The notes beneath the pieces were generated by a model. The model had not been told where the DNA came from. It made no database searches and saw nothing but the letters and a program-made list of their open reading frames with translations. A stretch of DNA of 64,000 nucleotides from Solwaraspora sp. WMMD791 (GTDB lineage: Bacteria; Actinomycetota; Actinomycetes; Mycobacteriales; Micromonosporaceae): NCBI RefSeq assembly GCF_029581195.1, contig NZ_CP120737.1, positions 3,263,001-3,327,000 of the forward strand. The letters are read 5' to 3'. Below, piece by piece: positions 1-64,000 of this stretch (the stretch's first letter is position 1; every line of letters starts with the position of its first letter). Made by a program: the position numbers and the translations under genes.

Positions 1-1512
1 CACCCGGTCGTCGAACGTGTCGCCGTAGATCTCGCAGACCCGTACGTCGAGGTCGTCGGCGAGTTCGGTCAATGTCGACGACCGCGACCGCAGGCCGGAC
101 TCCAGGAAGACCGCCGGCACCCGCAGGTTGCGGATCGTCTCGGTGAGCCGGCGCCGGTCGGCCAGGCTCGGCTCGGCACCCGGGTGCGGGGTGACGAACC
201 CGGAGATCTGCACGTCGTACGCGGCCCCGAGGTAACCGAACGCGTCGTGGGTGGTGATCAGATGCCGCCGGCCGGGTGGAATGAGCGCGATGGTGTCCCG
301 CACGTGGTCGTCGAGCGCGGTCAGCTCGGCGATGTACGCTGCGGCGCGCTGCCGGTAGTCGGCCGCACCGGCCGGATCCGCCTTGATCAGGGTGTCGCGG
401 ATCAGTTCGGTGTACGCGACGACGTTGCGGACGTTCTGCCACAGGTGCGGGTCGATCTCGCCGTGTACGTGCTTGCCGAGCACCGCCTGGGGCAGCTGGA
501 AGATCTCGGTGCCGGGGCGGCCGAGGAAGCGGAAGTCCCGGCCGGCCGGGACCTGGGCGAGGGCCTTGTTCGGCACCTCGATGACGGTGTCGGCCGGGTC
601 GTGCACCTGCTGGTGGGCCTCGCCGGCGCCGTGCGGGTCGGCGAACAGGTACAGCGACGGCTCGCCGCGTGCCGCCGCGTCGAGGTCGACGGTGATGTCG
701 GCGTGGCCGCCACGCAGCACGTCGGCCCCGGCCATGCCGGGCACGCTGTGCGGGTCGACGCCGACGGCGAAGGTGAAGGTCTGCTCCCCGAGGGCGACGG
801 GGCGGCTGTCGGGGGTGACCGCCAGCCGCGCCGACATGGTGAGGCGGTAGACGCCCGGCTCGGTGAACGCCCAGCTCATGTGGGTGTGGGCGTCCGGTGG
901 CAGGGTGGCGGTGTCGTCCCGGTAGCCGGAGGCGGCGTCGAACCCGTCGGCCGAGTCGAGGTAGACGGCCGGGTTGCCGAACGACTCGGTGAGGTAGGCG
1001 GCCATGGTGCCGGGGCCGGTCACGGTGGTGCTCTGCAGCAGGATGTCGGAGGCCCGGTCGGCGCCGTAGGTCCCGCCGGTGCCACGGACCCGCATGCCGA
1101 GCCAGATCGTGTCGAGCGCGACGTCCTCGACCAGCGGGATGATCTCGGCCGCGTACTTGATGGCACCCTCAGCGAGGGAGATGTTCGGTACGCCGTCGGG
1201 CAGGTTGGCGTCGAGCGCCTTGATGATGGCGTGCTCCTCCAGCAGCAGATAGTTGCTGAAGGCGACGTCGGCGTAGACGACGTTGCGCACGTCGCGCAGC
1301 GACGGCTCGTACGAGTGGGGGTCGGCGCCGTCGGGGACGAGCGAGGCGACCGCGACCCGGTCGCCGCCGACGTTGTCGACCAGGTCCCGCAGGATGCCGG
1401 TGGTGGTGACGACCTGGAGGCGGTCGTCGGTGGCGCTCAGCGTCGGCGGGGCCGCGCAGCCGGCCAGGGCGACGGCCAGCAGGATCGACCCGACGAGCCC
1501 CCGTACGCGCAC
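1..1512 (-). CDS. Metal-binding lipoprotein of anchored-repeat ABC transporter (partial)
   Basis: Solute-binding lipoprotein of a zinc/manganese ABC importer (ZnuA/TroA type), cut by the left window edge, so its C-terminus is missing. GTG at 1512 is chosen because it gives a lipoprotein signal with lipobox LAGC (Cys19). The N-terminal lobe has the metal-site segment DPHSYEP and the second lobe has KHVHGEIDPHLW. Between them, from about residue 120 to 340, lies an insertion with choice-of-anchor M signatures: HTHMSWAF near residue 207 and FLGxxG...LPQ near 324. This architecture matches the 'anchored repeat ABC transporter, substrate-binding protein' family. The two neighbouring secreted proteins carry the same repeat. 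A Zur-like dyad lies about 65-82 bp upstream, so zinc repression is inferred. The ATPase and permease are expected to the left of the window. Zinc rather than manganese is inferred from the GTPase neighbour. Confidence 0.88.
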   Translation of the reverse strand, partial: MRVRGLVGSILLAVALAGCAAPPTLSATDDRLQVVTTTGILRDLVDNVGGDRVAVASLVPDGADPHSYEPSLRDVRNVVYADVAFSNYLLLEEHAIIKALDANLPDGVPNISLAEGAIKYAAEIIPLVEDVALDTIWLGMRVRGTGGTYGADRASDILLQSTTVTGPGTMAAYLTESFGNPAVYLDSADGFDAASGYRDDTATLPPDAHTHMSWAFTEPGVYRLTMSARLAVTPDSRPVALGEQTFTFAVGVDPHSVPGMAGADVLRGGHADITVDLDAAARGEPSLYLFADPHGAGEAHQQVHDPADTVIEVPNKALAQVPAGRDFRFLGRPGTEIFQLPQAVLGKHVHGEIDPHLWQNVRNVVAYTELIRDTLIKADPAGAADYRQRAAAYIAELTALDDHVRDTIALIPPGRRHLITTHDAFGYLGAAYDVQISGFVTPHPGAEPSLADRRRLTETIRNLRVPAVFLESGLRSRSSTLTELADDLDVRVCEIYGDTFDDRV

Positions 1513-1576
1513 TGTCCCACCCGCCTTCCCATCGTCCCCGCGCCGCTGCGCCTTCGCGTCCCGCACGGTAGCACGC

Positions 1577-1594
1577 AAACGATAATCGTTGTCA
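1577..1594. promoter_or_regulatory. Zur-box-like dyad upstream of metal-binding lipoprotein
   Basis: The sequence AAACGATAATCGTTGTCA has a central AACGATAATCGTT dyad resembling actinobacterial Zur boxes (TGAAAACGATTATCGTTTTCA-like). Read on the minus strand it sits upstream of the GTG start at 1512. Two related dyads occur at 3082 and 4443 next to the same functional block. Assignment to Zur rather than another Fur-family repressor is inference. Confidence 0.65.
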
Positions 1595-1663
1595 TACCCG
1601 TTTCGGCGTGCAGCCGGTGCCGACCGTGGTCACGGTCGACACCGACTGGACGTACCGGCAAGG

Positions 1664-2320
1664 TCAGCCGACCTCGAAGGTGAACTCCTCGGTGGCGCTC
1701 ACCGTCTGGCCGTTCGACGCCCGTACGCCGCTGACCTCGAACGTCGCCACGTAGGTGCCGGCGGCGTCGAAGCCCCAGTTGACATGGGCGTGGGTGTTGC
1801 GGTTGACGTTGAGGCTGTCCGGCAGCCCGTTGCCGCTGTCGAACAGCACGGTGGGGGTGCCGCCGGAGGCGGTGAAGACGCTGAAGCCGCCGGGGCCCTG
1901 CACCTCGGTCAGTTTGACCGTGACCCGGTTGAACTGCAGGGCGCCGCTGGCGACACCGGTGGTGTCCCAGCCGGCCCAGAGCAGGCCGGCGGTGTTGGTC
2001 TGCGGCAGGACGTAGGCGTACCCGCTGGTGCCGAGGAACGACCACGCGGAACTTGACGGCACGGCGGTGTACGCGGCGGACGGCACCACGAAGACGACGG
2101 TGGACGGATCCCGTTCGACGCGCGTCGAGCCGGTGTCGTCCCCGACGGTGAGCTCGATCGGCCCGCCCGCGACGTGATCGATGTCCAGGACGTCGACATG
2201 GCCGCTGGTCAACTCGATGACCGTGGCCTGCGCCACGGCCGGTACGGAGACCGCGAGCGCCGCCGCGATGGCGCTCGACGCGACACCGGCCAGCAAGCGA
2301 CGGGTAGGGGTGTTCATCAT
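1664..2320 (-). CDS. Secreted choice-of-anchor M domain protein
   Basis: A 218-aa protein with an N-terminal signal peptide (about residues 1-32, ending VAQAT) followed by one choice-of-anchor M (actinobacterial surface-anchored repeat) domain. Diagnostic pieces are GHVDVLDIDH near the start, FLGTSGYAYVLPQ in the middle and HAHVNWGFDAAGTY near the end. No sortase motif or membrane anchor follows the domain, so it is probably released or held by partners. It lies 29 bp downstream of a paralogue and 151 bp upstream of the metal-binding lipoprotein gene that contains the same repeat; all are on the minus strand. The family is known from loci that encode anchored-repeat metal ABC transporters. 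A role in binding zinc outside the membrane is inferred from Asp/His-rich segments and from the Zur-like sites. Confidence 0.8.
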   Translation of the reverse strand: MMNTPTRRLLAGVASSAIAAALAVSVPAVAQATVIELTSGHVDVLDIDHVAGGPIELTVGDDTGSTRVERDPSTVVFVVPSAAYTAVPSSSAWSFLGTSGYAYVLPQTNTAGLLWAGWDTTGVASGALQFNRVTVKLTEVQGPGGFSVFTASGGTPTVLFDSGNGLPDSLNVNRNTHAHVNWGFDAAGTYVATFEVSGVRASNGQTVSATEEFTFEVG

Positions 2321-2349
2321 GGAAGACTCCTTCTCCGATCCGGTACCGG

Positions 2350-3036
2350 TCAGGGCAGGACGACGAATCGCAGGTAGACCGAGTCGGACTCGACGACGGT
2401 CGTGGTGCCGGCCAGGGTGGCGCTGGCCTTGACCTTCAGCAGGTAGACGCCGGCCTTGCTGAACGCCCAGTTGGCGTGCAGGTGGTCACCGACCGGCAGG
2501 TCGACGACGTCCGGCAGCCCGTCCCGGCTGTTCGCCAGCACGCTCGGCTGGCCGAACAGGTCCTCGGTGTAGACGGCGACCTGGCCGGAGGACGGCGCGC
2601 TGATCAGCTGTTGCACGGTCAGGTCGAGCGAGTCGCCCTCGAAGACGCCCTCTTCGAGCTCCTCGGTGGCGATGCCGGCGAAGAGCAGCTCCTCGTTCTC
2701 CACCTGCGGCAGGATCCAGACCGGCGAGCCGGCGGTGCCGAGGAATCCGAAGGCAGGGTCACTGGGGACGGTGGTCCTGGCCTGCGGCTTGACGACGAAG
2801 ATCACGTCGTCGTGGTGCCGGTGCTCGCCGGGCTCGACGGTGTCGTCGTGGACGCCGAGTTCCAGCTCGCCGTCGGCGTACTCGACTTCGATCACGTCGA
2901 CGTGACCGGCGGACAACAGCACCGGCAGGCCGGTGCCGTGGGCCTGCGCCGGAGCCGCCGAGACGACCAGTGCGGCGATCATCGCGGCACCGGTGACGAG
3001 CGCTCCGGTGGCCCGGCGACGGGTTGCGGTCAACAC
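2350..3036 (-). CDS. Secreted choice-of-anchor M domain protein (paralogue)
   Basis: A 228-aa secreted protein with a signal peptide ending near APAQAHG (about residue 33) and one choice-of-anchor M domain: GHVDVIEVEY, then FLGTAGSPVWILPQ, then HLHANWAFSKAGVY. It is the first gene after a Zur-box-like dyad and is followed within 29 bp by its paralogue, so the two are probably co-transcribed. The region GEHRHHDDV (around residues 70-78) is rich in His and Asp and could bind metal, but this is inference. No C-terminal LPxTG motif is present. The pair resembles tandem cell-surface repeat proteins seen beside anchored-repeat zinc/manganese importers. Confidence 0.8.
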   Translation of the reverse strand: MLTATRRRATGALVTGAAMIAALVVSAAPAQAHGTGLPVLLSAGHVDVIEVEYADGELELGVHDDTVEPGEHRHHDDVIFVVKPQARTTVPSDPAFGFLGTAGSPVWILPQVENEELLFAGIATEELEEGVFEGDSLDLTVQQLISAPSSGQVAVYTEDLFGQPSVLANSRDGLPDVVDLPVGDHLHANWAFSKAGVYLLKVKASATLAGTTTVVESDSVYLRFVVLP

Positions 3037-3081
3037 AGGACAGACTCCCTCCCGGTGATCCCTGGCGGATCACCGGGAGCT

Positions 3082-3095
3082 AACGATAATCGTTT

Positions 3096-3098
<3 letters not shown>
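3082..3098. promoter_or_regulatory. Zur-box-like dyad
   Basis: AACGATAATCGTTTTCA has the same AACGATAATCGTT core as the site at 1577. On the minus strand it reads TGAAAACGATTATCGTT, close to published actinobacterial Zur boxes. It lies 46-62 bp before the start of the choice-of-anchor M gene at 3036 and overlaps the stop codon of the CobW-type gene. Confidence 0.68.
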
Positions 3099-4415
<1,317 letters not shown>

Positions 4416-4442
4416 GGACGGCTCCCCTCATCTCCGATCAGA

Positions 4443-4463
4443 TGATAACGGAAGCCGTTTTCA
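4443..4463. promoter_or_regulatory. Zur-box-like dyad upstream of CobW-type GTPase
   Basis: The segment has arms TGATAACG (4443-4450) and CGTTTTCA (4456-4463) around a 5-bp centre, 28-48 bp before the CobW-type start codon. It fits the TGAxAACG-n5-CGTTxTCA pattern of actinobacterial Zur boxes. It abuts the stop codon of the AraC-type gene. Confidence 0.65.
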
Positions 4464-6456
<1,993 letters not shown>

Positions 6457-6484
6457 GGTCCCCGCTGCCCGGGCTGCTCGTGGT

Positions 6485-6985
6485 TCAGGCCACGAGCAGC
6501 CCGAGCAGCCACAGTCCGGCGATGGCCAGCGCGGCACCCAACTCGATCAACATGGCGAGACCGACCGCCAGCACCGCCCGTTTCGTCGCCGGCCAGGCGG
6601 CGCCGAACTCGCCGAGCCGCAGCCGCTCGGCCAGCCACACCCCCAGCACGAAGCCGACGATCAGGCCGATGAACGGGATGACGAAGAACCCGACCAGGCC
6701 CAGGGCACCACCGATCAGCAGCGACCGGTTCGGTACGCCCGCCCGTTTGAGATCCCGTCCCGGCCACAGGTACTTCACCGCCGTACCGCCGACGGCGACC
6801 AGCGTCGCCACGGCGACGATCAACCACCGGCCGCCGCCCGCGTCGCTGAAGATCGCCCAGCCGAGCACGCCGGCCCAGCACAGCAGCAGACCGGGCAGGA
6901 CCGGCACGACGACGCCGATCAGCCCGACCAGGATGGCCAGCCCGCTGAGCAGCGTGACCAGCGTCTGTGTGTCGTTGAGATCCAC
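6485..6985 (-). CDS. DUF456 family membrane protein
   Basis: A 166-aa integral membrane protein. GTG at 6985 is preferred because it gives the usual DUF456 length; longer in-frame extensions are not protein-like. Four to five hydrophobic segments are visible: near residues 8-36 (VTLLSGLAILVGLIGVV...), 48-60, 84-112 (LLIGGALGLVGFF...) and 130-160. The conserved Pro-Gly of the first hairpin (PVLPGLLLCW) and the Gly-rich central segment are typical of DUF456, whose function is unknown. It stands between the aldo/keto reductase (convergent, 28 bp) and the GH67 gene (divergent). Confidence 0.8.
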   Translation of the reverse strand: MDLNDTQTLVTLLSGLAILVGLIGVVVPVLPGLLLCWAGVLGWAIFSDAGGGRWLIVAVATLVAVGGTAVKYLWPGRDLKRAGVPNRSLLIGGALGLVGFFVIPFIGLIVGFVLGVWLAERLRLGEFGAAWPATKRAVLAVGLAMLIELGAALAIAGLWLLGLLVA

Positions 6986-7094
6986 ACCGACAGGGTGACC
7001 GACGATCGCCACCCGCGCGAAATCCGGCGGCGTCGGAGGCTGCGCCGCGCGTACTGATCGGGAAGAATGTCCCCTAGCCTGGGGAGGATTCGCT

Positions 7095-9161
7095 GTGACT
7101 GTCGCACCACCGTCCGGCCGCCGGTCGATCGATGTCCATCCGGCCTGGTTGCCGGCGGAGGTGTTCCGGGCGATCGGGTCGCGGCGCGTCCTGGTCTCCG
7201 GCGACGGCCTGCTCGTCGACACGGTCCACGCCGAGACGCGGACGGCCTGCGCCCGCTTCGGCGGGTCAGTGACCCGCCTGTCCATCGACGGCGACGCCGA
7301 CCTGCTGCTCGCGCTGACCGGCAGCACCCGTGCCGACCTCGACGGCGACCTCGGCGACGAGGGCTACACCCTCGGCCGGGCCGGCGGCCGCACCACCGTC
7401 ACCGCCGACGCCCCCGTCGGCCTGCTGTACGGGCTGTTCCACGTGGCCCGGCTCGGCGAGTCGGCCTTCCACGGCGACATCGCCACCCAGGTGCACCGGC
7501 CGGCGATCCGGCGACGGATGCTGGACCACTGGGACAACGTCGACGTGCACCCGGTGATGGGGCAGGTCGAGCGGGGCTACGCCGGCGGGTCGATCTTCTG
7601 GCGCGACGGCGCGATCACCGACGACCTCGACCGGGTCCGGGCGTACGCGCGGCTACTCGCCGCCAGCGGCGTCAACGCGCTCACCATCAACAACGTCAAC
7701 GTCGGGCGTACGGAGGCGCGGCTGCTCACCGACCGGCTCGCCGACGTCGCCACGTTCGCCGACATCTTCCGCCCGTACGGCATCCGGATGCATTTGTGTG
7801 TGACGTTCGCCGCGCCGATGGTGCTCGGCGGCCTGGCCACCGCCGACCCGCACGACGAGGCGGTACGGGACTGGTGGGCGGCCACCACCGCCCAGGTCTA
7901 CCGGGCGGTGCCGGACTTCGGCGGGTACGTCGTGAAAGCCGACTCCGAGGGCCAGCCCGGCCCGTTCGCGTACGGGCGCAGCCACGCCGACGGCGCCAAC
8001 CTGCTCGCCGACGCCCTCGCCCCGCACGGCGGGGTGGTGCACTGGCGGGCGTTCGTCTACAACCACCGGCGGGACTGGCGGGACCGCTCCACCGACCGGG
8101 CGCGGGCCGCGTACGACCATTTCGCCCCGCTCGACGGCCAGTTCCGAGACAACGCGATCGTGCAGGTCAAGTACGGGCCGGTCGACTTCCAGCCCCGGGA
8201 GCCGGTGTCCCCGGTGATCGCCGCGATGCCGGCGACCCGGCTGGCCGTCGAGTTGCAGGTGACCCAGGAGTACACCGGGCAGCAGCGGCACGTGTGCTAC
8301 CTGGCTCCGCTGTGGAGTGAGATCCTCGGCTTCCGGTTCGACGGCGACAGCCTGGAAGCCGACGGCGACGCCGACCGTGACCTGGGTGCGTCGGTCGCCG
8401 CGATCGCCGCCCGGGGCGGCACCCTCGCCGCCGTGTCGAACGTCGGCGACGACCCGTTCTGGTGCGGTCATCCGCTGGCCCAGGCCAACCTGTACGCGTT
8501 CGGCCGGCTCGGCTGGGACCCGACCGCCGACCCGGCGGCGCTGCTCGACGAGTGGATCGATTTGACCTTCCCGGCCGGCTCAGTCTCCGATCCGGTGCAG
8601 CTGCGGCAGACGCTGCACGCGATCATGGACGACTCCTGGCGTACCTACGAGCGGTACACCGCCCCGCTCGGTGTCGGCTGGATGGTCAACCCCTCCGACC
8701 ACTACGGCCCGGCTGTCGACGGATACGAGTACAGCCAGTGGGGGACGTACCACTTCGCCGACCGCGACGGCGTCGGCGTGGACCGGACCCGGGCCACCGG
8801 CACCGGCTACGCCGGGCAGTATCCGAAACCCTGGTCGGACGTGTACGAGTCACTCGCCGACTGCCCCGACGAACTGCTGCTCTTCTTCCACCACGTGCCG
8901 TACGGCCACGTGCTGCACAGCGGGTCGACGGTGATCCAGCACATCTACGACACCCACTTCGCCGGGGCCGACGAGGCGGTGGCCATGCGGGACCGGTGGC
9001 GCGACGTCGCCGACGCCGGCCTCGACCCGGCCCTGTACGCCCGCGTCGCCGACCGCCTCGACGAGCAGGTCCGGTCCGCGCGGGAGTGGCGCGACCAGAT
9101 CAACACGTACTTCTTCCGCAAGTCCGGCGTCCCGGACGCGCTCGGCCGCCGCATCCACTGA
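7095..9161 (+). CDS. aguA: GH67 alpha-glucuronidase
   Basis: A 688-aa GH67 enzyme, which removes 4-O-methyl-glucuronic acid from the non-reducing end of glucuronoxylo-oligosaccharides. The GTG start at 7095 follows GGGGAGGA. There is no signal peptide, so it acts in the cytoplasm on imported aldouronic acids. Diagnostic blocks: RRRMLDHWDNVD (about 136-147), the TINNVNV segment (~197), KADSEGQPGPFAYGR (~280), where the Glu corresponds to the general acid of GH67, and HWRAFVYN (~317) before the carboxylate region. The length matches the family (about 680-720). It lies alone, far from the xylan ABC locus at 29-39 kb, but fits that pathway together with GH39, GH10 and CE7. Confidence 0.93.
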   Translation: MTVAPPSGRRSIDVHPAWLPAEVFRAIGSRRVLVSGDGLLVDTVHAETRTACARFGGSVTRLSIDGDADLLLALTGSTRADLDGDLGDEGYTLGRAGGRTTVTADAPVGLLYGLFHVARLGESAFHGDIATQVHRPAIRRRMLDHWDNVDVHPVMGQVERGYAGGSIFWRDGAITDDLDRVRAYARLLAASGVNALTINNVNVGRTEARLLTDRLADVATFADIFRPYGIRMHLCVTFAAPMVLGGLATADPHDEAVRDWWAATTAQVYRAVPDFGGYVVKADSEGQPGPFAYGRSHADGANLLADALAPHGGVVHWRAFVYNHRRDWRDRSTDRARAAYDHFAPLDGQFRDNAIVQVKYGPVDFQPREPVSPVIAAMPATRLAVELQVTQEYTGQQRHVCYLAPLWSEILGFRFDGDSLEADGDADRDLGASVAAIAARGGTLAAVSNVGDDPFWCGHPLAQANLYAFGRLGWDPTADPAALLDEWIDLTFPAGSVSDPVQLRQTLHAIMDDSWRTYERYTAPLGVGWMVNPSDHYGPAVDGYEYSQWGTYHFADRDGVGVDRTRATGTGYAGQYPKPWSDVYESLADCPDELLLFFHHVPYGHVLHSGSTVIQHIYDTHFAGADEAVAMRDRWRDVADAGLDPALYARVADRLDEQVRSAREWRDQINTYFFRKSGVPDALGRRIH

Positions 9162-9241
9162 CCCGGACCCATCTGTCCGACCCGGCCCGAGTCGCGCAAC
9201 GGACAGTCACAGCAGCCGTACGGGCGACCTCTGCAGTGGAC

Positions 9242-9260
9242 ATCGATGCCTAGCATCGAT
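9242..9260. promoter_or_regulatory. Short dyad before 950-aa gene
   Basis: A perfect inverted repeat ATCGATGC-cta-GCATCGAT lies 35 bp upstream of the ATG at 9295. It has the form of a regulator-binding site, but no regulator is identified. It could also simply be a chance dyad. Confidence 0.35.
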
Positions 9261-9294
9261 ACCACTCGGAAGTGAGGAGACGGCGATTCCAGCG

Positions 9295-12147
9295 ATGACG
9301 GAGCGACCCCGGTTCGCGGGCGTACACCGTCTGTTGTCGCTGATCCGCCAGCTCGCCACCCGACCACCGTTCACCCACCGCGCGCCGGACCTGCAGGTAC
9401 GCGGCGACGAGCCGCTACCGCTGGTGTGCCTGGTCGGCGGCGACGCCCCGCAACTGTTCCTCACCGCCCTCGACGCCACGCTGAACGACGCCTCGCCCCG
9501 GATTCCGCACGCCCTGGTCGACGCGGACACCGCAGGCACGAGCAGCGCCCAGCGGTGGGGCGCCCCTGCCGACGACACCGGCACCCGTGAACCGCCACTG
9601 CTGCCGCTGCTCGACGAGCTGGCTTTCCAGCTCGCCGCCGACTCCTTCGGCACCGGCCGGCTGACCCGTTTCGACCGCTACCGGCTGACCGACTGGCTCA
9701 CCGGTCACCGGCTTCCGCCGGCCCGGGGCCGCGACGACCGGTCCGCGGTGCTGGCATTGCTCCGCTCGTGGAGCGGCCGCGCCGGCGGTGGTGCGGGCGG
9801 CAGCGACCCGTCCGTGTCGGTGGCCGAGATGGCGTCCGGGGTGTGGAGCCGGATCGGCCTCTGGCTGCTGATGTGGGCCGGGCGTGGCGCGCTGCGGGGG
9901 TGGCTGAGCCGCCGACCGGCCGGGCTGGGCCGCGAGGCCCGCTGGTTCATGCGCCGTCAGCCGTACATGGTGCCCCGGCACTCCACCGACTTCCTCGGCT
10001 TCGCCGAACGCCTCACTGTCGACCGTCGCGGCTTCGAAAACGTCGAGCAGATCAAGAAACTGCTGGTCCATGCGTTCCTGGAGGATCTGCGTGCCGCATA
10101 CCGACGACGCCGGTGGCGCTACTTCCCGCGCCGATCCGGTTGGCGGCGCACCGGGTACGTGACCGTGCTGATCACCAACGCGACCGGGGCGAACGGCGGT
10201 GGGGAACTGCTCCGGCTGGTCAACGCGGTCCGCAACGAGACCGGCGAACTCGACCCGCTGCTGGTCGTCGCCGGCTGCGACCAGCCGCCGGAGCTGCCGG
10301 AGGGCACCGGCACCCGACCCATGCCGGCGCAGGACGCCGAACGCGCACTGCAGCTGTGGCGGCGCGGGCTGCCCCATCGACGTCAGCTACTGGCCACCGA
10401 CGCACGTTACCTGGTGTTGAACCTGCCCGACCCGGTCGGGCCGGAACGGGCCCGCGAGCTCAACGCCGAGGACGAGGCCGCCTGGGAGCCGCCCGGGGCC
10501 GGGTGGCGGCCACCCCCGGCGCCCCGCCTGGCCCGGCGCGGTGTGGTGGAGGCGCTGGTCGCCGTCGCGCTGGTCGCGGTGCTCGCCGCGCCGCTGCTCA
10601 CCGTCCGGCAGTACTGGCAGGAACACTGCTCGGTGCTACGGTCCCAGGTGGACGCTGCGGTGAGTGTCGAGCTTCTGAAGTTCGGTCCCGACGACACACA
10701 GTGCGTCGGCCACAGCGACAGCGCGGCGCAGGTCTTCGGCACCAACGCCCGCCTGCGGGCGGCGCAGCTCCGGGTGTTCGCCGAGAACGGGACCGCGGCG
10801 CGCAAGCTGGCCGAGATCCCGCGCCGGCCGATGATCAGCCTGGTGTACTTCGCCGGGCTGACCCACGCCGGCAGCGACCTCGACACCGATCACGCGGTCG
10901 CCGAGGAGCTCGAAGGCATCGCGCTGGCCCAGCAGCAACAGCATGCCGCGTCGTCGCTGTCCGAGCCGCTGGTGCGGGTGGTGATCGCCAACGCCGGCCG
11001 AGGCATGCGGCAGGCCCACCACGTCGCGGAGAAGCACCTGATCCCGCTGATCGACGCCGACGACAGCATCAAAGGCGTGATCGGGATGGACCGCACCGTC
11101 CCGGAGACCGAGGAGGCGATCCGGATCCTCGGTGAAGCCGGTATTCCGGTCTTCGGCACCACCCTCACCGGCACCGGGCTGGCCGAACTGTCCCAGTTGT
11201 ACTTCCAGCTGGTGCCGGACAACACCCGGCAGGCGGAGCTGGTGGCCCGCTACGCCGCGCACACCGGGCGGGGCAAGGTGACGGTGTACCACCCGCCGAT
11301 CGACCCGGACCACCCCGACGAGTACGTGAAGACACTGCGCGACGCCATCGCGGACCGGATGGGCGAGGCCGTCGACCTGGTCGACTGGCGCGACGACGTC
11401 AACGAACTGCCGCCGCCGTGCCGCCGGCCGGACTGGGCACAGGCGTACCAACGGGAGTTGTTCTTCTACGCCGGCCGGGAGAACAACTACCGGGACTTCC
11501 TGCGGACGATGAACGACGGCTGCGTCGATTCGGACCGTACGCCGCACATCGTCGCCGACGACGCGGTCACCCGGGCGGTCGCCCAGGCCAGCTTCCGGAC
11601 CGACGACACGTTCGCCGGCTCCCGTGTGCGGTACGTCGGCCTGGGCAGCCTGGTGGTGCTCGGCGGCCGGGACTGCGTGACGAACGGCAGGCCCGCCCCC
11701 GCGTTGTCCGACATGCAGCCGATGCAGTCGTTCTGCTCCGGCTACCAGCGGCTGCGGGCACGGCTCGCCGCCGACCTGCCGCCGGCGGAGCTGCCCGCCA
11801 CCTCGTACCCGGGTGAACGGGTCGGCGTCGCCTACGACACCGTACGGATGCTGGTGGACCTGGTCCGGCTCGGCGGCCGGCACCGGTGGCACCGCGCCGC
11901 GCTGGTCCAGCTGCTCCGGGAGCCGGGGTACGAGTTCCTCGGCGCCAGCGGGGTGATCAGTTTCAGCGCCTCCCGGATCGGCGACTCGCGCAACATCGCG
12001 ATCCTGGAGTTGGCGATCCCGCCCTCGGGCGATCCACAGTCGCGCGAGCCCGAGCCTAGCTGTGTGTTCCTGATCGGCGACCTGTACCGGGTCGGCGAGC
12101 CCGGCAGCGACACCGGCAACGGCTGCCCCCTACCGCCGGACGACTGA
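9295..12147 (+). CDS. Membrane-anchored protein with periplasmic-binding-like receptor domain
   Basis: A 950-aa protein of uncertain function. Residues 1 to about 415 look cytoplasmic: an Arg/Leu-rich region starting with LVCLVGGDAPQLFL, without a clear P-loop. A single hydrophobic segment follows (about 422-438, VVEALVAVALVAVLAA), then a large C-terminal region. That region (about 500-940) resembles a type I periplasmic-binding fold of the branched-chain amino-acid receptor kind: alternating strand/helix runs such as MISLVYFAGL, LVRVVIANAG, IKGVIGMDRT and IPVFGTTLTG. Topology therefore suggests an extracellular sensor linked to a cytoplasmic domain by one membrane pass. An upstream GAGGAG (about 9274) gives a rather long spacing. 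Neighbours give no clue. Alternatives are a receptor-like NTPase relative or an orphan ABC-type receptor. Confidence 0.6.
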   Translation: MTERPRFAGVHRLLSLIRQLATRPPFTHRAPDLQVRGDEPLPLVCLVGGDAPQLFLTALDATLNDASPRIPHALVDADTAGTSSAQRWGAPADDTGTREPPLLPLLDELAFQLAADSFGTGRLTRFDRYRLTDWLTGHRLPPARGRDDRSAVLALLRSWSGRAGGGAGGSDPSVSVAEMASGVWSRIGLWLLMWAGRGALRGWLSRRPAGLGREARWFMRRQPYMVPRHSTDFLGFAERLTVDRRGFENVEQIKKLLVHAFLEDLRAAYRRRRWRYFPRRSGWRRTGYVTVLITNATGANGGGELLRLVNAVRNETGELDPLLVVAGCDQPPELPEGTGTRPMPAQDAERALQLWRRGLPHRRQLLATDARYLVLNLPDPVGPERARELNAEDEAAWEPPGAGWRPPPAPRLARRGVVEALVAVALVAVLAAPLLTVRQYWQEHCSVLRSQVDAAVSVELLKFGPDDTQCVGHSDSAAQVFGTNARLRAAQLRVFAENGTAARKLAEIPRRPMISLVYFAGLTHAGSDLDTDHAVAEELEGIALAQQQQHAASSLSEPLVRVVIANAGRGMRQAHHVAEKHLIPLIDADDSIKGVIGMDRTVPETEEAIRILGEAGIPVFGTTLTGTGLAELSQLYFQLVPDNTRQAELVARYAAHTGRGKVTVYHPPIDPDHPDEYVKTLRDAIADRMGEAVDLVDWRDDVNELPPPCRRPDWAQAYQRELFFYAGRENNYRDFLRTMNDGCVDSDRTPHIVADDAVTRAVAQASFRTDDTFAGSRVRYVGLGSLVVLGGRDCVTNGRPAPALSDMQPMQSFCSGYQRLRARLAADLPPAELPATSYPGERVGVAYDTVRMLVDLVRLGGRHRWHRAALVQLLREPGYEFLGASGVISFSASRIGDSRNIAILELAIPPSGDPQSREPEPSCVFLIGDLYRVGEPGSDTGNGCPLPPDD

Positions 12148-12191
12148 TCCCGCACGGTCGATCACCCCGCATCCGGTGTCCATGGTCTGCG

Positions 12192-12749
12192 CTACCCGTC
12201 GAGCAGTGCGCCGGAGTCGATGCGGAACGGGAACGGCCGCTCGGCGGTCAGCACCTCGCCTTTTGTCGCGGTCGTGTGCTCGACGTAGTGCTCACCGTCG
12301 AGTCGGAACAGCCGCAGGGTGACAGCGGAGAAGGCAGGTAGCTCCGGCTCCACCAGCAGGTACCACCCGATCCGCGCGGCGGCGTAGAACTGCATCTTGA
12401 GCAGCCGGTCGGTGGCGGCGTTGCTCGGCGAGGTGATCTCGCAGATCAGCACCACCTCAGCCGCATCGGTCACGGCCCCGTCCCGGCTGGTGTCGGCCAC
12501 GACGAGGTCCGGGATGACGATCCGGTCGGGGCGCAACCGGACGTTGATCGCCTCGTACGCGGCCAGGCCGACCGCCCGGGCCGCCGGGTACAGCGCCGAC
12601 ATCAGCAGGAACGACAGCTGCTGATGCGGCTTGCTCGGGGCCGGACTGACCCACAGACCTCCGTCGATCAGCTCGATACGGTTGGGAGTCTCACCGAGGG
12701 CGAGGTACTCCTCTTCGCTCCACGGCCCCACGTGATCAAGGACGGCCAT
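12192..12749 (-). CDS. Uma2 family nuclease-like protein (DUF820)
   Basis: A 185-aa protein of the Uma2/DUF820 family, which has a PD-(D/E)xK nuclease fold. Visible blocks: [18 protein letters not shown] with the conserved Glu, [19 protein letters not shown] (catalytic Asp) and [11 protein letters not shown] (Glu of the ExK-like motif). ATG 12749 ([10 protein letters not shown]) is chosen over the ATG five codons upstream because family members begin near here; both overlap the preceding small gene. These proteins are very common in actinomycetes and cyanobacteria, often in several copies, and their biological role is not settled. Confidence 0.82.
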
Positions 12750-12966
12750 CACCGGCGGACTCACCTCCAGGCTGATGTCCCCGCCACTCTGCCATCTGCC
12801 GTTCCGGGGCGGCGGTGGTGGCGGTGATCCCGCCCCAACGGTCGCGGCAGACGTACGCGAGGTCGGCGTGTATCCACCTGCCGTCGTTGTCGCGCAGCAC
12901 CGGTCGGCCGCAGTGCCGGCACGGCGCGACCCTCGGGTACGGCGGTGTGGCGGGTGCGCCGGTCAC
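12736..12966 (-). CDS. Small zinc-ribbon-like protein
   Basis: A 76-aa protein with a [18 protein letters not shown] segment (Cys-x2-Cys, then a Cys at YVCRDRW), suggesting a small zinc knuckle that may be incomplete. The start codon overlaps the stop of the upstream gene by 4 bp (ATGA), a strong sign of translational coupling, and its end overlaps the Uma2 gene. No function is assigned. Confidence 0.6.
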
Positions 12967-13565
12967 GGCAGTACGCCATCAGCGTCGCCGGTGCTGTCGG
13001 CGTCACCGTCGCCCCAGCAGAGTCCGCCGAGTCCGGCCGCCCGGTGGAACCCCGGGTGGTGTCGGACCTCCGCGCACACCTCACCGTCCGGACCGTGTAC
13101 GCCGCAGAACAACGGCTCGTTGAAGTTCCACGCCTCCGCCCGCGACAGCAACGGCGCGTGCTCACCCAGCTCCGGGCACAGGATGGTGAGCCCATCGGCG
13201 TACGCGACGGCCTGCTCGCGGGCGGTGTCGAAGTCGACGGCGGCGAACGTCAGGTGCAGCGTGTACCGACCACGCCGGTCGTACCGTAGCCAGTCCGGCA
13301 GGTTGCCGATCCCGCCCGGACCGTCGCCGCTGCCGTTGGTCTGCGCCGCCGGGCGGCGGCGCTCACGCTCGTTGAGGTAGCGGTTGACCAGCGCTTCGGC
13401 GTGCCCGGCCGGCCCAACCCCGGGTCCGAGGGCGTGGGTCACGGCGGCCCGCGCCGGTTCGGACAGGTCAGCCCGATCGAGTACGGCGAACAGGTCCCGG
13501 TTGCGCTCGGTCGGATCGAGGGTCGGGTCGGTCCAGCGTGCTGAACGGTTGTCGGTCACGGACAC
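12963..13565 (-). CDS. Hypothetical protein
   Basis: A 200-aa soluble protein. The N-terminal 70 residues are helical and charged. The middle segment LRYDRRGRYTLHLTFAAVD and the C-terminal segment with ICLCPEL-like and CGVHGPDGEVCAEV pieces carry several Cys and His. It is translationally coupled to the small zinc-ribbon-like gene downstream and precedes Uma2, so the three genes form a small minus-strand operon. I do not recognise the family. It is divergent from the XRE/DUF5753 gene, 153 bp away. Confidence 0.6.
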   Translation of the reverse strand: MSVTDNRSARWTDPTLDPTERNRDLFAVLDRADLSEPARAAVTHALGPGVGPAGHAEALVNRYLNERERRRPAAQTNGSGDGPGGIGNLPDWLRYDRRGRYTLHLTFAAVDFDTAREQAVAYADGLTILCPELGEHAPLLSRAEAWNFNEPLFCGVHGPDGEVCAEVRHHPGFHRAAGLGGLCWGDGDADSTGDADGVLP

Positions 13566-13718
13566 ACCTCCCGGTCGTAGCGGCTAACGCCGACATCGAT
13601 ACGATGCCATCGCACTGACCAAACTGCAATGTGCAGTTTCGGAGTTGAAGATCCATCTGTGCTTGCCGAGAACGGCAGCCCTCAGGTTGGATGACTCAGG
13701 ACCAGCAGGGAGGCCGCG

Positions 13719-14567
13719 ATGACGAAACGGTTCAGCCCGACCGTGCGGCGACGCAGACTCGCCAGCGAGATGCGCCGCTACCGCGAAGCCGCCGGCCTCA
13801 CCCTCGAACAGGCAGCACGACACCTCGACAGCTCACACTCCCGGCTGTCGCGCATCGAGACCTCCCAGGTCGGCATTCGACCACCCGACCTACGCGTCCT
13901 GCTCGAACTCTACGAAGTGCCACCAGACGCCCGCGAAGTCATGATCACGCTCTGCCGCGAGTCCCGACAACGCGGCTGGTGGCACGGGTACGGCAACGCC
14001 GTGCCCGAATGGTTCCAGTTCTACGTCGGACTGGAGTCCGAAGCCGCCGGCCTCGCCATCTACGAGTCCCAGTTCATCCACGGGCTACTCCAGACAGAGC
14101 AGTACGCCCGAGCCGTACTCCACGCAGCCGTGAACCCACTCCCACCCAACGAGCTGGAACGCAAGGTACAGCTCCGCATGGACCGCCAGACCCTGCTCAC
14201 CGAGAACGGGCTACGGATGCGCGTCGTGCTCGACGAAGCCGTCCTGCGACGCCCCATCGGCGGACCTGCCACCCTGCGCAACCAGCTACAGCATCTGCTG
14301 GAGGTCACCGACCTGCCGAACGTCTCACTCCAGGTGCTGCCGCTGGCAGCCGGCGCGTCGGTGCTCAACTCGTTCACGATCATCGACTTCCCGGACCCCG
14401 CCGACCAGGCTGTCATCTTCGTCGAGAGCCTGACCGGCGCCCTGTACCTGGAGAAGCCGGAGGAGATCCGGGACTATACGCTGAAGTTCGACTACCTACG
14501 GGCGGAAGCACGAGACCCGGCGCAGTCGACACAGACGATCGCCGAGTTGGTGAAGGAGCTGACATGA
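13719..14567 (+). CDS. XRE-family regulator with DUF5753
   Basis: A 282-aa protein with an N-terminal helix-turn-helix (about residues 10-70; LTLEQAARHLDSSHSRLSRIET) and a C-terminal DUF5753 domain (about 100-275), which includes the typical WFQFYVGLESEAAGLAIYES and GLLQTEQYARAV segments. These regulators are almost always paired with a DUF397 gene in actinomycetes, and here a DUF397 gene overlaps its stop codon (ATGA). The pair belongs to the large family that includes BldB/AbaA-like and WhiJ-like developmental regulator sets; specific targets are unknown. Confidence 0.9.
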   Translation: MTKRFSPTVRRRRLASEMRRYREAAGLTLEQAARHLDSSHSRLSRIETSQVGIRPPDLRVLLELYEVPPDAREVMITLCRESRQRGWWHGYGNAVPEWFQFYVGLESEAAGLAIYESQFIHGLLQTEQYARAVLHAAVNPLPPNELERKVQLRMDRQTLLTENGLRMRVVLDEAVLRRPIGGPATLRNQLQHLLEVTDLPNVSLQVLPLAAGASVLNSFTIIDFPDPADQAVIFVESLTGALYLEKPEEIRDYTLKFDYLRAEARDPAQSTQTIAELVKELT

Positions 14568-14782
14568 GCTACGTCGGGCACGCCACGGACCTGCCGCACG
14601 CCCGGTGGCGCAAGAGCAGCTACAGCGGCGACAACGGCGGCTCCTGCGTCGAAGTAGCCTCGCTGGCCGGCGGCACGATCGGCGTACGCGACTCCAAGGA
14701 CCCGCACGGCCCGGTGCTCCTCTTCCCCGCCTCCACCTGGACCGCCTTCCTCACCTTCCTGCCAAGCCATGGCGTGCGCTAG
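14564..14782 (+). CDS. DUF397 protein (copy 1)
   Basis: A 72-aa DUF397 protein translationally coupled to the XRE/DUF5753 regulator. The core WRKSSYSGDNGGSCVEVA and GTIGVRDSKDPHGPVL segments are canonical. DUF397 proteins are thought to act with their cognate XRE partner, in some cases like an antitoxin or anti-regulator. A second DUF397 gene at 16919 is nearly identical through the central segment (14663-14731 versus 17006-17074), and an AT-richer two-gene islet separates them. Confidence 0.9.
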   Translation: MSYVGHATDLPHARWRKSSYSGDNGGSCVEVASLAGGTIGVRDSKDPHGPVLLFPASTWTAFLTFLPSHGVR

Positions 14783-15039
14783 GCGATCGGCTAGTTCGGC
14801 AGCTCGTGCCACTTGCAACTACATGTCGATCTTGGAACCAGAACATCCCCTCCATATAACAACCCGCACCAACCCACACAGATCAGCACTCTCCGTTAAT
14901 CAGTAACCACCCTAAGTCAGGTAGTCATCGCAACCCACCGCGCCGCACGTAGGACGCCCTGCTTACACCTCGGCCGTTTGCGGCTGGGCACTAGACTAGT
15001 TAAATTGAAGCAATCGGATACGGCGCAGCACGGAGTGGG

Positions 15040-15729
15040 ATGTTCAATCAGTCAATCAGAGCAGCAGAACTTGCCAGCGGCGCAGGTCAATCCGCAATCG
15101 TTACCGTGGTCATTGCAGCTATCAGCTCCGGCATTGTAGCCACTCTGATCAACACGATAACGGGTAACCTCAAAGCGAGTGCCGACTATCGAAGGGATCG
15201 CTATGCGGAAGCCATTCGATACCTCGTGGCATGGAGCGAGTATCCGTACCGAATCCGTCGGCGCACTGACGACGAACCGGCAACCCTCGCCGCGCTTGCA
15301 GAACGAGGACACGCTCTCCAAGAACAACGAGCAGCGATCGCCGCATGGATTGCAAGTGAAAGCCGGGTTGCGAAGTTGGTCTTCGACGACTGCACAAGGG
15401 AGATTTCCACCTTTGTGGGACCCGCTTGCGCGATGGCTTGGCGATCTGCGCCCATAACCGCAGCGTCTGACATGGTTCTCGGAAAATCCGCCCAACCCGA
15501 AAGCCAGATCGCTATTCAGCGGATGGAACACATGATTAGACACCGCTTCGGACTCTATCGCCTCATGTGGAGAACATGGGTATTAAAACGGATAGAAAAG
15601 GGCATCAAAACAGAAGATGACGATCTGCGTACTTCTGCAGAGAATCTGTTCAGCCGGAGTGGACCAGCTTCCACAAAAAGGGATAGCAAGCGTCATCAGA
15701 AAGACGGCAGACAGGAAGTGCGCCCGTGA
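15040..15729 (+). CDS. Membrane-anchored helical protein, partner of GGDDF protein
   Basis: A 229-aa protein with one N-terminal membrane segment (about residues 16-41; IVTVVIAAISSGIVATLINTI) followed by a long, charged, mostly helical cytoplasmic region (EAIRYLVAWSEYPYRIRRR, then LQEQRAAIAAW) and a Lys/Arg-rich tail. No domain was recognised. The ATG at 15040 follows GGAGTGGG. Codon use is visibly poorer in G/C at third positions than in flanking genes, suggesting recent acquisition. Its stop overlaps the start of the GGDEF-like gene (GTGA), so both proteins are probably made together. A role as a membrane effector or sensor partner of the nucleotide-cyclase-like protein is inference from this coupling. 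Confidence 0.65.
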   Translation: MFNQSIRAAELASGAGQSAIVTVVIAAISSGIVATLINTITGNLKASADYRRDRYAEAIRYLVAWSEYPYRIRRRTDDEPATLAALAERGHALQEQRAAIAAWIASESRVAKLVFDDCTREISTFVGPACAMAWRSAPITAASDMVLGKSAQPESQIAIQRMEHMIRHRFGLYRLMWRTWVLKRIEKGIKTEDDDLRTSAENLFSRSGPASTKRDSKRHQKDGRQEVRP

Positions 15730-16742
15730 TCCCCTCTGGGCGTGGCAGAATTCACGCTCTAGCCGAACTCTCTCAGCACGACGAGCCTTACCGAATTCTG
15801 GTGGCGGACCCATCCAACTCGCACCAAGTCCTCGAATCAACTTTAAATGATTTCGAGATGTCGTCCAAACGATTCGTAGACGCAAAGGCAATTACACATC
15901 ACCTGTCACGCAACCGAGTTGATGTTCTTGTATTTGCTGGACCAGCAAAATCTATTCAATCAGCTGCAATCGCTGCGCGCGACGCCCTTGGATCGAAGAG
16001 AGTCGCGATCGTTGCGATAGGCGACGAGTGCTTGCCGGAGCTGATCGAGCAGTCCGGACTACCAGTCGACCTACAAATAGAAACGCAAACAGAGATAGAA
16101 GAATGCGCCGCACGAGTGGCGGCTTTGGCTCGCAGGTCGAGGCTCCTTTTTGAGACATCCCCGGATACAGGTCTCCCTGGCCACACTTGGATGATCAAGA
16201 GAATCGCATCGAACATCGAGTCATCGACGGATTTTGCGCTGACCTATATAGACATTGACCGACTCAAGTCGGTCGTTGACACGTATGGGTTTGCGCGCGG
16301 TGGAGAATTCATTAAGTGCCTTGCGTCTTCCCTCCAGGAATCGGCTGCAAGGATCGGATCTCCGACACCAATCGTTAGCCACATCGGAGGGGACGACTTC
16401 TTAGTACTCTGCGCACCCAGCCAGGTCCGAACCCTACTCGAGACAGCAATTATCGCCTTCGAATTGGCCGCCGATGCACTCTATGACCCAGTTGCACAGA
16501 AACGCGGCTACCTTGAGGTAAACCAACGCCATCGAGGATGGCGAGACAACATTAGCAAGGCCGCCCTAGTAACTGTATCAGCAGGAGTTGCAGTATCGGA
16601 CCAACGACGCAGATTTACCTCAGTTCGAGACGCCATAAAGAGGGCATCAGAGATGGAGCAGGTAGCCAAATCTCAACCCGGGTCCTTCATCGCCGCATCG
16701 AGCACGATCACGGAAATCTCATCACCGGCACTTTCAGCTTAG
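15726..16742 (+). CDS. GGDEF-like nucleotidyl cyclase with GGDDF motif and receiver-like N-terminus
   Basis: A 338-aa protein. Residues about 22-130 resemble a receiver (REC) fold (YRILVADPSN, then VDVLVFAGPAK), but the position expected to hold the phospho-acceptor Asp has none, so it is a pseudo-receiver. Residues about 160-325 form a GGDEF-type palm domain: metal-site YIDIDRLK (Asp176), DTYGFARGGEF, and the signature HIGGDDF (221-225), where the canonical fourth residue Glu is Asp. GGDD is the form used by Cas10/mCpol-type polymerases, which belong to the same palm superfamily. The enzyme might make c-di-GMP or another cyclic (oligo)nucleotide; sequence alone cannot decide. GTG start, translationally coupled to the upstream membrane protein. 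AT-richer than neighbours. Confidence 0.7.
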   Translation: MIPSGRGRIHALAELSQHDEPYRILVADPSNSHQVLESTLNDFEMSSKRFVDAKAITHHLSRNRVDVLVFAGPAKSIQSAAIAARDALGSKRVAIVAIGDECLPELIEQSGLPVDLQIETQTEIEECAARVAALARRSRLLFETSPDTGLPGHTWMIKRIASNIESSTDFALTYIDIDRLKSVVDTYGFARGGEFIKCLASSLQESAARIGSPTPIVSHIGGDDFLVLCAPSQVRTLLETAIIAFELAADALYDPVAQKRGYLEVNQRHRGWRDNISKAALVTVSAGVAVSDQRRRFTSVRDAIKRASEMEQVAKSQPGSFIAASSTITEISSPALSA

Positions 16743-16918
16743 TTTACCGAGCTCAACCAAGGGTACAATTTTGTTTGGGTTCAGATCGTCAAGCTTTTGT
16801 TGTGCGAACAATCATCCTATTCCCAGGATGCAGCTAGACAGCACATCTATTGCTTGACTCACCAAACTCTCGTACCATTAAACATCTATCCGGTAACTAC
16901 AGTCGACCAGAGGCACGG

Positions 16919-17116
16919 ATGACCGCACCAGACCTGTCCCGAGCCGATTGGCGCAAGAGCAGCCGCAGCAGCGCCAGTGGCTCGAACTGCGTCGAGGTGG
17001 CCACGCTGGCCGGGGGCACGATTGGCGTACGCGACTCCAAGGACCCACACGGCCCAGCGCTCCTCTTCCCCACCGACGCCTGGACGGCGTTCGTCACCAC
17101 GGTGTCCAGCCGCTGA
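16919..17116 (+). CDS. DUF397 protein (copy 2)
   Basis: A 65-aa DUF397 protein (ATG 16919, WRKSSRSSASGSNCVEVA, then GTIGVRDSKDPHGPALLF). It has no XRE/DUF5753 gene directly upstream. It is close to a duplicate of the DUF397 gene at 14564, which does have that partner. The region just upstream is AT-rich non-coding DNA at the end of the islet. It may be an orphan left by duplication or insertion. Confidence 0.85.
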   Translation: MTAPDLSRADWRKSSRSSASGSNCVEVATLAGGTIGVRDSKDPHGPALLFPTDAWTAFVTTVSSR

Positions 17117-17150
17117 CCCGACTGGCCTACCTCTCCGACGACCGACACCC

Positions 17151-17681
17151 GTGCCTGCTGACCGCCCCTACGTCTTCCTCGACGTCGACGGCGTACTGAT
17201 CCCCTTCGCAGCTCGTGCCACTGGCCGCTCACCTTCGCCCCACGTTGCAGCTGACGTCGAGGCCATCGGTAATCCGCTGCTGAAGCGGCTCGATCCGGAG
17301 AACGGACGCCGGCTGCTGGCGCTCGATTGTCAGCTGGTCTGGGCGACCACGTGGATGGCCGAGGCGAACGACGTCGTCGCGCCGCTGCTCGGCCTGCCGG
17401 AGCTGCCGGTCGTCCCGTGGCCGGAATCCGACGACGAGCCCCCGCGCGGCGTGCACTGGAAGACGGCGTTCCTCACCACGTGGGCGGCCGGACGCACCTT
17501 CGTCTGGCTCGACGACGAGATCTCCGACCGGGACCGGCACTGGGTGTCCGAACACCACCCAGGCAGGGCGCTGCTGCACCGCGTCGACCCACGTGTCGGC
17601 CTCACCGACGCCGACTTCTCCACCGTCCGCCAGTGGCTCGCAGCGGACGGCGGCAAAGCCATCTCTCCCCCAGTGCCATGA
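17151..17681 (+). CDS. HAD-like hydrolase of the RNA-repair-associated HAD type
   Basis: A 176-aa protein from GTG 17151. The motif I strand YVFLDVDGVLIPF (DxDG) is intact, a Thr region WATTWMAEAN follows, a Lys segment HWKTAF is present, and motif IV reads VWLDDEISDRDR (DD). The pattern and length fit the small HAD domain (PF18143-like) described from RNA-repair 'Swiss Army knife' proteins, which occurs as a stand-alone protein in many actinomycetes. It begins 35 bp after the DUF397 gene. Its 3' end (17604-17640) is repeated at 17942-17978, and its stop codon lies inside a 23-bp inverted repeat. Substrate unknown. Confidence 0.72.
   Translation: MPADRPYVFLDVDGVLIPFAARATGRSPSPHVAADVEAIGNPLLKRLDPENGRRLLALDCQLVWATTWMAEANDVVAPLLGLPELPVVPWPESDDEPPRGVHWKTAFLTTWAAGRTFVWLDDEISDRDRHWVSEHHPGRALLHRVDPRVGLTDADFSTVRQWLAADGGKAISPPVP
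17604..17640. repeat. Direct repeat of HAD 3' end (with 17942-17978)
   Basis: About 36 bp beginning CCGACGCCG and ending CCAGTGGCTCG occur here inside the HAD gene and again at 17942-17978 next to the VOC fragment, with one mismatch. The copy is in the same orientation, 338 bp away. This points to a local duplication or recombination junction. Confidence 0.75.
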
Positions 17682-17744
17682 TCAGTTGATGTCCTGCCGG
17701 ACGACACGCCGGCAATCTCCAGGCAGGACATCAACTGATCATGG
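17676..17744. repeat. 23-bp perfect inverted repeat at HAD gene end
   Basis: Arms at 17676-17698 and 17722-17744 are perfect reverse complements (CCATGATCAGTTGATGTCCTGCC on the left shortened: begins CCATGATCAG, ends GTCCTGCC) around a 23-nt centre. The HAD stop codon lies in the left arm. It may act as a bidirectional terminator, but its lower GC and length also fit a small mobile-element remnant. Confidence 0.6.
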
Positions 17745-17945
17745 TGAGTCGCGGCCGGTAGCCACCCTGCCTGATCCCGCGAGTGCCGCGTCGAGGTGCG
17801 GGCTCGCGCCGGGCTGACCAGCTGGATGAGGTTGCCGCAGTTGTCGTCGAGGACCACGCCGACGAACGGACCCACCGGCGTGGGGGTCTGGAGAAGGTGA
17901 CCCCGTCGGCCTGCAGCTCCCGGTAGGCCTCGTCGACGTCGTCCG
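17745..17945 (-). pseudogene. Truncated, frameshifted VOC (glyoxalase-like) gene
   Basis: On the minus strand a fragment reads DDVDEAYRELQADGVTFS in one frame and, after a shift at the C-run near 17884-17890, PVGPFVGVVLDDNCGNLIQLV in another. Joined, they match the C-terminal half of a VOC/glyoxalase-fold protein (GNLIQLV end strand with metal-ligand position). The N-terminal half is missing and is replaced by a copy of the HAD gene 3' end (17942-17978). It is therefore a decayed gene with rearranged upstream sequence. Confidence 0.72.
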
Positions 17946-18038
17946 ACGCCGCCTTCTCCACCGTCCGCCAGTGGCTCGGCAATGTCACGCCGATGTGAGG
18001 CGCTCCAGCTGTGACGCCGGCCGGGTTACCGTGGCCGG

Positions 18039-18251
18039 ATGAGCACTCGCAATCTGCCCGCCCAGGTCGGTGACCTGCCGCCGATCGGACGGCCCGCCAA
18101 CAGTGCCCTGCTCGCAGCCGGCGTCACCACCCTCGCCCAGGTCGCCACGTACCGCCGCGACGACCTGCTGGCCATGCACGGGATCGGCCCGAAGGCCGTC
18201 GGCATCCTCGCCACCGCGCTGGCCGAACGCGGCCTCACCTTCGCCGACTGA
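18039..18251 (+). CDS. Small helix-hairpin-helix protein
   Basis: A 70-aa protein (ATG 18039) whose whole length forms a helix-hairpin-helix fold similar to the RNA polymerase alpha C-terminal domain: LPPIGRPANSALLAAGVTTLAQVATY, then the second hairpin LLAMHGIGPKAVGILATAL. Such single-HhH proteins are common in actinomycetes and probably bind DNA non-specifically. Nothing nearby suggests a specific role; it precedes a broken GNAT gene by 15 bp and may have been co-transcribed with it. Confidence 0.75.
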   Translation: MSTRNLPAQVGDLPPIGRPANSALLAAGVTTLAQVATYRRDDLLAMHGIGPKAVGILATALAERGLTFAD

Positions 18252-18266
18252 CGCACGAGGTGCCGG

Positions 18267-18826
18267 ATGACCTCGCCGGACGGTGTCCACCTCTCACACC
18301 GCCAGCCCGCGTCGGCACTCGTACGCGAGGCCACGCTCGCCGATGTCGGCCAACTGACCGAGGTGCACACGCTGCCCGCACCGCCTACTACACGGCGGCA
18401 GGTGGGCTCGACCCGGCCGACCCGTCGCTGTCGTCCCCGGAGGCGTACGCCGAACGCCGTGCCGTCTGGTCTAACGCGGTCACCTCGCCGGAACTGTTCA
18501 CCGTCGCCGCCGTCCTCGACCGCCGGATCGTCGGCTGCGCCGCGATGGGACCCGCCGCCGCCGGTCACGTCGACGGGGCCCACGTCGGTCAGCTGTACCA
18601 AATCCACGTGCTCCCCGACCGCTGAGGCCGAGGGATCGGTGGGCTGCTGCACGACGCGTTCCTCGCGTACCTGCGGCGAACCGGTCGGCCCGGCGGGGTG
18701 CTGGAGGCGTGGGAACGCAACGATCGTGGCCAGCACTTCTACACCGCTCGGGGCTGGCAGGCCGACGGCCACAGCCGCCCCGGCCCGGGCGACACCCGCT
18801 ACCGCTATTTTCAGCTCACGCAGTGA
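18267..18826 (+). pseudogene. GNAT acetyltransferase pseudogene
   Basis: The reading frame starts at ATG 18267 (ALVREATLADVGQLTEVH), shifts near 18365-18380 into AARTAYYTAAGG...AVLDRRIVGCAAM...LYQIHVLPDR, meets TGA at 18623-18625 and then continues in the same frame as GRGIGGLLHDAFLAYL...WERNDRGQHFYTARGW. The GNAT acetyl-CoA loop (normally RGxGxG/A) is the GRGIGG segment right after the stop, where Trp is usual (TGG to TGA). One frameshift plus one nonsense codon make this a decayed N-acetyltransferase, unless read through. It overlaps the convergent gene at 18811 by 16 bp. Confidence 0.8.
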
Positions 18827-19236
18827 CGGTTGGCGATGAACTCGGCCCAGTACTCGGGGGTCTCGTGGTAGACGATGTCGAAGCCGACGATCCACATCCG
18901 TGGTTCACGCTCCCCGGGTTCGGCCTCGGACCACTGCCGGTTGACCACCGCCACCGCCGCGTCCCGCGACAACCCGTACCGGGAGACCATCAGGTCCGCG
19001 ATCTCCTCGCAGAAGGCGAGAGCCTCCGCGTCACCGGCGCACGGGAACTCGCCGTACGAGCGCAGCACCGACTCGTGCACCAGATACTCGACGTCGAAGG
19101 CCTCGCCGTCGACCCAGGACCGCGCCGGGCGGGTACGGGGCCGCTCGGCCAGACCTGCCTCAGTCAGCCGGTACTCGCGCAGGAAACGGTCGAGATACGG
19201 CCGAGGGCCGACCGCCACCCAGGATGAAACCGCCAT
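18811..19236 (-). CDS. Hypothetical protein
   Basis: A 141-aa soluble acidic protein with no recognised domain. Segments FDVEYLVHESVLRSYGEFP and AVAVVNRQWSEAEPGEREPRMWIVG are well formed, with normal high-GC third positions, so it is probably expressed. ATG 19236 gives MAVSSWVAVGPRPYLDRF. It faces the GNAT pseudogene and is divergent from the nucleotidyltransferase gene. Confidence 0.6.
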   Translation of the reverse strand: MAVSSWVAVGPRPYLDRFLREYRLTEAGLAERPRTRPARSWVDGEAFDVEYLVHESVLRSYGEFPCAGDAEALAFCEEIADLMVSRYGLSRDAAVAVVNRQWSEAEPGEREPRMWIVGFDIVYHETPEYWAEFIANRHCVS

Positions 19237-19309
19237 CGACCCATCCTCGCCCGGTCGAGCAAACCCAGGTCCGCCGGGGCATCACCTGGCCAGGAGTAAT
19301 GTGCCGGGC

Positions 19310-19984
19310 GTGAGCGAGCTCGTCGAACGGCACACCGTCCTCGCCGTCGTCGTCGGATCCCGGGCGTACGGGCTGCACGGGCCGGACTCCGACTACGACC
19401 GGCGCGGCGTGTACGTGGCCCCGACCCGGCTCTTCTGGCAGCTGGACAAGCCGCCCACCCACCTCGACGGGCCGGCGCCGGAGCAGTTCTCCTGGGAGTT
19501 CGAACGCTTCTGCACCCTGGCGCTGCAAGGTAATCCGACCGTCCTGGAGGTGCTCTGGTCGCCGCTGATCGAGACGCTGCACGAGGATGGCGAGCAGCTG
19601 CGGGCCGCCCGGCAGGCGTTCCTGTCGACGCGGCTGGCCCAGACGTACGGCGGGTACGCCCGCGACCAGCTCGACCGGGTGGCGGCCCGCCGGGAACGCA
19701 CCGGCGAGACCAACCACAAGCAGGCGATGCACATGATCCGGCTGCTGACCGCCGGTACGCACGTGCTGCGGACCGGCGAGGTCCTGGTCGACGTGGGACC
19801 GCTGCGGGACCGGCTACTCGCGGTCCGGCGCGGCGAGCTGCCGTGGGCGGCGGTCACCGCGTGGGCTGCGGACCTGCTGGTCGAGCTCGACGACGCGGCG
19901 GCCGGCACCGTACTGCCGGAGCAACCCGACCGGGCCGCCGTCGACCGGCTGCTCATCGGCGTACGGGAAAGGAACCTCGGGTGA
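19310..19984 (+). CDS. RlaP-type nucleotidyltransferase (copy A)
   Basis: A 224-aa protein of the DNA-polymerase-beta superfamily, PF10127-like (RlaP, RNA-ligase-associated). The N-terminal catalytic motif VVVGSRAYGLHGPDSDYDRRG has GS and the DxD pair. A helical region follows (GGYARDQLDRVAARRE, KQAMHMIRLLTAGTHVL). GTG 19310 or GTG 19301 could start it; CAGGAG at 19291-19296 sits between usual spacings for the two. Its stop overlaps the start of copy B (GTGA), so the two products are probably a coupled pair. The family is linked by gene context to RNA repair and modification, but the reaction here is unknown. Confidence 0.82.
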   Translation: MSELVERHTVLAVVVGSRAYGLHGPDSDYDRRGVYVAPTRLFWQLDKPPTHLDGPAPEQFSWEFERFCTLALQGNPTVLEVLWSPLIETLHEDGEQLRAARQAFLSTRLAQTYGGYARDQLDRVAARRERTGETNHKQAMHMIRLLTAGTHVLRTGEVLVDVGPLRDRLLAVRRGELPWAAVTAWAADLLVELDDAAAGTVLPEQPDRAAVDRLLIGVRERNLG

Positions 19985-20739
19985 CCGTCGACGTGCCGCC
20001 GTGGGCGGCCGAGGTCGCCCACGCGCTGCCCCGCCCACTGCTGTTCGCCACCGTCAGCGGAGCCCACCTGTACGGGTTCGCCTCCGTCGACTCCGACCTC
20101 GACCTGCGTGCCGCGCATCTGCTCGCGCCGGCCGAGGTGGTCGGGTTACGCGTCGGCCCGCAGACGTTGCAACATCATGGGGTACGCGACGGAGTCGAGC
20201 TGGACGTGGTGAGCCACGATCTGCTCAAGTTCGCCAAGCTGCTCAACAGCCGCAACGGGTACGTGCTGGAGCAGGTGCTGTCGCCGCTGGTGCTGGTGAC
20301 CACACCGGTGCATGCCGAGCTCGTCGACCTGGCCCGGCGGTTGATCACCCGGCACCACGCGCACCACTACCTGGGCTTCGCCGCAACCCAGGAGAAGCTC
20401 TACGCCAAAACGGGACTGCTCAAACCGGCTCTGTACACGCTGCGGGTACTGCTCACCGGGATCCAGCTGATGCGCACCGGCCGGTTGGAGACCGACCTCG
20501 GCGTGCTCGGGACCCATCTGGCGTACGTGCCGGACCTGATCGCCGCCAAGCGGGCGGCCGAGCGGGCCGCGCTTCCGGCGGATGCCGCGCGGCAACTGGC
20601 CCGGGACCTGCCACGGCTGCGTGCCGAGTTGGAGTCGGCCCGGGATGCTTCCGGGTTGCCGGACCGCGCCGACTCAGGCGCGGTGGACGCCTTGCACGAC
20701 CTGGTGGTCCGCACCCGGCTGGGCTATGTTCCACAGTGA
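19981..20739 (+). CDS. RlaP-type nucleotidyltransferase (copy B)
   Basis: A 252-aa paralogue with FATVSGAHLYGFASVDSDLDLR: the Ser-Gly of the GS motif is SG-A and the DxD is intact (SDLDL). Further downstream are VELDVVSHDLLKFAKLL (third acidic position), LEQVLSPLVL and KALYTLRVLLTGIQLM, matching the RlaP-like helical tail. GTG 19981 overlaps the copy A stop. The changed GS region could mean different substrate handling from copy A. The next gene, 2 bp downstream, is an ADP-ribosylglycohydrolase, giving a three-gene operon. Confidence 0.8.
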   Translation: MTVDVPPWAAEVAHALPRPLLFATVSGAHLYGFASVDSDLDLRAAHLLAPAEVVGLRVGPQTLQHHGVRDGVELDVVSHDLLKFAKLLNSRNGYVLEQVLSPLVLVTTPVHAELVDLARRLITRHHAHHYLGFAATQEKLYAKTGLLKPALYTLRVLLTGIQLMRTGRLETDLGVLGTHLAYVPDLIAAKRAAERAALPADAARQLARDLPRLRAELESARDASGLPDRADSGAVDALHDLVVRTRLGYVPQ

Positions 20740-20740
20740 C

Positions 20741-21637
20741 ATGACGTCGATCGACCTCTGCTACGACAGTCTTGACGGGCTTTCCGTCGGTGATGCCCTC
20801 GGCGCCCAGTTCTTCGTCCCCGGCAGCAGCCTTGCCGCGTTGCTCGACGGGGATCCGCCGGCCGGGCCGTGGCCGTGGACCGACGACACCGAGATGGCCT
20901 GCTCGATCGTCGCCGAGTTGCGGGAGCACGACGGCATCGACCAGGACCGCTTGGCGGCCCGGTTCGCCGAGCACTTCGAGCCGTACCGAGGCTACGGTGC
21001 CGGCGCGGTGGTCCTGCTACGCCAGATCCGGCAGGGCATCCCCTGGCGGGACGCGGCCGGCGCGGCGTTCGACGGTCAGGGGTCGATGGGCAACGGTGCG
21101 GCGATGCGGGTCGCCCCGCTCGGCGCCTTCCACGCCGGCGACAACCGTACCGCCGCTCTGCAGGCCTGGCGTTCGGCGGAGGTCACCCACGCCCATCCCG
21201 ACGCCGTCCTGGGCGCGGTCGCGGTCGCCGTCGCGGCGGCGGAAGCCGGCTGGTCCCGGCTGACCCGGTCGCGGCCCGAACCCGCCGAGTTGCTCGATGT
21301 AGTGCTGGCCCACCTGATCGACGGCCGACTGCACGCAGCGATCGTCCGGGCCAGACGGTTGCTGGGGGTCGACGTCGCCGAGGCGGCGTACGAGTTGGGC
21401 AACGGGTCGCAGGTGCTGGCCTTCGACACCGTTCCGTTCGCGCTGTGGGTCGCCGCGACCCGACTCGACGACTACCCGGCGGCGATCCACGCCTGCATCG
21501 AGGCCGGCGGTGACGTCGACACGACCGCAGCGATCGTCGGGGGCGTCGTGGCCGCGTACACCGGCTCCGGACCGGGCGGGATCCCGGCGCAGTGGCTGGC
21601 CCGCCGCGAGCCGCTCCCCGACCGCGTACGCCGATAG
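20741..21637 (+). CDS. ADP-ribosylglycohydrolase family protein
   Basis: A 298-aa protein of the DraG/ARH fold. The two di-metal motifs are visible: WTDDTEMA near residue 46 and GGDVDTTAAIVGG near 251. GDALGAQF at the N-terminus and GNGAAMRVAPLG near 120 are also canonical. The enzyme hydrolyses ADP-ribose attached to a protein, nucleic acid or small molecule in the cytoplasm. It begins 2 bp after the second nucleotidyltransferase and is probably co-translated with it. Together they suggest a small system acting on nucleotidyl or ADP-ribosyl modified substrates, possibly RNA; this is inference. Confidence 0.88.
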   Translation: MTSIDLCYDSLDGLSVGDALGAQFFVPGSSLAALLDGDPPAGPWPWTDDTEMACSIVAELREHDGIDQDRLAARFAEHFEPYRGYGAGAVVLLRQIRQGIPWRDAAGAAFDGQGSMGNGAAMRVAPLGAFHAGDNRTAALQAWRSAEVTHAHPDAVLGAVAVAVAAAEAGWSRLTRSRPEPAELLDVVLAHLIDGRLHAAIVRARRLLGVDVAEAAYELGNGSQVLAFDTVPFALWVAATRLDDYPAAIHACIEAGGDVDTTAAIVGGVVAAYTGSGPGGIPAQWLARREPLPDRVRR

Positions 21638-21728
21638 TCCGTTGCCTGCTCGCGTCGGCACGAGAGTGCCGTCACGGCGGCGTACCCAGAGTCCTTCGTC
21701 GTCCTGGCCGAACCGGACTGTTCGACGA

Positions 21729-21893
21729 TCACGATGCCCGGTCAAGCCGCTCCTGCTCCATCGAGAGCTTGATACCGCAACTCTTCCGGAAGTCTGTCAT
21801 TTCTCCACTGTGGGCGACGAAGGGCAGTCCGCCGGTACCGTCAACATAGACAACGCGTCTGCCAGGAGAAATGCGGACTTCTCCCTCCGTCAC
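21729..21893 (-). CDS. Possible 54-aa small ORF
   Basis: A minus-strand frame from GTG 21893 to TGA reads VTEGEVRISPGRRVVYVDGT, then GGLPFVAHSGEMTDFRKSCG and IKLSMEQERL. The residue mix is protein-like and the region has no other gene, but there is no clear ribosome-binding site and third-position GC is only moderate. It may be a remnant. Confidence 0.25.
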   Translation of the reverse strand: MTEGEVRISPGRRVVYVDGTGGLPFVAHSGEMTDFRKSCGIKLSMEQERLDRAS

Positions 21894-21923
21894 CCGGCCT
21901 GACGCCATCGGGATCCCCCGAAC

Positions 21924-21950
21924 AACTTCCGGAAGTTGACCGGAAGTTAT
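21924..21950. promoter_or_regulatory. Candidate operator of the GH10 fusion gene
   Basis: A perfect 14-bp palindrome AACTTCCGGAAGTT (21924-21937) is followed by a half-site CCGGAAGTTA (to 21950). Another CTTCCGGAAG lies at 21783-21792. The motif resembles the CGAAA-N-TTTCG type and the CCGGAAGTTTCGG site before the LacI gene at 37600, so control by a LacI-type xylan regulator is plausible. The remainder of 21638-22219 shows no gene other than the weak small ORF. Confidence 0.5.
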
Positions 21951-22069
21951 TGACGTCGAGCGGTGTTATCGCTCACAGTCTATGGATGCAGGGAGGGCAG
22001 ACACCCCTGCAACCTGGTCGTCCACCAGGAGCCGGGCACGCACCGCCACGTCACCCATCCGCGCGCTAA

Positions 22070-24475
<2,406 letters not shown>

Positions 24476-24490
24476 CCGGCACACCCCGGG

Positions 24491-24543
24491 CGCGGCGGAC
24501 CCGGTCGGATCGTCATCGAGCGATCCGACCCGGGTCCGCCGCG
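24491..24543 (+). terminator. Terminator after GH10 fusion gene
   Basis: Left arm 24491-24512 (begins CGCGGCGGAC) pairs with 24521-24543 (ends CGGGTCCGCCGCG) with one bulged base and an 8-nt loop. It sits 15 bp after the stop codon. Confidence 0.8.
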
Positions 24544-24634
24544 TCGTCGTGTCTGTCTGCCGTGTCGATCTGCCACCTGACCTGCGGGTTCACCGTCCGG
24601 CAACGTGCCAGCGGTACGGCGTACAGAAACTTGA

Positions 24635-27391
<2,757 letters not shown>

Positions 27392-27407
27392 TCCTGCACA
27401 TCTGCCA

Positions 27408-27452
27408 GCCGTCGCCCCGCCGACCGGGTTACCCGGTCGGCGGGGCGACGGC
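27408..27452 (+). terminator. katG terminator
   Basis: A perfect 22-bp inverted repeat (27408-27429 with 27431-27452; arm starts GCCGTCGCCCCG and ends ACCGGGT). The natural loop is the few bases at its centre. It lies 16 bp after the katG stop and before the end of the convergent FAD oxidase gene, so it may serve both. Confidence 0.88.
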
Positions 27453-27467
27453 CGTTGCGACGCCGGT

Positions 27468-29096
27468 TCACCGGGGACACCAACGGTTGGCGTACCCGTC
27501 GACAGAACCACAGGAGCCGATCCCCTGCGGATAGGTGAAAAAGTCCGTCGGGTCGTACTTGCGCTTGACCTCGACCAGCCGCTGGTAGTTGTCGCCGTAG
27601 TAGGCGCGCCGCCAGTCGGCCAGGTCCGGGTCCGGGAAGTTCTGGTACGCACCATGCGGCGGCTGCCCGGCGAGCAGCGCGTCGTACAGCGCGGTCAGCC
27701 AGCTGACGCTGGCCACCTCGGTCGCCGGCGGGTCGTCGTCGGCCCAGCTGGCCTCGGTGGCCATGATGAACAGGGCGTCGCGGTGCACGAACGCGGTGGC
27801 GTCCGGCGGTACGTCGTTGATCCGCCCGCCCATGCAGAACAGCGCCACCCCGGCACCGTCGGGGTTGCGGCTGCCCGGCCACTGCCGCAGCCCGGCCACC
27901 AGGGTCGCCAACCGGGCATCGTCCAGCGGGGCGCGCAGCACCGCCGACTTGGCCGCGAACTGCTGCACCGGGGTGGTCGCCGACAGCAGCTCCGCCGCCT
28001 GGGCCGGGGTGACCTGCCGGATGCTGGCCCGGTTGGCGGCGCGTTCGGCCGGGGTGCCGATCGCCAACGCCGGGGCGAGGATCGCGGCCAGTTCGTCGGC
28101 GTACCCGTAGAACTGGCCGAGCGCGTCGGCGTAGACCTGGCGATCACCGGCCGCGTCGAGGGTCACCCCGGCGCCGATCCGGCAGTCGAAGCGCCGATCG
28201 GCGATCCGGGCGGCGGCGACGTGCTGCATCGCCGCCAGCGCCGCCGCCATGCTGTCGGCACCCCAGCGGAGCTGGAAGTACGCGACCTCGCCCTGCAACC
28301 GCACGTACCGGAAGGTGAAGGCGGTGTTGACACCGAAGTTGTTGCCGGCCCCGCCCCGGCAGGCCCAGAACAGGTCCGGGTCGGTCTTCTCGTCGCAGGT
28401 CGTCGTCGTGCCGTCGGCCAGCACCACGGCCGTGGCCGCCAGCCGGTCGCAGGTCAGTCCGAACATCTTGTCGCTGAACCCGATGCCGCCGCCGAGGACC
28501 AGCCCGGCCACCCCGACCGTCGGGCAGCGGCCGGCCGGTACGAAGATCCCCTGCTGTTGCAGCAGTGGACGCAGGTCGGCGTTGACGACGCCGGCCGCCA
28601 CGGTCAGCAGTCCGGCGTCCGGGGTGACCTCGATCGGGCCGTACCGCTGCGGTGGTGCCGGCGCCGGATTCGGTGCCACGGCGATGTCGCGCAGCCGGCT
28701 CGCCACCAGCAGCAGGCCGGGGGTGGTCGAGTAGCCGGCGTAGTTGTGGCCGAGGCTCGACCGGGGTACCAGCGGCATGCCGACGTCGCGGGCCCAGTTG
28801 ACGGCCACCGCGACGTCGTCCGGGGTGCCGGCCGCCAGGATCGCCGCCGGCCGGACGTTGGCGTACCGGTGGTTGAACGGGATGCTCAGCGCCTCGTAGC
28901 TCGCCCCGCCCCGCCGGTAGAGGGTCGCGGCCGGCGACAGCCGCCGCTGCAGCGCATCCCACTGCGCCTCCGGTAGATCGTGCAGTGCCGGGTCCAACGG
29001 GGCCGGTACGGCCCCGGCGGGCCGCCCGAGCAGCCCGACCGTCGGGACCAGTCCGGCCACCGCACCGGCCCGTAACGCAGTCCGTCTGCTCACCAT
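27468..29096 (-). CDS. Secreted berberine-bridge-type FAD oxidase
   Basis: A 542-aa FAD-linked oxidase with a twin-arginine-like signal (VSRRTALRAG, about residues 1-32 with hydrophobic stretch). ATG 29096 is used because it places the signal at the start. Flavin sites are visible: RSSLGHNYAGY (His) and GRCPTVGVAGLVLGGGIG (Cys), a pair that gives bicovalent 8-alpha-histidyl / 6-S-cysteinyl FAD in this family. The C-terminal BBE segment (YGDNYQRLVEVKRKYDPTDFF) is intact. It likely oxidises a carbohydrate or secondary metabolite outside the cell; substrate unknown. It stands between katG (convergent) and a terminator hairpin that closes the GH42 operon. Confidence 0.88.
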   Translation of the reverse strand: MVSRRTALRAGAVAGLVPTVGLLGRPAGAVPAPLDPALHDLPEAQWDALQRRLSPAATLYRRGGASYEALSIPFNHRYANVRPAAILAAGTPDDVAVAVNWARDVGMPLVPRSSLGHNYAGYSTTPGLLLVASRLRDIAVAPNPAPAPPQRYGPIEVTPDAGLLTVAAGVVNADLRPLLQQQGIFVPAGRCPTVGVAGLVLGGGIGFSDKMFGLTCDRLAATAVVLADGTTTTCDEKTDPDLFWACRGGAGNNFGVNTAFTFRYVRLQGEVAYFQLRWGADSMAAALAAMQHVAAARIADRRFDCRIGAGVTLDAAGDRQVYADALGQFYGYADELAAILAPALAIGTPAERAANRASIRQVTPAQAAELLSATTPVQQFAAKSAVLRAPLDDARLATLVAGLRQWPGSRNPDGAGVALFCMGGRINDVPPDATAFVHRDALFIMATEASWADDDPPATEVASVSWLTALYDALLAGQPPHGAYQNFPDPDLADWRRAYYGDNYQRLVEVKRKYDPTDFFTYPQGIGSCGSVDGYANRWCPR

Positions 29097-29235
29097 CGTC
29101 TGTGCTCCCCCGCTGGCATCATCCGGCTCGGGCGGCTCCTGCCGCCCCGGCCACCGCACCGACCCTGCCACCGGTCAGCTGTCCCGCCCGCCCCGCAGAC
29201 AACAGGTCACCCGTCCGGGGGTAACTGTGACCGGT

Positions 29236-29307
29236 CGTCGCGGCGGGTGGAGGGTGGTGCACCCTAGCTGGCGCGGTAGGGTGCACCACCTTCCACCCGC
29301 CGCGACG
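29236..29307 (-). terminator. Terminator of the xylan-oligosaccharide operon
   Basis: A 30-bp stem (29236-29265 with 29278-29307, one mismatch) around a 12-nt loop, 21 bp beyond the stop of the GH42 gene. It separates that operon from the FAD oxidase gene. Confidence 0.87.
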
Positions 29308-29327
29308 GCGGGACCCGGTCCGACCAG

Positions 29328-31364
29328 CTAGTCGTCCTCGCGCAGCACGAGTACGCCGTACCGGTCCAGGCGCAGCGGCGCGCCGGCGGTGACCTGCTCC
29401 CCGGTCAACAGGTCGACCCCGTCGGCGCAGGCCGACAGCTCGACCGGTTCCTCGCCGTGGTTGAGCAGGAACCGGATCCGGGTGCCGTCCGGGGTGACCC
29501 GCACCGTGGACTCCAGCTCCGGCACCTCGGCGTACGGGCCGAGCAGCCCGTGCCGGTCGAGGATCCGGCGGACCACCCAGGACACCCCGGCCTGGTCGAG
29601 CCCGGTGGCCACGTACCAGCCTTCGCCGGCACCGAAGCGGTTGCGGGTGACCGCCGGGGTGCCGGCGTAGAAATCGGCCTGATAGGTGCCGACCACCTCG
29701 GCCCCCTGCGGGAGGACCAGTTCGAACAGCAGGGTCGCGTCGGCGACGATCGGCTCCGCGCCGTCCACCGTCAACGCCACCGGGTTGACCACGTCGGCGT
29801 CGCGGGCGTCCCACTCGTCGATCCGGATTCCCATCAGCGGTGCCAGCGGCCCCGGCACGTCGGCCAGGAACGCCTGGTCGTTCTCGTCGACCCGCCCGGA
29901 CAGGTAGGTTCCCAGCACGGTGCCACCCTGCTGGGCCACCTCCGCCAGGCGGGCCGCGAGATCGTCTCTGACCATGTGCAGGGCCGGCGCGAGCACCACG
30001 TCGTAGCCGGTCAGGTCGGCGGTGACCGGGACGACATCGACGTCGATCCCGGCGTCCCACAGCGCCCGGTGGTACGCGAGCATCACCTGCTGGTAGCGGA
30101 CCAGCCGGGACGGGCCGTCAGAGATCTCCAGCGCCCACCAGCTGTCCCAGTCGAACAGGATCGCCACCTGGGCGGGAGTGCGCGCGCCGAGGGTCGCCCC
30201 GCCGAGCCGGTCCAGCTCGGCACCGAGCGCGGCCACCTCGGTGAAGACCCGGGTGTCGGCGCGGCCGGCGTGGCCGATCACCGCCCCGTGGTACTTCTCG
30301 CTGGCGCCCCGGCCGGCCCGCATCTGGAAGTAGAGAACCGCGTCGGCGCCGTGCGCCACCGCCTGCCAGCTCCACAGACGCAGGATCCCGGGACGTTTGA
30401 GCGGGTTGACGTCGCGGCAGGCGGTGACGCTCGGTGTCTGCTCCATCAGCCAGAACGGCTGGCCGCCCTTGAGCCCGCGCATCAGGTCGTGGGTGAGCGC
30501 CATCCGGGCCGCCGACCGGTCGTCGGGCGGATAGTTGTCCCAGGACACGAAGTCCAGGTGCTCGGCCCACCGGTGGTAGTCGATCGGCCGGTACATGCCC
30601 ATGAAGTTGGTGGTCACCGGGACGTCGGGGCTGGCTTCGCGGATCGCCGCCTTCTCGTCGACGAAGTTGGCGAGCATCGCGTCCGACATGAACCGCAGGT
30701 AGTCGAGGGTGATGCCCTGGAAGGCGGTGTGGTCGGGTCCGCGCCAGTGTTCGGTCAACGCCGACGGTGGCTCGATCTGGCCCCATTCGGTGAAGGTGTG
30801 CGACCAGAAGGTGGTGTACCAGGCGGCGTTGAGCGCGTCGAGGCTGCCGTACCGCTCCCGCAGCCAGAGCCGGAAGTTGGCGGCGCACAGTTCGCAGTAG
30901 CAGGCCCCGCCGTACTCGTTGTTGACGTGCCAGGCGACCAGGCCCGGGGTCCGCGCGTAGCGTTGCGCGACGCGCCGGGCCAGCTCGGTGGAGAGCCGGC
31001 GGTACGTCGGCGAGCAGGGGCAGGAGTTGTGCCGTTGGCCGAACCGGTGCCGGCGGCCGGAGAAGTCGACGCGGGTCACGTCGGGGTGGGCGCGGGCCAT
31101 CCAGGCGGGGTGGGCGGCGGTGCCGGTGGCAAGGCAGATCTGCCGGCCTTCGGCGACCGCCCGCTCGACGATGCGGTCGAACCGGGAGAAGTCATACACC
31201 CCGGGTCCGGGCTGGTGCAGACCCCAGGTGAAGACCCCGATGGTGACGGTGTCGATCCGGGCGGCGTCGAACAGCCGGTAGTCGTCCTTCCAGACGTCCT
31301 CGGGCCACTGTTCCGGGTTGTAGTCGCCGCCGTACGGGATCTTCGCGACGTCGGGCAGCGTCAC
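29328..31364 (-). CDS. GH42 beta-galactosidase / arabinopyranosidase
   Basis: A 678-aa cytoplasmic GH42 glycosidase. GTG 31364 is preceded by GAAGGAG and overlaps the stop of the DUF624 gene by 4 bp. The structural zinc cysteines are visible in CPCSPTY and CYCELC. Catalytic acid Glu lies in WHVNNEYG and nucleophile Glu in WLMEQTPS. The C-terminal trimerisation and beta domains continue to the end. In this operon the enzyme probably cuts galactose or arabinopyranose from xylan-derived oligosaccharides, since the genes beside it are GH39 and an importer; substrate is inference. Confidence 0.93.
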   Translation of the reverse strand: MTLPDVAKIPYGGDYNPEQWPEDVWKDDYRLFDAARIDTVTIGVFTWGLHQPGPGVYDFSRFDRIVERAVAEGRQICLATGTAAHPAWMARAHPDVTRVDFSGRRHRFGQRHNSCPCSPTYRRLSTELARRVAQRYARTPGLVAWHVNNEYGGACYCELCAANFRLWLRERYGSLDALNAAWYTTFWSHTFTEWGQIEPPSALTEHWRGPDHTAFQGITLDYLRFMSDAMLANFVDEKAAIREASPDVPVTTNFMGMYRPIDYHRWAEHLDFVSWDNYPPDDRSAARMALTHDLMRGLKGGQPFWLMEQTPSVTACRDVNPLKRPGILRLWSWQAVAHGADAVLYFQMRAGRGASEKYHGAVIGHAGRADTRVFTEVAALGAELDRLGGATLGARTPAQVAILFDWDSWWALEISDGPSRLVRYQQVMLAYHRALWDAGIDVDVVPVTADLTGYDVVLAPALHMVRDDLAARLAEVAQQGGTVLGTYLSGRVDENDQAFLADVPGPLAPLMGIRIDEWDARDADVVNPVALTVDGAEPIVADATLLFELVLPQGAEVVGTYQADFYAGTPAVTRNRFGAGEGWYVATGLDQAGVSWVVRRILDRHGLLGPYAEVPELESTVRVTPDGTRIRFLLNHGEEPVELSACADGVDLLTGEQVTAGAPLRLDRYGVLVLREDD

Positions 31365-32050
31365 CGGACGAACTCCTTCTCGATCGCCGTGGTCATCGGC
31401 CGGCTGGTGCGCAGCAGCAGCAGGGTCAGCACCGAACCGGCCAGCGCCAGCACCGCCTCCGAGGTGTACGCGGTGGTTCCGGCCGCCACCACCGTCAGCG
31501 CCAGCACCCCGAGGGAGGTGCTCGGCGTACGGGTCAGGAAGTGCGCGGCGAGCCGGGCCACGTCCCGGGTGCGGAACGCGAACAGCGAGGTGATCACCAA
31601 AGCGGTACCGCCCCACACCGTCGCCGCCACCGCGATCAGCACCAGCAGCACCGCCCACCAGGTCGGTACGCCGGCCGCGTCGAAGTAGGCCAGGTTGACC
31701 GCGACGACGGTCAGCCCGGCCAGCAGCGGCAGCCAGAGCCGCAGCGTCCCGCCGAAGTTGGTGCGGTAGCCGCGCCAGAAGTCGGCGGCCGGGTTCAGGT
31801 CGGTGATGTCCGGGCGGTGCTGGGCGAGGGCGTACAGGGCGGCGGACAGTGCCGGGCCGAGCGGCACCGCGCAGAGCGCGTACAGCGGGATGTTGCTGGG
31901 GTCGCGGGCCAGCAGCAACGCCGGCACCAGTCCGGGCAGGACACCTGCGAGCAGCAGCAGCTCGACGACGATCAGCCGGTAGACGATGGCGGCGACCCGC
32001 GACAGCGGCCCGGTGCCGAACTGCCGCTGCGCGGCGACGAGGTCGTTCAT
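31361..32050 (-). CDS. DUF624 (YesL-like) membrane protein
   Basis: A 229-aa protein with five hydrophobic segments (about 25-48, 55-75, 103-125, 133-158, 178-210). The segment NPAADFWRGYRTNFGGTLRLWL is typical of DUF624/YesL, whose genes accompany LplABC-type oligosaccharide importers. It overlaps both neighbours (ATGA with GH39 upstream, GTGA with GH42 downstream). Its exact role is unknown; a transport-associated membrane function is usual. Confidence 0.85.
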   Translation of the reverse strand: MNDLVAAQRQFGTGPLSRVAAIVYRLIVVELLLLAGVLPGLVPALLLARDPSNIPLYALCAVPLGPALSAALYALAQHRPDITDLNPAADFWRGYRTNFGGTLRLWLPLLAGLTVVAVNLAYFDAAGVPTWWAVLLVLIAVAATVWGGTALVITSLFAFRTRDVARLAAHFLTRTPSTSLGVLALTVVAAGTTAYTSEAVLALAGSVLTLLLLRTSRPMTTAIEKEFVR

Positions 32051-33573
32051 GCCGGGCCGTCCCCGCCGAGCAGGCGCCGGTCGTCGCACCACGGTGGGGT
32101 CTGGTCGACCACCGGGGTGATCTCGACCAGGGTGACCTCGTGCCGGGCGAGGGTCAGGTCGACCTCGGCGCGGCCGTCGACGACCGGCAGGGCGCGGTGG
32201 CGGCGGGCCGGTTCGGCGGCGGTCCGCAGCGCGTCGAGCTGGGCGGGCCGGGGTGAGCGGGGGCGGCCCATTTCGCACCAGGCCCGCCAGGCGTTGCCGT
32301 CCTCGTCGCTGACCGACGAGCGCAGCAGGAAGGCCGACCCGGCCGGCGCGGCGACCGGCACCGACAGCTGCACGGTGTGCCGCTGCGGCGAGCGGTCCAG
32401 GTCGGTGACGTCGACCGGCGCCCAGGCCAGCACGGTGACCCGGCCGTCGGTGTCGTCGCGGGTGACCAGGTGGTCGGCGCCCCGGGCGAGCACCTGTCGG
32501 CCCATCCGGGCCAGGAAGGCGTACAGGTGGTAGGTGGGTTTCCTGATCTGCCGGTGGGTGAGCAGGCCGAAGCCGCCGTGGAAGATCGCGGCCGGGATGC
32601 CGACCTCCTCGAAGACGTCGCTGAACGTCCAGTAGGAGAACGAGTCGACCAGGTCGCCGCCGGCCGCGACGACCGGTGCCAGGTAGGCGGCGTGGAACGC
32701 GGTGTCGTGGATCGGGTTGTCCGGCCGGTAGGAGGAGTTGAACTCGGTGATGTGCACCGGCAGGTCGGCCAGGGCGGTGCCGGCCAGGTGTTTGCGCGGG
32801 CTGGCGAACTGTTCCAGCAGGTGGTCGGCGGGCATCAGCGTCTGGTGGGTGCCGAACGGCACGTGCTGGGCCGGCCCGGAGGTGTACGCGTGGCGGCTGA
32901 CGAAGTCGACCGGCACGCCGCGGTCGGTGACGTACTCGGCGAACGGCACCAACCAGTCGTCGGCGCCGGGTGAGATGGCCGGACCGCCGACCTGCAGGCC
33001 GGCGTCGACGTCCTTGACGGCGTGCGCGGTCACCTCGTACAGCCGGTGGTAGGCGGCCTGGTCGGCGCCTTGCCAGAAGATGTCCAGGTTGGGTTCGTTC
33101 CACACCTCGATCGGCCAGGTACGGACCTGCTCGAGGCCGTACCGGTCGACGAGGTTGCCGATGGTGGCGCGGACCAGGTCGGCCCATTCGGTCTCGGATC
33201 GTGGTGGGGTGACGTTGCCGCGCCACCAGAAGACAGTCTGGTCGCCGGAGGCGAGCGCATCGGGCATGAAGCCGAGCTCGATGAAGGGGGCGATGCCGAG
33301 GTCGAGGTAGGCGTCGACGATCTGGTCGGCGTAGGTGAACGAGTGGTGCACGCCGCGCCGGCCGGCGTGTTCGTACGGGCGGTGGATGCCGACACCGTCG
33401 CTGAGCAGCCCGTGACCCCGGATGTAGCGGAAGCCGATCTCCCGCTGCACCAGGGCGAGGGATTCCTGGTAGTCGCGGCGCAGCGCCAGGTCGAGTCGAC
33501 CGGTGCCGACGCAGGCGCGCCAGGCGTCCGGCAGGACGCCGCTGCTCTGCTCGGGAACGACGGTCCGGGGCAT
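32047..33573 (-). CDS. GH39 beta-xylosidase-like enzyme
   Basis: A 508-aa cytoplasmic GH39 glycosidase. The acid/base is Glu160 in IEVWNEPNLD and the nucleophile Glu277 in VHITEFNSSY, within a (beta/alpha)8 barrel followed by a C-terminal beta domain. No signal peptide. It probably removes xylose from imported xylo-oligosaccharides. It overlaps the DUF624 gene by 4 bp. A 13-bp hairpin separates it from the upstream lipoprotein gene and may reduce read-through, a usual way to keep solute-binding protein levels high. Confidence 0.9.
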   Translation of the reverse strand: MPRTVVPEQSSGVLPDAWRACVGTGRLDLALRRDYQESLALVQREIGFRYIRGHGLLSDGVGIHRPYEHAGRRGVHHSFTYADQIVDAYLDLGIAPFIELGFMPDALASGDQTVFWWRGNVTPPRSETEWADLVRATIGNLVDRYGLEQVRTWPIEVWNEPNLDIFWQGADQAAYHRLYEVTAHAVKDVDAGLQVGGPAISPGADDWLVPFAEYVTDRGVPVDFVSRHAYTSGPAQHVPFGTHQTLMPADHLLEQFASPRKHLAGTALADLPVHITEFNSSYRPDNPIHDTAFHAAYLAPVVAAGGDLVDSFSYWTFSDVFEEVGIPAAIFHGGFGLLTHRQIRKPTYHLYAFLARMGRQVLARGADHLVTRDDTDGRVTVLAWAPVDVTDLDRSPQRHTVQLSVPVAAPAGSAFLLRSSVSDEDGNAWRAWCEMGRPRSPRPAQLDALRTAAEPARRHRALPVVDGRAEVDLTLARHEVTLVEITPVVDQTPPWCDDRRLLGGDGPA

Positions 33574-33606
33574 CCGTACTCCTGTTCCGGGTGCTGGTGC
33601 GGTGCC

Positions 33607-33649
33607 GGGGTGCCGGTCGTGTCCTCGTCCCGGACCCGACCGGCACCCC
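33607..33649 (-). terminator. Intra-operon hairpin after lipoprotein gene
   Basis: Arms GGGGTGCCGGTCG (33607-33619) and CGACCGGCACCCC (33637-33649) are perfect. It lies between the binding-protein and GH39 genes and probably works as a partial terminator or mRNA stabiliser. Confidence 0.7.
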
Positions 33650-33664
33650 TGGTGGTGCCTGGGG

Positions 33665-35314
33665 TCAGCCGTGCTCTTCCTTGTACCGCTGGTAGGCCCC
33701 GTTGACGAGGTCGATGTACTGCTGGGCGTTCTTGCCCTCGACCTCGGTGACGTAGGCGTCCCATTCGGACAGGTCCCGCTGGCCGAGGATGAACTGCAGG
33801 GTCTGCTGCTGGACGTAGTCCTTCAGCGGGGTCTCCCAGAGAGTGGCCTGCTCGCGCTCCTCCTCGCTGAACGGCCGTGGCGGGGACACCGGCAGGGTCT
33901 CCTTCTGCCCCATCGCCTCCTGGAACTTCAACTCCTCTTCGGAGAAGGTGGACTGCAGCAGGTCGGTGGTGCCGCCGTAGGCGAAGACGCCGTTGCTGAA
34001 GCCGAAGTCCTTCTGCAGGTGCTTGCTGCCGTCGGGGTTGAGCCCGATGAAGTCGATGTCGGCGTCGAGAACCCGCTTGCCGTCGGCGTCGGTGGTGTAG
34101 GTGACCCCTTCGATGCCCCACTTGGCGAATTCCTGGCCCTCGTCGGAGTACCAGAGCCAGTCGATGAACTGCATCATCGCTACGAAGTTCTCGCTCTCGC
34201 GCGCCTCGCTGGAGATCATGATGCCGTTCTCCAGGCGGGACCCGGCCTTCACCGAGCCGACGTCACTGTCCGGCCGGGTGATCTTGGAGATGGTGGCGTT
34301 CGGGTTGTTCTGCGCCAGCGCCGGCCGGTAGTCGTTCACCAGGGTCTGCGCGTTGGTGCTGATGACGAACGACTTGCCGGTGGCGAGCTTCTGGATCGCG
34401 GTGTCGTCGTCCTGGGTCACGCTCTCCGGGTCGAGAAGTCCCTCGTCGACCAGCGAGTGCAGGAACTCCACCATCTCCTTGTACTCCGGCATGGTGCCGG
34501 TGAAGACGAACTCCTGGGCCTCGCGGTCGAAGGTGGCGTTCTGGTAGCCCCAGCCACCCATCGTGTCGTAGCCGTACGACGGGCCGATGATGTTCTGCAG
34601 CGCACCCAGCGGGGTGGGGATGCTCCACCGGTCCGACATCGGGTAGACGTCGGGGTAGGCAGCCTTCATCGCCCGCAGCATGTCCCGGAACTCGTCCCAG
34701 GTGGCCGGCTCCTCGAGGCCGAGTTCGGCGAGGATGTCGGTGCGCACGGCGATCGTGTAGTCGGTCCAGACGTCCTCGTGCAGGCCGGGCAGCAGGTAGA
34801 ACTTGCCGTCCTGCTGGCGAAGCGAGTCGATGTCACCCTGCAGGTTCCACTTGGCGACCTTGTCCTGGAAGTGCGGCATCAGATCGATGTAGTCGCTGAC
34901 CGGCAGGATCGCGCCGCTGGAGACGTACGCCGACTCTTGGCCGGGGTAGGTCTTCGGAATGATGAACGGCGCGTCGCCGGCGCCGATCAGCAGGCCGCGC
35001 TTCTGCTCGTAGTCGCTCAACGGCACCTCGACCGTTTCGAGCGACACGTTGGTCCGCTTGGCCAACTCCTCCCAGAACAGCCACTCCTTGTCGATCTGGT
35101 AGTTGGGGTGGTTGTTGTAGAGCAGGGAGAAGCTCAGTGCCTCGGTGGCGGTGAACTGGTCACCGACGCCGTAGCTCTCCATGGCGCCGACCCTGTTGCC
35201 GTCCAGGTCCTCGGCATCGGACTCGGCGTCGCCGCCGCAGGCGGCGACGCCGAGTGAGAGGGCGAGCAGCCCGGCGGCGGCCGCTGCGTAGCGGCGCCGG
35301 GATCGTGTGAGCAT
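33665..35314 (-). CDS. Oligosaccharide ABC importer binding lipoprotein
   Basis: A 549-aa lipoprotein (signal with lipobox VAACG, Cys about residue 26) of the LplA/family-1 extracellular solute-binding type. The body shows the two-lobe pattern with IIPKTYPGQESAYVSSG, PATWDEFRDMLRAMK and WLWYSDEGQEFAKWG. It delivers a sugar, most likely a xylo- or arabinoxylo-oligosaccharide, to the two permeases encoded upstream. The operon has no ATPase gene; a shared multi-sugar ATPase (MsiK type) elsewhere is typical of actinomycetes. Confidence 0.92.
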   Translation of the reverse strand: MLTRSRRRYAAAAAGLLALSLGVAACGGDAESDAEDLDGNRVGAMESYGVGDQFTATEALSFSLLYNNHPNYQIDKEWLFWEELAKRTNVSLETVEVPLSDYEQKRGLLIGAGDAPFIIPKTYPGQESAYVSSGAILPVSDYIDLMPHFQDKVAKWNLQGDIDSLRQQDGKFYLLPGLHEDVWTDYTIAVRTDILAELGLEEPATWDEFRDMLRAMKAAYPDVYPMSDRWSIPTPLGALQNIIGPSYGYDTMGGWGYQNATFDREAQEFVFTGTMPEYKEMVEFLHSLVDEGLLDPESVTQDDDTAIQKLATGKSFVISTNAQTLVNDYRPALAQNNPNATISKITRPDSDVGSVKAGSRLENGIMISSEARESENFVAMMQFIDWLWYSDEGQEFAKWGIEGVTYTTDADGKRVLDADIDFIGLNPDGSKHLQKDFGFSNGVFAYGGTTDLLQSTFSEEELKFQEAMGQKETLPVSPPRPFSEEEREQATLWETPLKDYVQQQTLQFILGQRDLSEWDAYVTEVEGKNAQQYIDLVNGAYQRYKEEHG

Positions 35315-35378
35315 CGGACTTCCTTTCGGTGCGTGGGGATAGGCATTCAGGTGAATGGGGCGATCCTGTCCCGCAGCG

Positions 35379-36305
35379 CTATCCCTTGACGGCGCCGAGC
35401 ATGATGCCGGATACGAAGTAGCGCTGGATGAAGGGGTACACCATGATGATCGGAAGAACGGTCAGGATGATGGTGACGGACTGGATGTTCGCGGCGGCCT
35501 GCGCGAGGCTGTCGCTACTGCTTCCGGTGGAGGTGGCGGTGGTGGCCCCGGCGATCAGGTTGCGGAGGTAGACGGTCACCGGGAACAGTTCGGAGCGGTC
35601 CATGTAGAGGAACGCGGAGAACCACGAGTTCCAGAACGAGACCGCGTAGAAGAGCACCATCGTGGCGATGATCGCCTTCGACAGCGGGATGACGATGCGC
35701 CAGAGGATGCCGTACGTGTTGAGCCCGTCGACGGCGGCGGCCTCCTCCAGTTCGGTCGGCAGGCTTTCGAAGAAGGCCTTCATCACCAGCAGGTTGAACA
35801 CGTTGATCGCGTTGGGCAGCACGATCGCCCAGATGCTGTTCTTCAGTCCGAGGCTGGTGATCAGTACGTAGTTGGGGATCAGTCCGCCGGAGAAGAACAT
35901 GGTGAACACGGCGATGCCGACCAGCATGCCGCGACCCTTGAGGTCCTTCTTCGACAACACGTACGCGTAGCAGGTGGTCAGCACGATCGAGATGACGGTG
36001 GCGACCAGGGTGTAGACGATGGTGTTGCGGTAGTTGGTCCAGAACATCGAGTCGGACATCACCAGCCGGTAGGTGTCCAGGTTGAACCCGCGCGGCACGA
36101 TGCTGACCTGGCCGGAGCGGATGTAGCCCTCCTCGCTGAGCGAGCGGGCGACGATGTTGGCGAACGGGTAGAGCGTGACGATCACGACGGCGGTCAGGAT
36201 GACCGTGTTGACGATCCGGAAGATCCGGTAGCCACGGGTGTCGTCGGGGCGGCGCGGCCGACGGCGGTCCGACCCGAACAACTTGCGGGAGGTGTCGACG
36301 GTCAC
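35379..36305 (-). CDS. Sugar ABC permease (second)
   Basis: A 308-aa inner-membrane permease of the LplC/YtcP type with six hydrophobic segments and the EAA loop ELEEAAAVDGLNTYGILWRIVIPLSK (shortened: EEAAAVDG...IPL). GTG 36305 overlaps the first permease stop by 4 bp (GTGA), which selects this start over the adjacent GTG 36308. It forms a channel with the first permease; the binding lipoprotein follows 65 bp downstream. Confidence 0.92.
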   Translation of the reverse strand: MTVDTSRKLFGSDRRRPRRPDDTRGYRIFRIVNTVILTAVVIVTLYPFANIVARSLSEEGYIRSGQVSIVPRGFNLDTYRLVMSDSMFWTNYRNTIVYTLVATVISIVLTTCYAYVLSKKDLKGRGMLVGIAVFTMFFSGGLIPNYVLITSLGLKNSIWAIVLPNAINVFNLLVMKAFFESLPTELEEAAAVDGLNTYGILWRIVIPLSKAIIATMVLFYAVSFWNSWFSAFLYMDRSELFPVTVYLRNLIAGATTATSTGSSSDSLAQAAANIQSVTIILTVLPIIMVYPFIQRYFVSGIMLGAVKG

Positions 36306-37312
36306 CACAGGCTCGTCCCTACTGCGCGGCGGGCGATCAGGTTGGCCGACAGCACCAGGGTCAGCCCGATCAGTGCCTCGAACAGGCCGATGGCGGCGGC
36401 GTAGCTGAAGTTGCTGGAGACCACGCCCATCCGGTAGAGGTACGTCGATATGACGTCGGCGGTCGGATAGGTCAGCGGGTTGTAGAGCAGCAGGATCTTC
36501 TCGAAGCCGACCGCCATGAAGGTGCCGATGTTCAGGATCAGCAGCGTGACCATGGTGGGCCGGATGCCGGGCAGCGTGACGTGCCAGGTCTGCCGCCACC
36601 GGTTCGCGCCGTCGATCCGGGCGGCCTCGTAGAGGTCCTCGTCGATCGTGGTGAGCGCGGCGAGGTACAGGATCGTCCCCCAGCCGACGGTCTGCCACAC
36701 CTCGGACGAGACATAGATGGTGCGGAACCAGCCCGGCTGCTGCAGGAACGGGATGGCCTCGCCGCCGAGGGACCGGATCATCGTGTTGACCGTGCCGTCG
36801 ATCGACAGGATCTGCATCACCATCGCCGCGACGATCACGATCGACAGGAAGTGCGGCAGGTACGACACCGACTGGACGAAGCGCTTCCACCGCCGGGCCC
36901 GGACCTCGTTGAGCAGCAGCGCCAGGACGATCGGCAGCGGGAAGACAATGACCAGGGTGAGTGTGCCGAGAATCAGGGTATTGGTGAAAACCTGCCAGAA
37001 GGTCGGGTCGGCGAAGAACATCCGTACGTAGCGGAGGCCGACCCAGTACTCGCCGAAGACACTGCCGCCGGGCTGGAACCGGCGGAAGGCGATGACGTTG
37101 CCGAGCATCGGCAGGTAACGGAAGATCAGGAAGAACAACAACGGCAGGACGATCAGCGAGTAGAGCTGCCAGTCGCGCCGCAGCGCGCGACGCCAGGTAC
37201 GCGATCGGGGTCGGCTCCGACCCCGCCGGGGCAGGTCGTCGACGGGCGGCAGGGGCACCTGCGCCTGCGGTGACGCATCGACCGCGCTGGGTGTGCTCAT
37301 CCCAGTCGCCAC
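36302..37312 (-). CDS. Sugar ABC permease (first)
   Basis: A 336-aa permease of the LplB type with a long charged N-terminus (about residues 1-55), six membrane segments and the EAA loop YEAARIDGANRWRQTWHVTLPG. It is the first gene of the import/hydrolysis operon; transcription starts within 37313-37599, a region containing the CGAAACTTTCG operator. ATG 37312 or 37300 could start it. Confidence 0.92.
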   Translation of the reverse strand: MATGMSTPSAVDASPQAQVPLPPVDDLPRRGRSRPRSRTWRRALRRDWQLYSLIVLPLLFFLIFRYLPMLGNVIAFRRFQPGGSVFGEYWVGLRYVRMFFADPTFWQVFTNTLILGTLTLVIVFPLPIVLALLLNEVRARRWKRFVQSVSYLPHFLSIVIVAAMVMQILSIDGTVNTMIRSLGGEAIPFLQQPGWFRTIYVSSEVWQTVGWGTILYLAALTTIDEDLYEAARIDGANRWRQTWHVTLPGIRPTMVTLLILNIGTFMAVGFEKILLLYNPLTYPTADVISTYLYRMGVVSSNFSYAAAIGLFEALIGLTLVLSANLIARRAVGTSLW

Positions 37313-37379
37313 CCCTCATGTCCGGTGCGCGGCGGGCTCCCTCCGGGCAGCAGGAGACACCCCGACGCGACACGAAACT

Positions 37380-37390
37380 CGAAACTTTCG
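37380..37390. promoter_or_regulatory. CGAAA-N-TTTCG xylan operator
   Basis: CGAAACTTTCG is a perfect dyad matching the cis element known from actinomycete xylanase genes (CGAAA-N-TTTCG). It lies 68 bp upstream of the permease operon and is the likely binding site of the divergent LacI regulator. Confidence 0.75.
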
Positions 37391-37567
37391 GAAATAGGCG
37401 CGTTACCTTGCGGGGAACCTAGATTCCCCGGCATCGTTGTGTCAAGGGTCGCCGAACCGGACCTTCAACTGCATAGAGTGTGTGCGGGGTCGTCCGGGAG
37501 GTCTCATCGTCGTACGCACACCACGCCTTCGGGCCGGCTGAACCGAGTCCACCAGCAGGATGAGCTC

Positions 37568-37589
37568 CGGAAGTTTCGGTAACTTTTCG
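37568..37589. promoter_or_regulatory. Imperfect operator before LacI gene
   Basis: CGGAAGTTTCGGTAACTTTTCG contains two related half-site pairs (GGAAGTTTCGG and AACTTTTCG) just before the LacI start. It suggests autoregulation and resembles the palindrome before the GH10 fusion at 21924. Confidence 0.55.
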
Positions 37590-37599
37590 TGAGGTACGC

Positions 37600-38691
37600 A
37601 TGACAGAGGCACCACCGGCCACCCCGCCGCCACCAGCCGGTCCACCGACCCGCGCATCGGACGACGCTGGCGGGCAGCCCTCCCCGGCCACCATCGCCAC
37701 CATCGCCGACGAGGTCGGCGTCTCGGTCACCACTGTATCCAAGGTTCTCAATGGTAAATCGGACGTCGCGCCGCAGACCAGGGCCCGGGTCGAGGCAAGT
37801 CTCGATCGACACCAGTACCGTCGGCGGGCCCGTCGCCCACCGATCCGCACTGATCAGCTCGACCTGGTCTTCCACCAGTTCGACTCGCTCTGGGCAATGG
37901 AGATCATCAAAGCGGTCGAAACGGTGGCCAGCGCCGCCGGAATCGGCCTGCACCTGAGCCAGCTCGGCGGCCGGCACACACCGCCGGACCAGTGGCTGGA
38001 CGCGACCCTGGCCCGTCGGCCACTCGGGGTGCTCTTCGTGCTCTGCCACCTCAGCGAACGGCATCGGGACCTGCTGGCCCGCCAGCTGATCCCGTTCGTG
38101 GTGATCGACACCGACAGCGCGACCTCGGCCTCGGTGCCGACGGTCGGCTCGAACAACTGGAACGGCGGGCTCATCGCCACCCGGCACCTGCTGCAGCTGG
38201 GCCACCGGCGGATCGCGATCATCTCCGGTCCCAGTGACGTGCTGTGTGCGCAGGCCCGTACCGCCGGATTCCGGTCGGCCCACGACGAAGCCGGCCTGCC
38301 GGTCCCGGCCGACCTGATCCGGCACGGCGACTTCTATGTGGACGCTGGCTTCGCGCACGGCATGGCGCTGCTGGACCGGCCGGACCGGCCGACCGCCATC
38401 TTCGCCGGCTCGGACATGCAGGCGCTGGGGGTGCTGCGGGCCGCCCGGCAACTCGGCCTGGACGTGCCCGGCGACCTGTCCGTGATCGGCTACGACAACG
38501 TGCCGGTCGCCGCCTGGACGGTCCCCGCCCTGACCACGGTCCATCAACCGCTGCGCGACATGGCCGGTACCGCCGCCCAGATGCTGCTCGACCTGGCCCG
38601 TGGCGCCGAGTTGTCGACCAGCCGGATCGACCTGGTCACCGAGCTGGTGATCCGGGAGAGCACCGCCCCGCCCGCCCCCCGCCTGATCTGA
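37600..38691 (+). CDS. LacI-family xylan-utilisation regulator
   Basis: A 363-aa repressor. A Pro-rich N-terminal extension precedes the helix-turn-helix (about residues 31-56; TIATIADEVGVSVTTVSKVL and hinge NGKSDVAPQTRARV). The periplasmic-binding-like effector domain follows (PLGVLFVLCHLSERH, IAIISGP, GYDNVPVAAWTVPALTTV). It is divergent from the importer operon and directly upstream of the CE7 esterase gene. By position it likely represses both, released by a xylo-oligosaccharide. The same motif type occurs before the GH10 fusion. Confidence 0.9.
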   Translation: MTEAPPATPPPPAGPPTRASDDAGGQPSPATIATIADEVGVSVTTVSKVLNGKSDVAPQTRARVEASLDRHQYRRRARRPPIRTDQLDLVFHQFDSLWAMEIIKAVETVASAAGIGLHLSQLGGRHTPPDQWLDATLARRPLGVLFVLCHLSERHRDLLARQLIPFVVIDTDSATSASVPTVGSNNWNGGLIATRHLLQLGHRRIAIISGPSDVLCAQARTAGFRSAHDEAGLPVPADLIRHGDFYVDAGFAHGMALLDRPDRPTAIFAGSDMQALGVLRAARQLGLDVPGDLSVIGYDNVPVAAWTVPALTTVHQPLRDMAGTAAQMLLDLARGAELSTSRIDLVTELVIRESTAPPAPRLI

Positions 38692-38709
38692 GCGTGAAGA
38701 GGAGGACGA

Positions 38710-39702
38710 ATGCCCCAGTTCGACCTGCCGTTGGCCCAGCTGCGCTCCTACGCCCCGGTGGTGCCGGAGCCGGACGACTTCGACACCTTCTGGAAGTCCA
38801 CTCTAGACGAGGCGGCCCCGCACGAGATCCTGGTCGACGTCCGGCCGGAGCCGACCGACCTACGGTTGTTCGACACGTGGCAGGTGACCTTCACCGGATT
38901 CGGCGGCGACCCGGTCCACGCCTGGTACACCCGCCCGGTCGGGATCGACACCGCGCTGCCGGCCGTCGTGGAGTACCTCGGCTACGGGCGCGGGCGTGGC
39001 CTGCCGCACGAGCGGCTCACCTGGCCCGCCGCCGGCTACGCCCATCTGCTGATGGACTCCCGCGGCCAGGGTGACCAGTACGGCAACGGCGGCGACACCC
39101 CCGATCCGCACCCGGTCGGCGTCGGCGGGCCGGGTCCGGTGACCCGGGGCATCACCGAGCCGTCCCGGTACTACTACCGACGGTTGATCACCGACGCCGT
39201 ACGCGCCGTCACGGCGGTCCGGGCGCTGCCCGGCGTCGACGCGACCCGGGTGACCGCCGCCGGCAACAGCCAGGGCGGGGGCCTGGCCCTCGCCGTCGCC
39301 GGCCTGGTCGGCGACCTGGCCGCACTGGTCAGCACCGCGCCGTTCGGCTGCCACTGGCAGCGGGCGATCGAGATCACCGACGACGAGCCGTACGGCGACG
39401 TGGCCCGCTATCTGGCGGTGCACCGTGACGCCGAGGCCGCCGTGCGTCACACCTTGTCCTACGTGGATGGCGTGTCGTTCGCCCGCCGGGCGGTGGCGCC
39501 CGGGCACTTCGGTGTCGGCCTGCGGGACACCACCTGCCCGCCGAGCACCGTCTTCGCCGCCTACAACCAGTACGGCGCCGGAAATGGTCGCCCGGCACCG
39601 CCACCCGCCGAGATCCACGTCTACCCGTTCAACGGCCATGAAGGGGGCGAAGCGGAGCAGGTCCGGCGGCAACTGCGCTGGCTCCGTGCGCTCGTGGGCT
39701 GA
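38710..39702 (+). CDS. CE7 acetyl xylan esterase
   Basis: A 330-aa carbohydrate esterase family 7 enzyme (AXE1/cephalosporin-C deacetylase type). Visible CE7 motifs: RGQ in DSRGQGDQY, GNSQGGG with Ser187 and HE in GHEGG with His310. No signal peptide, so it removes acetyl groups from imported xylo-oligosaccharides in the cytoplasm. It starts 18 bp after the LacI stop with GAAGAGGAGG before ATG, so it is co-transcribed with that gene. Confidence 0.92.
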   Translation: MPQFDLPLAQLRSYAPVVPEPDDFDTFWKSTLDEAAPHEILVDVRPEPTDLRLFDTWQVTFTGFGGDPVHAWYTRPVGIDTALPAVVEYLGYGRGRGLPHERLTWPAAGYAHLLMDSRGQGDQYGNGGDTPDPHPVGVGGPGPVTRGITEPSRYYYRRLITDAVRAVTAVRALPGVDATRVTAAGNSQGGGLALAVAGLVGDLAALVSTAPFGCHWQRAIEITDDEPYGDVARYLAVHRDAEAAVRHTLSYVDGVSFARRAVAPGHFGVGLRDTTCPPSTVFAAYNQYGAGNGRPAPPPAEIHVYPFNGHEGGEAEQVRRQLRWLRALVG

Positions 39703-39906
39703 CGACGCATGTGCATTCGCAACCACGGCGGGAACCTGCCGCAGACACCCGTGCAGCGGGCCCGCCACACTCTTCGGTCATCGCAGTCATCAGAGGTGTC
39801 ATCACTCGTCGACCTGGGACGAAAAGTGGACACAGGCGGATCTAACTGGACATCGCCATTGCGCATTCCGGCAAGCGACGTTGACGAGTCATGAGTCAAG
39901 TCATTA

Positions 39907-39954
39907 CGATGACTTTGGCCGATGACAAGATGGTCAGGCCAAACGATGACAAGA
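39907..39954. repeat. Three CGATGAC repeats before LysR-type stub
   Basis: CGATGAC occurs at 39907, 39920 and 39944; the last two extend to CGATGACAAGA. They are spaced 13 and 24 bp. They lie 36-83 bp before the GTG at 39990, where an operator of the LanR-like stub or of another regulator could sit. Confidence 0.5.
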
Positions 39955-39989
39955 AGTCACGCGGTTCAGTTGGACATCGGGGAGTCGAT

Positions 39990-40259
39990 GTGAACGAGCG
40001 GGAGTTGCAGGCCTTCGTCGCGGTCGCCGAGCACGGTCGGATGGATCTGGCCGCCAAATCCCTTGGCTACTCACAGCCAGCGGTCAGCTACCAGATCAAG
40101 TGTCTGGAGATGGCGCTCGGCACCAAGTTGTTCGTCCGTACGTCGTCCGGTGCGACCCTCACCCGTACCGGGGCACTGGTGCTCCCCTCCGCGCAGGCGG
40201 TGCTGACCCTCATGCGTGGGATCAAGGCCACCACCGGGGATCTTGCCCTGGCCGCCTGA
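39990..40259 (+). CDS. Stand-alone LysR-type DNA-binding domain
   Basis: An 89-aa protein consisting only of the LysR winged helix: LQAFVAVAEHGRMDLAAKSL, then YSQPAVSYQIKCLEMALGTKLF and TLTRTGALVLP. GTG 39990 follows GGGGAG; an ATG at 39891 is possible but lacks such a site. The effector-binding domain of about 200 aa is absent, and no remnant follows, so it is probably a real short regulator, as known in some actinomycete RiPP and antibiotic clusters. It is the first gene before the lanthipeptide genes and may control them. The sequence 40260-40765 contains no supported gene. Confidence 0.7.
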   Translation: MNERELQAFVAVAEHGRMDLAAKSLGYSQPAVSYQIKCLEMALGTKLFVRTSSGATLTRTGALVLPSAQAVLTLMRGIKATTGDLALAA

Positions 40260-40765
40260 GCACCAGCACCAGCAGATACCGCACGGGCCTCCTGGCCCGG
40301 CGCGACCACCTCGGTCGTGGAGTGTCACCTCTCCCGAACGAGGCCCGGCCGCCCGGCTCAGGGGGCCCGCTGCGTGCGCCCGGCCGGCTGCGGTCGTCGC
40401 ATGAGAGTTTTCAAAACGGCCCCCTCCCGCCGCGCCGGGCCTGCCGAACCCGCCTCGACGACGGTCACGACCCCGCTGACCTCGGTCTCGTCACTGGTGA
40501 CCAGGGTCGCCGCCGCCGCCCGCCAGGGGCCGCCGCCCCCGGCACCCACCCTCACTTCGGACAAATAGCCGCCCGCCGGCAGAAACGATTTCGATGCACC
40601 GGCCGGGCGACACCTTGTCGCCGCAGGACGTTCGTGATTTTCTTCAGTCACGCGATCGACGGCAGGCAACACGACGCCGAAGTTCGGGGAATCCGTCACC
40701 ACCAATTCAGACACACCAACGGTCTGTATCTTCGTGCCCGCACGAGATCACGAAAGGAGGCGACA

Positions 40766-41866
40766 ATGACCACGAAGCAGGTGACACCGATCGATCTGGA
40801 CACCGTCCCGGAGATCGATAAGATCCTTGTTGACCTGGGCCTGGGCCCGTTCGACCGGGGCTCGGTGACGTCGCCGATCGGCCGCAACGATGCTTGGCTC
40901 GGCGTCACCGCGACCGGGAGAGACGTCTTTGTCAAGAAGCTCACCGGGCACGTCGACGACACAAAGAACCGCATGCGCCGGCTTCTCGGATTCGAGCAGT
41001 TCGCGGCTGGGGCACACCTGGAGAATGTCCGCTGGCCGCAGTTCATCGGCAGCGACGAACAACACCGGGTCGTCGTATTCGAACGGGTCGCCGACGCGAT
41101 CAACGGCGCGGCGCTCATGGTGGACGAGACCTTCACCACGGCACACGCCCGGCAGGTCGGACGGGCCGTCGGTCACCTGCACGCCAGCGCGGTACCGGAC
41201 GACATCGAGCTGGACGAGTCCACCCCGGCGTTCCCGCCGGTGGCGTTCCTCGAAGGGCTGCCCCTGTCGGTCTTCCTCAAGTCCAGCGCCGGTGAGATCG
41301 AGGCGTGGCGGCTGCTGCAGAACGATCCGGAGCTGATCACTGCGGTGACCCGGCTGCGCGACGCCGAGCAGCAGGCACCCCGGGTGCCGTCCCACTGCGA
41401 TCTGCGGGTCGACCAGTTCCTGATCAGCGACGAACACCTGTTCATCACCGACTGGGAGGAGTTCCGGCTGGCCGACCCGGCCCGCGACGTCGGCGCCTTC
41501 GCCGGCGAGTGGATCTACCGGTCGGTGCTGGACCTGGTGACGAACCGAGGCGACGAGGCCTTCGTGGACACCGAGTTCACCCACGATCTCGTGCTGCGGC
41601 GCGGCGTCGAGAAGATGCGCCGGCTGCTGCCGCTGGTCCACGAGTTCTGGCAGGCGTACCGGCAGGTCCGCCCGCAGGTCGACGCCGGACTCGCGGTCCG
41701 CGCGACCGCGTTCGCCGGCTGGCACCTGCTGGACCGCCTCGTCGCCGGGGCGCTCTCCTCCTCCCGCCTGTCCGCCATCCAGCGCGCCGCCGCCGGCGTC
41801 GGCCGGGCCGCGCTGGTCAACCCCGAACGCTTCGCCACCACCCTCGGCTTCGGAGGCGACAAATGA
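40766..41866 (+). CDS. lanK: Class V lanthipeptide kinase (APH-like, LanK)
   Basis: A 366-aa aminoglycoside-phosphotransferase-like protein. The catalytic loop is intact: SHCDLRVDQFLI with His210 and Asp212, and TDWEEF with Asp229. In class V lanthipeptide systems (lexapeptide LxmK and relatives) such a kinase phosphorylates Ser/Thr of the core, followed by elimination by a HopA1-like partner. ATG 40766 is preceded by a strong GAAAGGAGG. The next gene, the HopA1-like lyase, overlaps it by 4 bp, which fixes the functional pair. Confidence 0.85.
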   Translation: MTTKQVTPIDLDTVPEIDKILVDLGLGPFDRGSVTSPIGRNDAWLGVTATGRDVFVKKLTGHVDDTKNRMRRLLGFEQFAAGAHLENVRWPQFIGSDEQHRVVVFERVADAINGAALMVDETFTTAHARQVGRAVGHLHASAVPDDIELDESTPAFPPVAFLEGLPLSVFLKSSAGEIEAWRLLQNDPELITAVTRLRDAEQQAPRVPSHCDLRVDQFLISDEHLFITDWEEFRLADPARDVGAFAGEWIYRSVLDLVTNRGDEAFVDTEFTHDLVLRRGVEKMRRLLPLVHEFWQAYRQVRPQVDAGLAVRATAFAGWHLLDRLVAGALSSSRLSAIQRAAAGVGRAALVNPERFATTLGFGGDK

Positions 41867-42846
41867 CGCTGCACGCCGCACCACCGGCCCGACCGCAGTC
41901 ACCACCGCCGCACCACCGGCTCGCCGAGTCGGTACGCGAGGCGGTCCGGCAGATCCGGGTCTCGGCGGACCGCACCACCGCCGTCGTCGGCGGCCGCGAG
42001 ATCACCGCCGGGTTTCCCCGGGAACTGCGCCGGCTGCTCGCCGAGTCGATCTACAACGTGCTGCACTCCGGTCAGCCGGACGGGCAGGTGCCGACCCGGC
42101 TGCGCGACGACGCGCTCGAACGCCGGCTCATCGCCGCGGTGCCGCACCGGCAGATCGAGATCCGGGCCGTCGCCCGCTCGGCCGTCGGGCACGACGCCGC
42201 CGGCAACCCCCGGATTCTCGTCGAACGCGAAGGCCTGCGGATCTGGGTGCCGCCCACGGCGCTGACCTCGACCCACCACGCACCCGGTGAACCGGTGTCG
42301 CTGACGGTGCCGCCATGGCGCGCCGCGCTGTCGCCCGGGTTCTTCCTGGTCGACGGCTCCCGGCAGCGTGACCCCGGCCGGCGGGTACTCCGGGTCTACC
42401 TGCACCTGGTCGATGTCGACCACGCGGTGCAGGCCTGGGGGCAGGTGCTGAACCACCTGGAGGCGCACCAGGTGCCGTACCGGGCGAAGGTCCTCTCCGC
42501 CCGCGAGCTGTATCCGCGACGCGACGCGATCGTCGTCTACCTCACCGACGATCACGTCCACGTCGCCACCGACCTGGCCGGGCTCGCCCGGACGCTGCCC
42601 GGCACCGCACCGCAGACGTCGGTCTTCACCGACCGGCTCGCTCCCGGCGTCGGGACGGCCTGGGAGCCGGTCGACACCGTCGCCGGCCGGCAGGGGCTCA
42701 GCTTCGGCCAGCACCGCGCGACTGTCCTGGCCGCCGCGCTCGTCGAGGCCGCCGACGACCTGACCCGGGTGGATCCGCTGATCGTCCAGCGGTTCACCGA
42801 GGCCGGCATCGACCCGGCCAACCCGGCCCGCAACCTGGCTGGCTGA
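41863..42846 (+). CDS. lanY: HopA1-like phospho-Ser/Thr lyase (LanY)
   Basis: A 327-aa protein of the HopA1 effector family. The block VYLHLVDVDHAVQAWGQVLN, the segment DAIVVYLTDDHVH and the C-terminal GVGTAWEP...GLSFGQHR are characteristic. In class V lanthipeptide and thioviridamide-like clusters this family removes phosphate to form Dha/Dhb. ATG 41863 overlaps the kinase stop; GGAGG precedes it. A long hairpin and then two precursor genes follow. Confidence 0.85.
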   Translation: MTLHAAPPARPQSPPPHHRLAESVREAVRQIRVSADRTTAVVGGREITAGFPRELRRLLAESIYNVLHSGQPDGQVPTRLRDDALERRLIAAVPHRQIEIRAVARSAVGHDAAGNPRILVEREGLRIWVPPTALTSTHHAPGEPVSLTVPPWRAALSPGFFLVDGSRQRDPGRRVLRVYLHLVDVDHAVQAWGQVLNHLEAHQVPYRAKVLSARELYPRRDAIVVYLTDDHVHVATDLAGLARTLPGTAPQTSVFTDRLAPGVGTAWEPVDTVAGRQGLSFGQHRATVLAAALVEAADDLTRVDPLIVQRFTEAGIDPANPARNLAG

Positions 42847-42865
42847 CCCCGCACTCCGGCAGGAC

Positions 42866-42919
42866 CTGAGCTCGCTCGCTGGGAGGGTCCCCATCGGGCG
42901 CTCCCAGTCTGGAGCTCAG
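42866..42919 (+). terminator. Stem-loop before first precursor gene
   Basis: Nested arms CTGAGCTC/GAGCTCAG (42866-42873 with 42912-42919) and CTGGGAG/CTCCCAG (42879-42885 with 42901-42907). It separates the lanY stop from the first precursor and could attenuate read-through or protect the precursor mRNA. Confidence 0.6.
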
Positions 42920-42965
42920 TTCCGGCCCTGGGCGACCGTGCCCACCACCACGAAGGAGTCCACAG

Positions 42966-43154
42966 ATGCACACCGAGACCGCCACCACCAAGACCGACGA
43001 CATCGTCGAGCTCGTCGCCGGCTACGAGACCTACCTCGGCGACAGCGAGGACCTGGACGTCTCCGCCGTCGCGGACGCTCCGGCCACCACCTGGTACTGC
43101 GCCAGCGCGGCGGTCAGCTTCCTGACCGCGGTCACCTACGAGGCGACCTGCTGA
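42966..43154 (+). CDS. lanA1: Class V lanthipeptide precursor 1
   Basis: A 62-aa precursor peptide. The leader (about residues 1-38) has the block DIVELVAGYETYL and an acidic part ending VSAVADAP; the core begins around ATTWYC and ends in a C-terminal Cys. Compared with the second precursor the segments AGYETY, DVSAV and DAPATTW-x-CA are conserved. The core has two Cys, two Ser and several Thr. Thr at -5 from the terminal Cys (TYEATC) fits the AviMeCys ring of lexapeptide. A strong AAGGAG lies before ATG 42966. Confidence 0.85.
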   Translation: MHTETATTKTDDIVELVAGYETYLGDSEDLDVSAVADAPATTWYCASAAVSFLTAVTYEATC

Positions 43155-43172
43155 CCCGTACCCCCCGATCGA

Positions 43173-43193
43173 CGTCCGCCACCGTGGCGGACG
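43173..43193 (+). promoter_or_regulatory. Hairpin between precursor genes
   Basis: CGTCCGCCAC and GTGGCGGACG are perfect arms (43173-43182 with 43184-43193). It lies 18 bp after the first precursor stop and 31 bp before the next start. It may stabilise the upstream mRNA or act as a weak terminator. Confidence 0.55.
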
Positions 43194-43224
43194 CGGCAGA
43201 AACACCATCCACAAAGGAGGAACG

Positions 43225-43413
43225 ATGCAGGACAAGGCGAACGACATCGAGGAACTGCTCGCCGGCTACGAGACGTACAGCACCGCCGAGGACATCGACG
43301 TGTCGGCCGTCTCGGACGCCCCCGCCACCACCTGGGGCTGCGCCGCCGTCACCGCCGGCATCAGCTGGATGAGCGGCCAGGTCGTGTCGAAGACCATCGA
43401 CGACGGCTGCTGA
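43225..43413 (+). CDS. lanA2: Class V lanthipeptide precursor 2
   Basis: A 62-aa precursor with leader block DIEELLAGYETYS and VSAVSDAPATTWGCA at the leader/core junction. The core continues with Ala/Val/Ser/Thr-rich sequence and ends KTIDDGC: Thr again at -5 from the terminal Cys. Its core after TTW is 25 residues against 19 in precursor 1, so it makes a longer product. AAAGGAGG precedes ATG 43225. A perfect hairpin follows at 43431. Confidence 0.87.
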   Translation: MQDKANDIEELLAGYETYSTAEDIDVSAVSDAPATTWGCAAVTAGISWMSGQVVSKTIDDGC

Positions 43414-43430
43414 GCACCGCCCCGTCCCTT

Positions 43431-43465
43431 CAGCGGTGGGCCGGTGCCGTACCGGCCCACCGCTG
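43431..43465 (+). terminator. Strong hairpin after second precursor
   Basis: A perfect 15-bp stem (CAGCGGTGGGCCGGT with its complement at 43451-43465, loop GCCGT), 18 bp after the lanA2 stop and 28 bp before the methyltransferase. It probably terminates most transcripts so that precursors exceed the enzymes. Confidence 0.82.
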
Positions 43466-43492
43466 GGCCCGACACCCCGTGAGGACGCCCCC

Positions 43493-44509
43493 ATGACTGA
43501 GCTCGCGCCGTTCCAGCAACTGTTGACCATGACCGACCTTCTGGTCCCGGCCGCCGTGCGCGCGGCGGCGACGCTCGGGATCGCCGACCACATCGCGGGC
43601 GGCGCCACCACACCGGACGAGATCGCCCGGCGCGCCGGGTCCGTCCCCGACGTGACCGCCACGTTGCTGCGCTATCTCGCCGAGATCGGGCTGCTCGACC
43701 GCGACGACGACGACACCTACGCCCTGACGCCACTGGCCGAACCGCTGCGCACCGACCATCCGCAGAGTGTCCGCACGATGCTGCGCAACGACGGCATGAT
43801 CGGTGGCAGCACCCTGGCGCTGCTGCGCCTTGACCACACCGTACGGACCGGTCGGCCCGGCTACGCCGCCGAGTACGGCCGGGACTACTGGGAGGCCGTG
43901 AACCACGACCCGGCGTTCGACGCCGAATGGCAGGAGCAGGCCGCCGCGGCGGACCGGGCCGCCGGACAGGCGCTGGCCTGGGACGCCGGCACGGTGGTCA
44001 CCGGGTACGACTGGAGCACCGTCGACAGCTTCGTCGACGTCGGCGGACACCTGGGCAGCCTGACGCTGGCGCTGGTCCGCGCCCACCCGCACCTGCGTGG
44101 CACCCTGGTCGACCTGCGCAACGTCTCGACACAGGCCGGCCGCCGGTTCGCCCGCAGCGAGGTCGCCGACCGGCTGCGAGCGATCGAGGGCAGCTTCTTC
44201 GACCCGCTGCCCGCCGGTCACGACGTCTACCTGCTGTCGGCGATCCTGGCCGACTGGTCCGACGACGAGGCCGTACTGATCCTCAAGCGCTGCCGCGAGG
44301 CCGCCGGCGACCGGGGCGCGGTGCTGGTCGCCGACATCGCGATGCCGATCAGCGGGCCCGGCGCGGAGCTGCAGTTGCGCTCGATGATGCCCGCCCCGGC
44401 CCGCAGCGCCGCACAGATCGAGGAGCTGGCGGCGGCGGCCGGGCTACGGCTGTCCTGGCGCGGCCCCGGCACCGCCGTACGGACCCTGCTCGAGTTCACC
44501 ACCGCCTGA
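43493..44509 (+). CDS. SAM-dependent methyltransferase (LanM-type, LxmM-like)
   Basis: A 338-aa methyltransferase with the N-terminal dimerisation winged helix (ADHIAGGATTPDEIARRAG) and a C-terminal SAM domain (VDVGGHLGSLTLALV as motif I, GSFFDPLPAGHDVYLLSAILADW). Its fold is of the plant-type O-methyltransferase family, but in lexapeptide-like clusters a comparable enzyme N,N-dimethylates the N-terminus of the core. ATG 43493. It starts a run of overlapping genes to the end of the cluster. Confidence 0.82.
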   Translation: MTELAPFQQLLTMTDLLVPAAVRAAATLGIADHIAGGATTPDEIARRAGSVPDVTATLLRYLAEIGLLDRDDDDTYALTPLAEPLRTDHPQSVRTMLRNDGMIGGSTLALLRLDHTVRTGRPGYAAEYGRDYWEAVNHDPAFDAEWQEQAAAADRAAGQALAWDAGTVVTGYDWSTVDSFVDVGGHLGSLTLALVRAHPHLRGTLVDLRNVSTQAGRRFARSEVADRLRAIEGSFFDPLPAGHDVYLLSAILADWSDDEAVLILKRCREAAGDRGAVLVADIAMPISGPGAELQLRSMMPAPARSAAQIEELAAAAGLRLSWRGPGTAVRTLLEFTTA

Positions 44510-44539
44510 CGACGAGCCTGCCGAACGGAGGGATCCATC

Positions 44540-46384
44540 GTGAACACCTCAGGACACCCGACGAACCCGCCGCCGGAGCGTCAGCTGCGGCTGCTGCGGG
44601 ACATGGCCACCCGGCATCCGCTCGCCATCACGGTCATCGGTGCGCTGGCGCTGCTGGCGACCGCGGGCACGCTGGCGTTGCCGTGGGCGGTGGGTCAGCT
44701 GATCGCGAACCTCGGTCAGGGTGAGACCGCCCGCTGGACGACGCTGATGATCGCCTTCGGGCTCGGCTCGGCGCTGGCCAACACCCTGGCAACCTTCCTG
44801 CTCTCCCGGCTCGGCCAGCAGATGATCTGCCGGCTGCGGGTGCGGACCATGGGCCACGTACTGCGGCTGCCACTGGCCGACGTCCGCCGGGAGGGCAGCG
44901 GCAACCTCGTCTCCCGGATCACCGCAGACACCTCCCGGATCAAGAAACTGATCGACGTGGGCCCGATCCAGCTGCCCATCGCCGGCCTCACGGTCGTCGG
45001 CACGCTGGTGATCATGGGCCTGCTGGACTGGCGCCTGCTCGTGGTGACCGTCGGCGCCTTCCTCGTCGCGGCCGCCCTGATCGTGCTGGTCGTCAAACGG
45101 CTGCGACGCAGCTACGTGGCGGTGCAGGAGAGCACCGGCACGCTCGCCCAGCGCTTCGCGGCGGCGGTCGACGCGGTCAAGGTGATCAAGACGTACCGGG
45201 CAGAGCGGAGCGTCACCACCGACCTGGCCGAGAACGCCACGACGGTGGCCCGCCGGGAGATCGACGCGGCCCGGATGGAGGCGTTGATGACCCCGGTGGT
45301 GAACCTCGGCCAGCAGATCGCTCTCGTGGCGGTCGTCAGCACCGGTGGCGCGCGGTTGGTCGCAGGTGGACTGAGCCTGGCGGACTTCGTCTCCTTCCTG
45401 CTCTACCTGCTGCAGCTGACCGGTCCGTTCATGATGGTGGCGGCCGGGGTGACGGCATTGCGGATGGGCGCGGTGGCCCGGGACCGGTTCACCGGCCTGT
45501 TCGCGATGCCGACCGAGGAGTCGGCGGCGCCGACTGGTCTCCCCGCCACCGTCACCGACGGGTCGGCCGCACCCGCCGACAAGCTGGCCACGCCCGCCGA
45601 CAAGCTGGCCACGCCCATCGGCAGCCTGGCCGCGCCGCCCACGGCCGCCGTCCGGTTCGACCGGGTACGGTTCGGCTACGGCGCCGACCCGGTGCTGTGC
45701 GACGTCTCGTTCACGGTGCCACTGCGCGGCCTGACGGCGATGGTCGGGCTCTCCGGTGCCGGGAAGACCACCGCCGTGGAGCTGATCCAGCGCTTCGCCG
45801 ACGTCGACCGGGGCAGCATCGAGGTGCTGGGGCGCGACGTCCGGCACTGGTCGCTCGCCGAGCTGCGCGGCCGGATCGCCTACGTCGACCAGGCGGCCAG
45901 TTCGGTACAGGACACCATCCGGCGCAACCTGACCCTGGGCCGGGCCGACAACGCGTTCTCCGACGGCGAGCTGATGACCGTGCTGCAACAGGTGGGGCTG
46001 GCCGAGGAGGTCCGACGACTGCCGGACGGGCTGGACACCGTACTCGCCGGGGACGTCGACCTGTCCGGCGGTCAGCGGCAGCGGCTCGCGATCGCCCGGG
46101 CGATGCTGACCGATGCCCCGGTGGTGCTGCTCGACGAGCCGTCGTCGCATCTGGACAGCGTCAACGAAGGAAAGCTGCGCGACCTGGTCGACGAGTTGGC
46201 GGCGACCCGCGCCGTCCTGGTGGTCGCGCACCGAATCTCCACGATACGTCACGCCGACCACGTGGTGGTCCTGGAAGCCGGCGAGGTCGTCGGCCAGGGC
46301 GGGCACGACGAGCTGCTGCGTGACTGCGCCACCTACACCAACCTGGTCCACGGTCAGATGCTTGCCACGGGAGCCCACCGATGA
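44540..46384 (+). CDS. ABC exporter with fused membrane and ATPase domains
   Basis: A 614-aa half-transporter. Residues about 25-310 hold six membrane helices; about 375-605 the ATPase domain with Walker A GLSGAGKTT, signature LSGGQRQR and Walker B VVLLDEPSS. The joint (about 325-370) is an Ala/Pro/Thr-rich linker with a 21-bp direct repeat (45572-45592 and 45593-45613; ADKLATP). Presumably it exports the finished or leader-bearing peptide. GTG 44540 follows CGGAGGG. Confidence 0.88.
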   Translation: MNTSGHPTNPPPERQLRLLRDMATRHPLAITVIGALALLATAGTLALPWAVGQLIANLGQGETARWTTLMIAFGLGSALANTLATFLLSRLGQQMICRLRVRTMGHVLRLPLADVRREGSGNLVSRITADTSRIKKLIDVGPIQLPIAGLTVVGTLVIMGLLDWRLLVVTVGAFLVAAALIVLVVKRLRRSYVAVQESTGTLAQRFAAAVDAVKVIKTYRAERSVTTDLAENATTVARREIDAARMEALMTPVVNLGQQIALVAVVSTGGARLVAGGLSLADFVSFLLYLLQLTGPFMMVAAGVTALRMGAVARDRFTGLFAMPTEESAAPTGLPATVTDGSAAPADKLATPADKLATPIGSLAAPPTAAVRFDRVRFGYGADPVLCDVSFTVPLRGLTAMVGLSGAGKTTAVELIQRFADVDRGSIEVLGRDVRHWSLAELRGRIAYVDQAASSVQDTIRRNLTLGRADNAFSDGELMTVLQQVGLAEEVRRLPDGLDTVLAGDVDLSGGQRQRLAIARAMLTDAPVVLLDEPSSHLDSVNEGKLRDLVDELAATRAVLVVAHRISTIRHADHVVVLEAGEVVGQGGHDELLRDCATYTNLVHGQMLATGAHR

Positions 46385-47346
46385 CCGACTTCTCGATCAT
46401 GATGCCGTTCGCTCCGCAACGACCCGAGCAGATGCTGCCGTTCGCGGCACTCACCCAGTGGAGCCCGGCCGCCTGCCTCTGGCAGGGTCAGGGCAACGTG
46501 GGGGACACCCACATCAGTTTCGCCCACGCAGCCGCAGCCGGATTCCGGGTACCGACGGGCACCTCGGTCAACCTGATGCCCTTCCTGCACCCGTACGACG
46601 CGGCGCTGCGCGCGCAGACGTTGGCGGCGACCACCGGGAACCGCGTCGTCGCCGGGTTCGGCCCAGGCGGGGCGTCGCTGCAGCGGGGCATCCTGGGGGC
46701 ACCGTACCGCAGCCAGCTCGGCGCGGTCCGGGAGTACGTGACCGTGGTGCGTTCCCTGCTGGACACCGGCGAGGTACACCACGAGGGCGAGTACTTCACC
46801 TGCCGAATGGTGATGGCCCGCTACCCCCGACCACTCGTGGAGATCGGCCTGGGCGTGCTGCGGCCCCGGATGGCGGAGCTCGCCGGCGAGGTCGCCGACG
46901 TGGCGATCACCTGGCTGACATCCGCCGCGTACCTGCGGGAGACGCTGGTGCCCGCTCTGCGTCGGGGTGCGCAGCGGGCCGGTCGCCGTCCGCCCCGGCT
47001 GGTCGCGATCGTCCCGATGGCCCTGCGCGCCGACGGCCGCGACCCGGTCGAGTTGGCGCTGACCAGCAACTCGGGGCACATGCGACTGCCGCACTACGTG
47101 GACATGCTGCAGCGCTCCGGGATCGAAGTGGACATGGCCGCCGATCCCCGGGCCAGTGGCCGGGCGCTCGTCGACGGCGGGGCCTTCCTCTACGGCGACC
47201 GCGACGAACTCGCGGTCGCGGTCAAGGAGTTCGTCGCGGCCGGCGCCGACGAGGTGGCCTTCAACATGGCCGGCGTCTGCATGCTGTACGGGGCCCGCCG
47301 GACCCTCGGCGAGCTGGAGACGGTCCTGGAAAGTGTGGCGTCATGA
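46381..47346 (+). CDS. F420-dependent LLM-class reductase (LxmJ-like)
   Basis: A 321-aa luciferase-like (LLM) flavin/F420 enzyme: IMMPFAPQRPEQML start, GFGPGGASLQRG (F420-binding region) and the AGADEVAFNM end segment. In class V lanthipeptide clusters such an enzyme reduces Dha or Dhb to D-Ala or D-Abu. ATG 46381 overlaps the exporter stop (ATGA) and it overlaps the decarboxylase gene downstream. Confidence 0.83.
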   Translation: MTDFSIMMPFAPQRPEQMLPFAALTQWSPAACLWQGQGNVGDTHISFAHAAAAGFRVPTGTSVNLMPFLHPYDAALRAQTLAATTGNRVVAGFGPGGASLQRGILGAPYRSQLGAVREYVTVVRSLLDTGEVHHEGEYFTCRMVMARYPRPLVEIGLGVLRPRMAELAGEVADVAITWLTSAAYLRETLVPALRRGAQRAGRRPPRLVAIVPMALRADGRDPVELALTSNSGHMRLPHYVDMLQRSGIEVDMAADPRASGRALVDGGAFLYGDRDELAVAVKEFVAAGADEVAFNMAGVCMLYGARRTLGELETVLESVAS

Positions 47347-48014
47347 GCGTGCCGCCGCCCCTGGAGTTCCTGGACCCGCCGGAGCTGGCGATGCGGCGGC
47401 TGCTCTTCGTCGTCACCGGCTCGGCATCGGCCAGCACCGTGCCGACCTGGCTGAACTGGATCCGGGACACGTACCCGCGACTCGACCTGGCGGTGGTGGC
47501 GACCCGCAACGCGCTGCGGTTCGTCACCCGCGAGGCCCTTGGCCTGCGCACCAGCCACGAGGTCGTCGTCGACAGCTGGGACGACTGTGTCCGGGCCCGC
47601 CACGTCGAGCACGCCGAGTGGGCCGACGCGGTCCTGGTCTACCCGGCGACGCTGCACTTCGTCGCCCGCTTCGCCCTCGGCCTGGCCGACACCCCGACCC
47701 TGCTGGCGTTGCAGTGCACCCGCGCCGCGATCGGCCTGGCCCCGGCGCTGCCCCCGGGCGGTCTGGACAGCCCGGCGTTCCAGCGGCACTGGGCCACCCT
47801 GGCCGAGCGGGGCAACGTCGCGCTCGTTCCGCCGATGCCGGGCCGCAGTCTGACCACCGGCCGCGACGACGGCTGGGTGTGCCCGCCGTTGCCGGAGGCG
47901 TTGCGGCGGTTGGAGCAGCGCCGGCTGAGCCTGGAACCGGAACCGGAACTGGAACCGCCGGCGGCGGCGCTGGCCGGTGCCGGGTCCGCCGACGGCGGCG
48001 GGGTGACCGGATGA
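47343..48014 (+). CDS. lanD: HFCD flavoprotein cysteine decarboxylase (LanD)
   Basis: A 223-aa homo-oligomeric flavin-containing cysteine decarboxylase: LLFVVTGSASAS (flavin-binding start) and LVYPATLHFVARFALGLAD, the region corresponding to the PASANT segment of EpiD. It oxidatively decarboxylates a C-terminal Cys to give the enethiol that becomes Avi(Me)Cys. Both precursors end in Cys, as required. The C-terminus has a low-complexity EPEPELEPP segment. ATG 47343 overlaps the LLM gene. Confidence 0.85.
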   Translation: MSVPPPLEFLDPPELAMRRLLFVVTGSASASTVPTWLNWIRDTYPRLDLAVVATRNALRFVTREALGLRTSHEVVVDSWDDCVRARHVEHAEWADAVLVYPATLHFVARFALGLADTPTLLALQCTRAAIGLAPALPPGGLDSPAFQRHWATLAERGNVALVPPMPGRSLTTGRDDGWVCPPLPEALRRLEQRRLSLEPEPELEPPAAALAGAGSADGGGVTG

Positions 48015-48901
48015 GTACGGCCGTCGCCGCACCGGTCACCCGCGACTTCGGCACCGGACTGCTGCGTACGCAGGTGCGACCGCTGCCCGACGGTGGCCAC
48101 CGCTGGCACCGCCGGCCCGGCCCGCTCGCGCCCCGACCGTTCGTGCCGTCCGTCGTCGGCCTGGCCGAGCGGCTCGGCCGGTCGGACGGGTCCGCCCCGG
48201 TGCGGTGGGTCGCCGGCCGGGCGAACGGCCCGCAGCGCAGCTACGACGTACGCGGCAACCGCGCGGTGGCCGGCCGGCTGCTGCAGGACGGTCCGACCGA
48301 CGACCTCGTCGAGCTGCTGCACGGCTACGGCCGCTGTCTGCGTGCCCTGCACGCCGTCGACCCCGACGAGGTCGGGGTCGACGGCGACGGGCCGCCGCGC
48401 GGCCTGGCCCGCTTCACGACCTGGTTGGACGGTCGTGCACCACAGCCCCGGGCCGCGTACGCAGAGTCGATGCTGCGTCCCCGGCTCGGCCGTGCGGCGC
48501 TGGCCCGGCTGCGCGAGCACACCGGGCGGATCGCGGCGGCCGAGCAGGTGCTGTGCCACGGCGCACCGGGCCTCGGCGCGTTGGTGATCGCCGATCCGGG
48601 TCCGGGCGCGGACGCGTTGATCGGTGAGGACCTCTGCCGCGCACCCTGGTGGTTCGACCTCGGCTGGACCCTCGGTGAGCTGATCGAGCTGCAGTGGTAC
48701 CTCGGTGGGAACCGGTCGGCCTGGCAACGTTTGATCGATGCGCTGCTGCGCGGCTACGGGCGTGACCTCGACGACCGGTGGCGGGACACGGTGGCCCTGC
48801 GGGTGCTGCTGCACGTGCACGACTACACGGCCTACGTGGGTTGGGACGCGACGGTGTTCGACAAGTACACCGGGTTCGCCCGTTACCTGCTGTCGCGGTG
48901 A
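48011..48901 (+). CDS. Degenerate APH-like protein, LanX candidate
   Basis: A 296-aa protein with an APH-like outline whose catalytic residues are altered: the HGD triad is HGA (183-185, Asp to Ala) within CHGAPGLGALVI, and the DWE/DxD position reads GED (205-207). FDLGWTLGELIELQWYLGG matches the C-terminal APH lobe. It is therefore likely a pseudokinase or repurposed scaffold/cyclase. In lexapeptide-type clusters a third component (LanX) is needed with LanK and LanY; this gene is the best candidate by position and size. ATG 48011 overlaps the decarboxylase. Confidence 0.65.
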   Translation: MSTAVAAPVTRDFGTGLLRTQVRPLPDGGHRWHRRPGPLAPRPFVPSVVGLAERLGRSDGSAPVRWVAGRANGPQRSYDVRGNRAVAGRLLQDGPTDDLVELLHGYGRCLRALHAVDPDEVGVDGDGPPRGLARFTTWLDGRAPQPRAAYAESMLRPRLGRAALARLREHTGRIAAAEQVLCHGAPGLGALVIADPGPGADALIGEDLCRAPWWFDLGWTLGELIELQWYLGGNRSAWQRLIDALLRGYGRDLDDRWRDTVALRVLLHVHDYTAYVGWDATVFDKYTGFARYLLSR

Positions 48902-48909
48902 GGTGTGCG

Positions 48910-51573
48910 ATGAGCGTACCGACGGGGTACCAACCGCCGCCCGTACTGCTGCGCCGCACCCTGCCGAACGGGTTGCGGGTGGTGCTGGTGGCCCACTGGC
49001 CCACCCCGCGGGCCGCGGTGAGTGTCCACTACGGCGTCGGGTTCCGCCACGAAGCGCCCGGCCAGGAAGGGCTGGCGCACCTGGTCGAACACCTGATGTT
49101 CCGGGGCAGCGCGAATCTGCCGCCGGGCAGCTTCTACGACACCCTGCACCCGCTCGGTGGGACCGCGAACGGCACCACGCACGCCGACTACACCGACTAC
49201 TTCCAGGTGGTCCCGGCGCAGGCCGTGGAGCAGGCGTTGTTCCGCGAGGCAGACCGGATGCGCGCCCCGCTGTTCACCGCCGGGGAGTTGGCCAGTCAGC
49301 TCGACGAGGTGGGCCGGGAGATCGCCGGGACGCGTGACCGCCGCCCGTACGGCGGTCTGCCGTGGCCGGGCCTGCCGGCGGTGATGTTCCGCTCCTTCGC
49401 CAACGCTCACGACGGGTACGGCGACATCGACCAGCTGCGACGGCTGACCGTCGACGACTGTGCCGCGTTCGTCGACGCCACCTACGTACCGTCGCGGGCG
49501 GTGCTGACCATCGTCGCCCCCGGCGCGCCGGAGACGGTGTGGCCGCTGGTCGAGCGACACTTCGCCGACATCCCGGACCGGCACCGGCCGACGGTGCCAT
49601 CGGAGCATGAGCCACCGGCGGCGGCGCGGCGGGTCACCCGGGTGGTGCCGGCGGTCGACCGGGCGGCGGTGGCGCTCGGCTACCGGCTGCCGGATCCGGC
49701 GCGGGCGCTGCCGGATCATCTGGCGTACCTGGTGCTGGCCCGGATGGCCAGCGGCTGGCGCGGTCCAGACGGCGCGGCACGGGCCGAGGCCGGCTGTGGC
49801 TTCTTCGGGCCGTTGGACGCCCGCGCACCGGACGCGTTGGTGGTGACTTCGGTGCTGGCGCCCCGGCAGCGCCCGGACGATTTCGTGACGGAGCTGACTG
49901 CGCGGTGGCGCCAGCTGGCCGACCCGGACCGGCTGGCGACCGCCGCCCACCGGGCCGCGACGGCCGTGGCGGCGACCTACCGCCGTACGCATGCCCGGCT
50001 GGATCAGCGGTGTCGTGCGCTGGGCCGGTTCGAGCTGCTGTTCGGCCGGGCCGAACTGGTCGACGAGCTGCCTGGGCTGATCGCGGGCACCTCCGCCGAG
50101 CGGGTCGCCCGGGCCGCCCGGGAGGTGGCGGACGCACCGGTGGCCATGCTGGTGCTCGGTCCGCCCGACGTCGCCGCCCCGTCCGCTCCGGCGGCGGTCC
50201 CGGCGGCGTTCCCGGTGGCGGTCCCGGCGGCAGGGCCGGAGGCGGAGTCGACGCCGGTCCCGCCGGTCCCGCCGGTCCCGCCGGAAACAGGGTCGACGTC
50301 GACCGACGCCGCACCGGTGACAGCTGCCCGGCTGGCCGCACGGTCGGCCGGGCACCGGTCGATGCCGGCGCTGGCCCGACCGGTTGCGCCGAGGCTCGCC
50401 GGCGCGCGGCAGGTGCGGTTGCCGACCGGACTGCGGGTGGTCGCCGTACCGGACGACCGCGCCGATCTGGTCGAGCTACGGTTGCGGGTCCCATTGGGCC
50501 CGGCCGGGTGGGGTGACCCCGGTCGCGCCGGTGACCTGCTGCGGGTGCTGGCCGCCCGGACCAGTGCCGCCGGACGGGTCGCCGCCGTCGGCGGCGAGCT
50601 GCGGCTGGGGCAGGACGGGCAGTGGGCCGACGTGGACGCCTGGGCGCCGACGGGCGGCCTGCCGGAGCTGCTGCGGGTGCTGGCGGACGTGGTGACCCCC
50701 GGTGAGCTGCCCCGGTGGCGGCCGCTGCCGGGCGACGGGCCGCCGGCCTCGCCGGCGCGGCGGATGGACGACGCGTTGCGTCGGGTCTGGGCCGGGCGGC
50801 CGCCCGTGGTCGCCGCGCCCGACGACCTGACCGCCCTGCACCGGCAGGTCTTCGTGCCGGCCGGTGCGGTCCTGGTGCTGGTGGCGCCGTTGGCGGCCGA
50901 AGCGTTGGTGGCCGAGGCGACGGCGGCGCTGGCCGACTGGCGCGGCACCGACACGGGCGGGGCGCCCGGACCCGACACGGCCGCACCGCCGCAGCTGATC
51001 GTGGTGCCCGAGCCGGAGGTCGTCGCGGACGGTGGTCAGGTGCATCTCACGCTCTGCGGCCGGGAACCGTCGGGCGGTTCCGCAGAGCCGGCCCGTTACC
51101 TCGCGACGGCGCTGCTGGGTGGGCATCCGGCGGCCCGGTTGGCGCAGCGGTGCCGCCGGCTCGGGTACGCCGACGAGGTCATGCTGGCCCGGCGCGACGT
51201 ACTGGCCGGGCACCGGCGGGCGGCGGTACGGCTGTCGGTGCCCCGGCGGCGGCTGGCGCGCTCGGTCGCCGACGTGCGGGCCGAGGTGCGGGAGCTGATC
51301 GGCGTACCGCCCACGGTGGAGGAGTTGACGACGGTCCGCCGGTACTGCGCCGCGCAGCTGTTGACGGCCTTCGACTCGCCGGCGCAGCTGGCCGACGCGC
51401 TGCGGCACACCACGGCCGCCGGGCGCGGGCTCGACTGGGTGGTACGCCGGCCGCAGCTCCTGCGTACACCCGATCCACAGCAGGTCAGCGCGGCGGTGGG
51501 TGACCTTTTCGGCGACCTGGACCACGTCGTGGTCCTCGGAGCCGGATCCGTTGATCTCGTTGACTTTCCATGA
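48910..51573 (+). CDS. Tandem M16 (insulinase-type) peptidase, LanP candidate
   Basis: An 887-aa protein with two M16-like halves. The first has the inverted zinc motif HLVEHLMF (His57, Glu60, His61) and the downstream Glu region LDEVGREI; the second (from about residue 505, VRLPTGLRVVAVPDD) lacks HxxEH, as in non-catalytic beta-type halves. A Pro/Ala-rich linker (about 415-495) joins them. No signal peptide is obvious. It is the likely leader peptidase of the cluster. It starts 9 bp after the LanX candidate stop. Its own stop lies in a 15-bp inverted repeat at 51565. Confidence 0.8.
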   Translation: MSVPTGYQPPPVLLRRTLPNGLRVVLVAHWPTPRAAVSVHYGVGFRHEAPGQEGLAHLVEHLMFRGSANLPPGSFYDTLHPLGGTANGTTHADYTDYFQVVPAQAVEQALFREADRMRAPLFTAGELASQLDEVGREIAGTRDRRPYGGLPWPGLPAVMFRSFANAHDGYGDIDQLRRLTVDDCAAFVDATYVPSRAVLTIVAPGAPETVWPLVERHFADIPDRHRPTVPSEHEPPAAARRVTRVVPAVDRAAVALGYRLPDPARALPDHLAYLVLARMASGWRGPDGAARAEAGCGFFGPLDARAPDALVVTSVLAPRQRPDDFVTELTARWRQLADPDRLATAAHRAATAVAATYRRTHARLDQRCRALGRFELLFGRAELVDELPGLIAGTSAERVARAAREVADAPVAMLVLGPPDVAAPSAPAAVPAAFPVAVPAAGPEAESTPVPPVPPVPPETGSTSTDAAPVTAARLAARSAGHRSMPALARPVAPRLAGARQVRLPTGLRVVAVPDDRADLVELRLRVPLGPAGWGDPGRAGDLLRVLAARTSAAGRVAAVGGELRLGQDGQWADVDAWAPTGGLPELLRVLADVVTPGELPRWRPLPGDGPPASPARRMDDALRRVWAGRPPVVAAPDDLTALHRQVFVPAGAVLVLVAPLAAEALVAEATAALADWRGTDTGGAPGPDTAAPPQLIVVPEPEVVADGGQVHLTLCGREPSGGSAEPARYLATALLGGHPAARLAQRCRRLGYADEVMLARRDVLAGHRRAAVRLSVPRRRLARSVADVRAEVRELIGVPPTVEELTTVRRYCAAQLLTAFDSPAQLADALRHTTAAGRGLDWVVRRPQLLRTPDPQQVSAAVGDLFGDLDHVVVLGAGSVDLVDFP

Positions 51574-51602
51574 AGGAAACTCTAGACTTTCCTTCATGGA
51601 AA
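51565..51602. promoter_or_regulatory. 15-bp perfect dyad operator
   Basis: TTTCCATGAAGGAAA (51565-51579) is repeated as its exact complement at 51588-51602 with spacer CTCTAGAC. It includes the M16 stop and lies 15 bp before the start of the membrane protein/wHTH pair, whose product is likely to bind here. Confidence 0.72.
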
Positions 51603-51616
51603 CAGAAGGAGGAGTC

Positions 51617-52075
51617 ATGGCACAGCTGGACCCACGGCAGGCCCGCGAGGCACTTGCCGGAATCGACGCCGATCGCCAGGATCTCGCCCGCCGCGCCGTC
51701 GCACCCTGGTGGTTCCACTCCGGACTCGGCCTCAGCCTGGCGATCGCCTTCGCCTCGGTCTCCCTCGGCTGGGACTGGATTCCGTACGGCGTGATCGTCG
51801 GCCTGCTGATCGGACCGATCGTGGTCGCCCAGGCGGCCAACCACGCCACCGGCGTCTCTCTCGACCGACTGCACGCCACCCCGGGCGCCCGCCGGATCAG
51901 CATCAAGTTCGGCGCGTCGCTGCCGGTGCTGATCATCGCCGGACTCGGCCTCGAATGGGGCCTCGGGCTGACCGGCGCGATGGCCGCCACCGGCCTGCTC
52001 GTCCTGGTGCTCGCCATCGTCGCCGGCCGGGCGATCGACGCGGCGCTGCTGCGGGAACTGGGGCGGACAGCGTGA
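51617..52075 (+). CDS. Small integral membrane protein paired with wHTH regulator
   Basis: A 152-aa protein with four hydrophobic helices (about residues 34-52, 56-76, 98-115, 119-137). ATG 51617 after AAGGAGGAG is chosen over an upstream ATG at 51597 in the dyad. The PWWFHSGLGLSLAIAF start of helix 1 is typical of actinomycete membrane proteins encoded with a small wHTH regulator. Its stop overlaps the regulator start (GTGA). Role in immunity or signalling is inference. Confidence 0.7.
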   Translation: MAQLDPRQAREALAGIDADRQDLARRAVAPWWFHSGLGLSLAIAFASVSLGWDWIPYGVIVGLLIGPIVVAQAANHATGVSLDRLHATPGARRISIKFGASLPVLIIAGLGLEWGLGLTGAMAATGLLVLVLAIVAGRAIDAALLRELGRTA

Positions 52076-52389
52076 CCACCGGGCTCAACGAGATCATCCA
52101 TCCCCTGCACCGGCTGCAGATCTGCGCGATGCTGCACCCGGTCGAGTCACTGGCCTTCGCCGCGGTGCGCGATGCGGTGTCCATGAGCGACTCAGCGCTC
52201 AGCAAGCAGCTCAAGGTGCTGCAGGAGGCGGGGTACGTCACCGTCCGGAAAGAGCCATTGAATTCTCGAATCCACGCTTGGGTGTCGCTGACCCCGCTCG
52301 GTAGAACGGTGTTCACCGCCCACATGGCCGAGCTCCGTCGGGTCGCCGACGCCGCCGTCGACACCGACCACCCGCCCGCCCGGAGCTGA
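52072..52389 (+). CDS. Small winged-helix regulator
   Basis: A 105-aa wHTH protein of the ArsR/HTH_34 kind: LHRLQICAML, then DSALSKQLKVLQEAGYVTVRK as recognition helix and wing, and LTPLGRTVFTAHM. GTG 52072 overlaps the membrane protein. It most likely represses its own operon through the palindrome at 51565-51602. No metal-binding Cys cluster is seen. Confidence 0.82.
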   Translation: MTTGLNEIIHPLHRLQICAMLHPVESLAFAAVRDAVSMSDSALSKQLKVLQEAGYVTVRKEPLNSRIHAWVSLTPLGRTVFTAHMAELRRVADAAVDTDHPPARS

Positions 52390-52453
52390 CCGGTCGGCCC
52401 CGCCCCGGAGCTGACCGGTCGGCCCGCTCGGAGGCTGAAACGGAGGAACGACA

Positions 52454-53614
52454 GTGACACCCGCCGTCGCGCACATCGCGTTCATGTCGGTCCCGCTGCA
52501 CGGACACGTGAACCCGATGCTCGGAGTGGCCGCCGAGTTGACCCGGCGGGGACACCGGGTGAGCTTTGCGACCGGCGCCGGCTTCGAGTCGCTGATCGCC
52601 GAGACCGGGGCGACAGCCGTGCCGTACCGCTCGGTCCTGCCCGCCGCCGGCCCGGACGGGGCCTGGCTGGCCGCCGACGACGACGGCCGGGCCGCCGCCG
52701 CATTGTTCCGCCGGGAACGCGACCACGCGTTGCCGCAGATCGCCACCGCATACGCCGACGATCGACCGGACCTGGTCGTCTACGACACGGTCACCGCGCA
52801 CGCCCCGGTGCTCGCCGCCCGCTGGCAGGTTCCCGAGGTCCAGTTCTCGCCGACACATGTGTTCCCGCGCGGAAGCGAAGAGCTGATCGGCTCCCCGGTC
52901 CGGCTCGCCCCACCCGTCACGCCCTGCGTGGTGGCCATGCCCCGGTCGTTGCAGATCCAGGCGGAGCGGACCGACCCGGCCCACCGCTTCGTCGGTCCCG
53001 TGCGGTGGCGGCGCGACGCCGACGGGGACTGGAGCGCACCTCCCGGGCGACGGGTCGCGTTCGTGTCGCTCGGCACGACCTACAACCGTCGTACGGACGT
53101 TCTCGCCCGGTGCGCGCACGCCCTGCACGCCGACGGATGGCACGTGGTGGTCGCCACCGGCGGCGACGTCGAACCCGCCCGGCTCGGCGACCTGCCGGCC
53201 GGCGTCGAGGTGCACCGGTGGGTGCCCCAGGTGCGGGTGCTCGAACAGGCCTCGGTGTTCGTCACCGCCGGCGGCACCGGCAGCGTCCTGGAAGGGCTCA
53301 GCCACGGCGTTCCGCTGGTGGTCGTGCCGCAGGGGGTCGAGCACTTCGTCACCGCCGCCCGGGTCGAGGCCCTCGGCCTGGGCCGGACGGTCCGCCCGGA
53401 GGCGTTCTCCGCCGACGCCGTCCGCGACGCGGTCGACGCGGTCGTGACCAGCGACCGGGTCCGCCAGGCGCTCGCGGCGATGCGGGCCGAGATCGAAGCG
53501 GCCGGCGGGGCCCGGGCCGCGGCCGACATCGTCGAGGCACACCTACCGGCGGACCGGCGGACCCCCCACCCGGGCGAACATCTGGACCGACACCGGAAAG
53601 GACACGCGGCGTGA
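52454..53614 (+). CDS. GT1-type glycosyltransferase
   Basis: A 386-aa UDP/TDP-sugar glycosyltransferase of the macrolide-glycosyltransferase group: HGHVNPMLGVAAEL start, FVSLGTTYNRR, and the donor-binding end HRWVPQVRVLEQASVFVTAGGTGSVLEGLSHGVPL (in fragments: WVPQVRVL, TAGGTGSVLEGL). GTG 52454 follows GGAGGA. It could glycosylate the lanthipeptide (as in cacaoidin, which carries sugars on Tyr; precursor 1 has Tyr) or another metabolite. Its end overlaps the ABC ATPase gene. Confidence 0.82.
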   Translation: MTPAVAHIAFMSVPLHGHVNPMLGVAAELTRRGHRVSFATGAGFESLIAETGATAVPYRSVLPAAGPDGAWLAADDDGRAAAALFRRERDHALPQIATAYADDRPDLVVYDTVTAHAPVLAARWQVPEVQFSPTHVFPRGSEELIGSPVRLAPPVTPCVVAMPRSLQIQAERTDPAHRFVGPVRWRRDADGDWSAPPGRRVAFVSLGTTYNRRTDVLARCAHALHADGWHVVVATGGDVEPARLGDLPAGVEVHRWVPQVRVLEQASVFVTAGGTGSVLEGLSHGVPLVVVPQGVEHFVTAARVEALGLGRTVRPEAFSADAVRDAVDAVVTSDRVRQALAAMRAEIEAAGGARAAADIVEAHLPADRRTPHPGEHLDRHRKGHAA

Positions 53615-54609
53615 CCACGACAGCGACACCAACGACGGCGACACCGGCACCAGCGGCGCCCGCGACGCCCGCAGCGGCGGACCCCGGAGCGCACGGCCCG
53701 GTCACGGCGGTGGTGCAGGTACAGGGCCTGCGGATGAGCTACGGCCAGCGGCAGGTGCTGCACGGGATCGACTTCACCGTCGGCCCCGGCGAGATCGTGG
53801 CCCTGCTCGGGCCCAACGGCGCGGGCAAGAGCACCACCATCGAGGTACTGGAGGGCTTCCGGATCCGCTCTGGCGGCGAGGTCTCGGTGCTCGGCACCGA
53901 CCCGGCGCACGGCGACGAGCGGTGGCGCTCGCAGCTCGGCATCGTCCTGCAGTCCTGGCGTGACCATGGCAAGTGGCGGGTACGGGAACTGCTGGCCCAC
54001 TTCGCGTCGTTCTACCGGCCGTACGCTCGCGCCGCCGCCGACGCCGCCTCTGGTGGCGACGGTGGTGGCGACGGCGGTGGGCCGTGGGACGTCGACGACC
54101 TGCTCGCCACCGTCGGACTCGACGCGCACGCCCGTCAACCGGTCGCCACCCTCTCCGGCGGGCAACGCCGCCGGCTGGACATCGCGGTCGGCATCGTCGG
54201 CCGCCCGAGGGTGCTGTTCCTGGACGAACCCACCGCCGGCTTCGATCCGCAGGCCCGGCACGAGTTCCACGAGCTGGTCCGCGGGCTCGCCGACACCCAG
54301 ATGTCGATCCTGCTGACCACCCACGACCTGCAGGAAGCCGAGAAGCTTGCCGACCGGATCTTGATCCTGGCCGGCGGCCGGATCGTCGCCAGCGGCACCC
54401 TCGACGAGTTGGCCGGCAAGCTGGACGGTGCCGCCGAGATCACCTGGACCGTCGGCGGCAGGGCGCACAGCGCCCGCTCGGCCGACGTCTCCGGGTTCGT
54501 CCGCACGCTGCTGTGCTCCGACGCGGACGTGCAGGACCTGCGGGTGCACCGGCCCAGCCTGGAGGACATCTACCTGAAACTGGTACACGATGCGGAGGGC
54601 ATCCGATGA
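53611..54609 (+). CDS. ABC transporter ATPase
   Basis: A 332-aa ATPase with an unusual Ala/Thr/Pro-rich N-terminal tail (about residues 1-30), Walker A GPNGAGKSTT, signature LSGGQRRRLD and Walker B VLFLDEPTAGFDP. A Gly/Asp-rich insertion (GGDGGGDGGG) lies near residue 150. It pairs with the membrane gene downstream, overlapping it by 4 bp. It is of the multidrug/self-resistance exporter kind. Confidence 0.9.
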   Translation: MTTTATPTTATPAPAAPATPAAADPGAHGPVTAVVQVQGLRMSYGQRQVLHGIDFTVGPGEIVALLGPNGAGKSTTIEVLEGFRIRSGGEVSVLGTDPAHGDERWRSQLGIVLQSWRDHGKWRVRELLAHFASFYRPYARAAADAASGGDGGGDGGGPWDVDDLLATVGLDAHARQPVATLSGGQRRRLDIAVGIVGRPRVLFLDEPTAGFDPQARHEFHELVRGLADTQMSILLTTHDLQEAEKLADRILILAGGRIVASGTLDELAGKLDGAAEITWTVGGRAHSARSADVSGFVRTLLCSDADVQDLRVHRPSLEDIYLKLVHDAEGIR

Positions 54610-55460
54610 ACCCGACCGTGCACGCCGTCGGCCTGGGCCTGCGCCGAGGTCTCACCGAGCTGCGGCAGGTACTCACCAACGGCCAGGACCTGGCCAGCAA
54701 CCTGGCCTGGCTGGTCGGGTTGCTGGCCCCGATCTGGTTCATGCGCGACGACCTGCTCGCCGGCACCGACCTGTCCGTGGCCGCGTTCGTGCTACCCAGC
54801 CTGCTCAGTATGTGCGTCGGGTTCAACGGTCTGCTGATGCTCGCCCAGCAGCTGGTCGTCGAGCGTGAGGACGGCACCCTGCTGCGACTCAAGGCGCTGC
54901 CGCAGGGGATGCTGTCGTACCTGATCGGCAAGATCGTGCTGATCTCGGCGATGGTGGCCTTCGCCTGGGTCATGGTGCTCGGTGCCGGCGCGCTGCTCGT
55001 CGACGGTCTCCGGCTGCACGAACCCGGCCGCTGGGCGACGCTGCTGTGGGTGCTGCCGCTGGGCCTGCTGGCGATGCTGCCGCTCGGCGCGGTCATCGGG
55101 TCACTGATCGAAAGCCCGCGCAGCATCGGCCTGGTGATGCTGCCGGTCTTCGCCCTCGCCATCGTCTCCGGCATCTTCTACCCGGTGTCCGGCTTCCCTG
55201 CCTGGCTGCAGGTCGTCGCGCAGGCGTTCCCGCTCTACTGGCTCGGGCTGGCGGCCCGGTCGGCGCTGCTGCCGGAGACCGCGCTCGCCGTGGAGATCGG
55301 CAACTCCTGGCGGCACTGGGAGACGGTCGCGGCGCTCGGTGCCTGGAGCGTGGTCGGTCTGGTCGCCGCGCCGATCGTGCTGCGCTACGCCGCCCGGCGC
55401 GAGTCGGGGTCCATCATGTCCGAGCGCCGGGACCGCGCGCTGCGCCGCCGGACCGCGTGA
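54606..55460 (+). CDS. ABC-2 type permease
   Basis: A 284-aa membrane protein with six hydrophobic segments and the ABC-2 signature region LPLGLLAMLPLGAVIGSLIESPRSIGL. With the ATPase upstream it forms a self-resistance or export pump. ATG 54606 overlaps the ATPase stop. Confidence 0.9.
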   Translation: MNPTVHAVGLGLRRGLTELRQVLTNGQDLASNLAWLVGLLAPIWFMRDDLLAGTDLSVAAFVLPSLLSMCVGFNGLLMLAQQLVVEREDGTLLRLKALPQGMLSYLIGKIVLISAMVAFAWVMVLGAGALLVDGLRLHEPGRWATLLWVLPLGLLAMLPLGAVIGSLIESPRSIGLVMLPVFALAIVSGIFYPVSGFPAWLQVVAQAFPLYWLGLAARSALLPETALAVEIGNSWRHWETVAALGAWSVVGLVAAPIVLRYAARRESGSIMSERRDRALRRRTA

Positions 55461-55506
55461 CCCCTTCATCGGCAACCACCGTCCACTCACCACGAGGAGA
55501 GATGAC

Positions 55507-56142
55507 ATGTCCCGTCTGGCCGAGAACCTCGTCCTGCTACTGCTCGACGACGCCACTGGTCGCAGCACCGTCGACACCGGACGCCGCTACCGCGCGGTGG
55601 GCAGCGCGGTGCTGCTCGACCTGGTCCGGGCCGGCCGGGTGACCATCGCCGCCGCCGACGACGCCCGCGAGGCCCGGGTGCAGGTCGTCGATGCCGCGCC
55701 GACCGGCGACCCGGCGCTGGACACCGCGCTGGGCAAGCTCGCCCCGAAGCCGCTGAAGGTCGGCTGGGCGGCGGAGAACCTCGGCCACGACTGCTGGCAG
55801 CCGCTGCTGGAGCTGCTGGCCGCCGACGGCGCGATCCGCCAGCAGGAGCAACGGGTGCTCGGCCTGCTGAAGACGACGACCTGGCCGGCCGGGGACGGCA
55901 CCCGGGAGCGGGTGGTACGCGAGGCGATCACCACCGCGCTGCACGGCGCCGAGCCCGACGAGGAGACCGGCGTACTGATCACGATCCTGCACGGCATCGG
56001 CGCGGTACCGGGTGCCGACAACGAGGCCACCAGGGCCCGCGCGGCCCAGATCGCGAAGACCGGGTGGGCTGCCGGGCCGCTGCGGGACGCTTTCCACGGT
56101 CTGGGTACGGCGCAGCTCGTCACCCTGTTCGCGGCGAGCTGA
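55507..56142 (+). CDS. GPP34 (GOLPH3-like) family protein
   Basis: A 211-aa GPP34 family protein: LAENLVLLLLDDATGR, VGSAVLLDLVRAGRV, LDTALGKLAPKP and the helical end with AAQIAKTGWAAGPLRDAF. Eukaryotic GOLPH3 binds phosphoinositide and retains glycosyltransferases. The bacterial role is unknown. Here it sits directly before a glycosyltransferase and one gene-set after another, which is suggestive. GAGGAGAGATG precedes ATG 55507. Confidence 0.85.
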   Translation: MSRLAENLVLLLLDDATGRSTVDTGRRYRAVGSAVLLDLVRAGRVTIAAADDAREARVQVVDAAPTGDPALDTALGKLAPKPLKVGWAAENLGHDCWQPLLELLAADGAIRQQEQRVLGLLKTTTWPAGDGTRERVVREAITTALHGAEPDEETGVLITILHGIGAVPGADNEATRARAAQIAKTGWAAGPLRDAFHGLGTAQLVTLFAAS

Positions 56143-56149
56143 AACCCCG

Positions 56150-57370
56150 ATGTCCGCCGACGGGATCGTCCTCATCGTCGATCACCAGCTGCCGACGCCT
56201 GATCGGGACTCCGGTTCACTACGGCTGCGGCGCGTCATCGACGAGTTGCGCGGCCTCGGCCGCCAGGTGCTGTTCTTCCCGATGCACCCGACGGCCCCGT
56301 CGGCGTACGCCGAGCGGCTGCGCCGCGACGGGGTGGGCGTCGTGTCCGACCGGACCCAACAGCACCGGTTCCTCGCCGAACAGGGGCACCGGATCGCGCT
56401 GGCGCTGCTGTGCCGCCCCGAACCGGCCGTCGCGATGCTCGGGCCGGTACGCGACGCCGCGCCCCGGGCACTGATCGCCTACGACACGGTGGACCTGCAC
56501 TTCCATCGGCTCGGGCGGCAGGCCGCGCTGGCGCGGGAGGCAGGTTCGGCCGACCGGTACGCGCTGCGCGCCCGGGCGGAGAGCATGCGGGCCGTGGAGC
56601 TGATGCTCGCCGCCGAGTGCGACGTCACGCTGGTGGTCTCCGACGACGAGCGGCAGCTCGTCGCCGCGGCGGTGCCCACGGCGACGGTGGCGGTGCTGTC
56701 CAACATCCACCAGCCGGACGGCCCGGTCCGGCCACCGGCGGACAACGCCCGGATCCTGTTCGTCGGCAACTACCGCCATCAGCCGAACGTCGACGCCGCC
56801 CGGTGGCTGTGCGCCGAGGTGCTGCCGGCCGTCCGCGCGCGGGTGCCGACGGCCGTGGTCGACCTGGTCGGCGACGGCGCACCGCCGGAGGTGGCCACGC
56901 TGGCCGGGACGGCGGTCACCGTACACGGCTGGGTCCCCGACCTACGGGCCGTCTACGCGCGGGCCCGGGTCGCGGTGGCACCGCTGCGCTACGGCGCAGG
57001 CGTCAAGGGCAAGGTCGGCGAGGCCGTCGAGTACGGGGTTCCGGTGGTCGGCACCGCGGTGGCGTTCGAGGGGATGGGGCTGCGACCCGGCCGGGACGTG
57101 CTGGCCGGGGAGACCGCCGAGGAGCTCGCCGCCGCGCTGGTGCGGGTGTTGCGCGACGATGCGCTGGCGGCCCGGCTCGCGGCGGCGAGCCGACCGGCGC
57201 TGGCGGCCCGCTGTGGCGTGGCGGCCGCCCGGTCGGTGTTGCGACGGTTGCTCCAGCAGGCGGCCGACCGGCAGTCACTCGGCCAGCAGTCACTCGGCCA
57301 GCAGTCACTCGGCCAGCAGTCACTCGGCCAGCAATCAGTCGGCCAGCAGCGCAGAGCTGCCCCGGTTTGA
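56150..57370 (+). CDS. GT4-type glycosyltransferase with C-terminal repeat
   Basis: A 406-aa glycosyltransferase: DHQLPTPDRDSGSLRLRRVI start and the GT4 C-terminal donor site VKGKVGEAVEYGVPVVGTAVAFEGM. The last 35 residues contain a five-fold SLGQQ repeat coded by a 15-bp tandem repeat (57272-57346). It starts 8 bp after the GPP34 gene. Probably cytoplasmic; its acceptor is unknown. Confidence 0.85.
   Translation: MSADGIVLIVDHQLPTPDRDSGSLRLRRVIDELRGLGRQVLFFPMHPTAPSAYAERLRRDGVGVVSDRTQQHRFLAEQGHRIALALLCRPEPAVAMLGPVRDAAPRALIAYDTVDLHFHRLGRQAALAREAGSADRYALRARAESMRAVELMLAAECDVTLVVSDDERQLVAAAVPTATVAVLSNIHQPDGPVRPPADNARILFVGNYRHQPNVDAARWLCAEVLPAVRARVPTAVVDLVGDGAPPEVATLAGTAVTVHGWVPDLRAVYARARVAVAPLRYGAGVKGKVGEAVEYGVPVVGTAVAFEGMGLRPGRDVLAGETAEELAAALVRVLRDDALAARLAAASRPALAARCGVAAARSVLRRLLQQAADRQSLGQQSLGQQSLGQQSLGQQSVGQQRRAAPV
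57272..57346 (+). repeat. 15-bp tandem repeat in glycosyltransferase 3' end
   Basis: Four perfect copies of CAGTCACTCGGCCAG (57272-57331) plus one degenerate copy (to 57346) encode SLGQQ-type pentads. Copy number may vary. Confidence 0.9.
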
Positions 57371-57593
57371 AATCTTTGATGACGAGGTTGTCATGACGTA
57401 CCGATTTAGCTGAAATAGAACCATGAACTGCGATTCGATCGCTGCGGGACGGCGGATCGCTCCGATTCGTTCCGGCCCTCGACGCCGGGCGCTCGCCGTA
57501 CGCGGTCCTCGGTCCACCGCCGGCCGCGTATCGTGCTCCCTGGCCGGCCGGGGCATGCGGTCGACCGCACGTGGCACGCATCGAAGGAACCGC

Positions 57594-58955
57594 ATGGCAA
57601 TGCAGATTGTGCAGCCCGAGTTCGGGCACCGACTGCGCCGCTTGCGCACCGAGCGCGGCATGTCGCAGCGCGAACTCGCCGTCGGTGTCGTCAACCAGTC
57701 CTACATCTCGCTGCTGGAATCCGGGGCGCGGGTGCCCACACCGGACGTCGTCAGCCACCTCGCCGAGATGCTCGGCGTACCGCTGGAGGTGATGTCCGGC
57801 GCGGCCGACCCGGCCGGGTCCGCAGGACCGAGGCCCTCGGCCGGGCCCCTGTCGCCGGCCGGGTCCCTGTCGCCGGCCGGGTCACGCTCGCTGGCCGGGC
57901 CGACCGAGCGGCCGGCGACCGACTCGCGGCTGACCGAGCCGGGTGCCGCCGAGGAGCTGGCCCGCGAGATGATCACGGTCAGTGCCATGGAACAGGGCGA
58001 CCTCGACCACGCCGCGCAGGTTCTCACCGAGACCTATCTGGCGGCCCGCAGGACCGGGCGGGCCATCGCCACGCTCAGCCACGGGCTGGCCCTGGACCGG
58101 GTCCTTGAGCAGCGCAACGACCGAGCGGCGCGCTACGAACTGCTCACCGAGCTGGTCGAGGTCGCCGAGCAGGTCGGGGTGCCCGAAGCGCTGGTGCGGA
58201 CCCGGATCGCACTGGCCAGCGCGGCCCGCGACATGGGCCGGCTCGCCGACGCCTTCACCCAGATCGAGCAGGCGGAGCGGGAGATCGCCGGCACGGCCTT
58301 CGTCGACGGCAGCGAACACATCCGGCTGCTCGCGGTGCACATTTCCGTACTCAGTGACGCCGGCGGCGGCGTCGAGGTGACCCGGATCGTCGACCGGATG
58401 TTGGCGATGGCGGACCGGCTGGCGGGCCCGGCCATCCTGGGCCGCGCACACTGGGTGGCCAGCATCGCCATGGCCAGGGTCGGCGAGGTGGACCGCTCCC
58501 TGGAGCATCTGCGGGCGGCCCGCGCGATGCTGACCAGTCCGACCACGTCGCTACGGGACTGGGCCCGGTTCGCCGTGGCCGCGGTTTCCGCGTTGATGGA
58601 CGCCGAGGCCGACGTCGGAGAGATCACCGCGCACATGGTCGCCGCCCGCGCGGCCATCGCGGCGGCCGAGACCGCTGCGGCACCGTCCGCCGTGGCCAGT
58701 CTGGAGATGCGGTACGCGTTGGCGACCGGTGATCCGCAGCGGGCCCTGGCGATCGCCGAGTCGGTGCCCGAGGCGGACCTGCCCGGCATCGAACGGGTCC
58801 GGTTCGCGGTGGCGCTGGGGCGTGCGCTGCACCGGTGCGGACGTACGGAGGAGGCGGTGGCGGAGTTGCGCCGGGCGGCCCAGCTCGCCGAAGGTGCCGC
58901 CGCGTACCGGCGGGCGAGCCGCATCTGGCGGGAGGTCAACGACATGGCGGGGTGA
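57594..58955 (+). CDS. XRE regulator with TPR-like C-terminus
   Basis: A 453-aa protein. Residues about 8-65 hold an HTH_3 (LRRLRTERGMSQRELAVGVV, YISLLESGARVP). A Ser/Pro/Gly-rich linker with repeated SPAGS pieces follows (about 75-115). The rest is helical TPR-like (about 130-445; AARTGRAIATLSHGLALDR, AVAELRRAAQLAEG). ATG 57594 after GAAGGAA. Rgg/PlcR-like regulators of this form may bind small peptides. It lies at the end of the cluster and is the likely cluster or peptide-responsive regulator. Confidence 0.82.
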   Translation: MAMQIVQPEFGHRLRRLRTERGMSQRELAVGVVNQSYISLLESGARVPTPDVVSHLAEMLGVPLEVMSGAADPAGSAGPRPSAGPLSPAGSLSPAGSRSLAGPTERPATDSRLTEPGAAEELAREMITVSAMEQGDLDHAAQVLTETYLAARRTGRAIATLSHGLALDRVLEQRNDRAARYELLTELVEVAEQVGVPEALVRTRIALASAARDMGRLADAFTQIEQAEREIAGTAFVDGSEHIRLLAVHISVLSDAGGGVEVTRIVDRMLAMADRLAGPAILGRAHWVASIAMARVGEVDRSLEHLRAARAMLTSPTTSLRDWARFAVAAVSALMDAEADVGEITAHMVAARAAIAAAETAAAPSAVASLEMRYALATGDPQRALAIAESVPEADLPGIERVRFAVALGRALHRCGRTEEAVAELRRAAQLAEGAAAYRRASRIWREVNDMAG

Positions 58956-59009
58956 CCGTGCGGGCCGGTCGCGGCGTAGTCGCCGGGACCGGCCCCGCGT
59001 ACCACCGGC

Positions 59010-59204
59010 TCACCAGGGCCAGTCGCTGGACACCCGCAGGTCCAGGTCGGCGACGCCGGTGACGGAGGTCGGGTTCGGCGCCGCCATGTCCCGATGGGCG
59101 AGGTCCGGGCCGTCGACGGCGAGAGCGGCGAGCACCACGGCCGGCATCAGCAGGCGGACGGCGCGGTGGCTGGCGTTCGTACGGGCTGCGGTGTGCTTCG
59201 TCAT
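59010..59204 (-). CDS. Small secreted peptide, convergent to XRE-TPR gene
   Basis: A 64-aa peptide with a basic N-terminus and a hydrophobic run (LLMPAVVLAALAV, residues about 19-31), then a polar C-terminus ending SSDWPW. It looks like an exported peptide precursor. No Shine-Dalgarno; TACACAT just upstream may be a -10 element of a leaderless transcript. It faces the XRE-TPR gene, so a peptide-regulator pair is possible but unproven. Confidence 0.45.
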   Translation of the reverse strand: MTKHTAARTNASHRAVRLLMPAVVLAALAVDGPDLAHRDMAAPNPTSVTGVADLDLRVSSDWPW

Positions 59205-59382
59205 GACTCAATGTGTAGTGGCTCCGGCCGGCCCGGGTGGAGCCTGATTCGAAAACTTTGCGGCTGGCGGTGCCGGGCGGCACCACGCCCGGCGGCACCA
59301 CGCCCGGCGGTCGCGCTCCCGCCGGAGCAGACCGGCCGGCATACCGGATTTCTGGGTATCCCACCCCAACAGTCCACTTCGC

Positions 59383-59404
59383 ACTCGACTCTAGACATTC
59401 GAGT
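59383..59404. promoter_or_regulatory. Dyad with CTCTAGAC core before protease gene
   Basis: ACTCGA-N10-TCGAGT, the centre of which contains CTCTAGAC, also found in the operator at 51580. It lies about 180 bp before the S8 protease gene. The 59205-59587 region holds no gene; 59276-59311 has a 15-bp repeat (GGCGGCACCACGCCC twice). Confidence 0.35.
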
Positions 59405-59587
59405 TGGCCTCGGATAATCTGCTTTCTGGTAGCGGTATTGATCAAAACGAATCACGTCATTTCGGCTTTCTTCTCAGCAGTTTGTGGTCAGCGTGACCGA
59501 ATCACCTGATCAGCTTCTGCCTCCGGTTGGCACAACCGCAGTACAGGCCGGTCGACGATCGTCGACGCCTCGAGAAGGGAAATGCAG

Positions 59588-61165
<1,578 letters not shown>

Positions 61166-61331
61166 TCCTTTCGCAGCCGAGACCTGGTGCGGTGGTGTTC
61201 CAAAGGCCACCGCACCAGGTTCCTGCCGACGCGCCAGGCACCGGCAATTACTCGGCCACCTCCGCCAAAAGGTCAGAAGCGATGGTTCCCAACCAGCGCA
61301 CAATTGGGTTGCACTGTCCCATCTCGCCCCA

Positions 61332-61820
61332 TTGTCCGGGAGATCGACACGGCGAAGAAAGACGACCCTTGCCGCTGCCGCTCGCGCCCCATCCCGCCTG
61401 TCGACCAGATTGACCGCAGTTGCGATCACCGCGCTTCTCGCCACCACGCTCGTCGTAGCCGGACCAGCACGAGACGCATCCGCACAGGGAACCGATGCCC
61501 AGTGCCTCCAGTTTGGGCAGGTCATCGACCTGAACACCTGCCAGCTCACCACGCCGATCAATCTATTCTTCAATGATCCGGGGCTTGTTGCGCAGACCAA
61601 CTGGATCCGTATCGACCTCCGGGCGGCAGGTGGCGCGTCACCGACCGGCTGCGACGCTACCTTCGCCTATCACAACCTACTCGCCAGGATCGCGAACGAA
61701 GCTCAGCATATCAAGGTAATCGGTCTACTGAGCAACGATTTCATACTCGGAGGCGGGCTCGACGTCGGTCCACGACTCTTCGGGAGCCAGGCAGGCGTAG
61801 TCGCCTGCAGCCCTGGGTGA
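61332..61820 (+). CDS. Secreted hypothetical protein
   Basis: A 162-aa protein with a signal peptide (LTAVAITALLATTLVVAG, cleavage near ASAQG). Two Cys in CLQFGQVIDLNTC and two later Cys (TGCDATF, VACSPG) are conspicuous. No domain recognised. The TTG start at 61332 is tentative. It stops just before a fibronectin-III-like tail in another frame. Confidence 0.5.
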   Translation: MSGRSTRRRKTTLAAAARAPSRLSTRLTAVAITALLATTLVVAGPARDASAQGTDAQCLQFGQVIDLNTCQLTTPINLFFNDPGLVAQTNWIRIDLRAAGGASPTGCDATFAYHNLLARIANEAQHIKVIGLLSNDFILGGGLDVGPRLFGSQAGVVACSPG

Positions 61821-61963
61821 CCTTCCGCGCTACCCCGGCGAACACCACCTCCTACACCTGGACCGGGCTGACCCCCGGCACCTACCTGTGCTTCAACATC
61901 CGCTCCTGCAACGCCGCCGGATACTCCGCCTGGACACCATGGGCCTGCACCACCACCCCCTGA
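61817..61963 (+). pseudogene. Orphan fibronectin type III-like tail
   Basis: Reads VTFRATPANTTSYTWTGLTP, then GTYLCFNIRSCNAAGYSAWT and a Cys near the end: the C-terminal half of a fibronectin type III domain with no start of its own. It overlaps the preceding gene end in a different frame, so it looks like a truncated gene end or a frameshifted tail. Confidence 0.6.
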
Positions 61964-61989
61964 GGTAAACCCACTGTGAGGAAAGCGCC

Positions 61990-62523
61990 GTGGCCGTTAG
62001 CCTGACCGCCATGGCGCTTCCCCGCATCCGTCCGCCGTTCGACGCCGACGAGCGCACCCAGTTGGTCGGCTGGCTCGACATGCAACGCGCGATCGTGCAC
62101 TTCAAGTGCGAAGGGCTGTCGGATGCCGACGCCCACCGGGCGCTGCTGCCGTCGTCACCGCTGATGACCGTCGCCGGGATCGTGTCGCACCTGCGCTGGG
62201 TGGAACAGACCTGGTTCGAGGTGTTGTTCCTCGGCGGGCCGGCCGACGGGCCGCAGTTCGACGAGACCCGTGAGGACGCAGACATGATGGTCGACGGTGT
62301 GCCGCTGGCCCATCTGCTGGCCGACTATCAGCGGCAGTGTGCCAGGTCGAACGAGATCGTCGCCGCGCACCCGCTGGAGCAGACCGGCCGGCACCCGGAC
62401 TTCGGGTCGGCGGCGGCGTCGCTGCGCTGGATGCTGATCCACATGGTCGAGGAGACCGGCCGGCACGCCGGGCATCTGGACGTCATCCGGGAACTGCTGG
62501 ACGGCCGCAAGGGCTACTACTGA
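61990..62523 (+). CDS. DinB-superfamily (DUF664) protein
   Basis: A 177-aa four-helix-bundle protein of the DUF664/DinB group. Metal-binding His positions are visible at SHLRWVEQTWF and HMVEETGRHAGHLD. GTG 61990 follows GAGGAAAG; ATG 62011 lacks such a site. Cytoplasmic; members are often thiol-dependent or of unknown reaction. Confidence 0.82.
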   Translation: MAVSLTAMALPRIRPPFDADERTQLVGWLDMQRAIVHFKCEGLSDADAHRALLPSSPLMTVAGIVSHLRWVEQTWFEVLFLGGPADGPQFDETREDADMMVDGVPLAHLLADYQRQCARSNEIVAAHPLEQTGRHPDFGSAAASLRWMLIHMVEETGRHAGHLDVIRELLDGRKGYY

Positions 62524-62604
62524 CGGCGGCAACGACGGTGCCCGATCACGGGCTCCCGCGTCGGACACTGGCCAAAGAGAGCCCTCTAATCGACACTTGT
62601 CGAT

Positions 62605-63999
62605 ATGATAGCTCAGCAATGGTCCTCGTGGGCCACCCGCTTCAGCGCGGTGCCGGCCGCCTCCGTCGCCATCGCCGTAGTCCTGGCCGGAGCCGTCGCA
62701 GCCACCGCCGGACCCAGTCACGCGGCCGCCCGACATCAGGCGAAAGTGAACAATCCGTACGCCGGCGCTCGGGTCTATGTCAACCCCGAGTGGTCGGCAC
62801 TGGCCGCTGGCGAGCCGGGCGGCCACCTGGTCGCCGACCAACCGACCGCCGTACGCCTGGACCGCATCGCCGCCATCGACGGCGCCGACGACCGGATGGG
62901 CCTGCGTGAGCACCTCGACGAGGCACTGCGCCAGGGTGCCGACCTGATCCAGCTCGTCCTGCACAACCTGCCGGGCCGCGACTGCGAACGGCTGGCCTCC
63001 ACCGGCGAGCTCGCCTATGACGAGCTACCCCGCTACCGGGCGGAGTTCGTCGACCCGATCAGCCAGATCCTCGCCGACCCGGCGTACGCCCGACTACGGA
63101 TCGTCACCATCATCGAGCCGAACTCGCTGGCCAATCTGGTCACCCACACCTCGCCGCGACCGGACGCCACCTTCGGCTGCGACCAGGTGCTGGCGTACGG
63201 GAGCTACCCGCTCGGCATCGGCTACGCCCTGGCGCAGCTCGGTCCGCTGCCCAACGTCTATCCGTACCTGGACGTGAGTCATCCTGGGCAGCTCGGCCGG
63301 TCATCGGACTTGGCCGACCTGGTGTCGCTGCTCGAGTTCGCGGCCGACGCGTCGGGTGCCACTCCCGACCTGGTACACGGCTTCATCGCCAACGTTGGGA
63401 ACTACTCGGTACTGCGGGAGAAGTACTTCCGCACCCGCGACGTGATCAACGGCGAGCCGGTGCGGACCCACAGCAGCTGGGTGGCCGGACGTGATTTCGT
63501 CGACGTGCTGCCGTACCTGGCCGCGATGCGGCACCGACTGACCGCCGCCGGGTTCCCCCGAGGAGCCGGCATGCTGGTCGACACGTCCCGCAACGGCTGG
63601 GGCGGGCCCGAGCGCCCGAGCGGGCCGGGTCCACGGACCAGCGCCGAGGAGTACGTCGAGGCCGGCCGGCTCGACCGGCGGGCCCAGGTGACGACCTGGT
63701 GCAACCAGACGGATGCGGGCATCGGCGTACGGCCGGTGGCCGCACCGGCATCCGGCATCGACGCGTACGTGTGGGCCACCGCACCGGGCACCTCGGACGG
63801 CTCCGGCACCTGGGGCAACGCGTTCCACCCGTACGAGCCGAGATGCCACCCGGACTACGCCGGCACGGACGACACCGGCGCGCTGCCCGGTGCGCCGCCA
63901 GCCGGCGACTGGTTCCCGGCGTACTTCCAGCGGTTGCTGGCCAACGCCTGGCCTCCGCTGGCCACCGGCGCCGCCGTGCGCGGCCCGGCGCGCGACTGA
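62605..63999 (+). CDS. Secreted GH6 cellulase
   Basis: A 464-aa GH6 enzyme with an N-terminal signal (about residues 1-40, ending SHAAAR). GH6 landmarks: NPYAGARVYVNPEW, LVLHNLPGRDCERLAS (catalytic Asp), IEPNSLANLVT, DVSHPGQLG and the C-terminal NQTDAGIGVRP. The catalytic domain fills the protein; no CBM is attached. It likely releases cellobiose from cellulose. The gene ends one base before the window edge. Start ATG has no evident ribosome-binding site. Confidence 0.9.
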   Translation: MIAQQWSSWATRFSAVPAASVAIAVVLAGAVAATAGPSHAAARHQAKVNNPYAGARVYVNPEWSALAAGEPGGHLVADQPTAVRLDRIAAIDGADDRMGLREHLDEALRQGADLIQLVLHNLPGRDCERLASTGELAYDELPRYRAEFVDPISQILADPAYARLRIVTIIEPNSLANLVTHTSPRPDATFGCDQVLAYGSYPLGIGYALAQLGPLPNVYPYLDVSHPGQLGRSSDLADLVSLLEFAADASGATPDLVHGFIANVGNYSVLREKYFRTRDVINGEPVRTHSSWVAGRDFVDVLPYLAAMRHRLTAAGFPRGAGMLVDTSRNGWGGPERPSGPGPRTSAEEYVEAGRLDRRAQVTTWCNQTDAGIGVRPVAAPASGIDAYVWATAPGTSDGSGTWGNAFHPYEPRCHPDYAGTDDTGALPGAPPAGDWFPAYFQRLLANAWPPLATGAAVRGPARD

Positions 64000-64000
64000 T

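What the first reader, a model, noticed from the sequence alone, without database searches (positions are those of the whole stretch)
40766..51573. Class V lanthipeptide cluster with two precursors
The set kinase (intact HxD...D), HopA1-like lyase, two 62-aa precursors, methyltransferase, exporter, F420-type reductase, HFCD decarboxylase, degenerate APH-like protein and M16 peptidase is the class V toolkit. Most genes overlap by 4 bp. The precursors share a TTWxC start of the core and differ in length, so two different products are predicted. I do not recognise either core as a described compound.
Basis: partly seen in the sequence, partly recalled or inferred. Interest (0 to 1): 0.88.

Follow-up and report, generated by a model that had tools for sequence, protein, structure and literature searches.

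The report
Class V lanthipeptide cluster, two precursors
This actinomycete carries what looks like a complete gene set for making two ring-containing peptides of an already described antibiotic family, with a sugar-attaching enzyme encoded beside it whose role is not yet known.

Summary
Window 40766-51573 encodes a class Va lanthipeptide cluster: LanK (NCBIfam LxmK equivalog, 491 bits, cut-off 315), LanY, two 62-aa precursors, a PF00891 methyltransferase, exporter, F420-type reductase, cysteine decarboxylase, LanX and M16 peptidase. LanX is best read as the AviMeCys cyclase described for RosX; its model is nearest to TvaE, then LxmK.

Both precursor types occur in 18 of 21 methyltransferase-bearing clusters examined. 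The window's 22-aa A1 core, without the middle Cys, belongs to a supported group of 9 clusters in Micromonosporaceae and Streptomyces.

The system probably extends to about 55460. An OleI-like glycosyltransferase (52454-53614) is in 8 of 354 family genomes, each time beside such a cluster, and in 3 of 46 LanK-bearing Streptomyces, the three with the nearest LanK. Its role (decoration or self-protection) is open. Core fragments were not found in the open PMC texts. Products are predicted, not shown.

The parts
39990..40259 (+). 89-aa LysR-type helix-turn-helix protein without a sensor domain; possible cluster regulator
   Evidence: PF00126 HTH_1, E 3.7e-20 on the longer frame 39891-40256; 90% identical copies about 4-5 kb upstream of LanK in L037-L039; not found in the fetched flanks of L033-L036
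40766..41866 (+). LanK, Ser/Thr kinase of the dehydratase
   Evidence: NF038156 lant_syn_V_LxmK 491.3 bits, cut-off 315; PDB 9dk1-9dk3 chain A, E 4.6e-86; kinase residues invariant in 8 of 8
41863..42846 (+). LanY, HopA1-type phosphoSer/phosphoThr lyase
   Evidence: PF17914 149.3 bits, cut-off 22.7; PDB 9dk1_B (LxmY) E 3.3e-50
42966..43154 (+). LanA1 precursor, 62 aa; predicted 22-aa core starting TTWYC, ending TYEATC
   Evidence: translation; LxmA_leader 16.9 bits, below the cut-off of 25; same core type in 8 other clusters
43225..43413 (+). LanA2 precursor, 62 aa; predicted 28-aa core starting TTWGC, ending TIDDGC
   Evidence: translation; NF038146 LxmA_leader 34.4 bits, cut-off 25; same core type in 8 other clusters
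43493..44509 (+). methyltransferase of the CaoSC/SprMe kind, predicted N-terminal N,N-dimethylation
   Evidence: PF00891 102.3 bits and dimerisation domain PF08100 50 bits; CaoSC passages of PMC11447909
44540..46384 (+). ABC exporter (membrane and ATPase domains fused)
   Evidence: PF00664 and PF00005
46381..47346 (+). LanJ, F420H2-type reductase, predicted Dha to D-Ala
   Evidence: PF00296 92.4 bits; best NCBIfam TIGR03564/MSMEG_4879 117 bits, below its cut-off of 234.25
47343..48014 (+). LanD, flavin cysteine decarboxylase
   Evidence: PF02441 54.8 bits; best NCBIfam NF033753 CypD family 95.4 bits, below its cut-off of 215
48011..48901 (+). LanX, kinase-fold protein without the HxD aspartate; predicted AviMeCys cyclase
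   Evidence: no Pfam or NCBIfam family at E 0.05; model pLDDT 88.6, best fold matches TvaE 8jsu and then LxmK 9dk2; H268 and D271 invariant in 12 of 12
48910..51573 (+). LanP, two-domain M16 peptidase, predicted leader removal
   Evidence: PF00675 and PF05193; HLVEH read in the translation (that this is the zinc motif is recalled)
51565..51602 (.). perfect 15-bp inverted repeat with 8-bp spacer, probable operator of the following regulator operon
   Evidence: TTTCCA-N3-TGGAAA sites precede the same gene in L033-L036 and L105; L113 and L114 not assessed properly (start of the gene not reached)
51617..52075 (+). small membrane-like protein linked to the cluster
   Evidence: 5 of 354 family genomes at E 1e-25, all five with this cluster; 36-50% identical copies near further Streptomyces clusters
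52072..52389 (+). ArsR/winged-helix regulator
   Evidence: NF033788 34.4 bits, below its cut-off of 55; neighbouring copies in relatives
52454..53614 (+). macrolide-family (OleI/OleD-like) glycosyltransferase linked to the cluster
   Evidence: TIGR01426 331.8 bits, cut-off 260; PDB 2iya E 3.8e-85; 8 of 354 genomes
53710..54609 (+). ABC transporter ATPase (DrrA-like), possible self-protection
   Evidence: TIGR01188 190.9 bits, below its cut-off of 312; syntenic in L034-L036, L105, L113, L114
54606..55460 (+). ABC-2 type permease (DrrB-like), partner of the ATPase
   Evidence: PF12698 on the longer frame from 53973; TIGR01247 37.9 bits, below cut-off; syntenic in L034, L105, L114

Best explanation
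A class Va lanthipeptide cluster of the sis (sistertide/kebanetide/pristinin-like) type that matures two peptides with one enzyme set. LanK phosphorylates and LanY eliminates Ser/Thr of both precursors. [quoted passage not shown] LanD decarboxylates the C-terminal Cys and LanX closes the AviMeCys ring on Thr17 (A1) or Thr23 (A2), five residues before the last Cys. LanJ reduces Dha to D-Ala. LanP removes the leader after DAPA, the methyltransferase dimethylates the new N-terminus (sure for neither peptide: sistertide A1 is methylated, A2 is not), and the ABC exporter releases the product. Shown here: the genes, their families, the intact kinase residues, the LanX fold, conservation of both precursors. 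Inferred by homology: every reaction, and the linked glycosyltransferase and DrrAB-like transporter as decoration or self-protection.
For: LxmK equivalog, HopA1 lyase, LxmA leader; LanX model nearest to TvaE, then LxmK; Thr five residues before the last Cys in both cores, the T-X4-C rule given for the sis family in PMC11162475; A1-type and A2-type precursors together in 18 of 21 related clusters; A1 cores on average 87% identical between Micromonosporaceae and Streptomyces clusters while the window's enzymes are 50-69% identical to the Streptomyces ones; the mass rules used reproduce the calculated sistertide A1 and A2 ions of the paper to 0.0001 m/z.
Against: No transcript or product evidence. 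A1 scores below the LxmA_leader cut-off. LanD and LanJ score below their nearest NCBIfam cut-offs. The catalytic glutamate of RosX could not be mapped because the RosX sequence was not at hand. Ordinary APH kinases also match the LanX model (from E 1.4e-7), so the fold alone does not prove a cyclase. Three of 21 related clusters (L051, L052, L055) show an A1-type precursor only.
Confidence: 0.93

Rival explanations
1. The two products act together as a two-component class V lantibiotic, each weak alone. (An addition to the main reading rather than a contradiction of it.)
For: Both precursor types found in 18 of 21 related clusters, and one of each found in 9 of 9 of the window's group. PMC11162475 (passage) reports that sistertide A1 alone was not significantly active while the crude extract was, and suggests combined action.
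Against: In the same paper kebanetides A1 and A2 were each active alone. L051, L052 and L055 show A1-type only. Both peptides use one enzyme set, unlike the two-component class II systems that paper compares with.
Confidence: 0.4
2. The linked macrolide-family glycosyltransferase glycosylates the peptide, either as a final decoration (as in cacaoidin) or as reversible self-protection (as recalled for OleI and oleandomycin). (Also an addition to the main reading.)
For: 8 of 354 family genomes have it at E 1e-90; all 8 are among the 12 with LxmK over the cut-off and have the gene beside the cluster. 3 of 46 LanK-bearing Streptomyces have it at E 1e-50, the three with the nearest LanK, and so has Streptomyces sp. 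CB00455, on the same contig. Best PDB match is an oleandomycin glycosyltransferase (2iya); NCBIfam OleI family also matches, below its cut-off.
Against: The gene starts 880 bp beyond LanP, behind its own regulator and probable operator. The sistertide-like cluster L111 and four other sis-type Streptomyces clusters (L106-L109) lack it, also genome-wide at E 1e-50. The published sistertide masses leave no room for a sugar. The 346 LanK-negative Streptomyces genomes were not searched for it. The genomes compared are related, so counts are not independent.
Confidence: 0.5
3. It is a thioamitide or another kinase/HopA1 RiPP, not a lanthipeptide.
For: LanX is nearest by fold to TvaE of a thioamitide pathway.
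Against: No YcaO or TfuA family among the 10 cluster proteins at E 0.05; LanK passes the class V equivalog cut-off; each core carries an N-terminal Thr-Thr-Xxx-Xxx-Cys motif and two Cys.
Confidence: 0.03

Closest known systems
sis family class V lanthipeptides: sistertides A1/A2, kebanetides A1/A2 (PMC11162475)
   Same: One enzyme set for two precursor types, A1 (SisA1 ends TYEWTC, window TYEATC) and A2 (SisA2 ends KTVKDGC, window KTIDDGC); methylation; an oxidoreductase (SisR) with D-Ala; AviMeCys from T-X4-C
   Different: Window A1 core is 22 aa with 2 Cys against 34 aa with 3 Cys in SisA1, so the middle thioether ring is absent; the window cluster carries a linked glycosyltransferase, absent from the sistertide-like cluster L111. 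Whether the published sis and keb clusters themselves carry one was not seen.
Pristinin A3 (spr cluster, PMC7794033, passages)
   Same: PF00891 methyltransferase, HopA1/phosphotransferase pair, unlike precursors in one cluster, NMe2-MeLan first residue, M16 peptidase
   Different: Different cores; spr has three precursors and a LuxR regulator
Cacaoidin (cao cluster, PMC8068269 passages and section 7; PMC9486802 part 1)
   Same: LanK, LanY, LanX, LanD, F420H2-type reductase, M16 peptidase, PF00891 N-methyltransferase (CaoSC); glycosyltransferases in the cluster
   Different: Single precursor gene caoA; core SSAPCTIYASVSASISATASWGC; three glycosyltransferases and an O-glycosylated Tyr
Rosins (ros cluster, PMC12291118, parts 1-4 of 6)
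   Same: LanK-LanY dehydratase, LanD, RosX-type cyclase, T-X4-C AviMeCys ring
   Different: No N-methyltransferase; three precursors; two separate M16 peptidases

Membership tests
Class V lanthipeptide | stand-alone LanK kinase of the LxmK type with intact catalytic residues | tested here: met
   491.3 bits against cut-off 315; residues by alignment
Class V lanthipeptide | stand-alone HopA1-type LanY lyase | tested here: met
   PF17914 149.3 bits against 22.7; LxmY in PDB
Class V lanthipeptide | precursor with LxmA-type leader and Ser/Thr/Cys core | tested here: met
   A2 34.4 bits over cut-off 25; A1 16.9, below it; leaders alike by eye
Class V lanthipeptide | no LanB, LanM, LanKC or LanC gene in the cluster (class Va) | tested here: met
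   no such family among the 10 cluster proteins in Pfam at E 0.05; other window genes only partly scanned
Class Va, AviMeCys subgroup | LanD decarboxylase plus LanX kinase-fold protein | tested here: met
   PF02441; LanX fold
RosX-type AviMeCys cyclase | Glu220, His269, Asp272 of RosX conserved | tested here: inconclusive
   an invariant HxxD pair (H268, D271) has the spacing of His269/Asp272; Glu candidates E223 and E226 are invariant in 12 of 12, but RosX itself was not aligned
Class V lanthipeptide | product contains Lan/MeLan | not testable with these tools
   needs mass spectrometry or NMR
sis family | A1-type and A2-type precursors served by one enzyme set, with C-terminal T-X4-C | tested here: met
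sis family | A1 with three Cys, A2 with two (as in SisA1/SisA2) | tested here: not met
   window A1 core has two Cys, as have 9 of 9 clusters of its group; hence a variant lineage of the sis type. That the published family of 42 clusters requires three Cys is not stated in what I read
Two-component lantibiotic | synergy of the two peptides | not testable with these tools
   conservation of the pair is only suggestive
Thioamitide | YcaO/TfuA pair | tested here: not met
   no such family among the 10 cluster proteins

The most novel reading that the evidence does not exclude
A lineage of two-peptide class V lantibiotics, spanning Micromonosporaceae and Streptomyces, in which A1 has lost its middle ring and a dedicated OleI-like glycosyltransferase reversibly glycosylates the peptide inside the producer: self-protection by sugar on a ribosomal lantibiotic, a strategy known (from recall) for macrolides.
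Probability: 0.25. Interest if true: 0.65.

Novelty: new member of a known kind. Interest (0 to 1): 0.38.

Why it matters
It gives two predicted peptides with exact masses to look for, and a compact variant (22 and 28 residues) of a family with reported activity against Gram-positive bacteria. The conserved pair, with A1 cores more conserved than the enzymes that make them, makes the open question of whether sis-type peptides work together directly testable. The linked glycosyltransferase, if it acts on the peptide, would be a tailoring or immunity step not described for this subfamily in the papers I saw.

Tried and rejected
Rejected: thioamitide reading (no YcaO/TfuA among the 10 cluster proteins). 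Rejected: LanX as an active second kinase; the HxD aspartate is replaced in 12 of 12 LanX aligned (HGA in 10, HGN in 2). That X matches no Pfam family says little, since K matched none either. Rejected: chance precursors, since both recur in other genera. Considered and not settled: the glycosyltransferase as a neighbour by chance; its restriction to 8 of 354 genomes, all with the cluster, speaks against it, but those genomes are related. Led nowhere: promoter/terminator scan of 40200-44600 (1 promoter-like site inside LanK, 2 terminator-like sites on the minus strand, none between 42846 and 43493); PDB sequence search with LanX (best E 0.11); mapping of the RosX glutamate; operator check in L113 and L114 (gene start not reached). 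Limits: the searches scored at most 5 candidates in most genomes; the glycosyltransferase was looked for in 46 of the 392 Streptomyces genomes, and in six genomes, two of them among those 46; the genome-contig scan returned 12 loci and none from the named sis, keb, spr or cao producers, so those clusters were compared through the papers only.
Full report
What is there. The window lies in a 6.93 Mb single-contig genome. Ten genes from 40766 to 51573 run in one direction and give, in order, LanK, LanY, A1, A2, a methyltransferase, an ABC exporter, a luciferase-like F420-type reductase, a flavoprotein decarboxylase, a kinase-fold protein and a two-domain M16 peptidase.

Class. LanK is an LxmK equivalog (491.3 bits, cut-off 315), and LxmK/LxmY of the lexapeptide dehydratase complex are the only strong PDB sequence match of K (two others at E 5.5e-4 and 0.0097) and the only match of Y at E 0.01. 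The five LxmK residues named in PMC12291118 (I read parts 1 to 4 of 6) are present in the window's K. Y matches the HopA1 family. A2 passes the LxmA leader model; A1 scores below its cut-off.

LanX. Its predicted structure (mean pLDDT 88.6) is nearest to TvaE in complex with its leader peptide (8jsu, E 1.1e-9), then to LxmK (9dk2, E 1.4e-8); ordinary APH kinases follow from E 1.4e-7. PMC12291118 shows that RosX is the AviMeCys cyclase and needs Glu220, His269 and Asp272. In 12 of 12 LanX aligned (one of them a partial row) the window's H268 and D271, with the same spacing, are invariant, as are E223 and E226. I read it as the cyclase; the glutamate is not mapped.

Known relatives. PMC11162475 (section 8 read whole, other passages) describes the sis family: one enzyme set, a three-Cys A1 and a two-Cys A2, 42 clusters. 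The cores printed there end TYEWTC and KTVKDGC; the window's end TYEATC and KTIDDGC. The window's A1 core, TTWYCASAAVSFLTAVTYEATC, lacks the middle segment and middle Cys of SisA1. CaoSC, the PF00891 methyltransferase of cacaoidin, prefers a dehydro residue at position 2 and dimethylated haloduracin beta, which has Trp after Dhb2 (PMC11447909, passages), so the TTW start fits N-terminal dimethylation. Against this, sistertide A2 is not methylated.

Distribution. LxmK passes its cut-off in 12 of 354 genomes of the family and in none of 14 control genomes; within the window's genus it does so in 1 of the 7 genomes shown (G000, G304-G309). I examined 21 distinct clusters with a PF00891 methyltransferase match: the window, L033-L039, L047, L049, L051, L052, L055, L105-L109, L111, L113, L114. 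Both precursor types are present in 18; in L051, L052 and L055 I found only the A1 type. L040-L044, L050, L110 and L112 showed no methyltransferase match in the printed tables and were left out of that count. The first precursor filter missed A1 in L035 and L036; reading the frames found it.

Lineage. In a 26-row LanK tree the nine clusters with the 22-aa A1 form one group (support 100/99), with Micromonosporaceae and Streptomyces members; the three glycosyltransferase-bearing Actinoplanes-type clusters fall elsewhere. Between the two halves of the group A1 cores are on average 87% identical (77-95) and A2 cores 77% (57-96); the last part of the leaders, as captured by the pattern, 69% and 72%. 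The window's enzymes are 50-69% identical to those of the four Streptomyces clusters. The A1 core is thus more conserved than its enzymes.

Cluster limits. Downstream lie a small membrane-like gene, an ArsR-like regulator, an OleI-like macrolide-family glycosyltransferase (TIGR01426 331.8 bits, cut-off 260; PDB 2iya) and a DrrAB-like transporter. The glycosyltransferase is found at E 1e-90 in 8 of 354 family genomes; all 8 are among the 12 with LxmK over the cut-off, and in all 8 the gene sits beside the cluster, downstream in five and upstream in three. In Streptomyces, 46 of 392 genomes have a LanK at E 1e-60; 3 of those 46 have the glycosyltransferase at E 1e-50, the three with the nearest LanK (67-69% identity, the next being 60%). 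Streptomyces sp. CB00455 has it too, about 970 bp beyond LanP on the same 45,208-base contig. The genomes of L106-L109 and of the sistertide-like L111 do not have it at E 1e-50; those of L049 and L051 show only matches of 39-45% identity and that of L050 none. I take the glycosyltransferase as part of the system in this lineage, with function open. The membrane-like gene is in 5 of 354 genomes at E 1e-25, all with the cluster.

Prediction. Rules taken from the sis paper reproduce its calculated ions for sistertide A1 (1085.2084 against 1085.2083) and A2 (816.7487). Applied here they give A1 2236.0485 Da (six dehydrations, T21 spared by analogy, two reductions, two methyls) and A2 2677.2603 Da without or 2705.2916 Da with two methyls. 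These are inferences.

Literature. Searches for class V lanthipeptide, HopA1 with lanthipeptide, two-component class V, lanthidin, core fragments with sistertide and kebanetide, class V with glycosyltransferase and lanthipeptide with macrolide glycosyltransferase were seen as listings; papers opened are named above and in Closest known systems. Only looked for core letters, and found none. The library holds open-licence papers only, and supplements were not read, so the sis paper's list of clusters could include relatives or this one.

Verdict. A real, apparently complete and correctly recognised class V cluster; ordinary in kind, with two products not found in print and one unexplained, strongly linked glycosyltransferase.

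Noticed in passing
39990-40259: An 89-aa protein that is only the DNA-binding half of a LysR regulator. Copies 90% identical lie about 4-5 kb from LanK in L037-L039, and in 5 of 11 genomes checked such a gene lies within about 6 kb of a LanC-like gene, so it may be a recurring companion of lanthipeptide clusters of several classes.
   Followed up: partly
51565-51602: Perfect 15-bp inverted repeat with 8-bp spacer overlapping the LanP stop codon, upstream of the ArsR-like operon; TTTCCA-N3-TGGAAA sites precede the same gene in L033-L036 and L105. Probable operator.
   Followed up: partly
52454-53614: OleI-like glycosyltransferase; the 8 of 354 family genomes that have it at E 1e-90 all carry this cluster type.
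   Followed up: yes
L041:10318-11385: A distant class V cluster in the same family (G350, LxmK over the cut-off) with a run of at least five short precursor-like frames ending in Cys.
   Followed up: no
14001-18000: A local drop in G+C (0.588 and 0.615, against 0.64-0.76 in the other 2-kb steps), perhaps a foreign segment.
   Followed up: no
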